A stretch of 64,000 nucleotides of DNA, taken from positions 1 to 64,000 of the forward strand of contig CAMDEA010000003.1 in assembly GCA_945893045.1 (NCBI GenBank), in the 5' to 3' direction. Position numbers and translations under genes: made by a program. The stretch comes from Planctomyces sp. SH-PL62 (GTDB lineage Bacteria > Planctomycetota > Planctomycetia > Planctomycetales > Planctomycetaceae). The notes under the pieces are model-generated. The model saw nothing but the letters and a program-made list of their open reading frames with translations. It made no database searches and was not told where the DNA came from. Positions 1 to 64,000 of this stretch are shown piece after piece (the stretch's first letter is position 1; each line of letters starts with the position of its first letter).

Positions 1-256
1 ACCTGCTCCCGAACCGCTGGCATCAACAACTCGGATTTCACTTGTGGGACATCATCCATGATCGACTCCAGAAAGAGGTTCCGAACATTTTCAACCTCAT
101 TCTGACAACTCTGTATTCATCGCGCCAGGCAAAATTGGCACACCCATCGGCGTCATCACACCGACCATCACGATCAACGGCTTTGCGTTCGGCTCAAACG
201 GCACGCTCTACGCGCACGCCGGCAATAACATCTACACCATCAACCAGACCACCGCC

Positions 257-3200
257 GTGGCCACGCTGGTCGGTGCCACGGGGACGACCGGTATCGCCGA
301 CCTGGGTAGCTCAGCCGTCAACGTCAACGACGCTCCAATCAATTCGGTCCCGACCACGCAATCCACCAACGAAGACACCGCCCGCGTGTTTTCGGTTGGC
401 AACGGCAATCTGATTTCGATCACCGATGTGGACGCCGGGACCGCCTCGTTGCAGGTCACGTTGACCGGCGCAAATGGCGCGATCTCGTTGTCGGGAACCA
501 CCGGGCTGACCTTCACCGTCGGCGACGGTACGACCGACTCCACGATGACCTTCACCGGCACACTGACAAACATCAACGCCGCGCTCGCCGGCTTGAGTTT
601 TCTCTCTACGGCGAATTTCTTCGGCCCGGCCAGCCTCCAGATCACCACGAACGATCAAGGCAACACCGGCTCCGGCGGTGCGATGAGCGACAGCGACACG
701 ATCGGGATCAACGTCGCTTCCGTGAGCGATGCGCCGACGACGTCGAACAACTCGGTGACGACTTCCGAAGAAACGCCGTTCACGTTCGCGGCAGCCAACT
801 TCCCGTTCAGCGACGGCGATACCGGCGACACACTCCAGAGCGTAAGGATCACCGCGCTCCCCAGCGTCGGCACCCTGACACTCGGCGGAATCGCTGTCAC
901 GCTCAACCAAATCATCCCGACGGCCAGCCTCGGAACGCTCGCATTCACTCCCGCGCTGAATGGCAACGGCTCGCCCTACACGACGTTCGACTTTCAAGTC
1001 AGCGACGGCACCCTCTTCAGCACCTCGGCGACGATGACCGTCAACGTCACGCCAGTGAACGATCCGCCGACAACCTCGAACAACTCAGTCACAACCCCCG
1101 AAGACACCCCCATCACGTTCGCGACCGCCAGCTTCCCGTTCAGCGACGCCGATATCACCGACACCTTGCAGAGCGTGATGATCACCGCGCTCCCCGTCGT
1201 CGGCACGCTGACGCTCGGCGGAGTCGCCGTCACGCTCAACCAAATCATCCCGACAGCCAGCCTTGGAACGCTCGTGTTCACGCCCGCCTTGAACGCCAAC
1301 GGCTCCCCCTACACAACGTTCAACTTCCAAGTCAGCGACGGCACCGTCTTCAGCAGTTCGGCCACACTGACAGTGAATGTCACACCAGTCAACGATCCCC
1401 CCGTCGCGGATGACGAGACTTTCACCGTCGCCGAAGACGGCAGCGTGGTGATCGACGTGCTGCTCGGCGACACGGACCTCGATGGCGACTCACTGACGGT
1501 CACCGCGATCGACGGCACTCCGCTCAGCCTCGTTAGTCCGGTGACCATCGCCACCGGTGTTGTCAGCCTCAATGCGGACGGCACGCTGACCTTCACGCCC
1601 AACATGAACTTCCACGGCCCGGCCGCGTTTGATTACACGCTCAGCGACGGCAACGGCGGCAGCGACATCGGCAGCGTCAGCGGCAACGTCACGCCGGTGA
1701 ATGATCCCCCCGTCGCGGACGATGAGAGTTTCACGGTCGCGGAAGACGGCAGCGTGATCATCGACGTGCTGCTCGGCGACACGGACCTCGATGGCGATGC
1801 GTTGACTGTCACCGAGATCGACGGCACACCGCTCAGCCTCGGCAGTCCGGTGACGATCGCCACCGGTGTCGTGAGCCTCAACGCGGACGGCACGCTGACC
1901 TTCACTCCCAATGCCGACTTCAACGGACCGGCCGCGTTCGACTACACCGTCAGCGACGGCAACGGCGGCACCGACGTCGGCCACGTGAGCGGCAACGTCA
2001 CGCCGGTGAACGATCCCCCCGTCGCGGACGATGAGAGCTTCACCGTCGCGGAAGACGGCAGCGCGATCATCGACGTGCTGCTCGGCGACACCGATCTGGA
2101 TGGCGACTCGCTGAGCGTCACGGAGATCGACGGCACGCCGCTCAGCCTCGGCAGTCCGGTGACGATCGCCACCGGTCTCGTGAGCCTCAACGCGGACGGC
2201 ACGCTGACCTTTACCCCCAACGCGAACTTCAACGGCCCGGCCGCGTTCGACTACACCGTCAGCGACGGCAACGGCGGCACCGACGTCGGCCACGTCAGCG
2301 GGAACGTCACGCCGGTGAATGATCCCCCCGTCGCCGACGATGAGACGTTCACCGTCGCCGAAGACGGCAGCGTGGTGATCGACGTCATCACCGGCGACAC
2401 CGATCTGGATGGCGACACGCTGACCGTCACGGAGATTGACGGGACGCCGATTAGCCTCGGCAGTCCGGTGACGATCGCCACCGGTGTCGTGAGCCTCAAC
2501 GCCGACGGCACGCTGACCTTCACCCCCAACGCGAACTTCAACGGCCCGGCCGCGTTCGACTACACGGTGAGCGACGGCAACGGTGGCACCGACGTCGGCC
2601 ACGTCAGCGGCACGGTCACGCCGGTCAACGATCCCCCCGTCGCGGACGATGAGAGCTTCACGGTCGCGGAAGACGGCAGCGTGATCATCGACGTGCTGCT
2701 CGGCGACACGGACCTCGATGGCGATGCGTTGACTGTCACCGAGATCGACGGCACACCGATCTCGCTGGGCAGTCCGGTGACGAGCGCCACCGGCCTCGTG
2801 AGCCTCAACGCCGACGGCACGCTGACGTTCACGCCCAACGCGAACTTCCACGGCCCGGCCGCGTTCGACTACACGGTGAGCGACGGCAACGGCGGCACTG
2901 ACAGCGGCCACGTCAGCGGCAACGTCACGCCGGTGAATGATCCCCCCGTTGCCGACGACGAGACGTTCACCGTCGCCGAAGACGGCAGCGTGGTGATCGA
3001 CGTGTTGACCGGCGACACCGACCTGGACGGCGACACGTTGAGCGTCAGCGCGATCGACGGCACACCGATCTCGCTGGGCAGTCCGGTGACGATCGCCACA
3101 GGTGTTGTCAGCCTCAATGCTGACGGCACGCTGACCTTCACGCCCAACGTGAACTTCAACGGTCCGGCCGCGTTTGACTACACCGTCAGCGACGGCAACG

Positions 3201-6200
3201 GCGGCACAGACATCGGCAACGTTAGCGGGAACGTCACGCCGGTGAATGATCCCCCCGTCGCCGACGATGAGACTTTCACTGTCGCCGAAGACGGCAGCGT
3301 GGTGATCGACGTGTTGACGGGCGACACCGATCTGGACGGCGACACGCTGGCCGTGACCGAGATCGACGGCACGCCGCTCAGCCTCGGCAGTCCGGTGACG
3401 ATCGCCACCGGTGTTGTCAGCCTCAATGCGGACGGCACGCTGACGTTTACCCCCAACGCGAACTTCAACGGCCCGGCCGCGTTCGACTACACCGTCAGCG
3501 ACGGTAACGGCGGCACCGACGTCGGCCACGTGAGCGGGACCGTCACGCCGGTGAATGATCCGCCGGTCGCGGACGATGAGAGCTTCACCGTCGCGGAAGA
3601 CGGCAGCGTGGTGATCGACGTCATCACCGGCGACACCGATCTGGACGGTGACACGCTGACCGTCACCGACATCGACGGCACACCGATCTCGCTGGGCAGT
3701 CCGGTGACGATCGCCACCGGCGTCGTCAACCTCAACGCTGACGGCACGCTGACGTTCACGCCCAACGCGAACTTCAACGGTCCGGCCGCGTTCGACTACA
3801 CCGTCAGCGACGGTAACGGCGGCACCGACGTCGGCCACGTGAGCGGCAACGTCGCGCCGGTGAATGACTCGCCGGTTGCTCGCGATAACGACTATGTGGC
3901 GGCTGAGGACACGGCGGTATTCGGGAATGTGCTCGCCGACAATACGGGGGCCGGTGTTGATTCGGATGTCGATGGGGATTCTCTGAGTGTCACGACGACG
4001 CCGATTGTGGACGTAACGAATGGTCTGCTCGGTCTGGCCGGAGACGGCAGCTTCACATACACGCCAAATCTGGGCTTCAATGGAATCGACTCGTTCACTT
4101 ACGAGATTCGCGATCTCGGCGGGCTGACCTCCACCGCGGTCGTGACGATCGCGGTCGGGGCCGTCAACGATCCGCCGGTTGCGGACGACGAGACTTTCAC
4201 GGTTGCAGAGGAAGGCTCGGTCATCATTCCCGTACTGAATGGCGACTCGGATCTCGACGGCGATGCGCTGACTGTCACGCACATCGACGGCTTGCCGATC
4301 AGCATTGGTAGTCCGGTGACGATCGCCACCGGCACCGTGAGCCTCAACGCGGACGGTACACTGACCTTTACTCCCAACACGAATTTCAACGGTCCGGTGG
4401 CCTTCGACTACACGGTCAGCGACGGCAATGGTGGGACGGATGTCGGCAATGTCAGTGGCAATGTCACGCCGACGACGGTCAGCGTGATGAAGTCGCTGTT
4501 TGACTCGTCCGATCCGATCACGGTCGGCAGCAACGTGACGATTGGCGAGGAACTGTGCTTTGCGTTGTTCGTCACGATGTCCGAGGGGAACTCGACGGAT
4601 TTGATTCTGACCGAGCTCTTGCCTGACGGTTTGCGGTATGACTCGTGGACGTTGATCACGAGCGTGGCCGCGTCGAACGGATTGCTGAGCGGCGACTTCA
4701 ACGGCAGCGTGCCGGCACCGAGTGTTTCCGGCGGCACGTTTGACGGTGAGGATGTGAGCTTCACGTTCGGAATGATCACGGTCGCCACGGATGGCGTCGC
4801 GACCAATGACTCATTCGTGTTGCTGGTGCATGCTTTTGTCAGCGATGTGCCTAGCAACCACACTCCGCTCGCGGGACAGCCGACGCTGACAAACCTCGTG
4901 ACCGCCGATGTCTCGAACCCACAGCCACCGGTCAGTTCGAATCCGTTCGACGTCACCGTCGTCGAGCCGGATTTGTCGGTCACGATCGACAACGGGGTGG
5001 CGACGCTGACCGCCGGGCAGACGGCGAGCTACTCGATCACGATCGCCAACGACGGCGACAGTCTGGCGACCGGCCTGGTTCTCAGCGGTTCACTGCCGTT
5101 GGACCGAGTCACGTTTGTTGCGAGCGACGACGCGGCGAACTTCAGCCTCGACGGCAGCGGGAATTTCACTTGGACACCCGCCGTTGGCAGTCTCGCACCG
5201 AGCGGCACGCTGACGCTGTTGCTGACCGTGCAGGTCAACAGTTCTCTGGCCAGCGGCATCAGCGACGTCACGATCCCAGTGAGCGTGACGCACGGCAACA
5301 TCGAACCGACTCCCATCAACAACATCGCGGCCGACATGGATTCGCTGGAAGCTGCTCCCGATCTGCGGTTGACGAAGACCGACTTCACGAACTCGATCAG
5401 TCCGGGTCAAGGCTCGGTCTATACGCTCAACGTCGGCAACTTCGGAACGCAAGAAGCGACGAACGTGATTGTCACCGAGTCGATTCCGATCGGCGCGACG
5501 TTTAATCCCGCGCTCAGTGATCCCGCTTGGACGAATGTCGGAGGGGGCATCTATCAGTATTCGATTCTCAGTCTGCCGGCCGGAGCAGCGTTTAACGTCA
5601 ACTTCTCGGTGCTGATCGACAACCCCACGCTCGCGGGACTGGTTCAGATCATCAACATCGCGAGCATTGCTGACGACGGCACGAACGGCTCGGACCTCGA
5701 TCCGACGGACAACTCCGCGACGGACACCAACAACCTCGACGCTCTGCCGATGTACGACGTCGGTATCAACGACTTGCAACTCTCGGCGTTCCCCGGCGAG
5801 TCGCTGACCTACTATGTCAACTTCAACAACTACGGCCTTCAGAACGGCACCGGAGTCGTCGTCTCGGCCAGCTTCCCGACGGCGATTCTTACCAATGTCG
5901 TCGCCTCAAACGGCGGCATCGTTGATGCGATGGCGGGCACGATCACTTGGAACGTCGGCACGCTGTCGGCGAACGATCCGCGCACGTTGACGGTCACCGC
6001 CGAAGTGCGCGCAACGACGTCGTCCGGCGCGACCGACTTCACGCTCACCGCGGCGATCATCGACGACGGTGCGAACGGCCCCGACCCAGATCTCAGTGAC
6101 AACAGTGCGGCGGACACCGACGCGCTCGATGCGCAACCCGATTACGCCGTCACGATCGACGACGGCTCGACGTTCGTGCGACCCGGCGATCCGTTGATGT

Positions 6201-7039
6201 ACACGATCAACGTCGCCAACAACGGCAACCAGGACGGCAACGGTGTTGTCGTGACCGTAAGTTTCCCAACCGCCGCATTGGAAAACGTCGTTGCATCGAA
6301 CGGGGGAATTGTGGACGCGGTCGCCGGCACGATCACTTGGAACCTTGGCAACCTCGCGGCCAGCGACTCGACGATGCTGACGGTCGACACACGAATTCGC
6401 GGCAGCATCAGCTCGCAAACATCGTCCATCACGCTGACCGCGACTGTCACGGACAATTGTCTGAACGGTCCCGATCCAACGCCGTTGAACAATCTTGGTC
6501 GCGATCTCGACAGCTTCCAGTTCTATGCCTTCGACAGCTTCCACGACTGGAAGGACATGCGAGTCGCCTGGCTGATGCCGCAATCGCAAACGGTCGGCCG
6601 AGCACTCTCACCGCTGCCGGTCGATCCGGTCTTCAGCGGCTTGACCGAGCCGGGGAGCACGCTGGTCGCTCGCATTTACGGTTCGGACGGCCGGTTGCTC
6701 GGTGACCGCCAGGTCGTCGCCGATGCGGGAGGCAACTGGATGGTCACGTTCCCCAACATGATCATCTACGAGCAACCACACCGCATGGAGATCATCGTCA
6801 CTCCGGCGATCAGCAACGTCGCGCACGAGAACGGCTTCAATCTCCGCCGCTACTTCCATCCGGCCATCCACGCCGGACTGGTCATGACCGAATCGCTGAG
6901 CGTCGCGGGGGTCTTTCGCAACCGAGCCTTCAACATCGTTGAAGCTCAGCACTCGGCCAACACGCACCCGCTTGGTTTCCAGTGGTACTCGCACGCCTAC
7001 GAGCTGAACGCGGCGTCGTCGAACATCTCGCAGATGTGA
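257..7039 (+). CDS. Giant cadherin-like / DUF11 repeat surface protein (5' end unresolved)
   Basis: This is the C-terminal part of a very large exported or cell-surface protein, 2260 residues from the GTG at 257. It starts with a beta-propeller-like stretch. Two ~110-residue repeats (nt ~736-1395) follow, then eight almost identical 103-residue cadherin-like repeats (nt ~1396-3867), each opening with PVNDPPVADD and containing DTDLDGD, a likely Ca-binding motif. One diverged and one further repeat come next, then five DUF11-like domains (nt ~4480-6520). The C-terminal ~170 residues are of a type I associate with planctomycete surface proteins. The start is unsafe: the frame is open back to 62 and the residues encoded at ~120-256 fit a coding region, but a TGA at 59-61 blocks it. 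The true N-terminus is therefore probably upstream, with a frameshift, a nonsense mutation or an assembly error. Adhesion or surface-layer function is inferred. Confidence 0.85.
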   Translation: MATLVGATGTTGIADLGSSAVNVNDAPINSVPTTQSTNEDTARVFSVGNGNLISITDVDAGTASLQVTLTGANGAISLSGTTGLTFTVGDGTTDSTMTFTGTLTNINAALAGLSFLSTANFFGPASLQITTNDQGNTGSGGAMSDSDTIGINVASVSDAPTTSNNSVTTSEETPFTFAAANFPFSDGDTGDTLQSVRITALPSVGTLTLGGIAVTLNQIIPTASLGTLAFTPALNGNGSPYTTFDFQVSDGTLFSTSATMTVNVTPVNDPPTTSNNSVTTPEDTPITFATASFPFSDADITDTLQSVMITALPVVGTLTLGGVAVTLNQIIPTASLGTLVFTPALNANGSPYTTFNFQVSDGTVFSSSATLTVNVTPVNDPPVADDETFTVAEDGSVVIDVLLGDTDLDGDSLTVTAIDGTPLSLVSPVTIATGVVSLNADGTLTFTPNMNFHGPAAFDYTLSDGNGGSDIGSVSGNVTPVNDPPVADDESFTVAEDGSVIIDVLLGDTDLDGDALTVTEIDGTPLSLGSPVTIATGVVSLNADGTLTFTPNADFNGPAAFDYTVSDGNGGTDVGHVSGNVTPVNDPPVADDESFTVAEDGSAIIDVLLGDTDLDGDSLSVTEIDGTPLSLGSPVTIATGLVSLNADGTLTFTPNANFNGPAAFDYTVSDGNGGTDVGHVSGNVTPVNDPPVADDETFTVAEDGSVVIDVITGDTDLDGDTLTVTEIDGTPISLGSPVTIATGVVSLNADGTLTFTPNANFNGPAAFDYTVSDGNGGTDVGHVSGTVTPVNDPPVADDESFTVAEDGSVIIDVLLGDTDLDGDALTVTEIDGTPISLGSPVTSATGLVSLNADGTLTFTPNANFHGPAAFDYTVSDGNGGTDSGHVSGNVTPVNDPPVADDETFTVAEDGSVVIDVLTGDTDLDGDTLSVSAIDGTPISLGSPVTIATGVVSLNADGTLTFTPNVNFNGPAAFDYTVSDGNGGTDIGNVSGNVTPVNDPPVADDETFTVAEDGSVVIDVLTGDTDLDGDTLAVTEIDGTPLSLGSPVTIATGVVSLNADGTLTFTPNANFNGPAAFDYTVSDGNGGTDVGHVSGTVTPVNDPPVADDESFTVAEDGSVVIDVITGDTDLDGDTLTVTDIDGTPISLGSPVTIATGVVNLNADGTLTFTPNANFNGPAAFDYTVSDGNGGTDVGHVSGNVAPVNDSPVARDNDYVAAEDTAVFGNVLADNTGAGVDSDVDGDSLSVTTTPIVDVTNGLLGLAGDGSFTYTPNLGFNGIDSFTYEIRDLGGLTSTAVVTIAVGAVNDPPVADDETFTVAEEGSVIIPVLNGDSDLDGDALTVTHIDGLPISIGSPVTIATGTVSLNADGTLTFTPNTNFNGPVAFDYTVSDGNGGTDVGNVSGNVTPTTVSVMKSLFDSSDPITVGSNVTIGEELCFALFVTMSEGNSTDLILTELLPDGLRYDSWTLITSVAASNGLLSGDFNGSVPAPSVSGGTFDGEDVSFTFGMITVATDGVATNDSFVLLVHAFVSDVPSNHTPLAGQPTLTNLVTADVSNPQPPVSSNPFDVTVVEPDLSVTIDNGVATLTAGQTASYSITIANDGDSLATGLVLSGSLPLDRVTFVASDDAANFSLDGSGNFTWTPAVGSLAPSGTLTLLLTVQVNSSLASGISDVTIPVSVTHGNIEPTPINNIAADMDSLEAAPDLRLTKTDFTNSISPGQGSVYTLNVGNFGTQEATNVIVTESIPIGATFNPALSDPAWTNVGGGIYQYSILSLPAGAAFNVNFSVLIDNPTLAGLVQIINIASIADDGTNGSDLDPTDNSATDTNNLDALPMYDVGINDLQLSAFPGESLTYYVNFNNYGLQNGTGVVVSASFPTAILTNVVASNGGIVDAMAGTITWNVGTLSANDPRTLTVTAEVRATTSSGATDFTLTAAIIDDGANGPDPDLSDNSAADTDALDAQPDYAVTIDDGSTFVRPGDPLMYTINVANNGNQDGNGVVVTVSFPTAALENVVASNGGIVDAVAGTITWNLGNLAASDSTMLTVDTRIRGSISSQTSSITLTATVTDNCLNGPDPTPLNNLGRDLDSFQFYAFDSFHDWKDMRVAWLMPQSQTVGRALSPLPVDPVFSGLTEPGSTLVARIYGSDGRLLGDRQVVADAGGNWMVTFPNMIIYEQPHRMEIIVTPAISNVAHENGFNLRRYFHPAIHAGLVMTESLSVAGVFRNRAFNIVEAQHSANTHPLGFQWYSHAYELNAASSNISQM
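1396..3867 (+). repeat. Eight tandem 309-bp repeats inside the surface-protein gene
   Basis: The 309-bp period is seen at nucleotide and protein level. Each unit encodes one 103-residue cadherin-like domain. Units differ by only a few residues (DVLLG, DVITG or DVLTG; DET or DES). Such high identity suggests recent duplication or gene conversion, and the locus is prone to length variation and to assembly collapse. Confidence 0.9.
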
Positions 7040-7414
7040 CGCGAATTGTCTCGCCCCCATCCAGCTTGTCTGGATGGAGCGACCGATGGCGTGCTAGCGA
7101 CGACGTCTGTCCGTTCATTTTCTGAGACCCCATCCGCCTTGTGCGGATGGTGAAAAAGAGGATTGAATTAGGAACGTCGAAGTATCTGATTCACCATCCG
7201 CACGAGGCGGATGGGGTCTGACAACAGCTTGAGGATCTGCTGATTTAGCTCGCCATCTTTCGCTCCATCGACGCGAGGTCGATGGGGGCGTGGTGTGAAT
7301 CCGTCGCCGGTGCAAAGCGCGTCGTACATCTGAATAACTTTGCCGATCTGCAAAACGCCTTGACCCTTTGACGGCGGCTGGCCTATACGGCCGCGCGAGG
7401 AGATCCAGGCTTCC
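7040..7414. other. Intergenic region with hairpin repeats
   Basis: No gene is seen. The region holds a single hairpin (7057-7077, stem CCATCCAG with loop CTTGT) and a nested inverted repeat (7125-7219). The last ~25 bases carry an AGGAG ribosome site for the permease that follows. Confidence 0.6.
7125..7219. repeat. Nested palindrome, CATCCGC family
   Basis: Two 30-base arms (7125-7154 and 7190-7219) are inverted copies, with one or two mismatches. Each arm is itself a hairpin of CATCCGC and GCGGATG around a short loop. The architecture matches the GTAG-headed elements elsewhere in the window. Confidence 0.7.
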
Positions 7415-8590
7415 ATGCGGTTGTTACAGCGTTACATCTTGTTCGAATTGCTGCGTGTGTTTGGCTTCGTGCTGAGCATCTTGACGGTGCTGCTGGTGTT
7501 TCTCGGCGTGTTTCGCGAAGTCAGCGAAACCAGCCTGGGCCCGCTGCAAGTCTTGCAGGTGTTGCCTTACATCATCCCCAGCTTATTGCCCTACACGATT
7601 CCGGCGACGTTGTTGCTGAGCGTGTGTGTGGTCTACGGCCGCATGGCGGGCGATCAAGAAGTCACGGCGGCGAAGGCGGCGGGGATCAGCGTGATGTCGC
7701 TGCTGGCTCCGTCGTTCATGGTCGGCGCGGTCATGGCCGTCTGCTCGTTGATGCTGACCGATCAGGTCATTCCCTGGGCTGAGTCGAACTTTCAGCGGAT
7801 CGTCACCGCCGCGATGAAAGACATCCTGCTCGATACGTTGCGGATGCAGCATCAAATCACCGTCGGCTCGTATTCGATCTCGGTCCGCGAAGTCCGCGGC
7901 GACAAGCTGATCTGGCCCACGTTTCGATTTGCGCCCAATGGCAAGCGGCCGATCACCGCGCGCGCCCAAGAGGCGGAGCTGATCAAGTTTGACTTTGAGC
8001 ACCAGCAGATCATCGTGCGATTCCGTCGCACGCAACTCGATTTGCCGAATCAAGGCCGGCAGTGGGCCGAGGAATTCGAGCATCCCTTTCCGTTGCAGAT
8101 GGGCAATCAAATTCCCAAAGCGCGGCATACCAGCGTGGAGGAATTACAAAGCACGCTGACGGCTTTGGACGCGCAACAGAAAGACCTGCACGCAAAACGT
8201 GAGCTGGAAGCCGCGTTCGCACTCGCGACCGGAGACTTCGCCGTACTTCAGAACGGCAAAATCAAAACGTTCGACACGCTGTTGCGCGGGAACCGCTACA
8301 GGTACAACGGCGCGCGAACTGAGGTGCAGCTCCGCTTCGCGATGGCGTGCAGTTGTTTCTTCTTCGTGCTGGTGGGCAGCCCGTTCGCCGTGCTGCAAGC
8401 CAAGCGGCAATTCTTGACCAACTTCTTCGTGTGCTTCGTACCGATTCTGTTGATCTATTACCCGCTCGTGCTGCTGGCGAAGAACCTGTCGGCCACGGGC
8501 ACCACGGACCCCGTCTGGGCCATGTGGATCGGCAACGCCCTCACCGGGGTGATCGGCCTCTTTGTGTTGAAGCGTGTCGCTCAGCATTGA
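7415..8590 (+). CDS. LptF/LptG-family permease (YjgP/YjgQ)
   Basis: A 391-residue inner-membrane protein of the LptF/LptG family, which forms the transmembrane part of the LptB2FG transporter that extracts lipopolysaccharide for export. The N-terminus has the family pattern: a cytoplasmic start (MRLLQRYILFE), TM1, a second TM around residues 50-75, the GDQEV coupling region near residue 79 and a TM pair near residues 95-115. A periplasmic jellyroll (about 120-285) and three C-terminal TMs follow. AGGAG lies ~14 nt upstream of the ATG. The 3' end overlaps the convergent CitG-like gene by 10 bp. A KdsD-like gene and an LptA/LptC-like gene lie ~10 kb away, which supports an LPS-type outer membrane. 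I cannot separate LptF from LptG. Confidence 0.85.
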   Translation: MRLLQRYILFELLRVFGFVLSILTVLLVFLGVFREVSETSLGPLQVLQVLPYIIPSLLPYTIPATLLLSVCVVYGRMAGDQEVTAAKAAGISVMSLLAPSFMVGAVMAVCSLMLTDQVIPWAESNFQRIVTAAMKDILLDTLRMQHQITVGSYSISVREVRGDKLIWPTFRFAPNGKRPITARAQEAELIKFDFEHQQIIVRFRRTQLDLPNQGRQWAEEFEHPFPLQMGNQIPKARHTSVEELQSTLTALDAQQKDLHAKRELEAAFALATGDFAVLQNGKIKTFDTLLRGNRYRYNGARTEVQLRFAMACSCFFFVLVGSPFAVLQAKRQFLTNFFVCFVPILLIYYPLVLLAKNLSATGTTDPVWAMWIGNALTGVIGLFVLKRVAQH

Positions 8591-9465
8591 GCCGAGATCA
8601 TTCCCTCGCGAATCGCGGCGAACAGACAGGCTGCGACCAGATCGGCGGTCGTGCCTGGATTCCGGCGATGCCCGTCCGCTCGCAGCCAATGATCGAACTC
8701 GATCAAGCACTCGCCTCGCATGTCCGATGCGAGCGGCAGCCCCGCGAGTACTTGCAAACAATGCCGAGCACGACGCGAGGCTTCTTGAGCCACTTCCGCT
8801 CCGCACTTACGAGCGATCAGCGTATCAGGATGCTCGGCCATGAGCCGCAGTTGCAGTTCGATGATCGCCGCTTCCCAATGCGGTGCGAAGTCACTGCCGA
8901 TGGAGGCCAGAAACGGAGCGCCTTCCTGCAAGACCCAGGCAAAACCGTTGGCGTACTGTGCCGCGATACTGTCGCGCTCGGCGGCCAGCGTCATGACTTC
9001 CAGCAGCGTTCCGGTCGGCTCGTCAGCGACATCTTCGCTCGCGGAAGTGCCGAGTCCTCCGGGCTGAGCCAATCGAATCGCGCGATACACCCAGGCCGCA
9101 TCTTCGCGAGTCAACCGGCCGAGCACGTTGCCGATGCCGTCGCGCAGTGGCCGATCCCGCGGCACCGCCGCCAGCGGCGCGAGCAACAACACGATCCCCA
9201 AATTCGTGTTGGACGTGACGACCGCGCGCGTCGCCTCGATGGCTTGAAAGATCGTGCGACCAACTCCCACATCAACCGCGTGAGCCAACACCGGAGCGAT
9301 CACTTCGGCCGAACGCACGAAATCCTCAAACGTCAAATCGGGAAACGCCGCGCGCGGATGCACATTTCCAGGCTTCGCGGCCGATGCTTCCAAAACGCAG
9401 GCCAGACGAATCGCCTCCGCCAAATGTGTGTCAGCATCAAACTCAGCGAGCGGTGAAACAGACAT
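8581..9465 (-). CDS. CitG/MdcB-like triphosphoribosyl-dephospho-CoA synthase family protein
   Basis: A 294-residue protein with hallmark family motifs: KPGNVHP near residue 32, a GIGN stretch, GLGTSASED and a C-terminal NPGTTADLVAA. The family transfers a phosphoribosyl-type prosthetic precursor from ATP to dephospho-CoA (CitG, MdcB). No citrate lyase or malonate decarboxylase gene is nearby, so that substrate is doubtful here. CitG-like proteins also occur beside tetrahydromethanopterin C1-transfer genes in some bacteria, and planctomycetes use that cofactor, so a cofactor role is possible (inference). The gene is transcribed away from the GH57 gene and is convergent with the LptF-like gene. 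Confidence 0.75.
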   Translation of the reverse strand: MSVSPLAEFDADTHLAEAIRLACVLEASAAKPGNVHPRAAFPDLTFEDFVRSAEVIAPVLAHAVDVGVGRTIFQAIEATRAVVTSNTNLGIVLLLAPLAAVPRDRPLRDGIGNVLGRLTREDAAWVYRAIRLAQPGGLGTSASEDVADEPTGTLLEVMTLAAERDSIAAQYANGFAWVLQEGAPFLASIGSDFAPHWEAAIIELQLRLMAEHPDTLIARKCGAEVAQEASRRARHCLQVLAGLPLASDMRGECLIEFDHWLRADGHRRNPGTTADLVAACLFAAIREGMISAQC

Positions 9466-9611
9466 AGGCGGCGGTTCTCGTCTTTGAAAGTTTGAGCGGC
9501 ATCGTAAAAGGCTGACAGCACTCGGCCAACTCGTTCGTCGTCAGCCGCTGGATTCCCTAGTATTCCGCCAACTGAATCGCAGGACCAATCTGCTTTGACG
9601 ATGGAGCATTC

Positions 9612-11852
9612 ATGCAGCCGGTTTCGTTGGCGTTCTTTTGGCATCAGCATCAGCCGTACTACCCCAATGACCTCACGGGCGAGAACGAGTTTCCGTGGGT
9701 GCGACTGCATGGGACCAAAGACTATTGGGGCATGGCTCGGCACATTCAGGAAGTGCCGGAGTTCCGCTGCACGATCAATCTCGTGCCGAGTTTGCTGGTG
9801 CAGTTGCTGAAGTACACCGACGGCGGCGGCAGCGATCGGCACCTGGATGTCTCGCGAATGCCGGCGGATGGATTGTCGCACGCCGACGCCACGTATCTGC
9901 TCGATCATTTTTTCATGGCCAACGGCGAAAGCATGATTCGGCCGTCGCCGCGCTATCACGAGTTGTTCCTGAAGCGGAAAGTCGGCACCGATTCGGCCGA
10001 GTCGGCGCTGTCGCGATTCTCTCCCCGTGATCTCCGTGACCTGCAAGTCTGGAGCAACCTCGCCTGGATGCACCCGATTTTGTTCGAGGTCGATACCGAC
10101 TTGCGCGCCTTCCGCCTCAAAGGCCAGTCGTATTCCGAAGCGGACAAAGCGTGGCTGCTCGACAAGCAGGCGGAGGTGTTGAAGCTGATCATCCCGATGC
10201 ACCGCGAATTGGCCAAAGGGGGACAAGTCGAGCTGACCACGACGCCGTTCTATCACCCGATTCTGCCGCTGCTGTGGGACAAGCGATTGGCTCGGCAGGC
10301 GATGCCGGATTGCGAACTCCCCAAGCATCTCGACAGCTATCGCGAGGACGCCGTCGAGCACCTGCGCCGCGCGGTCGCGTTTCACGAACAACTCTTCGGT
10401 GAGAAGCCGCGCGGCATGTGGCCGTCGGAAGGCTCGGTCGCGCAAGAGATCATCGGAGCCATCGCCGATGTCGGCATCGAATGGATCGCCACCGACGAAG
10501 AGATCCTGGTGGCCTCCACCGGCGGCCGAGTCAGCCGCGATTCGCACGGGCATCAACGCCATCCCGAATTGCTGTACCGGCCGTGGCTCGCGGCCGACGG
10601 CGACAAGCAACTGCAAATGGTCTTCCGCGACAAAGGCTTGTCCGACTTGATCGGCTTCCAATATCAGCGAGCCGATGACGTCCTGGCCGCAATGGACATG
10701 TTGGGCCGCATCGAAGCGATCGGCCAGGCGACCGAATCGGCCAACGGCGGCCGGCCGACACTCGTCCCAATCATTCTCGACGGCGAAAACTGCTGGGAGT
10801 ACTACCGCGACGGCGGAGTCACCTTCCTGCGCACGCTGTATCACGAAGCCGCGCGGCGCGGTTCCATCAACCCCGTCCGCATCGGCGATCATCTTCGCGA
10901 GCATCCCGCAACCGACCACATCGACCGCCTGTTCGCCGGCAGTTGGATCTCACACAACTTCGCCATCTGGATCGGCCACCACGAAGACCGCACCGCCTGG
11001 GACTTGTTGCACGACGCACGCGAACAATTGAAACGCGTCACCTCAGACAAAGTGCCGCCTGACAAACTCGCTCAAGCCTGGCAAGAACTCTTCATCGCCG
11101 AAGGGAGCGATTGGTTCTGGTGGTACGGTCCGGAGTTTGGTTCGGCTCAAGACAAACTCTTCGACCGACTGTTCCGCACGCACCTGCAAAACATCTACTC
11201 GCTGCTGGGCGAACCGGCTCCCGCGAACCTGAATGAGCCGATCAAACGGAACGGTCATCGCCGGATGCACACGTTGCCGAGCGGCTTCCTGCCCGTGAAG
11301 GTCGATGGCCGCGCGACGTTCTTCGAATGGACCAGCGCGGGAGTCTACGAAGCGGGCAGCGAGCGGGGCACGATGGCTCAAACTACCGAGGGGCTGATCC
11401 GTCGCATCCACCTTGGTTTCGACAAGACGCGGTTCTTGCTGCGAGTGGACACGGCCAGCCGCGCTCGCGAGGACTTTCAGCGACAAGAGATTGATGAACT
11501 CCGCATCCGCTTCGTCGAGCCGGAAGGACTGGAGTTGACCGTCAGCGGTCTTACTGACGAGTCGCCAACAGTCACGCTCAATGCTGACTTGCCCAACGTA
11601 GACCGGTCACTCCGTGACCGGAATTCGGGTCACGGAGTGACCCGTCTACTTTCCGCTGGCGAAGCCGCGATCGGACCAATCTTCGAACTCAGCGTGCAAT
11701 TGACCGCGCTGGACGCGGAACCCGGCAGCGTGCTCAAGTTCTTCGTCGAGGTCTTCTCGCACGGCCAAAGCACCGACCGCGCCCCGCGAGAAACGACCCT
11801 CGAATTGACCGTCCCGCCTCCCGACTTCGAGCAAATCATGTGGCAGGTGTGA
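9612..11852 (+). CDS. Glycoside hydrolase family 57 (alpha-amylase / glucanotransferase type)
   Basis: A 746-residue GH57 enzyme, probably acting on alpha-glucans such as glycogen. GH57 motifs appear in order: HQHQPYY near residue 11, a long helical insert, MWPSEGSV near residue 270 with the expected catalytic Glu, and DGENCWEYY near residue 390 with the expected acid/base Asp. The last ~180 residues form a beta-rich C-terminal domain. A GGAG sits 5 nt upstream of the ATG. A 52-bp nested palindrome (11598-11649) is inserted in the C-terminal domain and translated in frame as [18 protein letters not shown], so this part is not conserved function. No signal peptide is seen, so it is likely cytoplasmic. 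Exact substrate specificity cannot be read. Confidence 0.87.
11598..11649. repeat. GTAG-headed nested palindrome inside the GH57 gene
   Basis: It starts GTAGACCGGTCAC and ends GTGACCCGTCTAC. Each arm is itself a hairpin (GGTCAC, TCC, GTGACC). Same family as 30245-30296, 38135-38184 and 60166-60219, but here it lies within a coding sequence and keeps the frame open. Confidence 0.85.
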
Positions 11853-11913
11853 TCTAAGGGGGCGCGACACCAAATGCAGGGATAACAGAATTAGGCTGCA
11901 TCCAGTGATAACA

Positions 11914-11939
11914 GAGTTAGGCAGCACGCTGCCTAACTC
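11914..11939. repeat. Perfect hairpin GAGTTAGGCAGC / GCTGCCTAACTC
   Basis: A single palindromic unit in the 240-bp gap after the GH57 gene. Related words recur nearby (TTAGGCTGC near 11891, GAGTTAGGCTGCACGCTG near 12043), suggesting decayed copies. No gene is seen in 11853-12093. Confidence 0.6.
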
Positions 11940-12093
11940 ACAGTCGAATCCTCAACTTTTCTCAACCGAATTGATTGACGAGTCGCATTTTCATCGGCAT
12001 TCTGCTCGCCAACCCGATTGACCAGCCGTCAGCACATGGTCGAGTTAGGCTGCACGCTGCTCAATTAACTGTTATGCAGCAAAGGCCCACCGC

Positions 12094-12669
12094 ATGAGAT
12101 CGTACGCGCTCGTCACCATCCTCGCGATGATTGCCGCCGGATGTTCCGAGCATCCGTCAACTAACGATGTCAGGACACTCAACGCCATTACATCCGATGG
12201 CAAGCCGGTCCCGCCCGAAATCGCCCAAGCGCTCGAAGGCGTTTCCCGTGAACAATCACAAGGGCTCAGTAGCGCCAAGGTCATAGTTCACCGCGCGTAC
12301 GAATACGACGGTTACACGTGGCTCGAACCAACCGAAACGGCCAAAGTGATTGCGGTCGATGTCGAATTTCGCGATTACAATCAGGGGCTCGATCTCGATG
12401 ATGTCGATATCATTGAAGCCCAATCAAACGAGAACTACGGAAGCGATCCGCAAATCGCCAATCTGACACTTGATGGCAAGCTCGCTGCGAATGCAGATGA
12501 TTCATCATGGCCCGAAGACCTGGGGCCACTGCGTGTATTGTTGATTTATGCGATCCCGAAAGAATCCACAGCAATCAAGCTTGGCTACTGGGGCAAAGAA
12601 CTTACTCCCCGACCAACCCCAATCTCCGGCAATGGGCCATCATTGCCGAAGCCTAAGCCAAGCAAATAA
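12094..12669 (+). CDS. Predicted lipoprotein, unknown function (cassette-like ORF)
   Basis: A 191-residue protein with a short hydrophobic N-terminus (SYALVTILAMIAAGCSE), whose AAGC fits a lipobox; it is likely an envelope lipoprotein. The rest is hydrophilic with a Pro-rich tail, and I recognise no family. Its stop codon lies 8 nt before an attC-like site (12677), the usual arrangement of an integron gene cassette. A possible cassette boundary (GTTATGC, 12071-12077) lies 17 nt before the ATG. Confidence 0.7.
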   Translation: MRSYALVTILAMIAAGCSEHPSTNDVRTLNAITSDGKPVPPEIAQALEGVSREQSQGLSSAKVIVHRAYEYDGYTWLEPTETAKVIAVDVEFRDYNQGLDLDDVDIIEAQSNENYGSDPQIANLTLDGKLAANADDSSWPEDLGPLRVLLIYAIPKESTAIKLGYWGKELTPRPTPISGNGPSLPKPKPSK

Positions 12670-12676
12670 CAATTCT

Positions 12677-12767
12677 GCATAACAAGACGGTCAAGCGGAG
12701 CGGCGGATCACCCGTTTTCTGTCTTCCATCCGTTTTGGCCGCCGCCCGGTTACCTTGGACGTTGGGC
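12677..12767 (+). other. Integron attC-like recombination site 1
   Basis: A 91-nt imperfect palindrome. It opens GCATAACAAGACGGTCAAGC, close to the classical TAACAA-N5-TCAAGC left half of attC sites. It ends CCTTGGACGTTGGGC with a GTTRRRY-type core (GTTGGGC, 12761-12767). The inner arms GCGGCGG and CCGCCGC pair. A second site of identical length and end sequence lies at 13524-13614. Confidence 0.72.
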
Positions 12768-12935
12768 GATCAACCACAGAACTGCAATGAACCGCAAGTC
12801 AACCGCGCGCTCGATGCGTTATCACCATTCGATGTCGTATCCCGCGCTCGCTTGCGAATGACAGTCGATGAAGTGCTCGAAACAAAACACAATTCACTCT
12901 GATCATCGTCCGGCAACCTGATACTCGTTCGGCCC

Positions 12936-13439
12936 ATGATCGAGAACGCAAAACACAATCACAATGTCCAGCACGAAGTCTGTCGGCCGGTTGTCAGGCC
13001 GCAAATTCAAACTGGTGCCGAAATGCGAGGAACACCGACGGCGATCATTCAGTCGTTCCTTGCGGACCCTGCGGAACCGTGTTGGTCATCCTACGCGATT
13101 GACTGTCTATTCTCTGAACTTCAGGGCGACACAAAGGCAAAGCTACAGCAAATCCTGCCTCAAATCGACGAACGACTGAATGAAGTGTCACATTCACTTA
13201 CCGATACACAAGCGAATTTTCTTCGAGATGTGACTGTTAGAAACTTTGTGGACAAAACATCGACGCCGTTTACAGCGGATCAACTCTCTTGGCTGATTCA
13301 CCGTTTTGACGCAATGCCAACGCCGCAGCGTGCCTTAATAATGGCATTGCTAATCTCGCCCGAAGAGTTAGGACTCGAAACATCAGCAGCAATAAATGCT
13401 CTCTTGTCTGGAACGCCCGGCGAGCGCTGGCTGAATTAA
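12936..13439 (+). CDS. Hypothetical protein of an integron-like cassette
   Basis: A 167-residue ORF from the ATG at 12936; a shorter start at 13023 (MRGTPTAII, 138 residues) is equally possible because neither has a clear ribosome site. The product looks soluble and helical (repeated Leu/Ile-rich amphipathic stretches, Trp at WLIHRF). I recognise no family. It lies between two attC-like sites and in the expected orientation, with the site 3' of the ORF, so I read it as a mobile gene cassette. Its AT content looks higher than that of neighbouring genes, consistent with acquisition. Confidence 0.6.
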   Translation: MIENAKHNHNVQHEVCRPVVRPQIQTGAEMRGTPTAIIQSFLADPAEPCWSSYAIDCLFSELQGDTKAKLQQILPQIDERLNEVSHSLTDTQANFLRDVTVRNFVDKTSTPFTADQLSWLIHRFDAMPTPQRALIMALLISPEELGLETSAAINALLSGTPGERWLN

Positions 13440-13523
13440 CTGTGATAGAATACAGCCGTCCGATGTTCGATCGGCGAATTGAACGTCGTTTGGCATTCGA
13501 AAGGTTATTGAACCGCAATCGAC

Positions 13524-13614
13524 GCCCAACAAGTCGGTCAACCCGAGCGGCGGTTGGACGGTTTTCGTGTCTTCAACGCCGCTGGCCGCCGCCGGGTTAC
13601 CTTGGACGTTGGGC
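13524..13614 (+). other. Integron attC-like recombination site 2
   Basis: 91 nt long, from GCCCAACAAGTCGGTCAACC to TTACCTTGGACGTTGGGC. The terminal 7-mers GCCCAAC and GTTGGGC are perfect complements, and the inner AACCCG and CGGGTT pair. The last ~20 nt match site 1 almost exactly. Confidence 0.75.
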
Positions 13615-13714
13615 GAATGGCGAATCGAGAGACGCATTTCCTGGGTGACGAACCGGGAGTTCGGCGGTAGAGTCTGCCTCGTTTCAACCGATGTTGATCG
13701 GCGGGGAGGCGCTC

Positions 13715-15124
13715 ATGGGATTCGATTCGCAAACGGCAAATGCTTCGGATTGCGGGCTAAACCGGCGTGGGTTTTTGCGAGCCGGGGCTTTTGGTGGGGC
13801 GGTGGCGTCGCTCGCGCAGTGGTTGCGGGCGGAAGAGGCGGCGGGAGCGCGGGCGTCGTCGAAGGCGGTTGTGTTCGTCCATCTGGATGGTGGTCCGCCG
13901 CAGCTCGACACGATCGATTTGAAGTCGCAGGCTCCGGTTGAGATTCGGGGGGAGTTCGAGCCGATCGCGACGGCGGTGCCCGGCATTCAGATTTGTGAGT
14001 TGATGCCGAAGTTAGCGAGCATCGCGGATCGAGTCGCGTTCGTGCGGTCGCTGGTCGGATCGGCGGGAGCTCACGATGCGTTTCAATGTCAGTCGGGATT
14101 CGTCGCGAAGGAATTGCAATCGCTCGGCGGTCGGCCGGCGTTGGGGTCGGTGATTTCGAAGCTGCGCGGTTCGACCAGCGATGCGGCTCCGTCGTTCGTC
14201 GATCTGATGCAGGGTAGGGCGTTGGTGCGGAACAGTGCTCGGCCGGGGTTTCTTGGCCCGGCGTATCAACCGTTTCGGCCGGACATCTCGCAGATGTTCG
14301 CGAGAGAACTTGAACCGGGCATGAAGAACGAGTTGGCTCGGCTGGGAACGAATCACTCGGTCAGCTTGAAGCTGGACGGCGCGATCGACGTGGATCGGCT
14401 GAGCGACCGGACGACGCTGCTGGCTCAGTTCGATTCGTTCCGCCGCGAAGTCGATGCCGCCGGCATGATGACCGCGATGGACCGCTTCACGCAGCAAGCG
14501 GTCGGCATCCTCACATCGGGACGGTTTGCCGACGCGCTCGACTTCAGCAAGGAAGACCCACGAGTGCTTGACCGGTACACGCTACGAGAAAAATCTGGCG
14601 TGCCGAACTTCACGTCGGATGCGGCTCCAGCGACGTTGAAGTTTCTGCTCGCACGGCGGTTGATCGACGCCGGAGTTCGCTGCGTCAGCCTGTCGATCAG
14701 TGACTTCGACACGCACTCGGACAACTTCCCGCGCATGCGACACGTTCTGCCGATCGTCGATCATGGCCTGGCGACGCTGATCGCTGATCTGGAAGAGCGC
14801 GGGCGTTTGAACGACGTGACCATCGTCGCCTGGGGCGAGTTCGGCCGCACGCCGCGCGTCGATCCCAAGAGCGGCGGACGACATCACTGGCCGCAAGTCG
14901 GCCCTGCGATTCTCGCGGGCGGCGGACTGCGCGGCGGAGTCGTTCTCGGCGAGACCGACCGTACCGCCAGCACGGCGATTGCTCGGCCGGTCCACTACAA
15001 GGAAGTCTTTGCCACGATCTATCACAACCTCGGCATCGACCCGCATCGCACCGCGCTCACCGACCCGCAAGGCCGGCCGCAGCATCTGCTCGATGAAGGG
15101 CAGCCGATCCGTGAATTGATTTGA
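13715..15124 (+). CDS. DUF1501 family protein (Tat-exported, sulfatase-like fold)
   Basis: A 469-residue DUF1501 protein. The N-terminus has a twin-arginine signal pattern (LNRRGFLRAGAFGGAV), so export is likely. Family motifs are FVHLDGGPPQLDT, the FVRSLVG region, and C-terminal FGRTPR followed by GGRHHWP. DUF1501 belongs to the alkaline-phosphatase/sulfatase-like clan; its role is not firmly known, but it is abundant in planctomycetes, usually paired with a DUF1549/DUF1553 protein. No such partner is adjacent here. The start at 13715 is chosen over 13691 because GGGGAGG lies 5 nt upstream. Confidence 0.88.
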   Translation: MGFDSQTANASDCGLNRRGFLRAGAFGGAVASLAQWLRAEEAAGARASSKAVVFVHLDGGPPQLDTIDLKSQAPVEIRGEFEPIATAVPGIQICELMPKLASIADRVAFVRSLVGSAGAHDAFQCQSGFVAKELQSLGGRPALGSVISKLRGSTSDAAPSFVDLMQGRALVRNSARPGFLGPAYQPFRPDISQMFARELEPGMKNELARLGTNHSVSLKLDGAIDVDRLSDRTTLLAQFDSFRREVDAAGMMTAMDRFTQQAVGILTSGRFADALDFSKEDPRVLDRYTLREKSGVPNFTSDAAPATLKFLLARRLIDAGVRCVSLSISDFDTHSDNFPRMRHVLPIVDHGLATLIADLEERGRLNDVTIVAWGEFGRTPRVDPKSGGRHHWPQVGPAILAGGGLRGGVVLGETDRTASTAIARPVHYKEVFATIYHNLGIDPHRTALTDPQGRPQHLLDEGQPIRELI

Positions 15125-15164
15125 CGAACAATGGCTCTTCGCTAGCCGAGTTGAAAACACATTC

Positions 15165-15229
15165 GTGAGCCGCAAGGCGCTAGCCGCGGGTCGGTAAAAA
15201 CAACCCGCGGCTAGCGCCTTGCGGCTCAC
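15165..15229. repeat. Nested palindrome, GTGAGCCGCAAGGCGC family
   Basis: Arms GTGAGCCGCAAGGCGCTAGC and its reverse complement surround a ~15-nt loop between DUF1501 and the enolase-superfamily gene. The head is GTGA rather than GTAG. Confidence 0.8.
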
Positions 15230-15246
15230 TGGACTCAGGCATCCAC

Positions 15247-16329
15247 ATGCGAGTGACCGACGTTTCTGTGACGATTGTTGAGGTGCCGCAGACGGCTCCG
15301 CTGGCTCCGTATCGGTCGCACATTCGCAGCAGTTCGACGACGCAGAGCGGCATTGTGCGCGTCGAGACGGACGAGGGCTTGATCGGCTGGGGCGAACACA
15401 ACGTCAATTTCCTGCCGAACCTCAGCGGACGACTGATGGAACAGCAGGCACGCGAATGGTTGATCGGCCGCGATCCGCAGAACATCGCGGCGTTTCATCG
15501 GGACTGTCCGCTCGAAACGCGATTGAAGTCCGGGATCGAACTGGCGTTGTGGGACATCTGTGGCAAAGCGGTCGGTCTGCCAGTGTCCGTGTTGCTCGGT
15601 GGCGTGATTCGTCCGCGCGTGGCTCTCGCCGCTTGCATGGGCATTCAAACTTACGAGCGGGCTGGCGAGTTCGCTCGGTGGTATGTTGAGATGGGCTTCA
15701 GCACGCTCAAGACCAAAGCCGGTGCCGACATGACCGAGGACTTGGAGATGGTCCGCGGTATCCGTGATGCGGTCGGTGATCGGTTGAAGCTGCGAATTGA
15801 TCCGAACCGCGCGTACTCGCCGGCCCAAGCGGCGGAGCTGTGCCGGCATCTCGAACAATACAACCTCGAATACCTCGAACAGCCGATCCCCGCCGAGCCG
15901 TTGTCGGATGCGACGAAGTTGCGGCGACAGACGCGCGTGCCGATCGCGCTCAACGAGAGCGTGACCGATCCAGCCAGCGTGATGGCGATCATTCGCGAAG
16001 AGGCTGCCGAGTTCATCCTGCCGGACACGCACATCGCCGGTGGTATCTTGCCGTGCGTGAAGATCGGCCACGTCTGCGAGGCGGCGGGGTTGCCGTGCAT
16101 CATGCACTGCGGACATGACCTCGGTCCGAAGACGGCAGCGATGCTGCACGTCGCGGCGGCGTGCCCGGCGTATTCGCTGGCGAACGACTCGACGTATTAC
16201 GGCTTGGAGGATGATGTCATCACCGAACCGTTCCAGATTCAGGCGGGGACGATTGCCGTGCCGACTCGTCCCGGCTTGGGCATTGATGTCGATCCCGGCA
16301 AACTGCGTCGGTATCGTGTCGATTGCTAG
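15247..16329 (+). CDS. Mandelate racemase / muconate lactonizing enzyme family protein
   Basis: A 360-residue enolase-superfamily enzyme. The N-terminal capping domain (about 1-115) is followed by a TIM barrel with the catalytic TLKTKAG (KxK) near residue 157, metal ligands in RIDPNRAY near residue 185 and EYLEQP near residue 210, and ALNES near residue 236. Near residue 280 MHCGHD sits where a catalytic His is expected. Such enzymes abstract an alpha-proton from carboxylate substrates, typically in sugar-acid catabolism. The substrate cannot be told from sequence. No signal peptide. The ATG comes 17 nt after a nested palindrome. Confidence 0.87.
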   Translation: MRVTDVSVTIVEVPQTAPLAPYRSHIRSSSTTQSGIVRVETDEGLIGWGEHNVNFLPNLSGRLMEQQAREWLIGRDPQNIAAFHRDCPLETRLKSGIELALWDICGKAVGLPVSVLLGGVIRPRVALAACMGIQTYERAGEFARWYVEMGFSTLKTKAGADMTEDLEMVRGIRDAVGDRLKLRIDPNRAYSPAQAAELCRHLEQYNLEYLEQPIPAEPLSDATKLRRQTRVPIALNESVTDPASVMAIIREEAAEFILPDTHIAGGILPCVKIGHVCEAAGLPCIMHCGHDLGPKTAAMLHVAAACPAYSLANDSTYYGLEDDVITEPFQIQAGTIAVPTRPGLGIDVDPGKLRRYRVDC

Positions 16330-16344
16330 GCATGGTCCCGTAAA

Positions 16345-16411
16345 GTAGCAGGCACATTCCATGTGCCGTCCGCAGTTCTCAGGCTGACGGCACATGGAAT
16401 GTGCCTGCTAC
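16345..16411. repeat. GTAG-headed nested palindrome, GGCACATTCC family
   Basis: It runs from GTAGCAGGCACATTCC to GGAATGTGCCTGCTAC. Each arm folds on itself (GGCACAT, TCC, ATGTGCC). It lies between two genes; the remaining 16412-16590 shows nothing recognisable. Confidence 0.88.
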
Positions 16412-16590
16412 TTTCTAAAGTCAGCGCCATTGGTCCTGCGCCGTCGGCGGAATTGCCAGCGGTGCGTGAGGCAGCTGAGTTGGATTCACTTCCGGCGTGA
16501 CCAGAGGGTTTCCCTCGGTGAATCTGACCATCTAGCATCCGCCTCAGTTTTGAGATTCCGAGGCACTGCTGGCTGGGAAAGGTTTTGCGG

Positions 16591-17259
16591 ATGAGTGCGA
16601 CGAAACCGGTGAGCAACGAAACGCTGCTGCAACAATTGCGGTGGCGATATGCCGTCAAGCGATTTGATCCGACTCGCAAAATATCGGCGGAGGATTGGCA
16701 GACGCTGGAACATGCGCTGGTGCTGACGCCGTCGTCGTTCGGGTTGCAGCCGTGGCGTTTTGTGGTCATCACCGATCAAGCGATTAAGGATCAGTTGGTG
16801 CCGATCTCGTGGGGGCAGCGGCAGGTGGCGGAAGCGTCGCATGTCGTGGTCTTCACGGCTCGCAAGCCGCTGACGGAAGCGGACGTCGATCGTTATGTCG
16901 TGCGGACGGCGGAGGTGCGCGGCGTCGCGGCCGAGTCATTGGCCGGGTTCAAGAAGATGATGATGGGTTCGCTGGTTCCACCACCTCCGGAGTTCGACAT
17001 CCATCATTGGGCGGCGCTGCAAGCTTACATCGCGCTGGGAAATTTCATGACGTCGGCCGCGATGCTGGGGATCGACACCTGCCCGATGGAAGGGATCGTG
17101 CCCGCCAAGTACGACGAGTTGCTGGGACTGCCGCGCGAAGGCTTGGGCACAGTGGTCGTCGCCGTGGCCGGGTATCGTGCCCCCGACGACAAGTATGCCG
17201 TGCTGCCCAAAGTTCGATTCAAGGTTGAGGATGTCGTCCACACGATTGGCCCTCGTTGA
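16591..17259 (+). CDS. Nitroreductase family protein (FMN-dependent NAD(P)H oxidoreductase)
   Basis: A 222-residue nitroreductase-family enzyme, cytoplasmic. The N-terminus RWRYAVKRFDP holds the Arg pair expected to contact FMN phosphate. It is followed by SSFGLQPWRF (an active-site loop binding the flavin), ALGNFMTSAAMLGIDTCPMEG in the middle and GYRAPDD near the C-terminus. Members reduce nitro compounds, quinones or flavins. The ATG at 16591 is preferred over a TTG 6 nt upstream, with GGGAAAGG lying ~9 nt before it. The HAD phosphatase gene follows 21 nt later and may be co-transcribed. Confidence 0.87.
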   Translation: MSATKPVSNETLLQQLRWRYAVKRFDPTRKISAEDWQTLEHALVLTPSSFGLQPWRFVVITDQAIKDQLVPISWGQRQVAEASHVVVFTARKPLTEADVDRYVVRTAEVRGVAAESLAGFKKMMMGSLVPPPPEFDIHHWAALQAYIALGNFMTSAAMLGIDTCPMEGIVPAKYDELLGLPREGLGTVVVAVAGYRAPDDKYAVLPKVRFKVEDVVHTIGPR

Positions 17260-17280
17260 TCGCACAGGGATGGAATTCAG

Positions 17281-18162
17281 ATGCCCCACGAAACCGACTA
17301 TCAACGCCGCGTGACCGACATCGGGCCGACGCGGTTTCTGCCGCAAACCACCATTGAAATCGTCCGCGAAGTCGCTCTGACCGAGCCGCCGCGACACGCC
17401 GTGTTCGACTTCGACGGGACGCTCAGCCTGATTCGCGAGGGCTGGCCGGAGGTCATGGTGCCGCTGATGGTCGAAGTCCTGCACGCCACCGGCACGTCCG
17501 AATCCGATGACGAACTGGCGAAGCTGTCGCTGGACTTCATCATGCAGCTCAACGGCAAGCAGACGATTTACCAGATGATGCGCTTGGCGGACGAGGTGCG
17601 TCAGCGCGGCGGCTCGCCGGAAGATCCGCTGGTTTACAAACAGCGTTATCACGACCGGCTGCTGGTGCGGATCAATCATCGCCGTGACGGGCTGCGGACG
17701 GGACGTGCTGCCGCTGCGGAGTTTTTGGTTCCCGGTTCGGTCGAATTGCTGCGCGAGCTGCAAGCGCGCGGCGTCGCGCTGTATCTCGCCAGCGGCACCG
17801 ACGAAGTCTATGTCAAAGAAGAGGTCGAACTGCTGGGCCTGACGCCGTTCTTTGGCCGGCATATTTATGGTGCTCGCGACGACTTTCAGAACTTCTCGAA
17901 GCAGATGGTCATTGAGCGCATTCTTCGCGAAAACAATGCGGCCGGCTCCAAGTTGTTGGGCTTTGGCGATGGTTATGTGGAAATCGACAACATCAAGACC
18001 GCTCAGGGGACCGCGATTGCTGTGGCCAGTGACGAACGCAACAAGAGCGGTCGGCCAGATCCGTGGAAACGCGATCGACTGATTGGGGTTGGGGCGGACG
18101 TTGTGGTGCCCGATTACCGCCACGGCGTGGAGCTTTTGGATTACCTGTGGGCCCAAAAGTAG
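17281..18162 (+). CDS. HAD-family hydrolase (phosphoglycolate-phosphatase-like)
   Basis: A 293-residue HAD phosphatase. Motif I FDFDGTLS lies near residue 42; a helical cap domain follows (about 55-150); motif II is LASGTDE near residue 178; a conserved Lys (KQM) comes near residue 208; motif IV is GFGDGYVEID near residue 230. The two motif I Asp residues indicate a Mg-dependent phosphatase; the substrate is unknown. It starts 21 nt after the nitroreductase gene. The stop codon TAG (18160-18162) is the TAG of a GTAG-headed palindrome, so the last codons may have been fixed by the repeat insertion. Confidence 0.82.
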   Translation: MPHETDYQRRVTDIGPTRFLPQTTIEIVREVALTEPPRHAVFDFDGTLSLIREGWPEVMVPLMVEVLHATGTSESDDELAKLSLDFIMQLNGKQTIYQMMRLADEVRQRGGSPEDPLVYKQRYHDRLLVRINHRRDGLRTGRAAAAEFLVPGSVELLRELQARGVALYLASGTDEVYVKEEVELLGLTPFFGRHIYGARDDFQNFSKQMVIERILRENNAAGSKLLGFGDGYVEIDNIKTAQGTAIAVASDERNKSGRPDPWKRDRLIGVGADVVVPDYRHGVELLDYLWAQK

Positions 18163-18209
18163 TTCGGACGCCTACGTCCGAACCGCCCGGACGTATGCGT
18201 CCGGGCTAC
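18159..18209. repeat. GTAG-headed palindrome overlapping a stop codon
   Basis: It starts GTAGTTCGGACG and ends CGTCCGGGCTAC, made of two hairpin units (GTTCGGAC/GTCCGAAC and CCCGGACG/CGTCCGGG). The left head overlaps the HAD gene stop codon. Confidence 0.8.
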
Positions 18210-18334
18210 GCAGAACCGGCTGCAACTGCCCGATTGACTCGATTTTTCGAGCGGGCGTATAACCCGCCCCCCAAACGAGGCCGGGCAAGAGTGCCCATCC
18301 TCCGGCGCGAGAGCACTCGTCAAGGATGACGTTT

Positions 18335-19393
18335 ATGAGCAAGGCAGCGGTGAGCAGTCGGGCGGCGGCAGAGCCGGCGACGACGGCGGCGACGTATTCG
18401 CAGTTCGAGCAACTGCGCGAAGGCCGCGCGATCATCAAGCAGGAGGGAGAAGCGCTCCTCGAACTCTCGCAACGATTGGACACGGACTTCTGCCGAGTGG
18501 TCGATCTGATACTGCACCTTCACGGGCGAGTGGTCATCACTGGTGTCGGCAAGGCTGGATTGATCGGACAGAAAGTGGTGGCGACGTTAGCTTCGACGGG
18601 GACACGGTCGCAGTTCTTGCATCCCACCGAGGCGTTGCATGGCGATCTGGGTTGTCTCAGCAGCGACGATGTTTTGCTGGCGATCTCGAACAGCGGCGAG
18701 ACTCAAGAGGTGTGCGACGTCGTGGCGGCGGCGCGGAGTCTCGACGTGACCTGCGTCGCGCTCACGGGAAACGAATTCAGCACGCTCGGTTTGCAGGCGG
18801 AGATCGTGTTGCGGCTCGGTTCGATTCGCGAGGCGGGACCGCTGAGTCTCGCGCCGACGTGCAGCACGACGGCGATGTTGGCAGTTGGTGATGCGCTGGC
18901 GCTGGTCCTCAGCCGCGCGCGAGGGTTCACGCCGCAGCAGTTTGCCGTGCTGCATCCGGGCGGCAGTTTGGGGCGGCGGTTGCGGTTGGTCCGGGAAGTG
19001 ATGCGGAGTGGCAATCAACTGCGCATCGCTTCGCAGTCGGCGACGATTCGCGAGGTCTTCTCGTCGCCCAGTTGCGGTGGTCGGCGTACCGGCGCGGTGA
19101 TCTTGATCGACGCCGACGGTTGCTTGAGCGGACTGTTCACCGACAGCGACCTGGCCCGGCTGCTCGAACAGCATCGTGAAGCGCAGTTGGATCGGCCGAT
19201 CGACGAGGTGATGACGAAGTCACCGCTGACGATCGACGCCGACTCGCTGCTGCACGAGGCGGTCGAAGTGCTGTCGAGCCGCAAGATCAGCGAGCTGCCG
19301 GTGGTCGATGATTCGCACCGGCCGATTGGACTGATCGATATTACGGACGTGATTGGGCTGATGCCTTCTGAGGATGAGGGGATTGAAAATTGA
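18335..19393 (+). CDS. kdsD: Arabinose-5-phosphate isomerase (KdsD/KpsF family)
   Basis: A 352-residue SIS-CBS-CBS protein. The SIS domain (about 30-200) has GVGKAGLIGQK, the FLHPTEALHGDLG loop and SNSGET, typical of D-arabinose-5-phosphate isomerase. This enzyme makes A5P from ribulose-5-phosphate as the first step to KDO of lipopolysaccharide. Two CBS domains follow; the second is clear (VMTKSPLTID, SELPVVDD). An AAGGA is placed 8 nt before the ATG at 18335. The C-terminus runs into an AT-rich repeat, which supplies the TGA stop. The downstream LptA/LptC-like gene fits an LPS context. Confidence 0.88.
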   Translation: MSKAAVSSRAAAEPATTAATYSQFEQLREGRAIIKQEGEALLELSQRLDTDFCRVVDLILHLHGRVVITGVGKAGLIGQKVVATLASTGTRSQFLHPTEALHGDLGCLSSDDVLLAISNSGETQEVCDVVAAARSLDVTCVALTGNEFSTLGLQAEIVLRLGSIREAGPLSLAPTCSTTAMLAVGDALALVLSRARGFTPQQFAVLHPGGSLGRRLRLVREVMRSGNQLRIASQSATIREVFSSPSCGGRRTGAVILIDADGCLSGLFTDSDLARLLEQHREAQLDRPIDEVMTKSPLTIDADSLLHEAVEVLSSRKISELPVVDDSHRPIGLIDITDVIGLMPSEDEGIEN

Positions 19394-19500
19394 AAATTGA
19401 AAATTGGAAATTGAAAATTGAAGAGCACTCAAACAGGGGTCGCGGCTCGCGCCGTTATCTCCAATTTTCAATTTTCAATTTTCAATTTTCAATTTCCAAT
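19382..19500. repeat. Inverted repeat of tandem ATTGAAAA units
   Basis: The left arm (19382-19422) is about five tandem copies of an 8-mer like ATTGAAAA. The right arm (19460-19500) is its reverse complement. The ~37-nt centre is GC-rich. The left arm overlaps the 3' end of the KdsD-like gene. It follows the same nested-repeat logic as the GTAG elements but with AT-rich stems. Confidence 0.8.
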
Positions 19501-19569
19501 GCTTCCTCTCCCGCATTTCCAATTTGCAAAGCCCCTTCCCTCGCGTAGCTCGCGTTCTCGGAGTCTCTC

Positions 19570-22500
19570 GTGCTCAAGCGGCTGAGCTTCACGCTGACTG
19601 TCACCGCCGGCCTGACCGGACTGTACTGGTTGTACGCGCTGGTGGTGACTCCGCGCTTGGAGCCGCCGCTGCTGGCCGCTCCGTTGGGGCCGTTGGACGA
19701 CCAGGAAGAAATGAAAGCCGAGCCGCCGCCCGGCAACCGTTCGGACGCAGAACGATTTTTGCCGGCGGCTCCCTGGGCGGCGCAGGCGAAGTTTCAGATT
19801 CGCCTCGCCAGTGGAGTGCTCTTCTCTGAAACCTGGGAGCCGCGGAGCGAAGCGCGCGACGTCTACAAGTTTGAACCGTTCGCGATGATCTTGTTTGATG
19901 ATTCCGAAGGGGGCGAGAGTGGCGATGGTGCCGCGGACAAACCACCGATGACATTGGTTTCGGAGCGCGGACTGATTCGGTTCTCGTCCGAGTTTGATCC
20001 GGTGAATCAGAAAGTCGGCCGTGTCATCAACTGCAAACTGGAAGGCCAGGTGACGGTGACGGGAGCGGATGGTCTGACCATCCAGGGACGCGATTTTTTC
20101 TTCGACGAATCGACGAAGGAACTGCGAACGGATGCCGCAGTCGAGTACACCTATCAACAACATCACGGCACGGCCGAAGGCTTGAAAGTCGATCTGCTGC
20201 CCACCGACCGTCCCCGCCCCGATCAACTCCTGGCATTCAGTGGTATTGGGCTGTTGACACTACTCAATCACGTCGAGATGGACCTTGTCAGCAACGACGG
20301 ACCGTTGCTGGTCACTTGCGAAAAAGGGTTCGACTTTCATCCGGCGACGCGAGAGGCCGAGTTTCACGGAAACGTTCGAGTCGCGTACCACACCGGCCAC
20401 GGCCAACCCGTTCGGCTGCGCAGCGACGACAATCTGAAATTGTTATTCGTGGACGACTCCGCGAGAGACCCGACCGACACACCGCAGTCGCGCGGCGATG
20501 CTCCGCCCGTTGTGACGCTCGAACGCAGCAATGCGTCGGCGCAGGTGTCTGCGGCACCGGCTCCGGGATTCGGCACGGCGCGGTCGAGCAACAGTTCTCT
20601 GAAGGTGTCGAAGCTGGAAACCAACGGCCGAGTCGAACTGGATTCGCCCGCCAATGACTTGACCGTGCTCACACACAGCTTGGTCTACGATGTCTTGTCG
20701 CGCACCGTCACGCTCTCCGCGTTGCCGATCGAAGGAAAAATCAAACCATCGGAACTGACCTCGGTGATCGTCAAACAGAAGCGGACTGGTCTCGAATTGA
20801 GCAGCCCGTATTTGCAGCTCATTCACGACGAGCAAGGTCAGATCGTCTCTGCGAGAGGCGAAGGTGCCGGCCGATTACGCCGCCGACCGCCCGATTCGGA
20901 TGTGATTGATCTGTCGGCGAGATGGCAAAAGGAGTTTGAATTGAAACCTGAACCGGTCGGCGACCTGGACCACCTGACGTTGGTCGGCCGTGCGATTATC
21001 GAGCAGCCCACACGGAAGACTGGACTGAAGGGGGATCAAATCCATCTGTGGTTCGACCGGCCCACCGGACAACCTCGCCGTCTCGGTCCACAAGACCAAA
21101 ACGAAACGGTTCTCAGTTCGGCTCGCCCGACAAATTCTCAACGGCCGGACGACACGCCGTCCGCGCTGAGCAGTCCTCTCAAAGAACGTAATGGCTTCGT
21201 CGATGCGCTCGGACACGGCCCGATCGTCTCCGCAAATGAGGTGACGCCGCGTGCGGTCCCAACTCCCAAATTGACCGTGCGCGAATTCCGGCCACGACAG
21301 CTCCAAGCTCAAGGCAATGTCGTCGTTGTCAGCCCACAATTGTCCGCGCAGACTCCGTATTTCGTCGTCGACTTCAACGAGGGATCGGCTTCGCCCAGCG
21401 AATTGGTGAAGTCCACAAAATCGCGCCGACGGGTACTCCCCGCTTCCGCAGAAGTCGCTTCCGCAAACAGTGAATTGCCGAAGAGTGAATCGCCGAAGCG
21501 GTCGGCCGAGCCGCTGCAACTCACCGCAGATCGCATCCGAGCGAAGGTGATCCTGAAGGACGATCCCAACAAGGCCGCCAAGGCGAACGACCTGAAAGCG
21601 GAACTGAGCGAGGTCTGGACCGAAGGGAATGTTGATATCCAACAACCGCGCCAAGGGGACGAAGAGCCGTTGCATCTCACTGGCGAAAAGCTGCACATGC
21701 GGAACGCCAGCCGCAACGGCCAACAAGTGCTGCACATCTTCGGACAGCCGGCGGTGATTCGGGCGCGCGGCTTTGACATCGAAGGCAACGAGGTCTTCCT
21801 CGACCGTCTCAATAATCGCACCTGGATCGAGGGAGCCGGAGCTTTGCGGATGCCGGTCAAAAACGATTTTGAAGGCCGGAAGCTCGCCAGTTCCGCGCTG
21901 CTGACCGTGTGGTGGAAAGAGAAGATGTTGTTCGATGGCCAGACCGCAACGTTTCTCAACGGTGTGAAAGCGGCACTGAGCGATAGCCGGTTGCAGTGTG
22001 AGGAGATGGAAGTCGTGCTGACCGAGCGGATGTCATTCCAAGAGGATTCCGGCCCGGCCGCGCAAGCGGAGGTGCGGCGCGTGATCTGCAAAGAGGGCGT
22101 CGAAATCGATCACACGCTGTATGCCGCGAAAGAGCTGACCGAAATCCGTCGCGGTCACTTCGCAACGATGACGCTCGATCAACAGACCGGACGCATGGAA
22201 GCGGTCGGCCCCGGCGAGATTTCCATGTGGCGACCCGGACGCGGCAAACGCGCGGCCCTCGCGCCGCGCGCCGTCGCGCAGGCCAATCGGCCGCTCGAAT
22301 CGGAAGTCTCCAACTGGGAATTCACACGCATCAATTTCTTCGGCAAGACGATCGGCAACCTGCACGAGCGGCAGACGAAGTTCCAGGATCGAGTTCACAT
22401 CATCTACGGCCCGGTCGCCAATCCGCTGGACACCATCGACCCCGATCATCTCCCCAAAGATGGCGGCGTCATGGAGTGCGACTCGCTGCAGATTCTGCAA

Positions 22501-22788
22501 CGCAAAGAGGCGAACGGGCAAAAACCCTTCGTCGAGTTAGAGGCCAAGGGGAACGCCAAGCTTGAAGGCCGCACCTTCAACGCCCGCGCCGACGAGATCA
22601 CCTTCGACGAGTCGAAAGAACTCTACACACTGCGAGCGACCGGCAATCGGCAGGCGACTATCTGGCGACAATCGACCCTCAACGGCGAACCCAGCGAAGC
22701 CTCGGCGAAAATCTGGAAATTCATCCCCTCCACCAACTTCCTCAAAGCCGACCAGTCCACGGGCATTCGGAGTACGCAGCGACCGTAG
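19570..22788 (+). CDS. Large LptA/LptC-like (OstA-type) envelope protein
   Basis: A 1072-residue protein with an N-terminal membrane anchor (about residues 4-27), the rest presumably periplasmic. The long body is beta-strand rich, with recurring OstA-like phrases such as GRVINCKLEGQVTV, LQAQGNVVVVSP, VWTEGNVDIQQP and FVELEAKGNAKLEG. These resemble the stacked strands of LptA/LptC/LptD-N that shuttle LPS across the periplasm. It is far longer than LptA or LptC (~190 residues), so it may be a planctomycete bridge made of several OstA-like units (inference). It starts with GTG, GGAG lying 8 nt upstream. The stop TAG (22786-22788) is part of a GTAG palindrome head. Confidence 0.7.
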   Translation: MLKRLSFTLTVTAGLTGLYWLYALVVTPRLEPPLLAAPLGPLDDQEEMKAEPPPGNRSDAERFLPAAPWAAQAKFQIRLASGVLFSETWEPRSEARDVYKFEPFAMILFDDSEGGESGDGAADKPPMTLVSERGLIRFSSEFDPVNQKVGRVINCKLEGQVTVTGADGLTIQGRDFFFDESTKELRTDAAVEYTYQQHHGTAEGLKVDLLPTDRPRPDQLLAFSGIGLLTLLNHVEMDLVSNDGPLLVTCEKGFDFHPATREAEFHGNVRVAYHTGHGQPVRLRSDDNLKLLFVDDSARDPTDTPQSRGDAPPVVTLERSNASAQVSAAPAPGFGTARSSNSSLKVSKLETNGRVELDSPANDLTVLTHSLVYDVLSRTVTLSALPIEGKIKPSELTSVIVKQKRTGLELSSPYLQLIHDEQGQIVSARGEGAGRLRRRPPDSDVIDLSARWQKEFELKPEPVGDLDHLTLVGRAIIEQPTRKTGLKGDQIHLWFDRPTGQPRRLGPQDQNETVLSSARPTNSQRPDDTPSALSSPLKERNGFVDALGHGPIVSANEVTPRAVPTPKLTVREFRPRQLQAQGNVVVVSPQLSAQTPYFVVDFNEGSASPSELVKSTKSRRRVLPASAEVASANSELPKSESPKRSAEPLQLTADRIRAKVILKDDPNKAAKANDLKAELSEVWTEGNVDIQQPRQGDEEPLHLTGEKLHMRNASRNGQQVLHIFGQPAVIRARGFDIEGNEVFLDRLNNRTWIEGAGALRMPVKNDFEGRKLASSALLTVWWKEKMLFDGQTATFLNGVKAALSDSRLQCEEMEVVLTERMSFQEDSGPAAQAEVRRVICKEGVEIDHTLYAAKELTEIRRGHFATMTLDQQTGRMEAVGPGEISMWRPGRGKRAALAPRAVAQANRPLESEVSNWEFTRINFFGKTIGNLHERQTKFQDRVHIIYGPVANPLDTIDPDHLPKDGGVMECDSLQILQRKEANGQKPFVELEAKGNAKLEGRTFNARADEITFDESKELYTLRATGNRQATIWRQSTLNGEPSEASAKIWKFIPSTNFLKADQSTGIRSTQRP

Positions 22789-22846
22789 CCTGACTCTCCG
22801 AGTCGGGAGGATTTAGTAACGCTCGCGACTCAGAGAGTCAGGCTAC
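22785..22846. repeat. GTAG-headed nested palindrome, CTGACTCTCCGAGTC family
   Basis: It runs from GTAGCCTGACTCTCCGAGTC to GACTCAGAGAGTCAGGCTAC. Each arm is a hairpin (GACTC, TCC, GAGTC). The head supplies the upstream stop codon. Sister copies at 24776-24838 and 61516-61583. Confidence 0.88.
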
Positions 22847-22914
22847 GGCCGACCGATTCGGTTCTGAGCGGTTCTTGATTACGATGCTCGCCACCTTCAC
22901 TCGCGAGAACATCC

Positions 22915-23994
22915 ATGTCTGAAGCTGCTCCGCCCGTTCCCACCGCTCCGCTCGATGATGCCGAAGCCGCGCGCGAGCGAGAGGCTCAAGCGATTCGCGG
23001 ACTGGCGATGGCCTATTCCCGGATGCGCGAGGAAATCGGCAAGGTGATCGTCGGCCAGCGCGATGTCGTCGATCAATTACTGATCGCACTCTTCAGCGGC
23101 GGGCACAGCTTGCTGATCGGAGTGCCGGGATTAGCCAAGACGCTGCTGGTCAACACGCTGTCGCGGATCATGACGCTGTCGTTCCGCCGCATTCAGTTCA
23201 CACCCGATCTGATGCCGTCGGACATCACCGGCACCGACGTGCTCCGCGACGATCCGGAGACCGGGCATCGCGGCTTCCAATTCATGCAGGGGCCGATCTT
23301 CACGAACATCCTGCTGGCGGACGAAATCAACCGCACGCCTCCCAAGACGCAGGCCGCACTGCTGGAAGCGATGCAGGAGAAGCACGTCACCGTCGGCAGC
23401 AACACCTACTTGTTGCCCGCGCCGTTCTTCGTGCTCGCCACGCAAAATCCCATCGAACAAGAAGGGACTTATCCGCTGCCCGAGGCACAGCTCGACCGCT
23501 TCATGTTCAACATCGTCGTCGCCTATCCCAACGCGGCCGAAGAGCTACGCATCCTCAAACAAACGACCGGCGGCGAGAGCCCGCAACTGACGCCGGCACT
23601 CAGCGGCCGGCAGATCCTCGCGCTGCAAGAAGTCGTCCGCAAAGTTCCGGTGGCCGAGCATGTCTTCATCTACGCCCGCGATCTCGTCCGAGCGACCCGG
23701 CCCAACGAACCTGAAGCCGCCGACTTCGTCAAGAAATACATCGGCTGGGGAGCCGGCCCGCGCGCCGGCCAGTATCTGATCCTCGGCGCGAAAGCCCGCG
23801 CCATTCTGGAGGGCCGCTTCCACGTCAGCCCCGACGATATTAAAGCGGTCGCTCATCCGGTGCTGAGGCATCGCATCGTCACGACGTTTCAGGCTCACAG
23901 TGACGGGGTCTCGGCGGATCGTGTGATCGACATGCTGCTGGAAAAGATTCCGGTGGAGGTCCAACAACGCGCGTCGAAACTGGCCGGGAAGTAG
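22915..23994 (+). CDS. MoxR-family AAA+ ATPase
   Basis: A 359-residue MoxR ATPase, a chaperone-like AAA+ protein that usually works with VWA-domain partners to mature or activate enzymes. Visible motifs: Walker A GVPGLAKT near residue 67, [12 protein letters not shown], Walker B LLADEINR near residue 138, sensor-1 region [22 protein letters not shown] (near 180-200) with the arginine region, then a helical lid domain. No DUF58 or VWA partner follows here; the downstream stretch is a decayed glycosyltransferase. The ATG at 22915 gives the standard family length. Confidence 0.92.
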
Positions 23995-24084
23995 AGACGC
24001 GGTTAGTCGAATGGGACGGTACCGAAATCTTCTTGCCGTAGGAGCACTCTCCGCCTGAACCAGCGTCTGTTCGGCGGGCAAGAG

Positions 24085-24620
24085 TCAAAGCCGGTTGAAG
24101 GTCTTGGCGATAGCGATGGAAGCGGAGCCGTTGCGGCTGTTGGCGATGATCGAACTGACCGACCGCATCACCATCCGAGTCATCCAACGCAATTGCCGGC
24201 TCGACATGACGCCGTCGGCCGCTCCCGATGAGACCGCGTTCGCGTCCTCGCCGTGGACGTAGCACGAGAACAGAATGCCGTCGAGCTTGTTGAGCAGAAG
24301 CGCGATCCAGCCTTCGGGAACAAGCCGTCCGCAATGAATGTGTTCGATGCCGCGCTCTTTGACCATCCGCCGCACAGTTCGAAACGCTCGCACGTAACCC
24401 GACAGCCCGCGCCACGTCGTCAGACCCCCAATCGGGCCGCGTCTGCGGAACACGCACCAAATCGAGGTCGTGAGCCCGATCAAATGTGAGAGCCTCCGGG
24501 TCGGTCCCCGCCGCGATCATGAATTGATCTCGCGGCAAGCGACTGTAAATCTCCCAAAACCAGCGGCCGCTGCCGCCGGTTTGAGGTGGAAAGATCTCGG
24601 AGAGAAGCCGCGTTTTCAGC
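24085..24620 (-). pseudogene. Truncated, frameshifted glycosyltransferase (family-4-like N-terminus)
   Basis: Two overlapping minus-strand frames together read as the start of a GT-B glycosyltransferase. The upstream frame gives RLLSEIFPPQTGGSGRWF near 24610-24560, a typical GT4 N-terminus. After a frame change near 24470-24490, the other frame gives RGIEHIHCGRLVPEGW, then FSCYVHGEDAN and VSSIIANSRN. The C-terminal nucleotide-sugar-binding half is missing: the frame stops at 24085. It is therefore a dead remnant, not a functional gene. Confidence 0.65.
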
Positions 24621-24775
24621 GCGCGGAATCCAGATGTCCGGAACAAGAGCTGCGCGCAGTCTGCACTATATCTCCCGCGAGATTTTCCGCGCGGCTCAAT
24701 CACTATCGCCACGTCGCCAACATTGTCTGACGTTGAAGCGGATCACGACGGCATGTTGCCCATTGGCAACATGCC

Positions 24776-24838
24776 GTCGCCTGACTCTCCGAGTCGGAGA
24801 TTCAGCGGAAAAGCTCCCGACTCAGAGAGTCAGGCTAC
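24776..24838. repeat. Nested palindrome, CTGACTCTCCGAGTC family (GTCG head)
   Basis: It starts GTCGCCTGACTCTCCGAG and ends CTCAGAGAGTCAGGCTAC. The left head is GTCG instead of GTAG, while the right end keeps CTAC. It abuts another hairpin at 24749-24776. Confidence 0.85.
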
Positions 24839-24923
24839 GTGATTGAATCGTGACATCAATGGCCTGATAATCCCGCCCCGCTCATCAGGGTCGGGAATCC
24901 ATCGTGCGTCGCCGAGGCATTTC

Positions 24924-27900
24924 ATGTCCGCGTCTGAACAACCGAAGTTGGAACCGACGCAGTCGGAGTCGCCGGACGATCCGAACGTCGCGGCGAATTT
25001 GAACGCCCCTGCCTTGGCTGCGGATGAAACGCCGGCCGTCGCTGTCGCGTGGTTGTCACCCGACAAGCGCGTTGCGAAACAGGACTCCGCCAATGCCGGT
25101 GCAGCAGTCCAGTCGATTGGACCGTATCGCGTCGAGCGGCGTTTGGGGCAAGGCGGTTTCGGCGCCGTGTATCTGGCGATGGACGAGGAGTTGCATCGCC
25201 GCGTGGCGATCAAGGTTCCCAAGCGACTCGCCGCAGCGCAGGTGGCCGAATACCGCGAAGAAGCTCAGAAGCTGGCGTGGTTGGAACATCCGGGGGTCGT
25301 GCCGATCTACACCATCGGGCACACGGACGAGTTCCCGGTGTTCTTGGTCACGAAATTTATCGAAGGTGGCACGCTGGCCGAATGGGCGCAGCGCGAGCGT
25401 CCCGATTATCTGACCGTCGCGCGTGTGATTGCCGAAGTCGCCGAAGCGTTACATGCCACGCACAACAAAGGGATTTTTCATCGGGACATCAAGCCCGCCA
25501 ACATTCTGATGGACGCGCAGGGCAAACCGTTTCTCGCGGACTTCGGTTTGGCATTGAAAGAAGGACACGGGCAGGACGCCGCGCCGGAAATTCTCGGCAC
25601 GCCCGCCTACATGAGTCCCGAACAAGCTGCGGGCGAAGGGCATCGCGTGGACGGGCAGACGGACATCTTCAGTCTGGGTGTCGTGCTCTACGAATTGCTC
25701 GCGGGCATGCGTCCGTTTCGCGCCAGCGAAAAACTGGCACCGCGCGAGCAACAGTCGCAACTCTTGGAAAACGTCAAGACACTGGACCCTCGACCGCCGC
25801 GGCAGATCAACGATCAAGTCCCCAAGGAACTGGAACGCATCTGTCTGAAAGCGCTCGCCAAGCGCAAGCCGGAGCGTTACACGATCGCGCGCGACATGGC
25901 GGACGACTTGCGGCACTTCGTCGCGAACCCCGCCGCACACGAGGCGGCCTCGGCGCGGATTCAAGTCCCTCCAGCGCGGGAATTCGCCACACCGCCGCTC
26001 ACGCCAACGCCAGGGACCGCGACCGCGCTCGGCGTGGGGCTCCCGACCCCGCCGCAAATGATCTCGGATCGCGAGCCGTTGAAGATCGTCCCGAAAGGAC
26101 TCCGTTCGTTTGATGCGGGTGATGCGAGTTTCTTTCTCGACTTGCTCCCCGGCCCGCGCGATCGTGACGGCTTGCCGGAGAGCATTCGTTATTGGAAGAC
26201 GCGGATCGAGTCGCGCGATGCCGAAGTCACGTTTGCGGCCGGCGTGTTGTACGGCCCGTCCGGTTGCGGAAAGTCGAGCTTGGTGAAAGCCGGTTTGATT
26301 CCGCATCTGGCCAATGACATCGTCCCGATCTATCTCGAAGCCACCGGGGACGACACTGAACAACGCCTCTCGCGAGCGATCCGCCGCGCCTGTCCGGCAT
26401 TTGGCGATGACCTTTCGCTGACGCTGCTGTTGAAGAATCTGCGTCGCGGCGTGGGTTTACCCAGCGGCAAGAAAGCGCTGATCGTGCTCGATCAGTTTGA
26501 GCAATGGCTGCACGCCAAACGGGGACAGACAAATCAGGAACTCCCCGCCGCGTTACGGCAATGCGACGGCGAACGAGTGCAATGCCTGATCCTCGTCCGC
26601 GACGACTTCTGGCTGGCGATCAGTCACTTCCTGGAAGAACTCGAAATCCCGCTGGACCAGGCCCGCAACTACGCGATGGCCGATCTCTTCGATCCACCCC
26701 ACGCAAGAAAAGTCCTCGACGCTTTCGGAGTCGCCTTCGGGCAAGTAGGTTGGGACTCCGTCCCGACCAATCCCCCCGCCGGGCATCGGATCGCCGGCCA
26801 AGCGGGTCGGGACGGAGTCCCAACCTACAACGCCTTCCTCGATCAATCCATCGCCGCACTGACCGAAGAAGGCAAGATCATCAGCGTCCGTCTCGCGCTG
26901 TTCGCCGAGATGGTCAAATCAAAACCGTGGACACCGCAAACTCTGCAAGCGATCGGCGGAGTCGAAGGTGTCGGCGTCACGTTTCTCGAAGAGACTTTCT
27001 CAGCGAGCAATGCGCCGATGGCCTATCGAGCACATCAAGTCGCCGTGCGCGGCGTGCTGAAAGCCTTGCTGCCGGAAGTCGGTACCGACATCAAAGGCCA
27101 CCGCATCTCACGCGATGCGCTGCTGCAAGCGAGTGGATACGCTCAACACCCGCGCGACTTCGAGTCATTACTGCGCATCCTGGATCGCGACCTGCGCCTG
27201 ATCACGCCAGTCGACGAAGACCCAGGCGAGCGGGGCGGCATCAGCCCCCCGGTGGATTCATCGCTCGACTCCAACCGGGGGGCTGACGCCGCCCCACTCG
27301 CCAAGACTCGCGCGCAGTACCAGCTCGCTCATGACTACCTCGTCCCCAGCATTCGCAACTGGCTGACGAAGAAGCAGCGTGAGACTCGCAAGGGCCGCGC
27401 CGAATTGCGTCTTGAAGAGCGGGCCGCGATTTGGAATAGCAAGCCGTTGAATCGAAATCTGCCGGCGTGGTGGGAGCATCTCAACATTCGCTGGTTCGTG
27501 CCGCAGATATCTTGGACTGCCAAGCAGCGAGCGATGATGCGGCGTTCGGCGCGAGTGCATGGGATGCGAGCCATGTTCGGCGCGATGGTACTGGCTGTGA
27601 TGGTGACGAGTGGCCTGTGGCTGAATGCACGCATGACCGAACAACGGCAAGCGGATCGCGCCGAAGGATTGGTCAACGCCTTAGCCGCCGCAAAGATTGG
27701 CGACGTTTCAAAACTCATCGAGCAACTCGAACCGTATCGCGCTTGGGCCGATCCGTTGCTGTACGCGCGGCAGCGCGGATCGGCCGAAGATTCGTCGGAG
27801 CGGTTGAACGTGTCGCTGGCCTTGCTGCCGGTCGATCGCGATCAGGTCGCGTTTTTGAAGCAACGGTTGCTGACCTGCGATCCGCAGAGCTTTCCGATTT

Positions 27901-29747
27901 TGCGGGACGCGCTGGCAGAAGAATCGAAGTCAGGCGGACTGCGTGAAGAGTTGTGGAGCGTGTTGCGTGGCCAGCAGCCCTCCGGCGAACGGTTCCGTGC
28001 GGCGTGGGGGTTAGCGACGTTTGATACTGCGGATGGCAAGCCGGACGAAGCGGGGTGGCAAGCGGTCGCTCCATTCTTGGCCAGCGAACTGTTGGCGGCG
28101 TGCGGGAAGAATCCCAGTCATTACGAGCCGTTGCTCAACGCGCTGCGTCCGGTGGGCGGGGTGCTGCGCGAACCTTTGGCGAATGTGTTTCGCGACCCGG
28201 CGAAACCGGATGGCGAGCGACGGATGGCCGTCAATTTTCTGGCTGAGTTCGTGGCGACGCGGCCCGATCAGCTTGTGGACCTGTTGGTCGATGCCGAGCC
28301 GGCTTACTTCGCAGTGCTGTTCGACAAGCTGTCATCGCAGCGCGACGCCGCTGTGGAAAAGTTGTCGAAGGTGTTGGAGCGAACGCCGCCGAATGACGCG
28401 GAGAACTCGGACCCACGTCGAGAAGTGTTGGCGATTCGTCAGGCGCGGGCGGCGGCGGCCTTATTGCGATTGGATCATTCCAAAACGGTTTGGCCATTGT
28501 TGCAACGCTTGAAAGATTGGGACGACCCGCGCCGCCGCAGTGAGTTGATTCACGCGGTCAAACCATTGGGGGTCGATCCGCGATTGCTCGCGCGTAGGTT
28601 GGGACTCCGTCCCGACCAGTCTTCCATTCAGGTCGGGACGGAGTCCCAACCTACGGAAACCGACCCATCCGCACGGCGCGCGTTGCTGCTGGCCTTAGGC
28701 GAATGGTCCGTGGCCGGTGCGGAGCCGGTTGATCCAGTCACTCGCGACGAGAAGCATTCCGCCGATGCCCCCTTCACGGCAGAGGAGATCGAGGCGATGT
28801 GGCCCAAACTTTTGGAGACGTATCGGTCTGATCCAGACGCGGGCATTCACGGCGCGTCCGCATGGTTGTTGCGGCAATGGGGCCAGAAGGAAAAGTTGTT
28901 GGAGATTGATCGCGAGTTGGCAGCCAAGCCAGCAGACAATGAGAACGGGTCGCGTGAATGGTTCATCAACGGTCAAGGCCAAACGCTGGTGACGTTCCGT
29001 GGCCCGGTCGAATTCTTGATTGGTTCTCCGGCGTCGGAAGTGGATCGCATTGCCGGAAATGAGGACCAAGTCCGCAAGCGGATCGGCCGGTCGTTTCAGA
29101 TGTCGGCTTACGAAGTCACCGTCGAGCAATGGCAACGCCATCGGAAGGACTTGAACTACGCTGCCGATCGTTCGCGTGAATCGGATGCACCGTGGAATGC
29201 GCCGCAGTGGTACGACGCGGCCCGCTACTGCAATTGGCTCAGCGAACAGGAAGGGATTCCCAAGGAGCAATGGTGCTACGACCCCGATCAAAAGTTTCAG
29301 TCCGGGATGACATTACCGAAGGACTATTTGTCGCGCACGGGCTACCGCTTGCCGAGCGAAGCGGAGTGGGAACTTGCCTGCCGAGCCGGAGCGGTCACGA
29401 GTCGGTACTACGGTGAGACAGCGACACTTCTGGGACGATATGCGTGGTACTCGAAGAACTCGCAAGACCGTTGGATGTTGCCGATCGGCAGCTTGAAGCC
29501 GAATGATCGCGGACTGTTCGACATGCAAGGCAACGCGTTCGAGTGGTGCCAGGAGGCGTATGGAGATTATGCGGAGGGTGACGACGTCGAAGACACTCAA
29601 CCGTTGTCGAATGAGCAATATCGTGTTTTGCGTGGCGCGTCGTTCAGCGTTCAACCGTCGGGCGTTCGCTCCTGCCTCCGCCTCAACTTCGCACCCTCGT
29701 TCCGGAACTTCCTCTTCGGTTTCCGCGTGGCGAGGACTAACAACTGA
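24924..29747 (+). CDS. DGR target: Ser/Thr kinase - STAND-type NTPase - membrane - FGE/C-type-lectin protein
   Basis: A 1607-residue multidomain protein. Kinase domain about 66-350: GQGGFG loop, VAIK Lys, HRDIKPAN near 186, DFG near 206, GTPAYMSPEQ near 225. An nSTAND-like NTPase follows, with Walker A GPSGCGKSS near 445 and Walker B ALIVLDQFEQ near 520. One TM segment is near 880-905 and a helical, HEAT-like region spans about 910-1340. The C-terminal FGE-sulfatase (C-type-lectin fold) domain (about 1350-1607) has GYRLPSEAEWE and GLFDMQGNAFEW. The last 40 residues are the DGR variable repeat. The RGGSW-plus-Cys catalytic region of true FGE is replaced, so the fold probably binds ligand rather than oxidising Cys. 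Likely role: a ligand sensor signalling through kinase and NTPase (inference). Two GTAG palindromes and one other inverted repeat are translated within it. The ATG at 24924 is preferred over an upstream TTG. Confidence 0.9.
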   Translation: MSASEQPKLEPTQSESPDDPNVAANLNAPALAADETPAVAVAWLSPDKRVAKQDSANAGAAVQSIGPYRVERRLGQGGFGAVYLAMDEELHRRVAIKVPKRLAAAQVAEYREEAQKLAWLEHPGVVPIYTIGHTDEFPVFLVTKFIEGGTLAEWAQRERPDYLTVARVIAEVAEALHATHNKGIFHRDIKPANILMDAQGKPFLADFGLALKEGHGQDAAPEILGTPAYMSPEQAAGEGHRVDGQTDIFSLGVVLYELLAGMRPFRASEKLAPREQQSQLLENVKTLDPRPPRQINDQVPKELERICLKALAKRKPERYTIARDMADDLRHFVANPAAHEAASARIQVPPAREFATPPLTPTPGTATALGVGLPTPPQMISDREPLKIVPKGLRSFDAGDASFFLDLLPGPRDRDGLPESIRYWKTRIESRDAEVTFAAGVLYGPSGCGKSSLVKAGLIPHLANDIVPIYLEATGDDTEQRLSRAIRRACPAFGDDLSLTLLLKNLRRGVGLPSGKKALIVLDQFEQWLHAKRGQTNQELPAALRQCDGERVQCLILVRDDFWLAISHFLEELEIPLDQARNYAMADLFDPPHARKVLDAFGVAFGQVGWDSVPTNPPAGHRIAGQAGRDGVPTYNAFLDQSIAALTEEGKIISVRLALFAEMVKSKPWTPQTLQAIGGVEGVGVTFLEETFSASNAPMAYRAHQVAVRGVLKALLPEVGTDIKGHRISRDALLQASGYAQHPRDFESLLRILDRDLRLITPVDEDPGERGGISPPVDSSLDSNRGADAAPLAKTRAQYQLAHDYLVPSIRNWLTKKQRETRKGRAELRLEERAAIWNSKPLNRNLPAWWEHLNIRWFVPQISWTAKQRAMMRRSARVHGMRAMFGAMVLAVMVTSGLWLNARMTEQRQADRAEGLVNALAAAKIGDVSKLIEQLEPYRAWADPLLYARQRGSAEDSSERLNVSLALLPVDRDQVAFLKQRLLTCDPQSFPILRDALAEESKSGGLREELWSVLRGQQPSGERFRAAWGLATFDTADGKPDEAGWQAVAPFLASELLAACGKNPSHYEPLLNALRPVGGVLREPLANVFRDPAKPDGERRMAVNFLAEFVATRPDQLVDLLVDAEPAYFAVLFDKLSSQRDAAVEKLSKVLERTPPNDAENSDPRREVLAIRQARAAAALLRLDHSKTVWPLLQRLKDWDDPRRRSELIHAVKPLGVDPRLLARRLGLRPDQSSIQVGTESQPTETDPSARRALLLALGEWSVAGAEPVDPVTRDEKHSADAPFTAEEIEAMWPKLLETYRSDPDAGIHGASAWLLRQWGQKEKLLEIDRELAAKPADNENGSREWFINGQGQTLVTFRGPVEFLIGSPASEVDRIAGNEDQVRKRIGRSFQMSAYEVTVEQWQRHRKDLNYAADRSRESDAPWNAPQWYDAARYCNWLSEQEGIPKEQWCYDPDQKFQSGMTLPKDYLSRTGYRLPSEAEWELACRAGAVTSRYYGETATLLGRYAWYSKNSQDRWMLPIGSLKPNDRGLFDMQGNAFEWCQEAYGDYAEGDDVEDTQPLSNEQYRVLRGASFSVQPSGVRSCLRLNFAPSFRNFLFGFRVARTNN
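26745..26828. repeat. GTAG palindrome translated within the DGR target gene (1)
   Basis: 84 nt (28 codons), from GTAGGTTGGGACTCCGTCCC to CGGAGTCCCAACCTAC. It lies in the region after the NTPase core and reads through as VGWDSVPT...GRDGVPTYN. A length divisible by three keeps the frame. Confidence 0.9.
27226..27301. repeat. Inverted repeat translated within the DGR target gene (2)
   Basis: Arms GCGAGCGGGGCGGCATCAGC and its imperfect complement (27275-27301) flank a ~22-nt loop. It is translated in frame as RGGISPP...RGADAAP. Non-GTAG head. Confidence 0.75.
28594..28654. repeat. GTAG palindrome translated within the DGR target gene (3)
   Basis: 61 nt, same stem family as 26745-26828 (GTTGGGACTCCGTCCC). 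It lies in the helical region and is read in another frame, as RRLGLRPDQ...VGTESQPT. Confidence 0.88.
29619..29738 (+). other. DGR variable repeat (VR)
   Basis: 120 bp, codons 1566-1605 of the target gene, ending two codons before the stop. It aligns without gaps to the TR at 30020-30139. Differences fall on codons 1, 10, 11, 15, 19, 20, 22, 24, 27, 28, 31 and 32; all are at TR adenines except one C-to-G in codon 19 (TCC to TGC). The last 24 nt (TTCGGTTTCCGCGTGGCGAG and on to ACT) are identical to TR and would serve as the initiation-of-mutagenic-homology end. Confidence 0.95.
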
Positions 29748-29869
29748 GCCGCTTTGCAGCATTACCACTAAAAACCGTGGATGAAGAGAGCGGTTGGAAG
29801 ATGCGCGAGATGTGGCTGGAGAAAGAAACAGCCCGCCGCAGGCGCGCGATTTTTTTTGGCGAGCGGGCC

Positions 29870-29969
29870 GGGGTCGGGTGTTCGGTTTTTCGGAATTGGC
29901 GGGAGGTGAGCATCATTTGCAATCCTCGCCTCCTTCCCGCCAATTCCGAAAAACCGAACACCCGACCCC
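29870..29969. repeat. 35-bp perfect inverted repeat between VR and TR
   Basis: Arms 29870-29904 and 29935-29969 are perfect complements, beginning GGGGTCGGGTGTTCGGTTTT, with partial pairing continuing inward around a ~14-nt loop. This would be a very stable hairpin or cruciform about 130 bp past the VR stop. DGR retrohoming in some systems needs a hairpin just 3' of VR, but those are shorter and closer, so the role is open. Confidence 0.85.
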
Positions 29970-30019
29970 TGACTGTAGACACGGCATCGCTACAGTCCGC
30001 CCCCAAGGGCAGTGGTCGC

Positions 30020-30139
30020 AAACGTGTTTTGCGTGGCGCGTCGTTCAACAATCAACCGTCGAACGTTCGCTCCTCCAACCGCAACAACAACGCACCCACG
30101 AACCGGAACAACAACTTCGGTTTCCGCGTGGCGAGGACT
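30020..30139 (+). other. DGR template repeat (TR)
   Basis: 120 bp rich in AAC codons: 10 of 40 triplets are AAC and one is AAT, the signature of an adenine-mutagenised template. 20 of the 31 adenines differ in VR. Read in the VR frame it would encode mainly Asn at the variable positions. It lies 281 bp downstream of VR on the same strand, but opposite to the RT gene. The transcript that would serve as template must therefore run from a promoter upstream of ~30000 in the plus direction. Confidence 0.95.
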
Positions 30140-30244
30140 CTGTGGCCGTCTTCACGGACGGTCGTGCCAGAATCCGATCGTTCTCGAACTTTCGGAGCGT
30201 GCCAAGTCCATAGTCCAGGCCACACCCGGCGTCGGCGAAGCAAC

Positions 30245-30296
30245 GTAGACGAGTCACTCCGTGACTCGAATTCCGGTCGCGGAGTGACCGGTCTAC
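30245..30296. repeat. GTAG-headed palindrome beside the TR
   Basis: It starts GTAGACGAGTCACTCCGTGA and ends GGAGTGACCGGTCTAC. The two arms are of slightly different versions of the same family. It lies 106 bp after TR and 23 bp before the avd stop codon. Confidence 0.85.
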
Positions 30297-30318
30297 GAGG
30301 GGCGTCGGCCAAAGCCAC

Positions 30319-30735
30319 TCAGGGCTTGGCGGGTCTGGTAGGTCCACCCGGACTCGAACGCTCCGCCAAGCCCGCTGGCTTTGCAGACGCTGTCTTTTCC
30401 GTCGCCTTCAACCAACCGCCAATCATCCGCCCAATCTCGTCCAAGCTCTGGCAGGCAAATCCAAAACTATTCGTCTTCCAGCATTGCAGGTCATGAGCCA
30501 GTCGCAATTGGAACCGTAACACCTCCAGCTTCAGATTCGCCGCCTGCAACAAGCCTTGCCGATCGCTGCGATACTTCGCCTGCAATAACAACTCCAACAC
30601 GTCGTACAACTGTTGCTCGATCCGCGTCCCCAGCGTGTAACGATGGTTTCTCGGAAATCGCCCCGCGTGCTGGGCGCACCACAACACGAAGTCATAAGTC
30701 TTGTTGATGACGATCAATTCGTCGGTCGCTTTCAT
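30319..30735 (-). CDS. avd: DGR accessory protein Avd (four-helix bundle)
   Basis: A 138-residue basic, all-helical protein of the four-helix-bundle family that includes Avd and the 23S rRNA intervening-sequence proteins. Pattern: IVINKTYDFVLW helix 1, PRNHRYTLGTRIE turn, YDVLELLLQAKY helix 2, LEVLRFQLRLAHDL helix 3 and a last helix with LDEIGRMIGGWLKA. Avd forms a pentamer that binds the DGR reverse transcriptase and TR RNA and is needed for mutagenic retrohoming. The start at 30735 is set by AAAGGA 7 nt upstream; the longer frame to 30831 merely reads a GTAG palindrome. The gene lies downstream of the RT gene on the same strand, 97 bp apart, so the pair is probably co-transcribed. Confidence 0.88.
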   Translation of the reverse strand: MKATDELIVINKTYDFVLWCAQHAGRFPRNHRYTLGTRIEQQLYDVLELLLQAKYRSDRQGLLQAANLKLEVLRFQLRLAHDLQCWKTNSFGFACQSLDEIGRMIGGWLKATEKTASAKPAGLAERSSPGGPTRPAKP

Positions 30736-30753
30736 GTCAGTTCCTTTCGAGAG

Positions 30754-30836
30754 GTAGGTTGGGACTCTGTCCCGACATCGGCCGGTCGGGATGGAATCCC
30801 AACTTACGGACGGGTCGGGACGGAGTCCCAACCTAC
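30754..30836. repeat. Three-armed GTAG palindrome between RT and avd
   Basis: Three related hairpin units of the GTTGGGACTCCGTCCC family in a row (30754-30779, ~30784-30807, 30814-30836), ending CCTAC. On the minus strand its GTAG provides the RT stop codon TAG (30835-30833). Confidence 0.85.
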
Positions 30837-31999
30837 GGCTGTTTTGAAAACGTGATCTCGCGCAGCAGTCGCCGAATCAATCGCTTGGAATTGGCCTGCC
30901 GCGCGTGCCCCAGCCAACTCATGATCCTCTGCCGAATCTTGGGAAGCGTGATCCGCCCCTCGCGAAACGCACACTGCATTCGCCGCACTCGCTTCCAAAA
31001 CCGCCGCAGATTGCTCTTGGCCAACAGACGATGCGTCGGAAATACGCGGTAGCCCAGAAACGGAATCCCACATCGCACGGGAAAGATCACGTTCTTTTTT
31101 TGGTGCGGCTTCAATCGCAGCGCCGCTAAAAACTCGGCAATCCGCCGCCGGCAATCACTCAGTTCCGCTTTGGACCGCGCGAAGACCAGAAAGTCATCGA
31201 CGTAACGGATGTAGCCACCGGGGCGCAATTGCTCGGTTACGAAATGGTCCAGAGGGTCCAAGTACACGTTGGCGAAGAACTGACTGGTCTGATTCCCCAA
31301 CGGCACTCCGCGCCGCCGCTCGCTGGGACTCAGCAAATCGTCGCCGGGAAACCAATCGAGCACCGGCTCCTGCGGATTGCTGTGGTCGATGATCAAATCG
31401 CACAGCCACAGCACATCCGGGTCTTTGATCTTTCTCCGAATCAGCCGCTTGAGAATCTGATGGTCGATCGACGGAAAGAATTTGCGAATGTCCGCCTTGA
31501 GCACAAACGGAAACTTCTGGGCAAACTCTTGGCAACGCCGCACCGCCGCGTGCGTCCCTTTGCCGACTCGACAGGCGTAAGAGTCGAAGACAAACGCCCG
31601 CTCGAAGATCGGTTCCAGCACACTCGTCAGCGCGTGATGCACGACGCGGTCTCGAAACGGAGCCGCACTAATCAACCGCCGCTTCGGCTCATGCACGAAA
31701 AACGTTCGATAGCCTCCCGGCCGATAACGCCGGTCTCGCAATTCCTCGTACAGCCGCAACAGTTCCAACTCACGAAAAAACGCGAACCGCCCAGTGCTCC
31801 GCCGCGAACGCTTCCGTCGTTCCGCCTTCCGCGCGGCACGGCACAATGCGGCGAACGAATAAACTTCCGACCAAAGCTCACGGCTGCGACGCATGGAAGA
31901 CTCGATGGTGACGTTGCCAAGTTTCGACCGGTCGCGGAGTGGTTTCATCATCAGCAACTGGCACCGCTCCCTGAACGTCGCGTCTCGTGTCTCGATCAT
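30833..31999 (-). CDS. DGR-type reverse transcriptase
   Basis: A 388-residue reverse transcriptase. Motifs in order: RDRVVHHAL, VLKADIRKFFPSIDH with the first catalytic Asp, GVPLGNQTSQFFANVYLD (the LGNxxSQ block typical of DGR RTs in place of the QGxxxS of other retroelements), YIRYVDDFLVF catalytic loop, KKNV and GIPFLGYRVFP in the thumb region. The basic C-terminus has no maturase, endonuclease or protease domain, as expected of DGR RTs. It copies TR RNA into cDNA with errors at adenines. The start is uncertain: the ATG at 31999 lacks a clear ribosome site and Met17/18 (~31951) is an alternative. The stop is donated by a GTAG palindrome. Confidence 0.93.
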   Translation of the reverse strand: MIETRDATFRERCQLLMMKPLRDRSKLGNVTIESSMRRSRELWSEVYSFAALCRAARKAERRKRSRRSTGRFAFFRELELLRLYEELRDRRYRPGGYRTFFVHEPKRRLISAAPFRDRVVHHALTSVLEPIFERAFVFDSYACRVGKGTHAAVRRCQEFAQKFPFVLKADIRKFFPSIDHQILKRLIRRKIKDPDVLWLCDLIIDHSNPQEPVLDWFPGDDLLSPSERRRGVPLGNQTSQFFANVYLDPLDHFVTEQLRPGGYIRYVDDFLVFARSKAELSDCRRRIAEFLAALRLKPHQKKNVIFPVRCGIPFLGYRVFPTHRLLAKSNLRRFWKRVRRMQCAFREGRITLPKIRQRIMSWLGHARQANSKRLIRRLLREITFSKQP

Positions 32000-32376
32000 C
32001 GCGCAGCTTGACAGTGTGAGTGGTCAAAACTAATGTCACCGCCCCGCTCAGCAGGAAGGGGCGTTCTGGCCGTCGAAAGTCGTCTCGCAAATGACTTTGG
32101 GCGACTCGACACAGTTCTGGATGGTTGGCAGCACCGCGTGGTTTCGCGTGAGGGCGTCCGATGAGATAGACGTGTCGGTTCCAAGGATGATCGCCGAGTT
32201 TGCTCGGTATTGTCCGTCGATGGCTGGCCTTCGTGGCTGAGTCCGTTGCCGCCTGCGGCAGCGGTGAGAGAAGTGGGTCTCGTGCCCGCTTTTTTTGTTT
32301 CGGGACAGTTCTTTTTGGAGCTGATTGATATCCGTAGTTGAGGCTGCTCTCACCCAGCCTTGACGAAAGGAAGATA
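32000..32376. other. Leader region of nusA / upstream region of RT
   Basis: A divergent intergenic region with no recognised gene. It carries CCGCCCCGCTCAGCAGG (32039-32055), matching 16 of 17 bases in the DGR target leader. There is a short palindrome TGCCGC/GCGGCA (~32247-32260), a terminator-like hairpin (32273-32300), and a strong Shine-Dalgarno for nusA (AAAGGAAG, 32366-32373). Confidence 0.55.
32273..32300 (+). terminator. Possible intrinsic terminator or attenuator before nusA
   Basis: GTGGG (32273-32277) pairs with CCCGC (32285-32289) around a 7-nt loop and is followed by a run of about seven T. It sits ~77 nt before nusA, so it could end a leader transcript. Stem is short, hence low confidence. 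Confidence 0.4.
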
Positions 32377-33795
32377 ATGAACGGTGCCGACGTCCTACGA
32401 TTCGTCGATGCTCTGCATCGCGACCGGAATATCGACAAGTCCATCGTCATCGAGGCGCTGGAACAGGCGGTGTTGTCGGCAGCGAAAAAGCATTACGGCG
32501 AAGACTTCGAAGTCACGGTGGCCATCGACCAAGCTACCGGCAAACCGACTGTGCTCTGTGACGGGAAGGACATTGAACCCGACATGCTCGGCGAGATTCT
32601 GGGACGCATCTCGTCGCAGACCGCCAAGCAAGTGCTGATGCAACGTATCCGCGAAGCTGAGCGTGACTCGATCTTCGACGAATACGAAGACCTCAAGGGG
32701 CAACTCGTCACCGGTACGATCACCCGGTTTGAAGGGGGGTCGGCCCTCGTCACGCTCAGCAAGATTGACGGCTTCCTACCCAAGAGCGAGCAGATCCCCG
32801 GCGAGTCGCATCGCATCGGCGAACGAATTCGGGCCGTGGTCATCGAAGTTCGCAAAGCCGGCAGCCGCGTGAAGATCATCCTGTCTCGCACGCATCCGGA
32901 CCTCGTGCTGGAGTTGTTCAAGACGGAAATTCCCGAAGTCGCCGAGGGGATTATCGAAGTCCGCTCGTTGGCACGCGAAGCGGGATATCGTTCGAAGGTC
33001 GCTGTCTCCTGCTCTGACACGAAGATCGACTGCGTCGGGGCGTGCGTGGGCGTGCGTGGGGCGCGGATCAAGAACATTGTCGATGAGTTGGCGGGCGAGC
33101 GGATCGACATCGTGCGCTGGAATGACTCGCTGCAAGTGCTCGTGCCGAATGCTATGCAGCCGTCTGAGGTCGAGGACGTGATCCTCTGCCCGATGCTCGG
33201 CCGCGTGATTGTGCTGGTGCGGGAAGATCAGCTCTCGCTGGCGATCGGCAAGCGCGGACAGAATGTTCGACTGGCGTCGAAACTGGTCGGCTGGGACATC
33301 GAGGTGATGACTCGCGATGAGCTGAACGAGCAATTGGAAAAATCGGTCGCGGCGTTTTCACAAGTTCCACACATCACCGAAGAGCTGGCTGAGAGCCTCG
33401 TATCGCAAGGCTTCTTCAGCTTCTACGACTTGTCGGTGATTGAGCCGGATCAACTGCAAGAAATGAGCGGTTGCACGGCCGAGCAAATTGAAGAGGTCGT
33501 CGCGTATGCCGACATTGAAAGCGACAAGCAAGAAATCGAAGACAACCGCCGCAAGGCGGAATTGAAGCTGCAACGAGAGATCGACGCACGTGCGGCGTCT
33601 GCGCCCGCGAAAGCAGAAGCACCTCCCATCGAAGAAGTGCCCCTGAATGAGGACGCACCGCCGGCCGAAGCCTCTGCGGTGCCTGAGGAGGTTGTGGCGG
33701 AGTCGTCCGTTGCAGCCGAGTCTGCGTCGCCGGTCGCGGAAGCCGAACAACTCACAAGTGCCGAATCCGAACATCCCGCTCAGGTCGTTGAATAA
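32377..33795 (+). CDS. nusA: Transcription termination/antitermination factor NusA
   Basis: A 472-residue NusA, which binds RNA polymerase and controls pausing, termination and antitermination. Domains: N-terminal polymerase-binding domain (1-~125), S1 domain (~130-200, [12 protein letters not shown]), KH1 ([17 protein letters not shown]) and KH2 ([16 protein letters not shown]), then a helical segment ending in an Ala/Glu-rich tail. The ATG at 32377 is fixed by AAAGGAAG. First gene of nusA-infB-rbfA; rimP, which often precedes nusA, is absent. Confidence 0.96.
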
Positions 33796-33894
33796 TGACG
33801 CGACCTGAGCACAACCTGTGTGATCGCCGCCCCTCACGAGAGACGTCTCGTGGTTGGCTCCGCATCATTCGTCTTTCCTTTACAGAGGGTGCCT

Positions 33895-36696
33895 TTGACC
33901 GAACAACTGGCCGAGGACAAAACGCTCAAGGTGCGAATCTTCGCCTTGGCGAAACAATTGGGGATGGACACCAAAGTCCTGATCCAGCATGCAAACGATG
34001 CTGGCATCCCCGTGAAGTCGTCGCTGGCGAGCATCTCGCCCGTGGAACGCGACGTCGTGTTGGAGTATCTCAAGAGTAAGCCCGCCAAGCCTGCTGCCGA
34101 GAAAAAGTCGATCACGCGCGACGACGTCGCCACGGACTTGGCCGCCAAGGCGCGGCAGATCAAAGCGATGCCGGTTCGGTCGATGGCCCCGATCGCTCGC
34201 CCATCGCGACCTGTGAAAGAAATCGAGCCGCCCGTCCCCGCAGTGGTCGTGCCGCAACCAGAACTCCCCGTGGCATCGATCCCCGCAGTCATTGCGGAGG
34301 TTTCCCAAACAGAGATCGTTGTTCTCAAGGCGGATGCGCCGCCCGAACCTCCGGCGATGATGGAATCGCCGAAGGCTGACGTGACCGAATTGCCGGAGGC
34401 CGGCGCGTCCGGAATCCGTCGCGAAGACTACATCAGTCCGCATGGTTCCACTCCGCGGACGCGTGAGATGCGGCCCATCGGTTCGACCGGCGACATGCGC
34501 GCCATTGGTGCGGTTCGTAAAAACAAACCGAATCTCCCGCAGTTGGCCGCAATTCCGGATGCTCCGGTCGCCAAGCCCAAGAAGGACGAAGGCAAAGCTC
34601 AGCGTCCTGACATCAAAATCACGGCGGAGAACTTCGGCGCTTCTGGCCCATTGGCTGGCCGAGTCAGTCAAGTGGTGAAAGGGGACAAGGGACATCCGGT
34701 CGCGGGCGGTCCCAAAAAACGCGGTCCGCTCATCGACGACGATGGCGACAAGAAAGTCATTCCCGGCAAGGGGGGTAAGGCGCATGCTGGCGGCTTGATG
34801 GAATCGCGCGACGAGCGCCGGAAGCAACGGCATTCGCGAGTGGAGGTCGTCGGCGAAGAGGATGAAGGCGCACGCCGTCGTCGATCCGTCAAGATGCACC
34901 GCTCCAAGTTTGCCGGTCAGCCCGAACTGAAAACGCACGCCGAAGTCGAGGCCCCGATCTCGTTGCGCACGCTTTCGGAAGCGGTGGGACGGCCGGTCAA
35001 AGCGTTCATGAGTATCTTGTTCAAGCAAGGCAAGATGGTCCAAATCAACGACACGATCGACGAAGAAACCGCGCTGGACTTGGCGATGGAAGTCGGCGTC
35101 GAACTGACGATCCTGCGTGAGAAAGACCTCGAAGAGGAGTTGCACGAGGCTTTGCTCGCCGCCGATCCGGTCGAAAGCCTGGTCACTCGGCCGCCGATCG
35201 TCACGATCCTGGGCCACGTCGACCACGGCAAGACGACGCTGCTCGACAAGATTCGTTCGACCAATGTTGCGGCAGGCGAAGCGGGGGGCATTACCCAGCA
35301 CGTTCGCGCGTACCAGATCGATCACAACGGTCACAAAATTACGTTCGTGGACACGCCCGGCCACGCGGCCTTCGGCGAGATGCGAGCTCGCGGTGCCAAC
35401 TGCACCGATATCATCGTGCTGGTTGTCGCGGCCAATGACGGTGTCATGCCGCAAACCGTCGAGTGCATTGCTCACGCGAAAGCGGCCAACGCGACGATTA
35501 TTGTGGCTCTCAACAAGATCGACTTGCCGGATCGCAATGAACAGCGCGTGCTCAGCGATCTCGCGACACAAGGGGTGCTCGTGCAGGAATGGGGCGGCGA
35601 CGTCGAAATGGTCCGCACGTCGGGCCTGACGGGAGAAGGCATTGATGACCTGCTCGAACTGCTGCTGCTGACCGCTGAAGTCCATGAACTCAAGGCGAAT
35701 CCGGAACGCTCGGCCGTTGGCGTCTGCATCGAAGCGTTTCGCGACGAAGGCCGTGGCGTGATCGCGTTGACGATGGTTCAAAACGGCACGTTGCGAGTCG
35801 GCGACATCCTGCTCTGCGGCGGTTCACACGGCAACATTCGAGCGATGTACAACGACCGCGACGAGGAAGTCACGGAAGCCCCACCGTCCACGCCCATCCG
35901 TGTCGCCGGACTCGATGTCGTCCCGAACGCGGGCGATCAATTCTTCGTGATGGACGACCTTGATGCCGCGCGAGAGATCGCCGAAATCCGCCGCCAACGC
36001 GGACGTGCGCTGACCCTCTCGTCCCGCGGTCGCAAACGCACGATGGAAGACATTCTCATCGCGGTTCAGGGTGGAGCGGTGAAAGAGTTGCCGATCATCA
36101 TCAAGGCCGATACGCCAGGTTCGATCGAGGCGCTGAAGTATGAGCTTGGAAAATTCGATCACCCGGAAGTGAAGATCAACCTGCTGCACGCGCTCGTCGG
36201 CGGCGTCAACGAGAGCGACGTGTATCTGGCCAGCGCGTCGGGCGCGATCATCGTCGCCTTCCATGTCATCGCCGAAGATCGCGCGTTGCAGCTCGCCGAA
36301 AAAGAAGGGGTCGATATCCGCCGGTATCAGATCATTTACGAGGTCACCGACGAGATCAAATTGGCGCTGGAAGGACTGCTCACGCCGGAGAAGCGGCAAG
36401 TCTCGACCGGCCGCGCGATTGTCCTGCAAACGTTCTCGATCAGCCGCGTCGGCACAGTCGCCGGCTGTCGCGTCTTGAGCGGCAGCATCGAACGCAACAG
36501 CCGCGTGCGGCTGATTCGCGATCAGAAGGTTCTCAACGATTATGCCTTGGCGTCACTGAAACGTGTCAAAGACGACGCCAAGGAAGTCCGCGAAGGCATG
36601 GAATGCGGCATCCGTCTGGACAACTTCAACGACGTCAAAGAAGGAGACCTCCTGGAGGCGTATCGCATCGAGGAAGTAAAGCGAACGATCGATTAA
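33895..36696 (+). CDS. infB: Translation initiation factor IF-2
   Basis: About 933 residues. N-terminal IF2N-like domain ([17 protein letters not shown]), a long Pro/Ala/Lys-rich linker, a second IF2N ([17 protein letters not shown]), then the G domain with [20 protein letters not shown] and NKIDLPD, followed by domains II, III and IV. It brings initiator fMet-tRNA to the 30S subunit and promotes subunit joining. Start: a TTG at 33895 with GAGGG 6 nt upstream fits best; GTG at 33889 or 33820 are alternatives. It lies 99 nt after nusA, and rbfA follows 48 nt later. Confidence 0.95.
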
Positions 36697-36744
36697 GCCA
36701 AGCGAAGGGGTCGGGAGTCGCAACGAGTCTAGGACAACGAACAC

Positions 36745-37200
36745 ATGCCATCGCGCCGAATCGAAAAAGTGAACCGGGCCATTCTGGAAACGCTCAGCTC
36801 AGCGATTCTGTTCGACCTGCGCGATCCGCGTGTGAAAAACGTGACCATCCTCAACGTCGAGACAACCGGCGACATCAAGGAAAGCAAAGTACGAGTCGGT
36901 GTGCGTGGCGATGCGAAGGTTCAGTCTCTCACGCTGCATGGCCTCGATTCGTCGCGGGGATTCCTGCAATCGAAAATCGCGGAACGCCTGCAAACCAAGT
37001 CCACACCGATCCTCAAGTTTATTTTGGAACCCAATTGGCTCGATCATCTCAGCGCGACGTCGCAAGGCTTCCAAGAAGCCGCCGCGACCGCGATCACCAC
37101 GGAAGCAGACTTGGCCAAAGCGACCGAATGTGAATCCGACGAGGCCCATCTCGATGACGACGACAGCGAAGAAGACGATGAAGAAGAAGATGATGACTGA
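36745..37200 (+). CDS. rbfA: Ribosome-binding factor RbfA
   Basis: A 151-residue RbfA, a KH-fold protein for 30S maturation and cold adaptation. It begins MPSRRIEKVNRAI, has DPRVKNVTILNVE near residue 27 and LQSKIAERLQTKSTPILKF near residue 75, all typical. The C-terminus is an unusually acidic tail of Asp and Glu (about 20 residues). AGGA lies upstream. Third gene of the nusA-infB-rbfA operon. Confidence 0.93.
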   Translation: MPSRRIEKVNRAILETLSSAILFDLRDPRVKNVTILNVETTGDIKESKVRVGVRGDAKVQSLTLHGLDSSRGFLQSKIAERLQTKSTPILKFILEPNWLDHLSATSQGFQEAAATAITTEADLAKATECESDEAHLDDDDSEEDDEEEDDD

Positions 37201-37275
37201 ATAATCTCCGATCGCCGCCCCAGGATTTCCTCTGACCTTTCCATCCCACCCCGCACACTAACAGGCACGTTGCTC

Positions 37276-38106
37276 ATGGCCGTCGTTAAGAAGACCAAAG
37301 CGTCCGACCTGCACTCGCTCAGCAAGAAGCTGGTCGCGCTTTTGAAGAAGCACTATTCGCCCGCCGGCCAGAAGAAAGACAAGCCGGTGCTGGAGACGAT
37401 GCTCTACGCCGTCTGCTTGGAGAACGCCACGCAGGAGCAGGCGGATGCCTCGTCCGAACTGCTGCACAAGTCTTTCCACGACTTCAACGAAATCCGAGTC
37501 AGCACGTTTGGCGAATTGACCGCTTGCTTTGAAGGGATGTCTGATCCCGATGCTCGCGCCGCTCGCGTGCGCGCCATTCTGCAATACGTCTTTGAAATCA
37601 ACTTCGATTTCGATTTCGAGTCGCTCCGCCGTAAGACGCTGGAACTCGCCGAGAAGCAATTGCAGAAGATTCGCTTTCTGAGTTCCTTCATCCAATTGCA
37701 TACGCTGCAAAAGTCACTCGGCACGCACACGGTGCCTGTGGACGATCGAATTCATGACACGGCCATTTGGTTGGGCCTGGCGGCTCCGGGTTCCTCGCCC
37801 GCCGAGGTTGCCGATGGCTTGAAGTCGGCGGTCATGAAAGCCGACACCGCGACGTTCTGTGACTATGTGCGTTGCTTCGCGACCGATCCGCGATTGATTC
37901 CCACATTTGCTAAGACGAAGCCACCCGAAGAAGGCTTCGACCTCGACGAGATGTTGGCTCGTGCCACGGATCTGCTCAACAACGCCAACAAAGCCCATAA
38001 GGCTCACAAAGCCAAGCCGGAAAAACCGGCGGCCAAATCCAAGCCGGTCCCCAAGGCAAAGGCTCCGAAGGCCAAGGCTGGCCCCGCGAAGAAGAAGCCG
38101 CGCTAA
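37276..38106 (+). CDS. Helical protein with lysine/alanine/proline-rich tail (endonuclease III-like?)
   Basis: A 276-residue protein. The first ~200 residues are helical, and KPVLETMLYAVCLENATQEQAD near residue 35 recalls the start of the HhH-GPD (endonuclease III) fold, but I see no clear helix-hairpin-helix with the catalytic Lys/Asp, so enzyme activity is doubtful. The last ~50 residues are Lys, Ala and Pro repeats like bacterial histone-H1-like tails, suggesting nucleic acid binding (inference). It starts 75 nt after rbfA and may be in the same transcript. ATG 37276 preferred over TTG 37270. Confidence 0.6.
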   Translation: MAVVKKTKASDLHSLSKKLVALLKKHYSPAGQKKDKPVLETMLYAVCLENATQEQADASSELLHKSFHDFNEIRVSTFGELTACFEGMSDPDARAARVRAILQYVFEINFDFDFESLRRKTLELAEKQLQKIRFLSSFIQLHTLQKSLGTHTVPVDDRIHDTAIWLGLAAPGSSPAEVADGLKSAVMKADTATFCDYVRCFATDPRLIPTFAKTKPPEEGFDLDEMLARATDLLNNANKAHKAHKAKPEKPAAKSKPVPKAKAPKAKAGPAKKKPR

Positions 38107-38134
38107 CGACTGAGTCGGGTGGTGGAGTTACAAA

Positions 38135-38184
38135 GTAGACGAGTCACTCCGTGACTCGATTCGAGTCACGGAGTGACTCGTCTA
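38135..38184. repeat. GTAG-headed nested palindrome, GAGTCACTCCGTGACTC family
   Basis: It runs from GTAGACGAGTCACTCCGTGA to GGAGTGACTCGTCTAC, with nearly perfect arms separated by a few bases. Same family as 11598, 30245 and 60166. Confidence 0.9.
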
Positions 38185-38315
38185 CTTTGCTTGCGTCTCG
38201 ATACGACCGGTAAACCAGGTTTGGTCGGAATCCGCTCCCTCGCTATCATCCGCCGCGCGAGCTTTTGCTGGAGCGAGGTTCGCATTTATCTCGCCAATCC
38301 AAGGAAGACAGAGTC

Positions 38316-40580
38316 ATGACGCAGTCGCCTCGCAAGACCGGCTACTTGTTGATCGTCACTCTCGGCGGACTGATCTTTTCGACTGCACCTGTGTGGGCCT
38401 CACGACGGCTGGCCCAGGATGCCGCGCCGGCCGATCCCGCTCATCGCTTGCTCATTCGTGGTGATTTCCGGCTCGATGTCGCGGAACCGCCGGAACGGCC
38501 GGAAAAGCTGCAGCCGCAACGCGGTCGTGATGCCGACGGCCAGAGGCGAATCGACGCGATGGCCTGGTTCATGAAAGGCCGCTTCCTCGAACAGCGTGAG
38601 GAGTTCAAGGCGGCCCTCGAAGCCTACGAGAAAGCAGTCCAGATCGACCCCAGCGCGGTCGAGGTCTATCGCGCACTGATCCCGTTGGCGCTCGGATTGA
38701 ATGAATCGGACAAGGTACTCAATCACGCGCTGAAGGCGATTGAGCTGACTCCGGACGATGCCCCATTGCTGCAACGCATCGCCATTCTGATGGCGACCAA
38801 GGACAAGCTCCCCGAAGCCCTCAAGCTGATGGAGCGGGCGTCACAATCGACCAAGTTGGATAAGCTCTCCGGGCAATACGTCGCGATCATGCGCGACCTC
38901 GCCACGCTGTATCTCATCTCCGGCCAAGTCGAGAAAGGAGCCGATGTCTATGAAGTCATCCTCGACGCCAAGACCAACCCGGAGAAATATCACCTCGACT
39001 TCCAGATGAAGTCGGAGTTGGAGAAACATCAGCGCACGACCTACGAAGCGATCGGCCAAGTCTTCCTGGAAGCCAAGCGGCCGGATCGAGCCATCATCGC
39101 TCTGGAACGCGCGGCCAAGGCCAAGAAGACGAAGCCGGGAAACGTCAGCTTCAGTTTGGCCCAAGCCTACATGATGACCGAGCGTTCGGATAAAGCGCTT
39201 GAGCACTTGCAGACCTACTTCGACGCGCAACTGCAATCGAAAGGAAAGGCCGCGTATCAACTGCTGGCGGAGATTCTGAAAGCTCAGGGGAAGTCCGCCG
39301 ATTTGATCGCGCGTCTGGAGCAGCTCGCCGAGAAAGATCAGCACAATCAGACGCTGCAATTCTTTCTGGCGCGGCAGTACGTCGATGCCAATCGGCTGGA
39401 AGAAGCCGAGGCCCGTTTCAAGAAGACGCTCGAAACGGAGAAGTCGATCGACGGCTACATCGGCCTCACCGCGCTCTACCGCCGGCAGAACCGTCCCGCC
39501 GAGTTGCTGCAAGCGCTCTCACAAGCTTTCGCACGCGAGTCGGAATTGGAGAAGGCCGCCGAAGACCTCGAACGCGAACTGCAAGCGATCGGTGCGGACG
39601 AGAAGCTCGTCACCGGATTGATCGAAGTCGGAACACAACAGTCGGAGGGAGACTCTCCCAAGCTGGATTTCGCCGGCAGCATCTTGCTGGCCAAGATCGC
39701 CGCGCAGAACAAGCAGTACGATCCGGCCGAGAAGTTCTATCGCCTGGGGATCAAGCTGCGCCGTGACCGAGCGGCCGGTTTGTTTGACGAACTCGCGCGG
39801 ATGCTGCTGGAGGCACGCAAATTCGTGGAAGCGGTCAAGGTCATCGACGACGCCCTCAATGAGCCTTCTCTGAAGAATAACAAAAACAGCCGCGCCTCGT
39901 TTTGGTTCCTGCAATCGCAGGCGCAAGAAATGGCGGGCAATACTGACGGCGCTTTGACGGCCGTCACCGAAGGCCGCAAGCTGGCCGGCGAAGACAACCC
40001 GTTGTTCCTCTTCCAAGAGGCGTGGATTCACTACCACGCACAGCAGTTTGATAAAGCCGTGCCGCTCTTCGAGAAGTTCATCGAGAAGAACCCCGATAAC
40101 CGGCTGGCGAAACAGTGCCAGTTCAGCCTCTCCAACATCTATGTCCAAAAGGGAGACATCCGCAAAGGCGAAGAGATTCTGGAAAAGGTGTTCGCGAAAG
40201 AGCCGGACGATCCGTCGGTCAACAACGACTTGGGTTACCTCTACGCCGACCAAGGCAAGAACCTGGAGCAAGCTCGCGGCATGATCGAGAAGGCTCTCAA
40301 AGCCGAACCGGACAACGCCGCGTATCAGGACAGCATGGGCTGGGTCTTGTTCAAACTCGGCAAGCCGGCCGAGGCGATCCCGTTCCTGGAGAAAGCCGTG
40401 CAAACTCCGCGCGGTAGTGATGCGACGATCTTCGACCATCTCGGCGATTGCCAGCAGGCGGTCGGAATGAAAGAGAAAGCGATCGAAAACTGGCAGAAGG
40501 CGCTCAAGGATGCGAAGGCAGACAAGTCGCCGGATCAAAAATTGATCGAAAAGATCGAAGAGAAGCTGAAGAAGAACTGA
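38316..40580 (+). CDS. Exported tetratricopeptide-repeat protein
   Basis: A 754-residue TPR protein. The N-terminus (KTGYLLIVTLGGLIFST) is a signal peptide or anchor, so the repeats probably face the periplasm. TPR-like helices start near residue 90 (AWFMKGRFLEQREEFKAA) and recur to the end, with strong units near 560-720 (NNDLGYLYADQGKNLEQA, YQDSMGWVLFKLGKPAEA). TPRs mediate protein-protein contacts; the partner is unknown. ATG 38316 has AAGGAAG 8 nt upstream; the frame extends further only through non-conserved sequence. Confidence 0.85.
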   Translation: MTQSPRKTGYLLIVTLGGLIFSTAPVWASRRLAQDAAPADPAHRLLIRGDFRLDVAEPPERPEKLQPQRGRDADGQRRIDAMAWFMKGRFLEQREEFKAALEAYEKAVQIDPSAVEVYRALIPLALGLNESDKVLNHALKAIELTPDDAPLLQRIAILMATKDKLPEALKLMERASQSTKLDKLSGQYVAIMRDLATLYLISGQVEKGADVYEVILDAKTNPEKYHLDFQMKSELEKHQRTTYEAIGQVFLEAKRPDRAIIALERAAKAKKTKPGNVSFSLAQAYMMTERSDKALEHLQTYFDAQLQSKGKAAYQLLAEILKAQGKSADLIARLEQLAEKDQHNQTLQFFLARQYVDANRLEEAEARFKKTLETEKSIDGYIGLTALYRRQNRPAELLQALSQAFARESELEKAAEDLERELQAIGADEKLVTGLIEVGTQQSEGDSPKLDFAGSILLAKIAAQNKQYDPAEKFYRLGIKLRRDRAAGLFDELARMLLEARKFVEAVKVIDDALNEPSLKNNKNSRASFWFLQSQAQEMAGNTDGALTAVTEGRKLAGEDNPLFLFQEAWIHYHAQQFDKAVPLFEKFIEKNPDNRLAKQCQFSLSNIYVQKGDIRKGEEILEKVFAKEPDDPSVNNDLGYLYADQGKNLEQARGMIEKALKAEPDNAAYQDSMGWVLFKLGKPAEAIPFLEKAVQTPRGSDATIFDHLGDCQQAVGMKEKAIENWQKALKDAKADKSPDQKLIEKIEEKLKKN

Positions 40581-40609
40581 CGTCGCACCACGCGGCCATT
40601 CTGAACAAT

Positions 40610-40666
40610 TCAAATTTGAAATCTCAAATTTGAAATCTCAAATCTCATATTTCAAAGTTGAAATCG
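40610..40666. repeat. AT-rich short tandem repeat before yebC
   Basis: A 14-nt unit TCAAATTTGAAATC occurs twice in tandem (with the internal palindrome CAAATTTG) and then decays. It occupies the leader immediately upstream of the yebC ATG. Similar in style to the AT-rich repeat at 19382-19500. Confidence 0.75.
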
Positions 40667-40671
40667 GACAC

Positions 40672-41409
40672 ATGGCAGGACATTCTCATTCGGCGAACAT
40701 CGCCATCAGGAAGGGTGCTCAGGACAAGAAGAAGGGCCGGCTCTTCGGCAAGCTCAGCCGCGCGATCATCGTGGCCGCTCGCAACGGCGGCGGCGACCCG
40801 TCGAGCAACCTCGCGCTGCGATACGCGCTCGACAAGGCTCGCAAGAGCAGCATGCCCAAGGAAAATATCGAGCGCGCCGTCAAAAAGGGGACGGGCGAAG
40901 CCGGCGACGAGCAATACGAAGACATGGTCTACGAAGGCTACGCGCCCGGTGGCGTCGCGGTGCTCTGCGACATCCTGACCGAGAACCGCAATCGCACGGC
41001 AGGCGTGGTCCGCGAGGTCTTCAAAGTTCACGGCGGCAATCTCGGCAGCACCGGCTGTGTCGCGTATTTGTTTACTCGCAAAGGAGTGTTCCTGGTTCCG
41101 GCCGATCAGGTCGAGGAAGACCGGCTGTTCGAGATTGTCCTCGAAGCGGGCGGCGAAGATGTGCAGAAGGTCGGCGAGTCGTTCGAGATCACCTGCGATC
41201 CGAGCCTCTTCCAGCAGATCAACGAAGCTCTGGAAGCGGCGAAGATCCCGACCGATGTTGCCGAGATCCAGCGGATCCCCAGCAATACGGTGGATGTCGA
41301 TGTCGAGACGGGCAAGCTCGTGATGGAGTTCATCGAAGCTCTCGAAGACCAGGACGACGTGCAGACCGTCACGACCAACGTGAACCTGCCGGATGAGTTG
41401 CTGAGTTAG
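40672..41409 (+). CDS. YebC/PmpR-family protein (TACO1-like)
   Basis: A 245-residue YebC/PmpR-family protein, annotated variously as a transcriptional regulator or, in recent work, a translation factor helping ribosomes through difficult sequences. The start [18 protein letters not shown] and [29 protein letters not shown] are diagnostic; [11 protein letters not shown] opens the second domain. The ATG at 40672 matches the family N-terminus; the longer frame reads repeat sequence. RuvB follows 77 nt later, a common neighbourhood (yebC-ruvCAB) although ruvC and ruvA are absent here. Confidence 0.94.
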
Positions 41410-41444
41410 TCGTTAAATGCTCGCGTAGTGCAGAAGCCCGCGAG

Positions 41445-41465
41445 CCACCGAGACAAGCTCGGTGG
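41445..41465. repeat. Short hairpin CCACCGAG / CTCGGTGG
   Basis: A single 8-bp stem with a 5-nt loop between yebC and ruvB, of the same single-unit type as 7057-7077. It lies just before the ribosome site of ruvB. Confidence 0.55.
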
Positions 41466-41486
41466 GGGCTGCGAATTGGAAGACTC

Positions 41487-42572
41487 ATGGCGCGGCAACG
41501 AATCATCAACGGCGACGACGGCAAGAAGCCGGAAGACGATTTGCCGCTCAAGCCGCCAGGGATTGAATTCCGACCGGATGACGAGAAGCATGACGAGGAA
41601 CTTCGTCCGCAAAAGCTGGATGACGTCGTCGGCCAGCGTAAGGCGGTCGAGCGGTTGCGGATCATGCTCGACGCCGCCAAGAAGCGCAACGAACCGCTCG
41701 GACATTTGCTGTTTGATGGACCGCCGGGACTTGGCAAGACGACGTTCGCGACCGTGATCCCCAAGGAACTCGGCGTCGATTTTCAAATCGCGTCGGCTCC
41801 CGCACTGACGGCTCCGAAAGATGTCTTGCCGTATCTGACGAACGCCGGCTTCGGCTCGGTGTTGTTCCTGGACGAGATTCATCGTCTACCGCCTGCCGTC
41901 GAGGAGTTTCTCTACCCGGTGATGGAAGACTTCCGAGTTGATATCGCGCTGGGCGAAGGGATGAACGCGCGGACGATCAACATGCCGCTCAAGAAATTCA
42001 CAGTCATCGGAGCAACCACGCGCAGCGGTTTGTTGACTGCTCCGCTGCGCGACCGCTTCGTCAATCGCCTGCATCTCGATTTTTACGATGACGACGACCT
42101 CGCTGAGATTGTGAACCGCAACGCTCGCAAGCTGCGGAGCGAGATCGAACCGGCCGCTGCCGCTGAGATTGCCAAGCGCAGCCGAGGCACGCCGCGCAAA
42201 GCAAACAACTTGCTGTATTGGTGCCGCGACTACGCCGACTGCCGCGCGACAGGCCGTATCACTGCCGACGTCGCCAAGTTGGCTCTCGAAATGATTGAGG
42301 TCGATCACATCGGACTTGATGAACTTGACCGCAAGTATTTGCAGACGCTGATCAACGTGTTCGCAGGCGGCCCGGCCGGATTGTCGGCGATCGCACACAG
42401 CATGAGTTGTCCGTCGGACACGCTCGAAGATGAGATCGAACCGTTCTTGCTCCGTGTCGGCTTTCTACAACGGACGCCGCGCGGCCGAGTCGTGACTTCC
42501 GCCGCGTTGACGCATCTGGGCATCGCCATTCCGGAGCAACCAGAAGCACCGAGCCAAGGGACGCTGTTCTAA
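41487..42572 (+). CDS. ruvB: Holliday junction branch-migration ATPase RuvB
   Basis: A 361-residue RuvB, the hexameric AAA+ motor that drives branch migration with RuvA. Walker [10 protein letters not shown] near residue 79, Walker B FLDEIHR near residue 131, sensor-1 GATTRSG near residue 173, LRDRF with the Arg finger, sensor 2 in RGTPRKAN, and a C-terminal winged helix ([19 protein letters not shown]). The N-terminus is ~35 residues longer than usual. GGAAGA precedes the ATG. Confidence 0.95.
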
Positions 42573-42576
42573 TTGT

Positions 42577-42695
42577 GGAGTGCGGCGATTGATCGCCGCT
42601 TTTCCTGCCTCCCGCCGAGTGGCCTCTTCACACAAATCTCAAACGCTTGGCAACAGTTCAAAACAATGAAAGCGGCGATCAATCGCCGCACTCCA
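42577..42695. repeat. GGAG-headed nested palindrome, GCGATTGATCGC family
   Basis: It starts GGAGTGCGGCGATTGATCGC and ends GCGATCAATCGCCGCACTCC, with a long ~70-nt loop. GGAG is the other classic REP head. A further unit GGCAGGTTGAAAACCTGCC follows at 42702-42720, the same stem as 46643-46699. Confidence 0.85.
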
Positions 42696-42780
42696 AAATT
42701 GGCAGGTTGAAAACCTGCCTCACGTTCGCTGCAATGCCGCGCGACTTTTTCCACGCACACTCCAACGAAAACCGATTGCC

Positions 42781-43965
42781 ATGACATCACCAGTTCCCGC
42801 CGCCGTGAATCCGCCTCGACGCATCCTGATGGGCCCTGGTCCCAGCGACATTCATCCGCGTGTGTGGGCCGCGCTGGCCGCGCCGACCGTCGGGCATCTC
42901 GATCCGTACTTCCTGCAAATCATGAACGAGATGCAGGCCATGCTGCGGCAAGTCTTCCGCACCAACAACGAGTTGACCCTCGCGGTCAGCGGCACCGGCA
43001 GCGCGGGCATGGAGACCTGCGTGGTCAACCTGATTGAGCCGGGCGACAAAATGGTCGTCTGCGTCAACGGCGTCTTCGGCGGACGCATGGCCGATGTCGC
43101 CGCCCGCTGCGGCGCGCAGGTCACGACCATCGAGCGGCCGTTCGGCGAGATCTTCTCAACCGCCGAAATTGCTGACGTCGTGAAGAAAGTGCAGCCGAAG
43201 GTCGTCGGTATCGTGAACGCGGAGACCTCGACGGGAGCGTGGCAGCCATTGGAAGAAATCGCCAAGGTCGTGCATGACTCCGGTGCGCTGCTGCTGGTCG
43301 ATTGCGTCACGTCACTCGGCGGAGTGCCACTCGAAGTGGATCAATGGGGCTTGGATGCCGTCTACAGCGGCACGCAGAAGTGTTTGAGCTGTCCGCCCGG
43401 TCTTGCGCCCGTGACGTTCAGTCCGCGAGCGGTGGCGGCGATTGAAGCCCGCAAGACAAAGGTCGCGAGTTGGTATCTCGACCTGACGCTGGTCCGCAAC
43501 TATTGGAGTCAATCGCGCGCGTACCACCACACAGCTCCGATCAACATGAACTATGGATTGCACGAAGCGCTGCGACTCGTGTTGGAAGAAGGTTTGGAAG
43601 CACGACACGCTCGGCACCTGAAGAATCACAAAGCGTTGAAGGCGGGCCTTGCCGCGATCGGCATCAAGTACGCCGTCGCCGAAGGCCAGCAGTTGCCGAT
43701 GCTCAACGCCGTCTTGATTCCGGACGGCATCGACGACGCGGCGGTGCGCGGGCAATTGCTCAACGAGTTCGGCATCGAAATCGGCGGCGGCCTCGGCCCG
43801 ATGAAGGGCAAGACGTGGCGCATTGGCCTGATGGGCGAAGCCAGTTCGCCGCGCAACGTGCTGCTGTTCCTCGCCGCGCTGGAGCGCTGTCTCTCCGATC
43901 GTGGTTACAAGCTTTCCGCTGGAGCCAGCATTGCAGCCGCGAATGCGTTTTACGCCAAGTTCTAA
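42781..43965 (+). CDS. Class V aminotransferase (alanine-glyoxylate / serine-pyruvate type)
   Basis: A 394-residue PLP enzyme close to [16 protein letters not shown] opens the protein; SGTGSAGME near residue 70 holds the cofactor phosphate; ETSTGAWQP near residue 150; VDCVTSLGG near residue 178 has the Asp that contacts the pyridine N; SGTQKCLS carries the Schiff-base Lys (~K200); RIGLMGE near the C-terminus binds substrate carboxylate. It transfers amino groups between Ala or Ser and glyoxylate or pyruvate. Single gene, no operon partners seen. Confidence 0.92.
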
Positions 43966-44287
43966 GTCCGTCCGATTGAGGCGACCTTGCGGGTCGCGCA
44001 AGGGTTGAGCGGTGCAGAAAACCGCTCGTTGACATTTCCGAAAAGCACAACTAACCTCGCGCGGCAAAATCTGCCGATGGGGACAGGCATCGAAGACGTC
44101 CGTGCCTGGAACCGATTCCAGGCGGCCGCCGTTGGCGATGCTCCCCCCACCTGCCCGTTTGGGTTTTGTGCCGTCTCTCCCTCGTGCGAGGGTCGTCGTT
44201 TCTGGCTCATCAGGAGATTGCGTGAGCCGAATTCGCTGCGCGGTGCTGGGTTGGACCACGCTGCACATCAGAGAGCGAGTGACCATT
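43966..44287. other. Intergenic region, no gene seen
   Basis: About 320 bp. It starts with a hairpin GCGACCTTGCGGGTCGC (43981-43997) and a related short inverted repeat AGCGG...CCGCT. TTGACA at 44029-44034 could be a -35 box but the -10 is poor. The upstream extension of the DUF1573 frame into this region has no protein-like features. Confidence 0.5.
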
Positions 44288-45307
44288 ATGTTGAATTCCC
44301 GTCTGCTCCCCGTTTGTCTCACCTTGATCGTCGGTTTGTGTTGCGCGGCTTCCGCGTCAGCTCAGCAGCAGCAATTGAGCTGGGCTGAGCAGATGTTTGA
44401 TCAGCGGAATATCGACTTCGGTGTCGTCGCCCGCGGCTCGGACGCGGTCGCTCGCGTGAAGATCACGAACAAATGGAATCGAGCGATCCATATCGCCGAC
44501 GTTCGGACGACTTGCGGTTGCTCGGCCGGTAAGCCGACCAAGACTTCGCTGGAGAGTCTGGAGGAAGGCTATATCGAAGTGACGATGGACACCAAGAAGT
44601 TCACGCGTCGAAAGGACTCGAACGTCATCATCACGTTTGATACGCCGTGGGCGGCTGAGGTTCGCATCCCGATCACCGCCTACATTCGGACCGACGTGGT
44701 CTTCGATCCTGGCTCGGTGAACTTCGGCGCGGTCGAGTACGGCAAAGAGGCGACTCGCACGGTCAAGCTGCAATATGCCGGCCGAAATGATTGGCAAATC
44801 AAAGAGATCAAGAGCCGCACTGAGTCCGTCGTGGCTAAAGCGGTCGAAACGGTTCGCGGCAACGGCCGAGTGGATTACGACATTGTCGTCTCACTGGCTC
44901 CGAACACCCCGGCCAGCACCATCCGCGAGCAACTGACGATCGTCACCGACGACCAGACCAGCCCGCATGTGCCGCTGCTGGTGGAAGCGAATGTGGAAGC
45001 GGATGTGGTTGTGACTCCCGCCATCGTGTCGCTGGGGGTGATGAAGCCGGGCGAGGCGAAGCAATTCAACATCGTCATCAAGGGACGGCAGCCGTTCCAA
45101 ATCGACAAGATCGAGTGCGATTCGGACACTGGCATCTTCAAAGTCCGCCTGCCGCAGAACGCCGCGCAGGTGCATGTGCTGCCGATGACGATCACCGCGC
45201 CGGATAAGCCGGGCAATCTCTCTGAAGAATTCACTGTGACCGTCAACGGCCGGCCGGCTCCGGTCACGTTCAAAGCGATCGGCAAGATCAGCGAGCCGAA
45301 CGGCTGA
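44288..45307 (+). CDS. DUF1573-domain exported protein
   Basis: A 339-residue secreted or periplasmic protein. The signal peptide (LPVCLTLIVGLCCAASASA) is followed by three Ig-like domains of the DUF1573/ASPM-SPD-2-Hydin type: DFGVVARGSDAVARVKITN (near residue 40), FGAVEYGKEATRTVKL (near 145) and SLGVMKPGEAKQFNIVI (near 250). The family has no firm molecular function; in planctomycetes it is common as small exported proteins. The ATG at 44288 is chosen because the signal peptide begins there. An intrinsic terminator follows at 45341. Confidence 0.85.
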   Translation: MLNSRLLPVCLTLIVGLCCAASASAQQQQLSWAEQMFDQRNIDFGVVARGSDAVARVKITNKWNRAIHIADVRTTCGCSAGKPTKTSLESLEEGYIEVTMDTKKFTRRKDSNVIITFDTPWAAEVRIPITAYIRTDVVFDPGSVNFGAVEYGKEATRTVKLQYAGRNDWQIKEIKSRTESVVAKAVETVRGNGRVDYDIVVSLAPNTPASTIREQLTIVTDDQTSPHVPLLVEANVEADVVVTPAIVSLGVMKPGEAKQFNIVIKGRQPFQIDKIECDSDTGIFKVRLPQNAAQVHVLPMTITAPDKPGNLSEEFTVTVNGRPAPVTFKAIGKISEPNG

Positions 45308-45340
45308 GATTCTGACGCCGGATGATTTCGAGAAACACGC

Positions 45341-45370
45341 AACCCCCGGTCATCGCGGCCGGGGGTTTTC
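45341..45370 (+). terminator. Intrinsic terminator after the DUF1573 gene
   Basis: AACCCCCGG pairs with CCGGGGGTT around a ~10-nt loop and runs into TTTTCGTT. It is well placed 34 nt after the stop codon; the convergent propeller gene ends at 45389. Confidence 0.8.
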
Positions 45371-45388
45371 GTTGCGCCACGAGCGAAC

Positions 45389-46624
45389 CTACTTCCCAAC
45401 TTGCAGGCACTTGAGCGTGCGCGAGTCGCGGACGAAGAGCCGTCCGTTGGAGAGCGCCGGAAGCGCACGAGTTGTCGAACGGAACACGCGGGCGCGGGCG
45501 AGTTCTTGATAGCGGCGTGAGTCAGGCTTCCAAAGAATCAATTCGCCGTCGGTCGTCTGCATCAGCATCTTGCCGTCCGCGGCGATCAGTGTTCCGAAGC
45601 CGAAGCTGGGCTTCGACCACAACACTTTCTGCGAGCGCGGGTCGAGACAACGCAGTTCGGAATCCTCGACTCGTTCCTGGCCGTGAATACCGAAGAGCAA
45701 TCCCTCCTGAACCAGCGGCGTCATGTATTGGCTGGAGATCAGATCGTCGCTGTTCCATCTTTCTTCGGCCGATGTCGCACCGATCTTGGCGAAGACGGCT
45801 CCGACTCCGTAGTGGGCCGAGACAAACAGATTTCCATCGAGCACGATCGGCGAGGCTCCGTTGACCGTCGGGCCACGTTTGCCGAACGGGAACTCGAAGC
45901 GGACCTTGCCGGTGTCGGGATCGAGCGACACGGTCTTCGATCGCGTGACAAAGATCGCGTGCCTGGTGCCGTTTACCGTCGCGAGCACCGGTGACGAATA
46001 GCTGGCGTCGTCATCGACGGATTTCCAAATGGTTTTTCCGGTTGCCAACTCGAACGCGACGATCCCCGCACCGGTTCGACCGGCCCCGACGTTGACGAGT
46101 AGCTTGTCGCCAATCGCAATCGGCGTGCTCCCCGCGCCGAAATAACCTTCCGGAGCTTTGAATTCGGTGTGCGTGTCCCGTTTCCAGATTTGTCTTCCCG
46201 ATTTCAATTCGAGAGAGCGCAGAGTTCCTTGAGCACCGAACACGAAGACTCGGTCGCCCTGAATAACCGGCACGCAACGCGGGCCTTGGTCGTCAGAGAA
46301 GCCGCTGGAGAATTTTGTGGGACTGCCGTCCTTCCATTTCGTCTTGCCGGTCGTCGTGTCGATCGCTTCGGCAACCTCTTCGTCATCGACTCGATGAAAC
46401 AAGACGGCTGTGTTGCCGGCGACCGCCAAGCCGGAGAACCCTCCGCCAACTTCGCGCTGCCACAGGACAGGCGGGCCGTCCTTCGGCCATGAGTCGGCGA
46501 GTTTTTCGTCTGCTGCGGCGCGGCCGTCGCGGTTGGGGCCGAGAATCTGCGGCCAATCGCCGGCCGGAAGAGTGTTTGTCGAGAACACGAGGAAAGACAA
46601 CGCTAAGCAGAATTGAATGCGCAC
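45389..46624 (-). CDS. PQQ-like beta-propeller repeat protein
   Basis: A 411-residue exported protein starting at GTG 46624 (GGAG 7 nt upstream), with signal peptide FCLALSFLVFSTNTLPAG. The mature protein opens DWPQILGPNRDGRA, the usual start of planctomycete PQQ-like (WD-like) propellers, and has repeats such as AIDTTTGKTKWK, LELKSGRQIWKR, FELATGKTIWKS and LDPRSQKVLWSK. These blades form an 8-bladed propeller; the cofactor-binding residues of true PQQ dehydrogenases are not evident, so it is probably non-catalytic. Its promoter side faces the palindrome at 46643. Confidence 0.85.
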   Translation of the reverse strand: MRIQFCLALSFLVFSTNTLPAGDWPQILGPNRDGRAAADEKLADSWPKDGPPVLWQREVGGGFSGLAVAGNTAVLFHRVDDEEVAEAIDTTTGKTKWKDGSPTKFSSGFSDDQGPRCVPVIQGDRVFVFGAQGTLRSLELKSGRQIWKRDTHTEFKAPEGYFGAGSTPIAIGDKLLVNVGAGRTGAGIVAFELATGKTIWKSVDDDASYSSPVLATVNGTRHAIFVTRSKTVSLDPDTGKVRFEFPFGKRGPTVNGASPIVLDGNLFVSAHYGVGAVFAKIGATSAEERWNSDDLISSQYMTPLVQEGLLFGIHGQERVEDSELRCLDPRSQKVLWSKPSFGFGTLIAADGKMLMQTTDGELILWKPDSRRYQELARARVFRSTTRALPALSNGRLFVRDSRTLKCLQVGK

Positions 46625-46642
46625 GAGAGGACTCCGTTTTTC

Positions 46643-46699
46643 GTGGGGCAGGTTTTCAACCTGCCAAGCCGGTACGGGCAGGTTGAAAACCTGCCCCAC
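46643..46699. repeat. GTGG-headed nested palindrome, GGCAGGTTTTCAACCTGCC family
   Basis: Arms GTGGGGCAGGTTTTCAACC and GGTTGAAAACCTGCCCCAC surround a short loop. A lone unit of the same family is at 42702-42720. Confidence 0.85.
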
Positions 46700-46701
46700 G
46701 A

Positions 46702-47262
46702 TTACTGGGCTGCCTTCAGCAGTTTGATGAACTCTTTGACGAACGGCGTGTTGTCCATCCAGACGCGAGCCGTCACGAAGTTGCCATCGACGACGACTTG
46801 CTGATTGACGTACTTGCCGCCGACTTGAGTGATGTCGAGCGCGCACTTGGCGACGGTCGTGGCCGTGCGGCCCTTCAGGCAATCGGCGGCGGCGGCGATC
46901 TCGATGCCGTGGCAGACCGACGCGACCGGTTTGTTCTTCTCGAAGAAATGCCGCGTGATCTTCAGCAGGTCTTGATCGTAGCGCAGGTATTCGGGGGCTC
47001 GGCCGCCGGAGAGGAACAGGCCGGCGTAGTCGTCCGGCTTCACATCGCGAAAGGCGATGTCGGCTTGCAAGTGATAGCCGGCAGTCTCTTGTGTGATGTC
47101 CCAGGTCGAGCCAGGCGGGATCTCGTGCAGCACCATGTGATACAGCTTCTTCTCCGGGCCAGCGACGACGACCTCAAAGCCATCTTCGGGCAGTCGGAAA
47201 AACGGATACATCGTGTCGAGGACTTCGGTCGCATCGCCGATGACGAGCAGAACCTTGGGCAT
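46702..47262 (-). CDS. DJ-1/PfpI family protein
   Basis: A 186-residue class I glutamine-amidotransferase-like protein. Start MPKVLLVIGD at 47262, with AGGAGAG upstream on the minus strand. FLSGGRAPEYLR holds the conserved Gly/Arg patch, and SVCHGIE (Cys117, His118) is the nucleophile elbow. Members act as glyoxalase/deglycase-like enzymes, chaperones or intracellular proteases; I cannot choose. The 19 nt between the stop and the downstream propeller-gene palindrome suggest separate insertions rather than an operon leader. Confidence 0.88.
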   Translation of the reverse strand: MPKVLLVIGDATEVLDTMYPFFRLPEDGFEVVVAGPEKKLYHMVLHEIPPGSTWDITQETAGYHLQADIAFRDVKPDDYAGLFLSGGRAPEYLRYDQDLLKITRHFFEKNKPVASVCHGIEIAAAADCLKGRTATTVAKCALDITQVGGKYVNQQVVVDGNFVTARVWMDNTPFVKEFIKLLKAAQ

Positions 47263-47361
47263 GAGCGAACTCTCCTGAGAAGTTGGGGAACCGGACCAGC
47301 GGCGGCGAAGCATATCAGGCACACCGAAAGATGGGAGTTCGGCCGAATGCCGCCCTGTGCC

Positions 47362-47405
47362 GGAGTCGCTCCGCGACTCCGAGCCGAGTTGCGGAGCAAC
47401 TCGGC
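47362..47405. repeat. Two adjacent short hairpins
   Basis: GGAGTCGCTCCGCGACTCC (47362-47380) and GCCGAGTTGCGGAGCAACTCGGC (47383-47405) stand side by side in the gap between the DJ-1 and EVE genes, the second being an inverted, diverged version of the first. Confidence 0.6.
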
Positions 47406-47475
47406 CACAAGACGTCTGGCGGGGCTAGAGCAAACTCATCAACGCCGCCAGAATCCCGCCGAAGGAAAAACATTC

Positions 47476-47985
47476 ATGGCGACCAAAAAGAAACCCGCTC
47501 ACGCCGCTCGGCAGTATTGGCTCTTCAAGTCAGAGCCGGAGTCGTACTCGATTGCCGATCTGGCGTGCGAGCCGAACAAGACGACGTTTTGGGACGGTGT
47601 CCGAAATTATCAAGCTCGAAATTTGCTGCGCGACACGATCAAGCGGGGCGACCGAGTGCTGTTCTATCACAGCAACGCCGAACCGATGGCGATTGTTGGC
47701 ACAGCCGAGGTTGTGCAGACCGGCTATCCGGATCACACAGCGTTCGACCCCCACGACCATCACTTCGATCCCAAGAGCAAACCCGATCAGCCGACGTGGT
47801 TTATGATCGATGTGAAGCTGCTGCAAGTTTTTCCGAAACAAGTGACTCGCGAGGAACTCAAGGCGTGCTCCGCGCTGAGCGACATGATGGTACTGCGGCG
47901 GGGAGCAAGGCTGTCGATTCAGCCGGTGACTTCAGCGGAATGGCAAGTCGTGCATCGGCTCGCGGGAGTGAAAGACAAACCTTAG
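47476..47985 (+). CDS. EVE-domain protein
   Basis: A 169-residue EVE-domain protein (PUA-like fold) such as human THYN1. Typical motifs: YWLFKSEPESYSIADL at the start, FWDGVRNYQARN near residue 42, VLFYHSN near residue 65 and a D/H-rich loop PHDHHFDPKS. The fold binds modified bases in DNA or RNA. The ATG at 47476 has GAAGGAA upstream; the frame open to 46798 is antisense to the DJ-1 gene. Followed 35 nt later by the DUF3179 gene. Confidence 0.9.
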   Translation: MATKKKPAHAARQYWLFKSEPESYSIADLACEPNKTTFWDGVRNYQARNLLRDTIKRGDRVLFYHSNAEPMAIVGTAEVVQTGYPDHTAFDPHDHHFDPKSKPDQPTWFMIDVKLLQVFPKQVTREELKACSALSDMMVLRRGARLSIQPVTSAEWQVVHRLAGVKDKP

Positions 47986-48020
47986 CGTGCAGTTCGCAAT
48001 CAACCAGAAATGAGTACGCC

Positions 48021-49013
48021 ATGAAGCATTCCGCAATTGTCCTAGCGTTATTCATTGGATTGGCTTGGGGGACGTGTCTGGATGCGGAGGAACCGCGGCC
48101 GATCGTCGCCAAGCCGGGGTCGTTCAAGCCGTTGACCGAGCCGCCGTGCTCGTATTGCTCGACGCAGAACCGGAAGCGATTGGTGAAACCAGACGACCGC
48201 GTGCTGGCTTGGATTCGTGGTGCTCACAATGGCGGAGCGATTCCAGTGCGACATTGTTTGTCGGCTTCGCGAGTCATCAACGACACGTATGGGCTGTTCT
48301 TTTATGACCCGGACGGCGGCTACGTCGCGGCGTACCAGAAGGATTACGGCTACGAGTTTCACGGTTGGCGCAACGGAGTGATGGTCGTGAAAGGACGCGA
48401 CGGCACACTCTGGTCGGCCTTGAGCGGCCGAGCGATCTCCGGTCCGCAAGCCGGAAAGCGGCTGAGTCGCATCCCCAACGTGATGACCGAGTGGTCGCAC
48501 TGGCTGATGCTGCATCCCGAATCGACCGCCTACGACTTGTTCGATGGCCAGAAGTATGAAATCAAAGAACTGCCGATCGAGATGAGCGCGGAGGCCAAGC
48601 AGTCGATGGGCACAGTCGATGATCGACTCCAGCCGCTGACGTGGGTGCATGGGGTCGAAGTCGGCGACTCGGCAAAGGCATTCCCGCTGAACGATTCGGT
48701 CGAGCGTGCGTGCTTTATCGGTGATGTGAGTGGCGAACCGGTCGCGGTGTTTTGGTATGGGCCGACGAAATCGTCGGTCGCGTTTCGGAGAAAGCTCGAT
48801 GACCGCACGCTGACGTTTTTTGCGGATGACATCTCGCCGGAGACGGCTCCGTTCAAAGACAAAGAAACCGGCAGCCGTTGGACGTTGGCCGGCCGCTGCG
48901 TGGATGGCCCGCTCAAAGGACGCGAGCTGACCTGGATCGACAGCGTCCAGTGCCGCTGGTACGCCTGGGCGGCCGAGTTTCCGAAAACAGAAATCTCGAA
49001 GGGACCGAAATGA
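48021..49013 (+). CDS. DUF3179 domain-containing exported protein
   Basis: A 330-residue protein with N-terminal signal peptide (HSAIVLALFIGLAWGTCLDA). The body matches DUF3179: DDRVLAWIRG, SALSGRAI, the DRLQPLTWVHGVEVGDSAKAFP stretch near residue 200, FWYGPTKSSVAF near residue 245 and WTLAGRCVDGPLKGREL near the end. Function unknown; exported, presumably periplasmic. The stop codon overlaps the next gene's start (ATGA), so the pair is translationally coupled. Confidence 0.87.
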   Translation: MKHSAIVLALFIGLAWGTCLDAEEPRPIVAKPGSFKPLTEPPCSYCSTQNRKRLVKPDDRVLAWIRGAHNGGAIPVRHCLSASRVINDTYGLFFYDPDGGYVAAYQKDYGYEFHGWRNGVMVVKGRDGTLWSALSGRAISGPQAGKRLSRIPNVMTEWSHWLMLHPESTAYDLFDGQKYEIKELPIEMSAEAKQSMGTVDDRLQPLTWVHGVEVGDSAKAFPLNDSVERACFIGDVSGEPVAVFWYGPTKSSVAFRRKLDDRTLTFFADDISPETAPFKDKETGSRWTLAGRCVDGPLKGRELTWIDSVQCRWYAWAAEFPKTEISKGPK

Positions 49014-49822
49014 GTCTGCTGGATCACCTCGAACGCCGATTACGACGTTTCACGATTCCGAACCTCACGGGATACCTCGCGGGGTTTCAAGGAGCGTTGT
49101 GGGTGCTGGCGGCCATCATGCCACCTCGGCTGGGAGCGGGGACGGTTCTCGACGGGTTCCAGTTGGTCCCCGCCAAGGTGATGCAGGGGGAGGTCTGGCG
49201 ACTAGTGACGTTCGTGTTCCTGCCTCCGGGAGACAGCATTTGGGCGATCTTCGGCATCTACTTGTTTTGGCTGATGGGAACCGCGCTGGAAGGTCATTGG
49301 GGAACGTTGCGGTACAACGTCTATGTGTTGATCTCGGTGTTGGCGACGATTGCCGCGGCGTTCCTGTTGCCCAACGGTGGGCCGGCCACGAACACGTTCA
49401 TCGACACGTCGGTCTTCCTGGCGTTCGCTTACCTGTATCCGAATTTCACGCTCTCCATTTATTTCATTCTGCCGATCCGCATTAAGTGGTTCGCGTTGCT
49501 GGCCTGGCTGAGCTACGCCGTCACGTTGGCCGTGGGCGATTGGTCCGACCGGGCCTACGTGCTGGCGTCATTGTGCAATTTCCTGCTGTACTTTGGCCGT
49601 GACATCTTCTGGCGGATGCGATTCAGAAAACGTCAGATGGAGACCGCCTTTCGCAAGGTGACTGAAGGGGACCTGCCGTTTCATAACTGCGTCATCTGCG
49701 GTCTGACCGAACGTGACGAACCGACGGAGGACTTCCGAATCTGCTCCAAGTGCGACGCCGGCACGTTCGAGTATTGCGGTCAACACCTTCGCAACCACGA
49801 GCATCGCGTGAAAGAATCGTAG
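49010..49822 (+). CDS. Rhomboid-like membrane protein with C-terminal zinc-finger-like Cys cluster
   Basis: A 270-residue polytopic protein, about six TM segments between residues 18 and 195. GEVWRLVTFVFLP and LFWLMGTALEGHWGT resemble rhomboid/Der1 L1-TM regions, but the GxSG nucleophile motif expected in TM4 is replaced by DTSVFLAF, so it may be an inactive rhomboid-like protein. The cytoplasmic C-terminus has CVICG...CSKCDAGTFEYC (residues ~225-258), likely a small zinc site. Its 4-bp ATGA overlap with DUF3179 implies coupled translation. The call rests on motif resemblance only. Confidence 0.7.
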   Translation: MSLLDHLERRLRRFTIPNLTGYLAGFQGALWVLAAIMPPRLGAGTVLDGFQLVPAKVMQGEVWRLVTFVFLPPGDSIWAIFGIYLFWLMGTALEGHWGTLRYNVYVLISVLATIAAAFLLPNGGPATNTFIDTSVFLAFAYLYPNFTLSIYFILPIRIKWFALLAWLSYAVTLAVGDWSDRAYVLASLCNFLLYFGRDIFWRMRFRKRQMETAFRKVTEGDLPFHNCVICGLTERDEPTEDFRICSKCDAGTFEYCGQHLRNHEHRVKES

Positions 49823-49863
49823 TCCACGCGGCTCGTGTGCGCGTCCCCTTCCAAGAGCCCCTT

Positions 49864-50916
49864 ATGCGTTCCTTTCTGCTCCTCTTGATTTGCGGCCTCA
49901 TCGCCACCAGCGTCAGCGCCGCCGAACCACTGCGAGCCGTGCTGCTGGATGCCGCGCAGCTCGACGACGTTCGCGCTCAAACACTCCGACTTGCGGACTT
50001 CAATGCGGTTGTGTTTGTCGTCGAGGCGGACACTTCGCGACGCGAGATCGTACGTGCCTCCGCAACAGCGAAGCGTCACGATCTGCCCTGTTACTTTTGG
50101 ATCGAAGTCGCGCGCTGCCCGCGTCTGGCGGACGAGCGGCCGGAGTTGATGGCCAGCTTGCAGGGGCATCTGGAGTGGCGGCGCTTTTATCCCAACTCGC
50201 AAGAGCCGCGCGATGACGAGGTCGTGAAGACGTATCCGTGGGTGCCGATCCTGTCGCGTGAGGGATTCGATGCGCAGTTAGCTCGCGTGACGAAATTGCT
50301 CGACGGCCTGCCGACTCCGAGCGGTCTGTTCCTCAACGATCTGCAAGGGGCACCGTCCGCGTGTGGCTGTGGGCATCCGCTCTGCCGTTGGACGGCCGAC
50401 TACGGGCCGAAACGCACGAATACGAAACTCGGCCCTGATGCCGCCGCGCAGTTTGTGGAACAAGTTCAGAAGAAGACCCGCGTGCCGCTCGTCATTCCCG
50501 TGTGGGCGACCGAGTGCGAAGCTCACGACAAGCCGACGCTGTGCGCTGGCATCGGTTGTTTCGAGGGTTTGTGCTGGAAGGAATTTGCCAAGCAACTGAC
50601 GCCGCTGGCCGAGCGTCCGGAACCCCTCGCGCTGCTGCTGCCGTTCCGAGCGTTCGAGCGCGACTTGCCGATTTACCCGGATCGAGCCGGTTGGGTTCGC
50701 GAAGCGGTCGAGTTGATGCAAGCTCAGCCGGCGCGGCATCGCGGCACACCGGTGCCTCCCGAGCGGTTGATCGCGGTGCTGCAAGGTTGGGATGTCACGA
50801 ATCGCGAGGTGATGGCTCAAATCGCCCAGGCTCAACTGGCCGGGGCCGGCGGGTTCATCGTGTCGCTCGTGCCCATTGAGCAAGATTGGGAACCGCGCCT
50901 CGTGAGGTGGAAGTAG
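49864..50916 (+). CDS. Exported protein of unknown function
   Basis: A 350-residue protein with signal peptide (FLLLLICGLIATSVSAAEP). The mature part alternates strands and helices in a TIM-barrel-like way (FNAVVFVVEAD, PCYFWIEVARC, GLFLNDLQGA, IPVWATECEA, GGFIVSLVPIEQDWEP), recalling glycosidase-like hypothetical proteins. CGCGHPLC near residue 165 may bind metal. No family recognised. It starts 41 nt after the rhomboid-like gene and ends 3 nt before the ATP-grasp gene, so the two are probably one transcript. Confidence 0.6.
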   Translation: MRSFLLLLICGLIATSVSAAEPLRAVLLDAAQLDDVRAQTLRLADFNAVVFVVEADTSRREIVRASATAKRHDLPCYFWIEVARCPRLADERPELMASLQGHLEWRRFYPNSQEPRDDEVVKTYPWVPILSREGFDAQLARVTKLLDGLPTPSGLFLNDLQGAPSACGCGHPLCRWTADYGPKRTNTKLGPDAAAQFVEQVQKKTRVPLVIPVWATECEAHDKPTLCAGIGCFEGLCWKEFAKQLTPLAERPEPLALLLPFRAFERDLPIYPDRAGWVREAVELMQAQPARHRGTPVPPERLIAVLQGWDVTNREVMAQIAQAQLAGAGGFIVSLVPIEQDWEPRLVRWK

Positions 50917-50919
50917 TCC

Positions 50920-51957
50920 ATGCGAGTCTTCGTTTCCGAATACGTCTGCGGCGGCGCGTGGCCGCAGAAGCAGCTTGCAACATCGATGGCTCGCGAAGGC
51001 CAAGCGATGCTGGCCGCGCTGGTCGAAGACATCGCGCAGGTTCCCGGCTGCGAAGTGGTGACGACCTGGGATGCTCGGCTGGGGCCTTGCCCGTTGCAAA
51101 ACTGCGAAGTGCGGATCGTTGGCTCGGCCTCGGATGAGTTGTCGCTGTTCCGCGAGTTGATTCGTGACAGTGATGCTGTGTGGATCATCGCGCCGGAGAC
51201 GAACGGCGAGTTGCTGAAGCGGGCATTGCAGGTACGGCTCGTGAATGACATTGAGGCTCCGCGATCCTCCCCTCGCCGATTCCTGGGAGCGTCCGACCGA
51301 GCGATCATGCTGGCCTCGGACAAACTGCCGCTCGCGACGTGGTTGCAGGAGCGATCCATACCGACTCCGGAAACCTTGCCGTTCAATCCGGTGGATCGTC
51401 AAGCGGTGCGCTGGCCCGAACCGACGATCATCAAGCGACGCGATGGAGCCGGCTCCCAAGATATGTTTCTGGTGCGTGACGGCTTCGACCTGTGGAACGC
51501 TCGCCACGAGTTGGGTCGATTGAACGAACCTGAGACATTTATCCAACAACCCTTCATTGCCGGGAAAGCGCTTTCGGTCGCGTTGCTGATCTCCGAGGAC
51601 GGCACGATTCTGGAAGTCTTTCCCGTGGCCGAGCAGCATCTGAGCGACGATGGCCATTTCAAATATCAGGGCGGTCGAATTCCCGCCGAAATCTCTCCAG
51701 AGGCCGCACTCGCCGTACAACAACTCGCCGAGCGAGCTTGCCGAGCAGTACACGGCCTGACGGGCTACGTCGGCTGCGACCTCGTGCTGCCCGATGCCTC
51801 ACCGCCACAACCGACGCTGATCGAAATCAATCCGCGACTGACAAGCAGTTATCTGGGCTATCGGCAACTCACCGACGACAACATTCCGGCTCGGTTGCTC
51901 GCGACGAACTCCGAACCCTTGCGGTGGATGTCGGCTCCGGTCACGTTTACGGTGTGA
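50920..51957 (+). CDS. ATP-grasp ligase (MfnD-like?)
   Basis: A 345-residue ATP-grasp protein. EYVCGGAWP opens the protein; SDKLPLATWLQERSIPTPET marks the pre-ATP-grasp boundary; IIKRRDGAGSQD holds a nucleotide-binding Lys; FIQQPFIAG near residue 207 and LIEINPRLTSSY near residue 308 carry metal and phosphate ligands. The family ligates a carboxylate to an amine or thiol. The N-terminus resembles the tyramine-glutamate ligase type of methanofuran synthesis, which planctomycetes with C1-transfer genes could use (inference). Three nt separate it from the upstream gene. Confidence 0.75.
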   Translation: MRVFVSEYVCGGAWPQKQLATSMAREGQAMLAALVEDIAQVPGCEVVTTWDARLGPCPLQNCEVRIVGSASDELSLFRELIRDSDAVWIIAPETNGELLKRALQVRLVNDIEAPRSSPRRFLGASDRAIMLASDKLPLATWLQERSIPTPETLPFNPVDRQAVRWPEPTIIKRRDGAGSQDMFLVRDGFDLWNARHELGRLNEPETFIQQPFIAGKALSVALLISEDGTILEVFPVAEQHLSDDGHFKYQGGRIPAEISPEAALAVQQLAERACRAVHGLTGYVGCDLVLPDASPPQPTLIEINPRLTSSYLGYRQLTDDNIPARLLATNSEPLRWMSAPVTFTV

Positions 51958-51984
51958 GTCCATCAAAGTAGACGAGGGTCTTCC

Positions 51985-53487
51985 ATGAGTCTTGCTTTCG
52001 ACAACTCAGCGCTTCTCAGTCGTCGCGGTTTCTTCTCTTGGACGCAGACGGGCCTTGGTGGCGCGGCGTTGGCGAGTTTGCTGTCGCGGAACGGTGACAT
52101 CCGCGCGGCGGTCGTGCCGGGCGAGGCGAGTGATCCGCCACCGCATTTTGCGGCGAAGGCCAAGCGCGTGATTCACATCGTGGCGTGCGGTGGAGTCAGT
52201 CAGATCGACACGCTGGATTACAAGCCGGAGTTGGCCAAACGGCACGGGCAGACGCTTGGCGGTGACGAGAAGCCGGATGTGTTCTTCGGTCAGGTCGGCT
52301 TGTTGCGGAAGAACGATTGGGAGTTTCGGCAGCGCGGTGAATGCGGCTTGTGGGTCTCGGAGTTGCTGCCGCACCTCGCGACGGTCGCGGATGAGCTGAC
52401 CGTGGTTCGCTCGATGTGGGCCGAGACCAGCAATCACACGCCAGCGACCTTTCAGGAGCAATCGGGGTTCCGTCTGAACGGCTTCCCGACGATGGGGGCG
52501 TGGCTGTCGTACGGACTCGGCAACGACACCGACAATCTGCCGACCTACGTCGTCATCCCAGACACACGCGGGCTGCCGGCGGGTGGGTCGATCAATTGGT
52601 CGAATGGCTTCCTGCCGGCGCGGCATCAAGGGGTCGTCATCCGCAGCCGAGGCGTCCCCATCGACGACTTGCAACCGGCTCGGCCGATTGATGGACGCGC
52701 GGAATTGGCATCGCGAGCATTGCTGCGGCAACTCAATGAACAGCATTTGCGGAGAACAGCTCCGGTCGGACTCAGTGATGTCGCGGAAGAAGAGTTGGCC
52801 AGAGTCCCCGGCCATGATGCGCTCATCGCGCGGATTCGCAGTTATGAATTGGCCGCGAAGATGCAGCTCACCGTGCCGGAAGTTGCGGACTTGGCCGCTG
52901 AGACGGCCGCGACTCAGGACAATTACGGATTGAACGACAAAGGGACGGCCGATTTTGGACGTGGGTGTTTGCTCGCGCGGCGGCTGCTCGAACGGGGCGT
53001 GCGGTTCATCCAGATGATGTCCGGCGGAGCGTTCGGATCGCCGCGCATCAATTGGGACGGCCACGAAGACATGCGTGAGAACCACGCGCGCGAAGCGGGC
53101 CGCATCGACCAGCCCATCGCCGCCCTGATTCGCGATCTCAAACAGCGCGGAATGCTCGACGAAACGCTGGTGTTGTTCACCTCCGAGTTCGGCCGCACGC
53201 CGTTCGCGCAGTCAGCGGCCGGAGTGCTCGGAGCCGGTCGCGATCACAACCAATACGGCTTCAGCGTGTGGATGTGCGGAGCGGGACTCAAGCCCGGCCT
53301 CGCGTTTGGTTCGACGGATGAGGTCGGTTGGAAGGCGGTCGAGAATCGCGTCTCGTGGCACGACTTCCACGCCACGGTTCTGCATCTACTCGGCATCGAG
53401 CACGAACGCCTGACGTACTACCACAACGGCATCCAACGGCGTCTGACGAACGTGCATGGCGAATTGATCGACGGCATCCTGGCGTAA
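51985..53487 (+). CDS. DUF1501 family protein
   Basis: A 500-residue DUF1501 protein. The N-terminus SRRGFFSWTQTGLGGAAL is a twin-arginine export signal. HIVACGGVSQIDTLDYKP is the first family motif; RSMWAETSNHTPATFQEQSG the second; INWDGHEDMRENH and FTSEFGRTPFAQ near 360-405 the third, then AGRDHNQYGFSVWMCGAG. Sulfatase-like fold, role unproven. Compared with the DUF1501 at 13715, this one has the fuller NWDGH and DHN motifs of the common planctomycete type. A GTAGACGAG fragment lies just upstream (51967-51975). Confidence 0.9.
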   Translation: MSLAFDNSALLSRRGFFSWTQTGLGGAALASLLSRNGDIRAAVVPGEASDPPPHFAAKAKRVIHIVACGGVSQIDTLDYKPELAKRHGQTLGGDEKPDVFFGQVGLLRKNDWEFRQRGECGLWVSELLPHLATVADELTVVRSMWAETSNHTPATFQEQSGFRLNGFPTMGAWLSYGLGNDTDNLPTYVVIPDTRGLPAGGSINWSNGFLPARHQGVVIRSRGVPIDDLQPARPIDGRAELASRALLRQLNEQHLRRTAPVGLSDVAEEELARVPGHDALIARIRSYELAAKMQLTVPEVADLAAETAATQDNYGLNDKGTADFGRGCLLARRLLERGVRFIQMMSGGAFGSPRINWDGHEDMRENHAREAGRIDQPIAALIRDLKQRGMLDETLVLFTSEFGRTPFAQSAAGVLGAGRDHNQYGFSVWMCGAGLKPGLAFGSTDEVGWKAVENRVSWHDFHATVLHLLGIEHERLTYYHNGIQRRLTNVHGELIDGILA

Positions 53488-53538
53488 CGCCGCTTTCAGG
53501 TCGGCAACGCGATTTGCAAGGCGATGAAAATTAGGAAT

Positions 53539-53614
53539 TGCAGAATGATGGTTGGGCAGAATGATGTGAGAGTCAAACGACATTCACATCATTCTGCCCA
53601 ACCATCATTTTGCA
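53539..53614. repeat. 30-bp inverted repeat with AT-rich stem
   Basis: Arms 53539-53568 and 53585-53614 match except one base and begin TGCAGAATGATGGTTGGGCA. The arm carries the word GCAGAATGATG twice as a direct repeat. It lies in the gap between the DUF1501 and sialidase genes and overlaps the spurious TTG start of the latter. Confidence 0.85.
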
Positions 53615-53645
53615 TGACTTTTGCCTGAAGCAGGGATCTGACTTT

Positions 53646-55907
53646 ATGAAACTCGTTATCCGCTTCTCGGACCTTCGCAACACTTTTCTGATCGCATGGT
53701 TCGCAGCGTTCTTTCTAACCGGGGACACCGTTGTCGGCGCAGAGCCAGCAGCGATCGCGTTGACCGCTCCCAAGCCCAATCAAGTCGTGCAGCGAGTCGG
53801 CTTCGATCCCGTGCCGGCAGTGCAACAGAAGCCCGGAGGTGCCGCGTTGGGATTCGCGGATGTCGTGGTGCGTGGCGACTTGCCGAAAGGAACGGAGCGA
53901 GCGATGTGGGAGTACCGCATCGTCCCCTCCAAAGAGACGACTGGTCGCGGGGCTGATTGGACCAAGTTGGAGATTCGCGCGACGGACGCGAACTTTGAAG
54001 CGACGGCGCGCGTACCCGCAGGCGGTTGGTATCGGCTGGAGATTCGTGGCCGAGCAAACGATGACGTGGTCGCCAGCGGCGCGGTGGAGCCGATTGGCGT
54101 CGGCGAAGTCTTCGTCGTGGCGGGGCAGTCGTATGCGACCAACTGCAACGACGAGCGGTTCATGGTGGCCGATCCACACGGCCGAGTCGTCGCGTTCGAC
54201 TCGGCGAAAGAGACCTGGGCTGTCGCGAACGATCCGCAGCCGGTTCCGGATGGCAGCGAAGGCGGCTCGATCTGGCCACCGCTGGGGGACGCGCTGCTGA
54301 AGGAGTTTGGCGTGCCGATTGGTTTCGCGAACGTCGCGTTCGGCGGGACGTCGTCCATGCAATGGATGCCAGACGGAAAATTGCATCCACGCTTGGTCCA
54401 AGCTGGAAAGTCGGTCGGACGTTTTCGTGCGGTCCTTTGGCAGCAAGGGGAGTCAGACGTCATCGCCAAGACGACGGCGGAGACATACATCGCGAACCTC
54501 AAGACGATCCGCGAGACGGCTGCGCGCGTGGGGGGCGGCGAGCCACCGTGGCTGCTGGCGAAATCGACGTTGCATCCGACCGTCTACAACAATCCTGAAG
54601 GTGAGGGGCGGATTCGCGGCGCGATTGATGAACTGGTCAAACTGCCGGGGTTTCGAGCCGGTCCCGACACCGACACGCTCACGGGTGAGAACCGTGGTGA
54701 TGCGAAATCGCGTCGGCACTTCAGCGGGATCGGCCAGCGCCGCGCGGCGGAGATGTGGTTCGCCGTGCTCAAACGCGAACTCACCACGCCGCCGCGCGAC
54801 ACGGTGATGTCGGGCACACGCTCAACGCTGGCGTTGTTTGTTTCCAAGGACGGCAGTTTCAAGCGGTATCGCATTCCGTCACTGCTGGTGACGAAGAAGG
54901 GAACGCTGCTGGCAATCTGCGAAGGGCGAGTCGATGGCGGTGGGCTGACGGGAAACATCGACCTTGTGCTGCGGCGCAGTTTGGATTCGGGCCACACTTG
55001 GCAGCCGTTGCAGAAGATTGCGGACCTCGGCGACGACACGTTGGGAAATCCGTGTCCGGTCGTGGATCGCGAGACCGGCTCGATCTGGTTGCCGTTCACG
55101 CGCAGCCCCGGCAAGTTCAATGAAACGCAAATTGTTGCCGGTCAAAGCAGCGGGCCGACGACCGTGTGGGTCACTCGCAGCGAAGATGATGGCGCGACGT
55201 GGTCCGAGCCGCGCGATATCTCAGCGACCACTCGGCAAGAGAAGTGGGGCTGGTACGGCACGGGACCGGGCATCGGCATTCAGCTCGCCAACGGACGGCT
55301 GCTGATTCCGAGCTATCACACGGAACCTGGTTCGGGGATGTATCGCAGCCATGCGATCTTCAGCGACGATCACGGTGCGACATGGAAGCTCGGCGAGACC
55401 GTCGGCGAACACACGGCCGAGTGTCAGGCAATCGAACGGCGCGATGGAGCGGTCGTGCTCAACATGCGCGGCACGAACAAGCAGTTCTTTAGGTCGATCG
55501 CGATCAGCCGCGATGGAGGGCAGACGTGGAGCGAACCGCAACTCGATCGAACCCTGCCAGAGCCGGCGTGTCAGGCGTCGTTGTTGTCTCGACCTGACCC
55601 AGGCGAGCGGGAGGCAGTCTGGTTGTTCTGCAATCCCCCCGGCACGACGCGCCGCAATCTGACGCTGCGTGTGAGCCGCGATGAGGGACAGTCCTGGCCA
55701 ATCGCGAAATTGATTGATGCTGGCCCAACGGAATACTCGTCTCTGGCGTGGTTGCCCGACGGTCAGATCGGTTTGTTGTACGAGCTGTCACGCGCGGGGC
55801 AGACGTATCGACCGGAGTTGCACTTCGCTCGCATTCCGACGAGCTGGCTGGCCGATTCCGCGTCGGGACCGTTTGTGCCGAGCACTGCCGCGCCTTCTGG
55901 AAAGTGA
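53646..55907 (+). CDS. Exported SGNH esterase - sialidase (BNR) fusion protein
   Basis: A 753-residue exported protein with signal region (FLIAWFAAFFLTGDTVVGA). Residues ~100-390: SGNH/sialate-O-acetylesterase-like domain with VVAGQSYATNC nucleophile motif, FGGTSSMQW and WQQGESD. Residues ~400-750: sialidase-like six-blade propeller with RYRIPSLLV (RIP) and Asp boxes SLDSGHTW, SEDDGATW, SDDHGATW, SRDGGQTW, SRDEGQSW. The fusion fits removal of O-acetyl groups and terminal sialic-acid-type residues from glycans (inference). AGGGA precedes the ATG at 53646. Confidence 0.85.
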   Translation: MKLVIRFSDLRNTFLIAWFAAFFLTGDTVVGAEPAAIALTAPKPNQVVQRVGFDPVPAVQQKPGGAALGFADVVVRGDLPKGTERAMWEYRIVPSKETTGRGADWTKLEIRATDANFEATARVPAGGWYRLEIRGRANDDVVASGAVEPIGVGEVFVVAGQSYATNCNDERFMVADPHGRVVAFDSAKETWAVANDPQPVPDGSEGGSIWPPLGDALLKEFGVPIGFANVAFGGTSSMQWMPDGKLHPRLVQAGKSVGRFRAVLWQQGESDVIAKTTAETYIANLKTIRETAARVGGGEPPWLLAKSTLHPTVYNNPEGEGRIRGAIDELVKLPGFRAGPDTDTLTGENRGDAKSRRHFSGIGQRRAAEMWFAVLKRELTTPPRDTVMSGTRSTLALFVSKDGSFKRYRIPSLLVTKKGTLLAICEGRVDGGGLTGNIDLVLRRSLDSGHTWQPLQKIADLGDDTLGNPCPVVDRETGSIWLPFTRSPGKFNETQIVAGQSSGPTTVWVTRSEDDGATWSEPRDISATTRQEKWGWYGTGPGIGIQLANGRLLIPSYHTEPGSGMYRSHAIFSDDHGATWKLGETVGEHTAECQAIERRDGAVVLNMRGTNKQFFRSIAISRDGGQTWSEPQLDRTLPEPACQASLLSRPDPGEREAVWLFCNPPGTTRRNLTLRVSRDEGQSWPIAKLIDAGPTEYSSLAWLPDGQIGLLYELSRAGQTYRPELHFARIPTSWLADSASGPFVPSTAAPSGK

Positions 55908-55916
55908 GCCACTTTG

Positions 55917-57005
55917 ATGAGCAACGATCGAGATTCACGCCGTGCTTTCCTGGTGCAATCGGCCACGACATGTACGGCCGCGTGGTTACTGCCGCTGCCG
56001 GGCGTCGCCGACGAATTGGCGGTGTTGCCGCCGTTTCGAGTTCACGCTTGGCAACGGGATGCTCGAAATCCGATTCTGCCACCGGGTGGCGGCGAGTTCG
56101 ACAAGACGTGCTGCATGAATCCATTCGTGGTGACTCGCGAGGGGGAGTATTGGTTGTTCTATGCCGGAGGCGATGCGAAGGGGCGGCGGCGAATCTGCCT
56201 CGCAACCTGCCCGATCGATGATGTCACCAAGTGGCAGCGACGCGGGCCGCTGTTTGATCTAGGCGGCAAAGGGAGCTTCGACGAAACATGGTGCGTGCTG
56301 CCGTGCGTGCATCGCATCGGAGGCAAGTGGCATCTGTACTACACCGGCCGCAGTGCTCAGAGCGGTGCGGGGCTGCAAGGTTTCTGGGGCATGGGGCTGG
56401 CCACCAGCGACGACTTACGGCATTGGACGAAGCACTCGTCCGATCCGATTCTGACGGGCGATGGTTTCGCCGACTGGCCGAAGAATCGCGGCATCGCGGG
56501 GGGCGGTCCGATTGAAGAGCTGCCGCAGGCCGACGGCCGCACGCTGTACCGGATGCACTACACGCTCCCGACCGGCACGCCGAGCAAAGACTTACTGGTC
56601 GATCAGGCGAAGCAGTCGGTCGTCGCGCATTCGTTCGATGGTCTGACCTGGTTCGACAAGCGCGTCGAACTCCGCCCGCGTCGCGAAGCGGACTACGAGA
56701 ACGCCGCGACGATCGCGCTCAACGTGTGGAAAACCAAATCCGGCTATCGCGCTATCTACGCCGGGATTGGCACGAAGTTCGGAGCGTACTCCATCTGCGA
56801 AGCCACCAGTTCTGACGGTATCACTTGGCAGCGTGGCGCTCCCGGCGAAAACCTCGCGTTGCCTCCGACGGGCAAAGGCTGGGAAAGCAAGATGACCGAG
56901 TATCCGCATGTCGTCCGCGAGGGAGACCATCTGCGGCTGTTCTACTGCGGCAACGGCTACGGCACGACAGGGATCGGGACAGCCACCGCGGTTCCCCTGT
57001 TGTGA
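55917..57005 (+). CDS. Exported five-bladed beta-propeller glycosidase-like protein
   Basis: A 362-residue protein with a twin-arginine signal (RDSRRAFLVQSATTC). The mature part has repeated propeller phrases typical of GH43/GH32/GH130-type folds: RDARNPILPPG, GEYWLFYAGGD, KWHLYYTGRS, GMGLATSDDLRHWTK, YRAIYAGIG and HLRLFYCGNGYG. The catalytic acids cannot be assigned confidently, so hydrolase or phosphorylase activity is unproven. It starts 9 nt after the sialidase gene, implying one operon for glycan breakdown. Confidence 0.78.
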   Translation: MSNDRDSRRAFLVQSATTCTAAWLLPLPGVADELAVLPPFRVHAWQRDARNPILPPGGGEFDKTCCMNPFVVTREGEYWLFYAGGDAKGRRRICLATCPIDDVTKWQRRGPLFDLGGKGSFDETWCVLPCVHRIGGKWHLYYTGRSAQSGAGLQGFWGMGLATSDDLRHWTKHSSDPILTGDGFADWPKNRGIAGGGPIEELPQADGRTLYRMHYTLPTGTPSKDLLVDQAKQSVVAHSFDGLTWFDKRVELRPRREADYENAATIALNVWKTKSGYRAIYAGIGTKFGAYSICEATSSDGITWQRGAPGENLALPPTGKGWESKMTEYPHVVREGDHLRLFYCGNGYGTTGIGTATAVPLL

Positions 57006-57101
57006 TCGGTCTTCCGAAGATGGCGTTCGAGCTAAGTCGGAATTACCGTGAGTGAAGTCACGCACTTTGGACACTGACAGACAGATTCGGCAGGAATGCT
57101 C

Positions 57102-57698
57102 ATGCTGTGGTTGAAACGATTGCTGACGCCGCCGCTGATTGTGCTCGCGGCGCTCCTGATGTGGATCGAGGAGTTGCTGTGGGAGAATCTGAAAGTTCTG
57201 ACCGCGTGGGTCGCCAAGTTCCCGTTGTTCAAGTGGACCGAGCGGCTCATTCAACGGCTGCCTCCCTATCCGACGATGGCAGTGTTCCTCGTGCCGGGAG
57301 CGGTTCTCTTTCCGGTGAAACTCGGCGCGGTGTGGCTGATGACTCACGGCCAAGTGCTGCTGGGTATCGGCGTGATCGTGGCGGCCAAGGTGGTTGGGAC
57401 AGCGGTGGTCGCGCGGCTGTATGTGATTTGCCAACCCAAGTTGATGACGATTGGCTGGTTCGCGCGGCTGCATGACTGGCTGACGGTGACGCGCGACCGG
57501 CTGTATTCAGCGATCCGAGCGATGCCGCTGTATCAGGCGACACGAGCCAAGCTGTCGGCGATCAAACAAACGGTCAAACACATGCTCCACGTGATGCGCG
57601 GGCGTCGCGGCATCGGTGCTCGGTGGCGAGCGATTCGGCGTTTGCTGCGGCGACGGCGACATCTGCGCCGGCTTCGTAGGTCAGCCTTTCCAGGCTGA
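57102..57698 (+). CDS. Small membrane protein, unknown function
   Basis: A 198-residue protein with hydrophobic stretches at about 6-22, 60-80 and 88-112, then an Arg-rich basic C-terminus (RAIRRLLRRRRHLRRLRR). No family recognised. AGGA at 57092-57095 favours the ATG at 57102 over 57096. The C-terminal ~8 residues read the left arm of the GTAG palindrome at 57676, so they are repeat-derived. Confidence 0.6.
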   Translation: MLWLKRLLTPPLIVLAALLMWIEELLWENLKVLTAWVAKFPLFKWTERLIQRLPPYPTMAVFLVPGAVLFPVKLGAVWLMTHGQVLLGIGVIVAAKVVGTAVVARLYVICQPKLMTIGWFARLHDWLTVTRDRLYSAIRAMPLYQATRAKLSAIKQTVKHMLHVMRGRRGIGARWRAIRRLLRRRRHLRRLRRSAFPG

Positions 57699-57773
57699 CT
57701 GCATTGGCGAGTTGAGCGGATTGACGACTCACGCCGCCAGGCTCTTCGGGTCAGGCTGGAAAGCCTGACCTAC
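57676..57773. repeat. GTAG-headed nested palindrome, GGTCAGGCTTTCCAGCCTGAC family
   Basis: It starts GTAGGTCAGCCTTTCCAGGC and ends GGAAAGCCTGACCTAC, with a ~50-nt loop. Both ends lie in genes: the left arm supplies the end of the membrane-protein gene, and the right GTAG supplies the minus-strand MBL stop codon (57772-57770). Confidence 0.88.
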
Positions 57774-58555
57774 TTCGGCACGACCCCTTTGACGATCTCC
57801 GCTTCCCATTCGTCGAGCAGCGGCCAGTCGATCGCGCAGGTGCCGAAGTCGGCCATGTGCTGATACTGATCGAGCCGGTCGATCGCTTTTTGCAGCAGCT
57901 TCTGGTCCTTGCGAAACGCGGGACCGTGGCTGGGGAGCAGCCATTCGGCGTCGCTGGCCTGGATACGTTTCAGCGAGTCGATGAAATCCGGGATGTCGCT
58001 GCCGTGATGCGCGTCGATGTGTCCGACGCAGCCGTCGCGATAAATGTTGTCGCCGGAGAACAGCAGATTCCCCAACCGGAAGGACAATTGGCTGTTCGTG
58101 TGGCCGGGAGTGTGCCAGACCTCCAGCTTGAGATCGCCGACCGTCAGCACGTCCCCTTCGTTGATGGTTCGGTCGATGGTGATATTCGGCAAGTCGATCG
58201 AAATGCCTTGGGCGCTCACCTCGGCGTAGGTTCGCACGCGGTCGCCGGCCGCGAGCAGTTGCTGGCATTCGGGATGTCCGACCGTCTCAGCGTTTGGGAA
58301 CAATTCTTTGGCTCGTTTCAGCCCCTGGATGTGGTCCACGTCGGCGTGAGTCGCGATCAGCGTCTTGCAGTTCGCCAGCGGGAAATCCATCTGGCGGATC
58401 AGCTCGACGATCTCGTCGGTGGTGTCGGCATAGCCGATGTCGATCAGCAGCCACTCGCGGGTATCGCCGACCAGATAGACACAGCATCCCAGCCGCCGAC
58501 GGGCTTGATGGTTCATCTCGATGACGTGCGGAAACAATTCTCGCCGAGGCAACAT
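57770..58555 (-). CDS. MBL-fold metallo-hydrolase
   Basis: A 261-residue metallo-beta-lactamase-fold hydrolase. Start at 58555 with AGGAG ~9 nt upstream. Metal site [10 protein letters not shown] near residue 70 (HxDxDH, where HxHxDH is usual, so the second His is replaced by Asp), then [12 protein letters not shown] near residue 155, GDNIYRDG near residue 172 and LPSHGPAF near residue 210. The family includes thiolesterases and glyoxalase II-like enzymes; the substrate is unknown. The stop TAG belongs to a GTAG palindrome. Confidence 0.82.
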
Positions 58556-58948
58556 GCCGGCGTTCTCCTGGCAATTTTGAAGTGACCGAAACGACGTGAC
58601 TTGGCTCTTCCCAGCGGCCGAGCGGAACGTCTCGTAAGCTAACGGCTGAGGCGAACGGGCTACAGGGTTTGCCGCGAGAAACAGCACTGCCCGTCATAAT
58701 TGAGAGACAGTTTCAACACTCACGGCTGGCCAATTCATCAATCTGGCATATCTGTAGCCCGACCCCTTGTGGGTCGGATGATTTTGATTCGGCGACATTT
58801 CCACAGCAACATTGAATCGTCCGACCCACAAGGGGTCGGGCTACAGTTTGCCTAAAACAACGAATTAGCCAGCATTGTTTCAACAGTTCCTCGCCCTTGC
58901 GACGGACTGCCGCTCCGGTACCATGACGCCCCAACGGAGTGGCTGCGA
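58556..58948. other. Intergenic region with a GTAG palindrome
   Basis: Divergent leader between the MBL gene and RNase D. It holds the palindrome 58754-58844 and otherwise no gene. Confidence 0.55.
58754..58844. repeat. GTAG-headed nested palindrome, CCCGACCCCTTGTGGGTCGG family
   Basis: It starts GTAGCCCGACCCCTTGTGGG and ends CCACAAGGGGTCGGGCTAC, with a ~45-nt loop. Each arm has the hairpin GACCC, CTTG, GGGTC. Confidence 0.88.
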
Positions 58949-60163
58949 ATGTCCGGGACGACGTCTTCATTGCTGATCGACAACCAAGCTCAGTTCGATG
59001 AACTGTGCGAGCACATTCGCGCTGCCGGCATCGTGGCTTTCGATACCGAGTTCGTTTCCGAGCACACCTATCTGCCGGAACTCTGCCTGTTGCAACTGGC
59101 CACTCCGGAACGAGCCGTCGCCGTGGACCCGTTCGGCGTGCCCGACCTCTCCGCGTGGTGGCAAATCATGGCGGACGAAACGACCACGATCATCGTCCAC
59201 GCCGGCCGCGAAGAGATCCGCTTTTGCCTGCACCTGGGTGGCTGCCGGCCGCGACGTGTGTTCGACACGCAACTCGCCGAAGGACTGCGGTCCACGACCT
59301 ATCCGGTCGGTTACGAGTCGCTCGTGACCCGCGTACTCGGCGAACGCTTGGGGCACCACGCCACTCGAACCGAATGGCGGCATCGACCCCTCACGCCGGA
59401 GCAGTTGGAGTACGCCGTCGATGACGTGCGCTACCTCATCGACGTCTGGAAAAAGCAGCAGGCATCGCTCAAGCGAGTCAAACGTCTCGACTGGGCGGAG
59501 ACCGAGTTCGCGCGTCTGACCGACGAATTGGAGCACGAGCGGAACGAAGACAGTTGGCGACGCTTCGGCGGCCTGCAAAAGATGAAGCCGCGGCAGCTCG
59601 TCGTCGCCCGCGAGCTGTTCCAGTGGCGCGAACGAATTGCCACCGAACGGAATCAACCGCTCCGCCGCATCCTGCGCGACGACTTGATCGTGGACCTCGC
59701 GATGCGGCAGCCGAAGACCGCCGAAGCGGTCCTGGCGACGCGCGATATGAACCGCCCCGGCTACAAGAAACACGCCGTTGAACTCGCCGCCTGCATCGCG
59801 CGTGGCGTCGCGCTGCCGGAATCACAGTGGCCCAAGCCCGCGCCGTTGCCGGATTCGAATTCCGAAGACCACATCCTCAGCAAGCTGTTGCAGATCGTCT
59901 TGGCGAATCGCTGCGCGGAGATGAAAGTTGCGCTCGGCCTGGTGGGCACGTCCGCCGACTTGAAGAACCTCGTGCGCTGGCACAGCAAGAAGAACTCCAA
60001 GCAACCGCCACCGCGACTGGCTCAAGGCTGGCGCGCCGAAGTCTGCGGCGACTTGCTCGCCGATGTGCTCGACGGCAAAGTCCGCTTCCGTGTCGGCGAC
60101 CGCGACAGCGAACACCCGCTGGTGTTCGAGTCGCTCGCGGAGCCCGCACCGGTTGCCGAATGA
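58949..60163 (+). CDS. rnd: Ribonuclease D family 3'-5' exonuclease
   Basis: A 404-residue DEDDy exonuclease plus HRDC. Exo I FDTEFVSE near residue 30, Exo II HAGREEIRF near residue 88, Exo III YAVDDVRYLID near residue 152 with the Tyr typical of RNase D. An HRDC-like helical domain (MKPRQLVVARELFQWRE) starts near residue 210. RNase D trims tRNA 3' ends. The ATG at 58949 fits the family start. A GTAG palindrome starts 2 nt after the stop codon. Confidence 0.9.
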   Translation: MSGTTSSLLIDNQAQFDELCEHIRAAGIVAFDTEFVSEHTYLPELCLLQLATPERAVAVDPFGVPDLSAWWQIMADETTTIIVHAGREEIRFCLHLGGCRPRRVFDTQLAEGLRSTTYPVGYESLVTRVLGERLGHHATRTEWRHRPLTPEQLEYAVDDVRYLIDVWKKQQASLKRVKRLDWAETEFARLTDELEHERNEDSWRRFGGLQKMKPRQLVVARELFQWRERIATERNQPLRRILRDDLIVDLAMRQPKTAEAVLATRDMNRPGYKKHAVELAACIARGVALPESQWPKPAPLPDSNSEDHILSKLLQIVLANRCAEMKVALGLVGTSADLKNLVRWHSKKNSKQPPPRLAQGWRAEVCGDLLADVLDGKVRFRVGDRDSEHPLVFESLAEPAPVAE

Positions 60164-60165
60164 TC

Positions 60166-60219
60166 GTAGACGAGTCACTCCGTGACTCGAACATTCCGGT
60201 CACGGAGTGACCGGTCTAC
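60166..60219. repeat. GTAG-headed nested palindrome, GAGTCACTCCGTGACTC family
   Basis: It starts GTAGACGAGTCACTCCGTGA and ends GGAGTGACCGGTCTAC, filling most of the space between RNase D and the oxidoreductase gene. Confidence 0.88.
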
Positions 60220-60232
60220 TTGGGAGTCTGCT

Positions 60233-61387
60233 ATGCCTGCCAAGCGCTACCGCGTCGCCATCATCGGTTCGACCAGCAAAGGGGATTACGGTCACGGGCT
60301 CGATACCGCGTTTCAGGGAGTTGAACGCGCGGAGATCGTCGCGGTCGCCGATGACAACGCCATCGGATTGCAACTGGCTGGGCAGCGACTGAGCGTCGAA
60401 GCGCGCTTCGCCGACTATCGCGAGATGCTCGACCGTGTGAAGCCGGATGTCGTTTGCGTTGGCCCGCGCTGGGTGACCGATCGCGTCGCGATGTTACAAA
60501 CGATCGCCAAGGCCGGCGGTCACATTTATTGCGAGAAGCCGTTTGTGGCGGACCTCGCATCGGCCGACGCGATTCAAGCGGCGATCACCACACATCGTGT
60601 GCGGCTGGCGATGGCTCATCAGTGGCGAGCCATGCCGCCAGTGCAGCGAGCGCTGGCGGAGATTCGATCCCTCAAGTACGGCCGCGTGCTGCGAATGCGA
60701 GCGCGGCCGAAAGACGACTCACGCGGCGGCGGCGAAGAATTGCTGGTTCACGGCACGCACTGGTTCGATTTGATGATCGCGCTGGCTGGCCCGCCGCGCT
60801 GGGTCAGCGGGCATGTGCGCGTCAAAGGACGCGAGGCGACGAAAGCCGACCGCCGCGAGGGCAGTGAACCGGTCGGCCCGATCTGCGGCGATTCGGTGCT
60901 GGCGGTGTTCGGCTTCGACGACGGAGTGCTCGGCTCATTCGATTCCACGGCAAACACGTCGCCCGGTTCGCGTCGGCCAGCCAACAGCGACCAGCCGAAG
61001 CCGGTGTGGGACAGCGTCTATGGCCTGACGATCGAGTGCGAAGACGCGGTCCTGCAACTCCGTCAGCCAGGCGACGTCTACGTCTATCCGGCCAACGGAG
61101 TCCTCCCCGACTTCGAGCAACTTCAATGGAAGAAACAGTGGATCGAAGACTGGCACTTCACCCTGGAACACCAACCGCGACCGATTCGTCAGGAATGGCT
61201 CGCGCACGGCAACCGCACGCTGGCGAATGATCTGCTCGACGCGGTGGAAAAGAATCGTGAGCCACTCTCGCCGCTGCGGAACGCGCTGCTCATCACCGAG
61301 ATGGTGCAAGGCGTTTACGCCTCACACTTCGCCGACGGTCGCCGTCTGCCAATCCCGCTGGCCGAGCGACATCATCCGCTGACCTGA
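60233..61387 (+). CDS. Gfo/Idh/MocA family oxidoreductase
   Basis: A 384-residue NAD(P)-dependent oxidoreductase. The Rossmann start RYRVAIIGSTSKGDYG (a slightly unusual glycine loop) is followed by the family motif YCEKPFVADL near residue 102 and GEELLVHGTHWFDL near residue 175. Members oxidise or reduce sugars or polyols. GGGAG lies just before the ATG at 60233. Cytoplasmic, no signal peptide. No adjacent partner fixes the substrate. Confidence 0.85.
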   Translation: MPAKRYRVAIIGSTSKGDYGHGLDTAFQGVERAEIVAVADDNAIGLQLAGQRLSVEARFADYREMLDRVKPDVVCVGPRWVTDRVAMLQTIAKAGGHIYCEKPFVADLASADAIQAAITTHRVRLAMAHQWRAMPPVQRALAEIRSLKYGRVLRMRARPKDDSRGGGEELLVHGTHWFDLMIALAGPPRWVSGHVRVKGREATKADRREGSEPVGPICGDSVLAVFGFDDGVLGSFDSTANTSPGSRRPANSDQPKPVWDSVYGLTIECEDAVLQLRQPGDVYVYPANGVLPDFEQLQWKKQWIEDWHFTLEHQPRPIRQEWLAHGNRTLANDLLDAVEKNREPLSPLRNALLITEMVQGVYASHFADGRRLPIPLAERHHPLT

Positions 61388-61391
61388 ATGC

Positions 61392-61474
61392 TTTGTGGTT
61401 CCATTCCTCTGGCCCCATTCCTCTGCCAAACAACTTCTGGCAGAGGAATGGGGCCAGAGGAATGAACCGCAAAA
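61392..61474. repeat. 37-bp inverted repeat with duplicated word
   Basis: Arms 61392-61428 and 61438-61474 pair with very few mismatches. The arm includes CCATTCCTCTGGCCCCATTC, in which CCATTCCTCTG is repeated in tandem. Non-GTAG type, like 53539-53614. Confidence 0.85.
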
Positions 61475-61515
61475 GATCGGCGTTCTCAGGCAGCGGCGAT
61501 TTGGTCTACAAGACC

Positions 61516-61583
61516 GTCGCCTGACTCTCCGAGTCGGGTTTCCGGACTCTTAATGAAAGACCCGACTCGGAGAGTCGGGCTAC
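61516..61583. repeat. Nested palindrome, CTGACTCTCCGAGTC family (GTCG head)
   Basis: It starts GTCGCCTGACTCTCCGAGTC and ends GACTCGGAGAGTCGGGCTAC. Third copy of this family in the window; ends 16 nt before the RodA ATG. Confidence 0.85.
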
Positions 61584-61599
61584 GTGAGGAATGGAATCC

Positions 61600-62832
61600 A
61601 TGTGGCGTCGTGTGCCGTGGTTGGTCGTCGTGTGCTCGGTCCTGCTGATGGGACTGGGGCTGACCGGCATTGCGCGCGGGGATGAGCTGTTCGGTCGCGG
61701 CGTGTTCGTGTGCTTTCCTCGGCAGTTGCTGTGGGTCTGCTTGTCGTTGCCGGCGATGGGGCTGGCGATGCTGGTGCCGTATCGCTCGCTGCGGTCGCTG
61801 AGTTATCCGGCGTTCGCAGGGAGTCTGCTGTTGCTGGTCGTCGTGCTGCTGATGCCGAGCGTCAACGGTGCTCGCTGCTGGATTCCGCTGGGCTTCATGA
61901 ACTTTCAGCCGTCCGAGTTGGCGAAGCTGGTCTACGTGCTGGCGCTGGCGCACTACTTGATGTATCGCGACAACTTTCGCCGGCTGACTGGGCTGCTGGT
62001 GCCGTTCGTGCTGACTCTGATTCCGGTCGCGCTCATCCTGCGCGAGCCGGATTTGGGAACCGCGTTGCTCTTCATTCCGACGTTGTTCGCAATGCTGTTT
62101 GCGGCGGGCGCGCGGCCGCGGCATTTGGTAATGATCGTGATGTTGGGGATGCTCGCGTCGCCGGGCTTATGGCTGGCGATGAATGCCGAGCAGAAATCAC
62201 GGATCGTGTCGCTCTTCCAACAACGGGACAGCGGCGAGGCACCGCGCGGCGACGCCTATCAACAACATCAGGCGAAGCGCGTGCTCGCGCGCGGCGGTGT
62301 CTGGGGGAGCGAATTGACCGGCGAGACGTTTGAGATCGTCGTCTGCCCGCACTGTGCGAGTCACTTCGGCGTGAAGACCGATTTCGGACTCGGTCAGTCG
62401 GCCACTTGTCCGAGTTGCCAGAAGGTCGCTCCATTGCCGGATCATTCCGAGTTCACGCTGCCGGAATCGCGCACCGATTTCATCTTCTGTCTGATCGGCG
62501 AACGCTGGGGCTTTGCCGGCTGCGGTCTGACGTTGCTGTTGTATGTACTGCTGGTCGCTCGCGGCCTGATGATCGCTCACGGCACGCGCGAGCCATTCGG
62601 ACGATTGCTGGCGGTCGGCATCGTCACGCTGCTGGCCTCGCAGGCGATCATCAACACCGGCATGACCTGCGGCCTGATGCCGGTGACGGGGATCACGCTG
62701 CCGTTGGCCAGCTACGGCGGATCGAGCCTGCTGATGACGGCCGTTGGCATTGGCCTGCTGCTGAATGTCGGGATGCGTCCCGGTTACGAAGTCACCGGCG
62801 AACCATTCCGCTGGCGCTCCGCAACTGCCTGA
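61600..62832 (+). CDS. FtsW/RodA/SpoVE-family protein with zinc-ribbon insert
   Basis: A 410-residue SEDS protein, a peptidoglycan or cell-shape glycosyltransferase (RodA elongates; FtsW divides). About ten TM helices. Motifs: [10 protein letters not shown] near residue 105, [11 protein letters not shown] near residue 147, [16 protein letters not shown] near residue 287, [18 protein letters not shown] near residue 365. Between GVWGSEL and the ESRTDF motif lies an insert with CPHC and CPSC (residues ~250-272), a zinc-ribbon signature not usual in RodA. ATG 61600 chosen because GAGGA sits 9 nt before it; 61591 is the alternative. Confidence 0.87.
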
Positions 62833-62860
62833 TCTGTTTCGATCCGTCCAATCCGCGTCC

Positions 62861-62886
62861 TCCGTGTTCCGGCCATAGAACACGGA
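62861..62886. terminator. Hairpin between convergent genes
   Basis: TCCGTGTTC pairs with GAACACGGA around an 8-nt loop. It lies between the RodA-like and DUF1553 genes, which converge; it could act as a bidirectional terminator, although there is no strong T-run. Confidence 0.35.
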
Positions 62887-62918
62887 TGGCACGGAAATAA
62901 CGGATCATTGAGCGAGCG

Positions 62919-64000
62919 TCATTCCTTCGAGATCGTCTCGTCCAGATTCAGCAGCAACGAGGCGACGCTGGTGAACGCCGCGAGGTCTGCCGGTTTGAGC
63001 TTGTCGCTGGCTTTCGATTCGCCGACGGCAATCAGCTTCTTGGCGGCAGCGTCATCAGCCGCGAACAATGCGCGGAGTGACTGCAAGCGGCGCGACAGGA
63101 CCGCCAACTCGTTCGGCGTTGGAGCACGAGACGTGCAACGACGGAAGGCTTCGCTCAGCCGCGACTCATCATCGGTCGCGGGGCCGAGCAGCACTCTTTG
63201 AGCGAGAGTGCGTGCGGCTTCGACGAAGGTGACATCGTTGAGTGTGACCAGCGCGTGCAACGGTGTGTTGGTCCGCGCGACTTTGACTTGGCACGTCTGC
63301 CGAGTGGCCACATCGAAGAAGAGTGTCGGGCCGACGATGCGTCGCCAAAACTGATAGAGGCTGCGACGGTACAACGCCTCGCCGGTGTCTTGTTGATAGC
63401 CAATGCGGCCAAAGGTCGCTTCCTCCCAAATACCGGGGGGCTGATAGCCTTTCACCGGCGGGCCCCCTTGTTTCTCGACCAGCAAGCCGCTGATCGCGAG
63501 CGCTTGATCGCGAATCATCCAGCTTGGCAGCCGATATCGCGGCCCGCGCGCGAGCAGTCGATTTTCGGGATCGTAGGTCAGGCTTTCTAGCCTGACTTGT
63601 TTCGCGTTGGATGTCGGTGGCGCGTTTGGGTCAGGCTGGAAAGCCTGACCTACGGAGGACTGCCGATAGGTCGCGCTGGTCACGATCAAGCGAATGAGTC
63701 GTTTCACGTTCCAGCGCCGGTTTGCCAACTGTGCGGCGAGGTTGGGATCACGGCTTTCGGCGATCGGCTCTCGGCTTTCGGCGAACTCGGCGGCCAACCA
63801 GTCGAGCAGTTCGGGATGCGAAGGCTTCTCGCCTTGCACGCCGAAGTCCTCGGTGGTCTTCACGAGTCCCGTGCCGAAGAACGCCTGCCAGTAGCGATTG
63901 ACGGTGACGCGCGCGGTCAGCGGGTGTTCGGGCGACATCAGCCAGCGGGCGAGGGCCAAACGATTGGTCGCCGGCTCGGCCGGTTGCGGCAGGACCGCCG
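62919..64000 (-). CDS. DUF1549/DUF1553 (PSD1-type) protein, C-terminal part
   Basis: Partial: the 5' end runs off the window at 64000. The ~360 residues visible match the DUF1553 end of planctomycete PSD1 proteins: NRLALARWLMSPEHPLTARV, VNRYWQAFFGTGLV, EDFGVQGEKPSHPELLDWLA, KRLIRLIVTSATYRQS, NRLLARGPRYRLPSWMIRDQ and LHALVTLNDVTFVEAAR. These proteins often partner a DUF1501 protein. A GTAG palindrome is translated in frame within the region before NRLLARG (63573-63653). Confidence 0.9.
   Translation of the reverse strand, partial: AVLPQPAEPATNRLALARWLMSPEHPLTARVTVNRYWQAFFGTGLVKTTEDFGVQGEKPSHPELLDWLAAEFAESREPIAESRDPNLAAQLANRRWNVKRLIRLIVTSATYRQSSVGQAFQPDPNAPPTSNAKQVRLESLTYDPENRLLARGPRYRLPSWMIRDQALAISGLLVEKQGGPPVKGYQPPGIWEEATFGRIGYQQDTGEALYRRSLYQFWRRIVGPTLFFDVATRQTCQVKVARTNTPLHALVTLNDVTFVEAARTLAQRVLLGPATDDESRLSEAFRRCTSRAPTPNELAVLSRRLQSLRALFAADDAAAKKLIAVGESKASDKLKPADLAAFTSVASLLLNLDETISKE
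63573..63653. repeat. GTAG palindrome translated within the DUF1553 gene
   Basis: 81 nt (27 codons), from GTAGGTCAGGCTTTCTAGCC to GGAAAGCCTGACCTAC. It is translated on the minus strand as VGQAFQPD...[10 protein letters not shown]. Same family as 57676-57773. Confidence 0.9.

Follow-up and report, generated by a model that had tools for sequence, protein, structure and literature searches.

The window, a stretch of 64,000 nt from Planctomyces sp. SH-PL62 (GCA_945893045.1, contig CAMDEA010000003.1, positions 1 to 64,000, forward strand), contains a diversity-generating retroelement (DGR), which is identified by A-specific differences between its TR and VR repeats, a DGR-type reverse transcriptase (RT), an Avd protein and a target protein with an FGE/CLec domain. 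The avd and RT genes lie on the strand opposite to TR and VR, a feature that was absent from the earlier note on this sequence. Jointly, the evidence points to a chromosomal DGR of the inverted type, with a separate plus-strand template RNA and a diversified sensor as its target, a reading to which we assign a probability of about 0.88. The source genome comprises 7.83 Mb in 251 contigs and is 89% complete.

The target gene (24924..29747, plus strand) codes for a protein of 1607 aa, which comprises a Pkinase domain (aa 68-323; HRD and DFG present), an nSTAND1 ATPase domain (matched over aa 431-568; GKS), a single stretch of moderate hydrophobicity near aa 884 and a C-terminal FGE-sulfatase/CLec domain (aa 1364-1604). 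The earlier proposal that the VR lies at the 3′ end of a C-type-lectin-like target is borne out by the match of the C-terminus to FGE-sulfatase (E 1.3e-34) and by its nearest solved sequence, the Treponema denticola variable protein 2y3c (E 1.1e-18). The fold match to 2y3c (E 1.5e-7) was obtained with a model of mean pLDDT 64.8, and the AlphaFold model of the lectin domain is weak in the VR, most of which (residues 217-248 of the domain model) has a pLDDT under 50; the surface-loop location of the variable residues named in the earlier note is accordingly a putative one. Among fifteen target proteins of relatives, hand-picked from the listed ORFs, the FGE domain is C-terminal in all (15/15), a kinase is present in six and an nSTAND1 or NACHT ATPase in six, TIR, SIR2, caspase or trypsin domains occur as single cases, and the kinase, nSTAND1 and FGE combination of the window target is also found in L035. 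By analogy with published systems, the target most likely serves as a diversified sensor setting off a kinase/STAND response in conflict or recognition. PADLOC matched the kinase (best model PD-T4-6) and the RT in the window, with no model matched for Avd. A MoxR-type AAA ATPase gene (22915-23994; PF07726, also bpMoxR) is located upstream of the target gene; MoxR proteins form part of published DGR-linked conflict systems.

The VR (29622..29738, plus strand) occupies the 3′ end of the target gene and aligns without gaps to the AAC-rich TR (30023..30139, plus strand) over 117 bp at an offset of 401. Of the 19 sites that distinguish the two repeats, 18 are adenines in the TR (A>T 11, A>G 4, A>C 3), the sole exception being a C>G change at 29674. 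As 28 of the 117 TR bases are adenines, the hypergeometric probability of this bias is 3.4e-13. The variable sites fall on codon positions 1, 2 and 3 in the proportions 9/10/0. The ungapped, A-specific character of the pair and the substitutions to G, C and T were thus correctly described beforehand, but the count given then, 21 differences with 20 at adenines over 120 bp, is slightly high; extension to 120 bp brings in three non-A differences, showing that the repeat has ended at 117 bp. Target, VR, TR, Avd and RT were all recovered approximately where the earlier note had placed them. Immediately 5′ of the TR lies the motif CCAAGGGCRGYGGTCGCAAA (30003..30022, plus strand), which by eye is common to the window and the related locus L005 and resembles the RT 3′ end that immediately precedes the TR in several same-strand relatives. 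When the source genome (89% complete) was searched with a degenerate TR pattern at up to three mismatches, this TR and this VR were the only matches. One TR is accompanied by two or three VR places in the relatives L038, L045, L046, L047, L049, L059 and L068; the window has one.

The avd gene (30319..30735, minus strand, stop at 30319) codes for a protein of 138 aa that matches NCBIfam NF033474 at E 7.2e-33, its 113 bits lying above the cut-off of 80, in keeping with its prior description as Avd-like. Avd is an accessory protein of many, not all, DGRs. The RT (30833..31999, minus strand) comprises 388 aa when read from the ATG at 31999; its true start may be M36 (31894), as the conserved region begins near there. 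The motifs PLGNQTSQ and YVDD can be read in the ORF, as the LGNxxSQ and YVDD motifs named earlier imply, and LGNQTSQ fits the (I/V/L)GxxxSQ pattern of DGR-clade RTs. Its best solved relative is 8ub7_A (E 2.1e-50), presumably the BPP-1 enzyme, whose partner chain carries the name Avd; the next is a group II RT (2.8e-23). One further match to the RT exists in its own genome, at 35% identity. The earlier note had set two tests, placement of the RT in the DGR clade and A-biased repeat pairs in relatives, and neither gave the outcome that would have spoken against a DGR. The RT nests among RTs that have TR/VR pairs, and A-biased pairs were found on the strand of the RT for 65 other RT ORFs and on the other strand for two, although the search in relatives asked for A- or T-biased pairs, so that the A-bias of the matches is what was sought. 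Compared with L005, the RT has a dN of 0.135, a dS of 0.863 and a dN/dS of 0.157, and on this sequence comparison it is under purifying selection; avd likewise has a low dN/dS, but its dS is saturated. Both frames are open in the window. On these sequence grounds the DGR is probably functional, and it may, as the earlier note had suggested, be active or recently active, in line with the selection on the RT and with the preserved TR-spacer helix described below.

TR and VR are read on the plus strand, avd and RT on the minus strand. The recurrence of this layout was assessed by checking the neighborhoods of related RTs in three ways, namely by A- or T-biased repeat pairs, AAC-rich TR motifs and the RNA model described below. 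For the 98 RT ORFs examined in the phylum (window included; the two pieces of L087 counted once; L070, which duplicates L005, and L069, whose only RT is a remote one, omitted), RT and TR share a strand in 87, are inverted in seven (the window, L005, L066, L106, L108, L110 and L117) and are undetermined in four. Repeat pairs alone give 65 same-strand and three inverted cases, and the inversions of L066, L108, L117 and L005 therefore rest on the motif or the RNA model. Viral-contig loci yielded 55 same-strand and no inverted cases, with 25/80 undetermined. With VR set on the plus strand, the order is VR+ TR+ avd- RT- in the window and VR+ avd- TR+ RT- in L005; L106 follows the window, as does L110, where the position of avd is less certain.

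That the genome is in 251 contigs, and that TR/VR repeats break assemblies, the L005 contig itself ending inside the VR, might suggest that the opposite-strand layout is an assembly error. We consider this extremely improbable, as L005, from a separate public assembly, shows the same relative strands with a different gene order, the spacer extends into the antisense end of an oppositely oriented gene (avd in the window, the RT in L005), and further inverted loci occur in other genomes. On a tree of 93 RTs, from which six short pieces were dropped, the inverted state amounts to two changes, also on the starred branches alone (five inverted rows), and a single clade of inverted RTs is rejected (p-AU 0.001; six rows, L117 added from the RNA model). 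Inversion must therefore have arisen at least twice among the RTs of this tree. L066, from the same genus as the window, is an inverted DGR (3796-4850) whose RT lacks the catalytic part and whose spacer RNA still scores 120 bits; its RT piece is nearest to those of L040 and L041, both not inverted, rather than to the window, hinting at a third origin of inversion. In L082, a reversed spacer-RNA match (8731-9169; 79.5 bits), with no recognizable TR end, is located just 5′ of a TR and spacer on the plus strand. Inverted spacer copies such as this could provide a route for a TR to flip against its RT.

The plus strand of the window is further predicted to encode a structured RNA (30119..30373), which overlaps and then follows the 3′ end of the TR and probably corresponds to the spacer of phage BPP-1. 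It was derived from an alignment of 24 TR 3′ flanks, mostly from the RT clade of the window, for which RNAalifold proposed 37 pairs, 36 of them counted. Paired bases make up 93.7% of the 854 cells over these 36 pairs, a share that leans towards structure because the structure was derived from the same alignment. Double changes occur in 29/36 pairs, and the covariation score amounts to 0.653, compared with 0.226 (sd 0.015) in shuffled alignments, 0/500 of which reach it, and at most 0.197 with slid partners. The resulting covariance model, R1, matches the window at 30119-30372 (133 bits; E 1.2e-39; the window sequence being part of the model) and, at an E limit of 0.05, gives 67 matches in 65/88 sources, including 50/73 sources outside the alignment. 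The hairpin P4 (30323..30372, plus strand; arms 30323-30333 and 30362-30372) is antisense to the last avd codons, and the L005 RNA (6920-7166) similarly overlaps the RT 3′ end (ORF to 6946) in antisense.

Since no Rfam family matched at gathering score in 29500-32400 (two matches, both far below) and R1 has no significant match on BPP-1 (NC_005357), the RNA might instead be a new element of this lineage and not a DGR spacer. Its position makes this very unlikely. R1 has 52 matches in sequences that are not part of the alignment; 43 of them abut a same-strand TR found by other means, and nine do not. The 28/80 viral-contig loci with a match all carry it on the RT strand; 19 of these matches abut a detected TR, seven have no detected pair and two lie 70-100 bases off, and 25 are situated directly before the RT, the place of the BPP-1 spacer. 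Furthermore, the BPP-1 TR end and spacer can pair (ATCACCT/AGGTGGT), and a GTCCTGCTTCGG...TTCGGCAAAA stretch of BPP-1 resembles that of the window, both by eye only.

Helix P1 of the spacer RNA pairs the last TR bases, GGACT (30135..30139, plus strand), with AGTCC (30205..30209, plus strand), a site 66 bases further on. In most relatives GCACT or GTACT is paired with AGTGC, and L005 has GCACT/AGTGC. GGACT/AGTCC occurs only in the window among the 24 sequences, with one base changed per arm (column pair 36/136: CG 18, UG 5, GC 1, the last being the window), so that both arms changed together and the pairing was kept. This change also bears on the repeat ends. In this region L005 and 9/10 relatives compared have AG(C/T)AC in the TR and AG(G/A)AC in the VR, whereas AGGACT stands in both repeats of the window; GGACT makes the TR end equal to the VR end, and the usual difference is gone. 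An IMH*/IMH difference of the BPP-1 type is accordingly absent at the repeat 3′ end in the window.

No strong hairpin was found directly 3′ of the VR: the folding of the 68 nt starting at the VR end is not stronger than that of shuffled sequences (z -0.70). Hairpins or cruciforms just 3′ of the VR are of the BPP-1 type and not common to all DGRs. The nearest strong hairpin, with a 35-bp perfect stem, begins about 130 bp past the VR, between VR and TR (29870..29969, no strand assigned). It was rejected as a homing hairpin of the BPP-1 type, being a dispersed repeat, one of about 21 places of similar sequence in the genome (40 scored of 66 candidates), and is probably not a DGR part. A dispersed 54-bp cruciform-like repeat (30244..30297, plus strand) lies in the P3 loop of the RNA, and a similar one occupies the same place in L005; with 79 matches in the genome (both strands counted; 40 scored of 193 candidates), it was likewise rejected as a DGR part. 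Its core, GAGTCACTCCGTGACTC, has six matches in the window (30251-30267, 38141-38179, 60172-60188, 11627-11643 and 47363-47379) and about 40 genome places among the candidates scored. Another palindrome, GTTGGGACTCCGTCCCGAC, is present with 0-2 mismatches in seven copies (26749-26824, 28598-28650 and 30758-30832), four of which fall within the target ORF, which stays open and reads through them as VGWDSVPT, GRDGVPT, RLGLRPD and VGTESQPT. A scan that may not suit the organism found no sigma-70-like promoter, including for the TR, at 29600-32400. This result, the missing hairpin and repeat-end difference, the lack of a significant R1 match on BPP-1 and the single non-A change in the VR speak against the main reading.

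The dispersed palindrome in the RNA loop, the lack of a hairpin just after the VR and the loss of the RT catalytic part from the inverted L066 of the same genus would all fit a DGR that worked until recently and is now silent, the inversion or the spacer palindrome having spoiled its expression or its RNA. Such silencing is unlikely, given the open RT and avd frames, the purifying selection on the RT, and L005, which has open RT and avd frames in spite of a palindrome at the same place. The P1 double change, found only in the window among the 24 sequences, moreover shows that pairing persisted once the window and L005 had diverged.

The inverted DGR is likely to operate as follows. RT and Avd would be made from a minus-strand RT-avd transcript, and a separate plus-strand transcript would carry the 5′ motif, TR and spacer. 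Through P1, the spacer would fold back onto the TR 3′ end, and it would be bound by RT-Avd, with cDNA beginning just upstream of P1. Template adenines would be misread, and the cDNA would replace the terminal VR of the kinase-STAND target, whose lectin-like domain would thereby present an altered ligand face. With cDNA starting upstream of P1, the helix would not be copied into the VR, and we propose that its sequence is consequently free to drift provided that a change in one arm is matched in the other. Inverted cassettes further imply that the enzyme mRNA and the template RNA need not be one transcript. A more tentative idea, which we think possible but rather doubtful, is that the template RNA (5′ motif, TR and spacer) is an autonomous guide-RNA module, independently transcribed and used in trans, against which the enzyme operon has repeatedly been flipped, that the resulting convergent enzyme and template transcripts can pair and could gate mutagenesis by antisense, and that P1, rather than IMH/IMH*, marks the template. 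Repeated inversions with a kept spacer, together with a natural compensatory change in P1, where cDNA is presumed to begin, open the question of template marking to direct testing, while the covariance model may help to find DGR template RNAs whose VR sits on another contig.

The available text of the sources cited here allows a comparison with known systems. A 2012 study (PMC3521204) presented inverted DGRs of Shewanella, Vibrio and Photobacterium as a rare type, DiGReF group 4, and the window shares with these an RT opposite TR, VR and target, the feature that defines an inverted DGR, as well as A-specific changes. It differs in belonging to another phylum, where inversion arose at least twice on the present RT tree, and in that avd is inverted along with the RT and the TR adjoins the avd 3′ end. 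In a 2019 survey of 948 DGRs, RT inversion, as seen in the window relative to the prototype, constitutes pattern G5, the prototype G1 being more than 20 times as frequent (PMC6642488). As far as their available text extends, PMC8144416 and PMC8867640 have no bearing on orientation. With BPP-1 (NC_005357), for which the role of the spacer is summarized in PMC12875486 and a VR hairpin is needed for efficient homing (PMC3240598), the window has in common the RT, Avd, TR, a VR in the 3′ part of the target and a structured spacer 3′ of the TR. In contrast, VR, avd, TR and RT are all on one strand in BPP-1, its hairpin right after the VR has no equivalent in the window, and its target is a tail protein, as opposed to a kinase-STAND protein. 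DGR targets with a hypervariable FGE/CLec domain include proteins with nSTAND1 or kinase domains (PMC10907252, PMC7159879); relative to those systems as presented in the available text, the window combines Pkinase and nSTAND1 in one protein, and its cassette is inverted. No published covarying DGR RNA was found in the literature, most subscription papers being outside the scope of the search. Inverted DGRs and STAND/kinase/FGE targets are already known types (PMC3521204, PMC6642488, PMC10907252, PMC7159879), and to these the present analysis adds the repeated inversions, a covarying spacer with wide matches and the P1 double change of the window.
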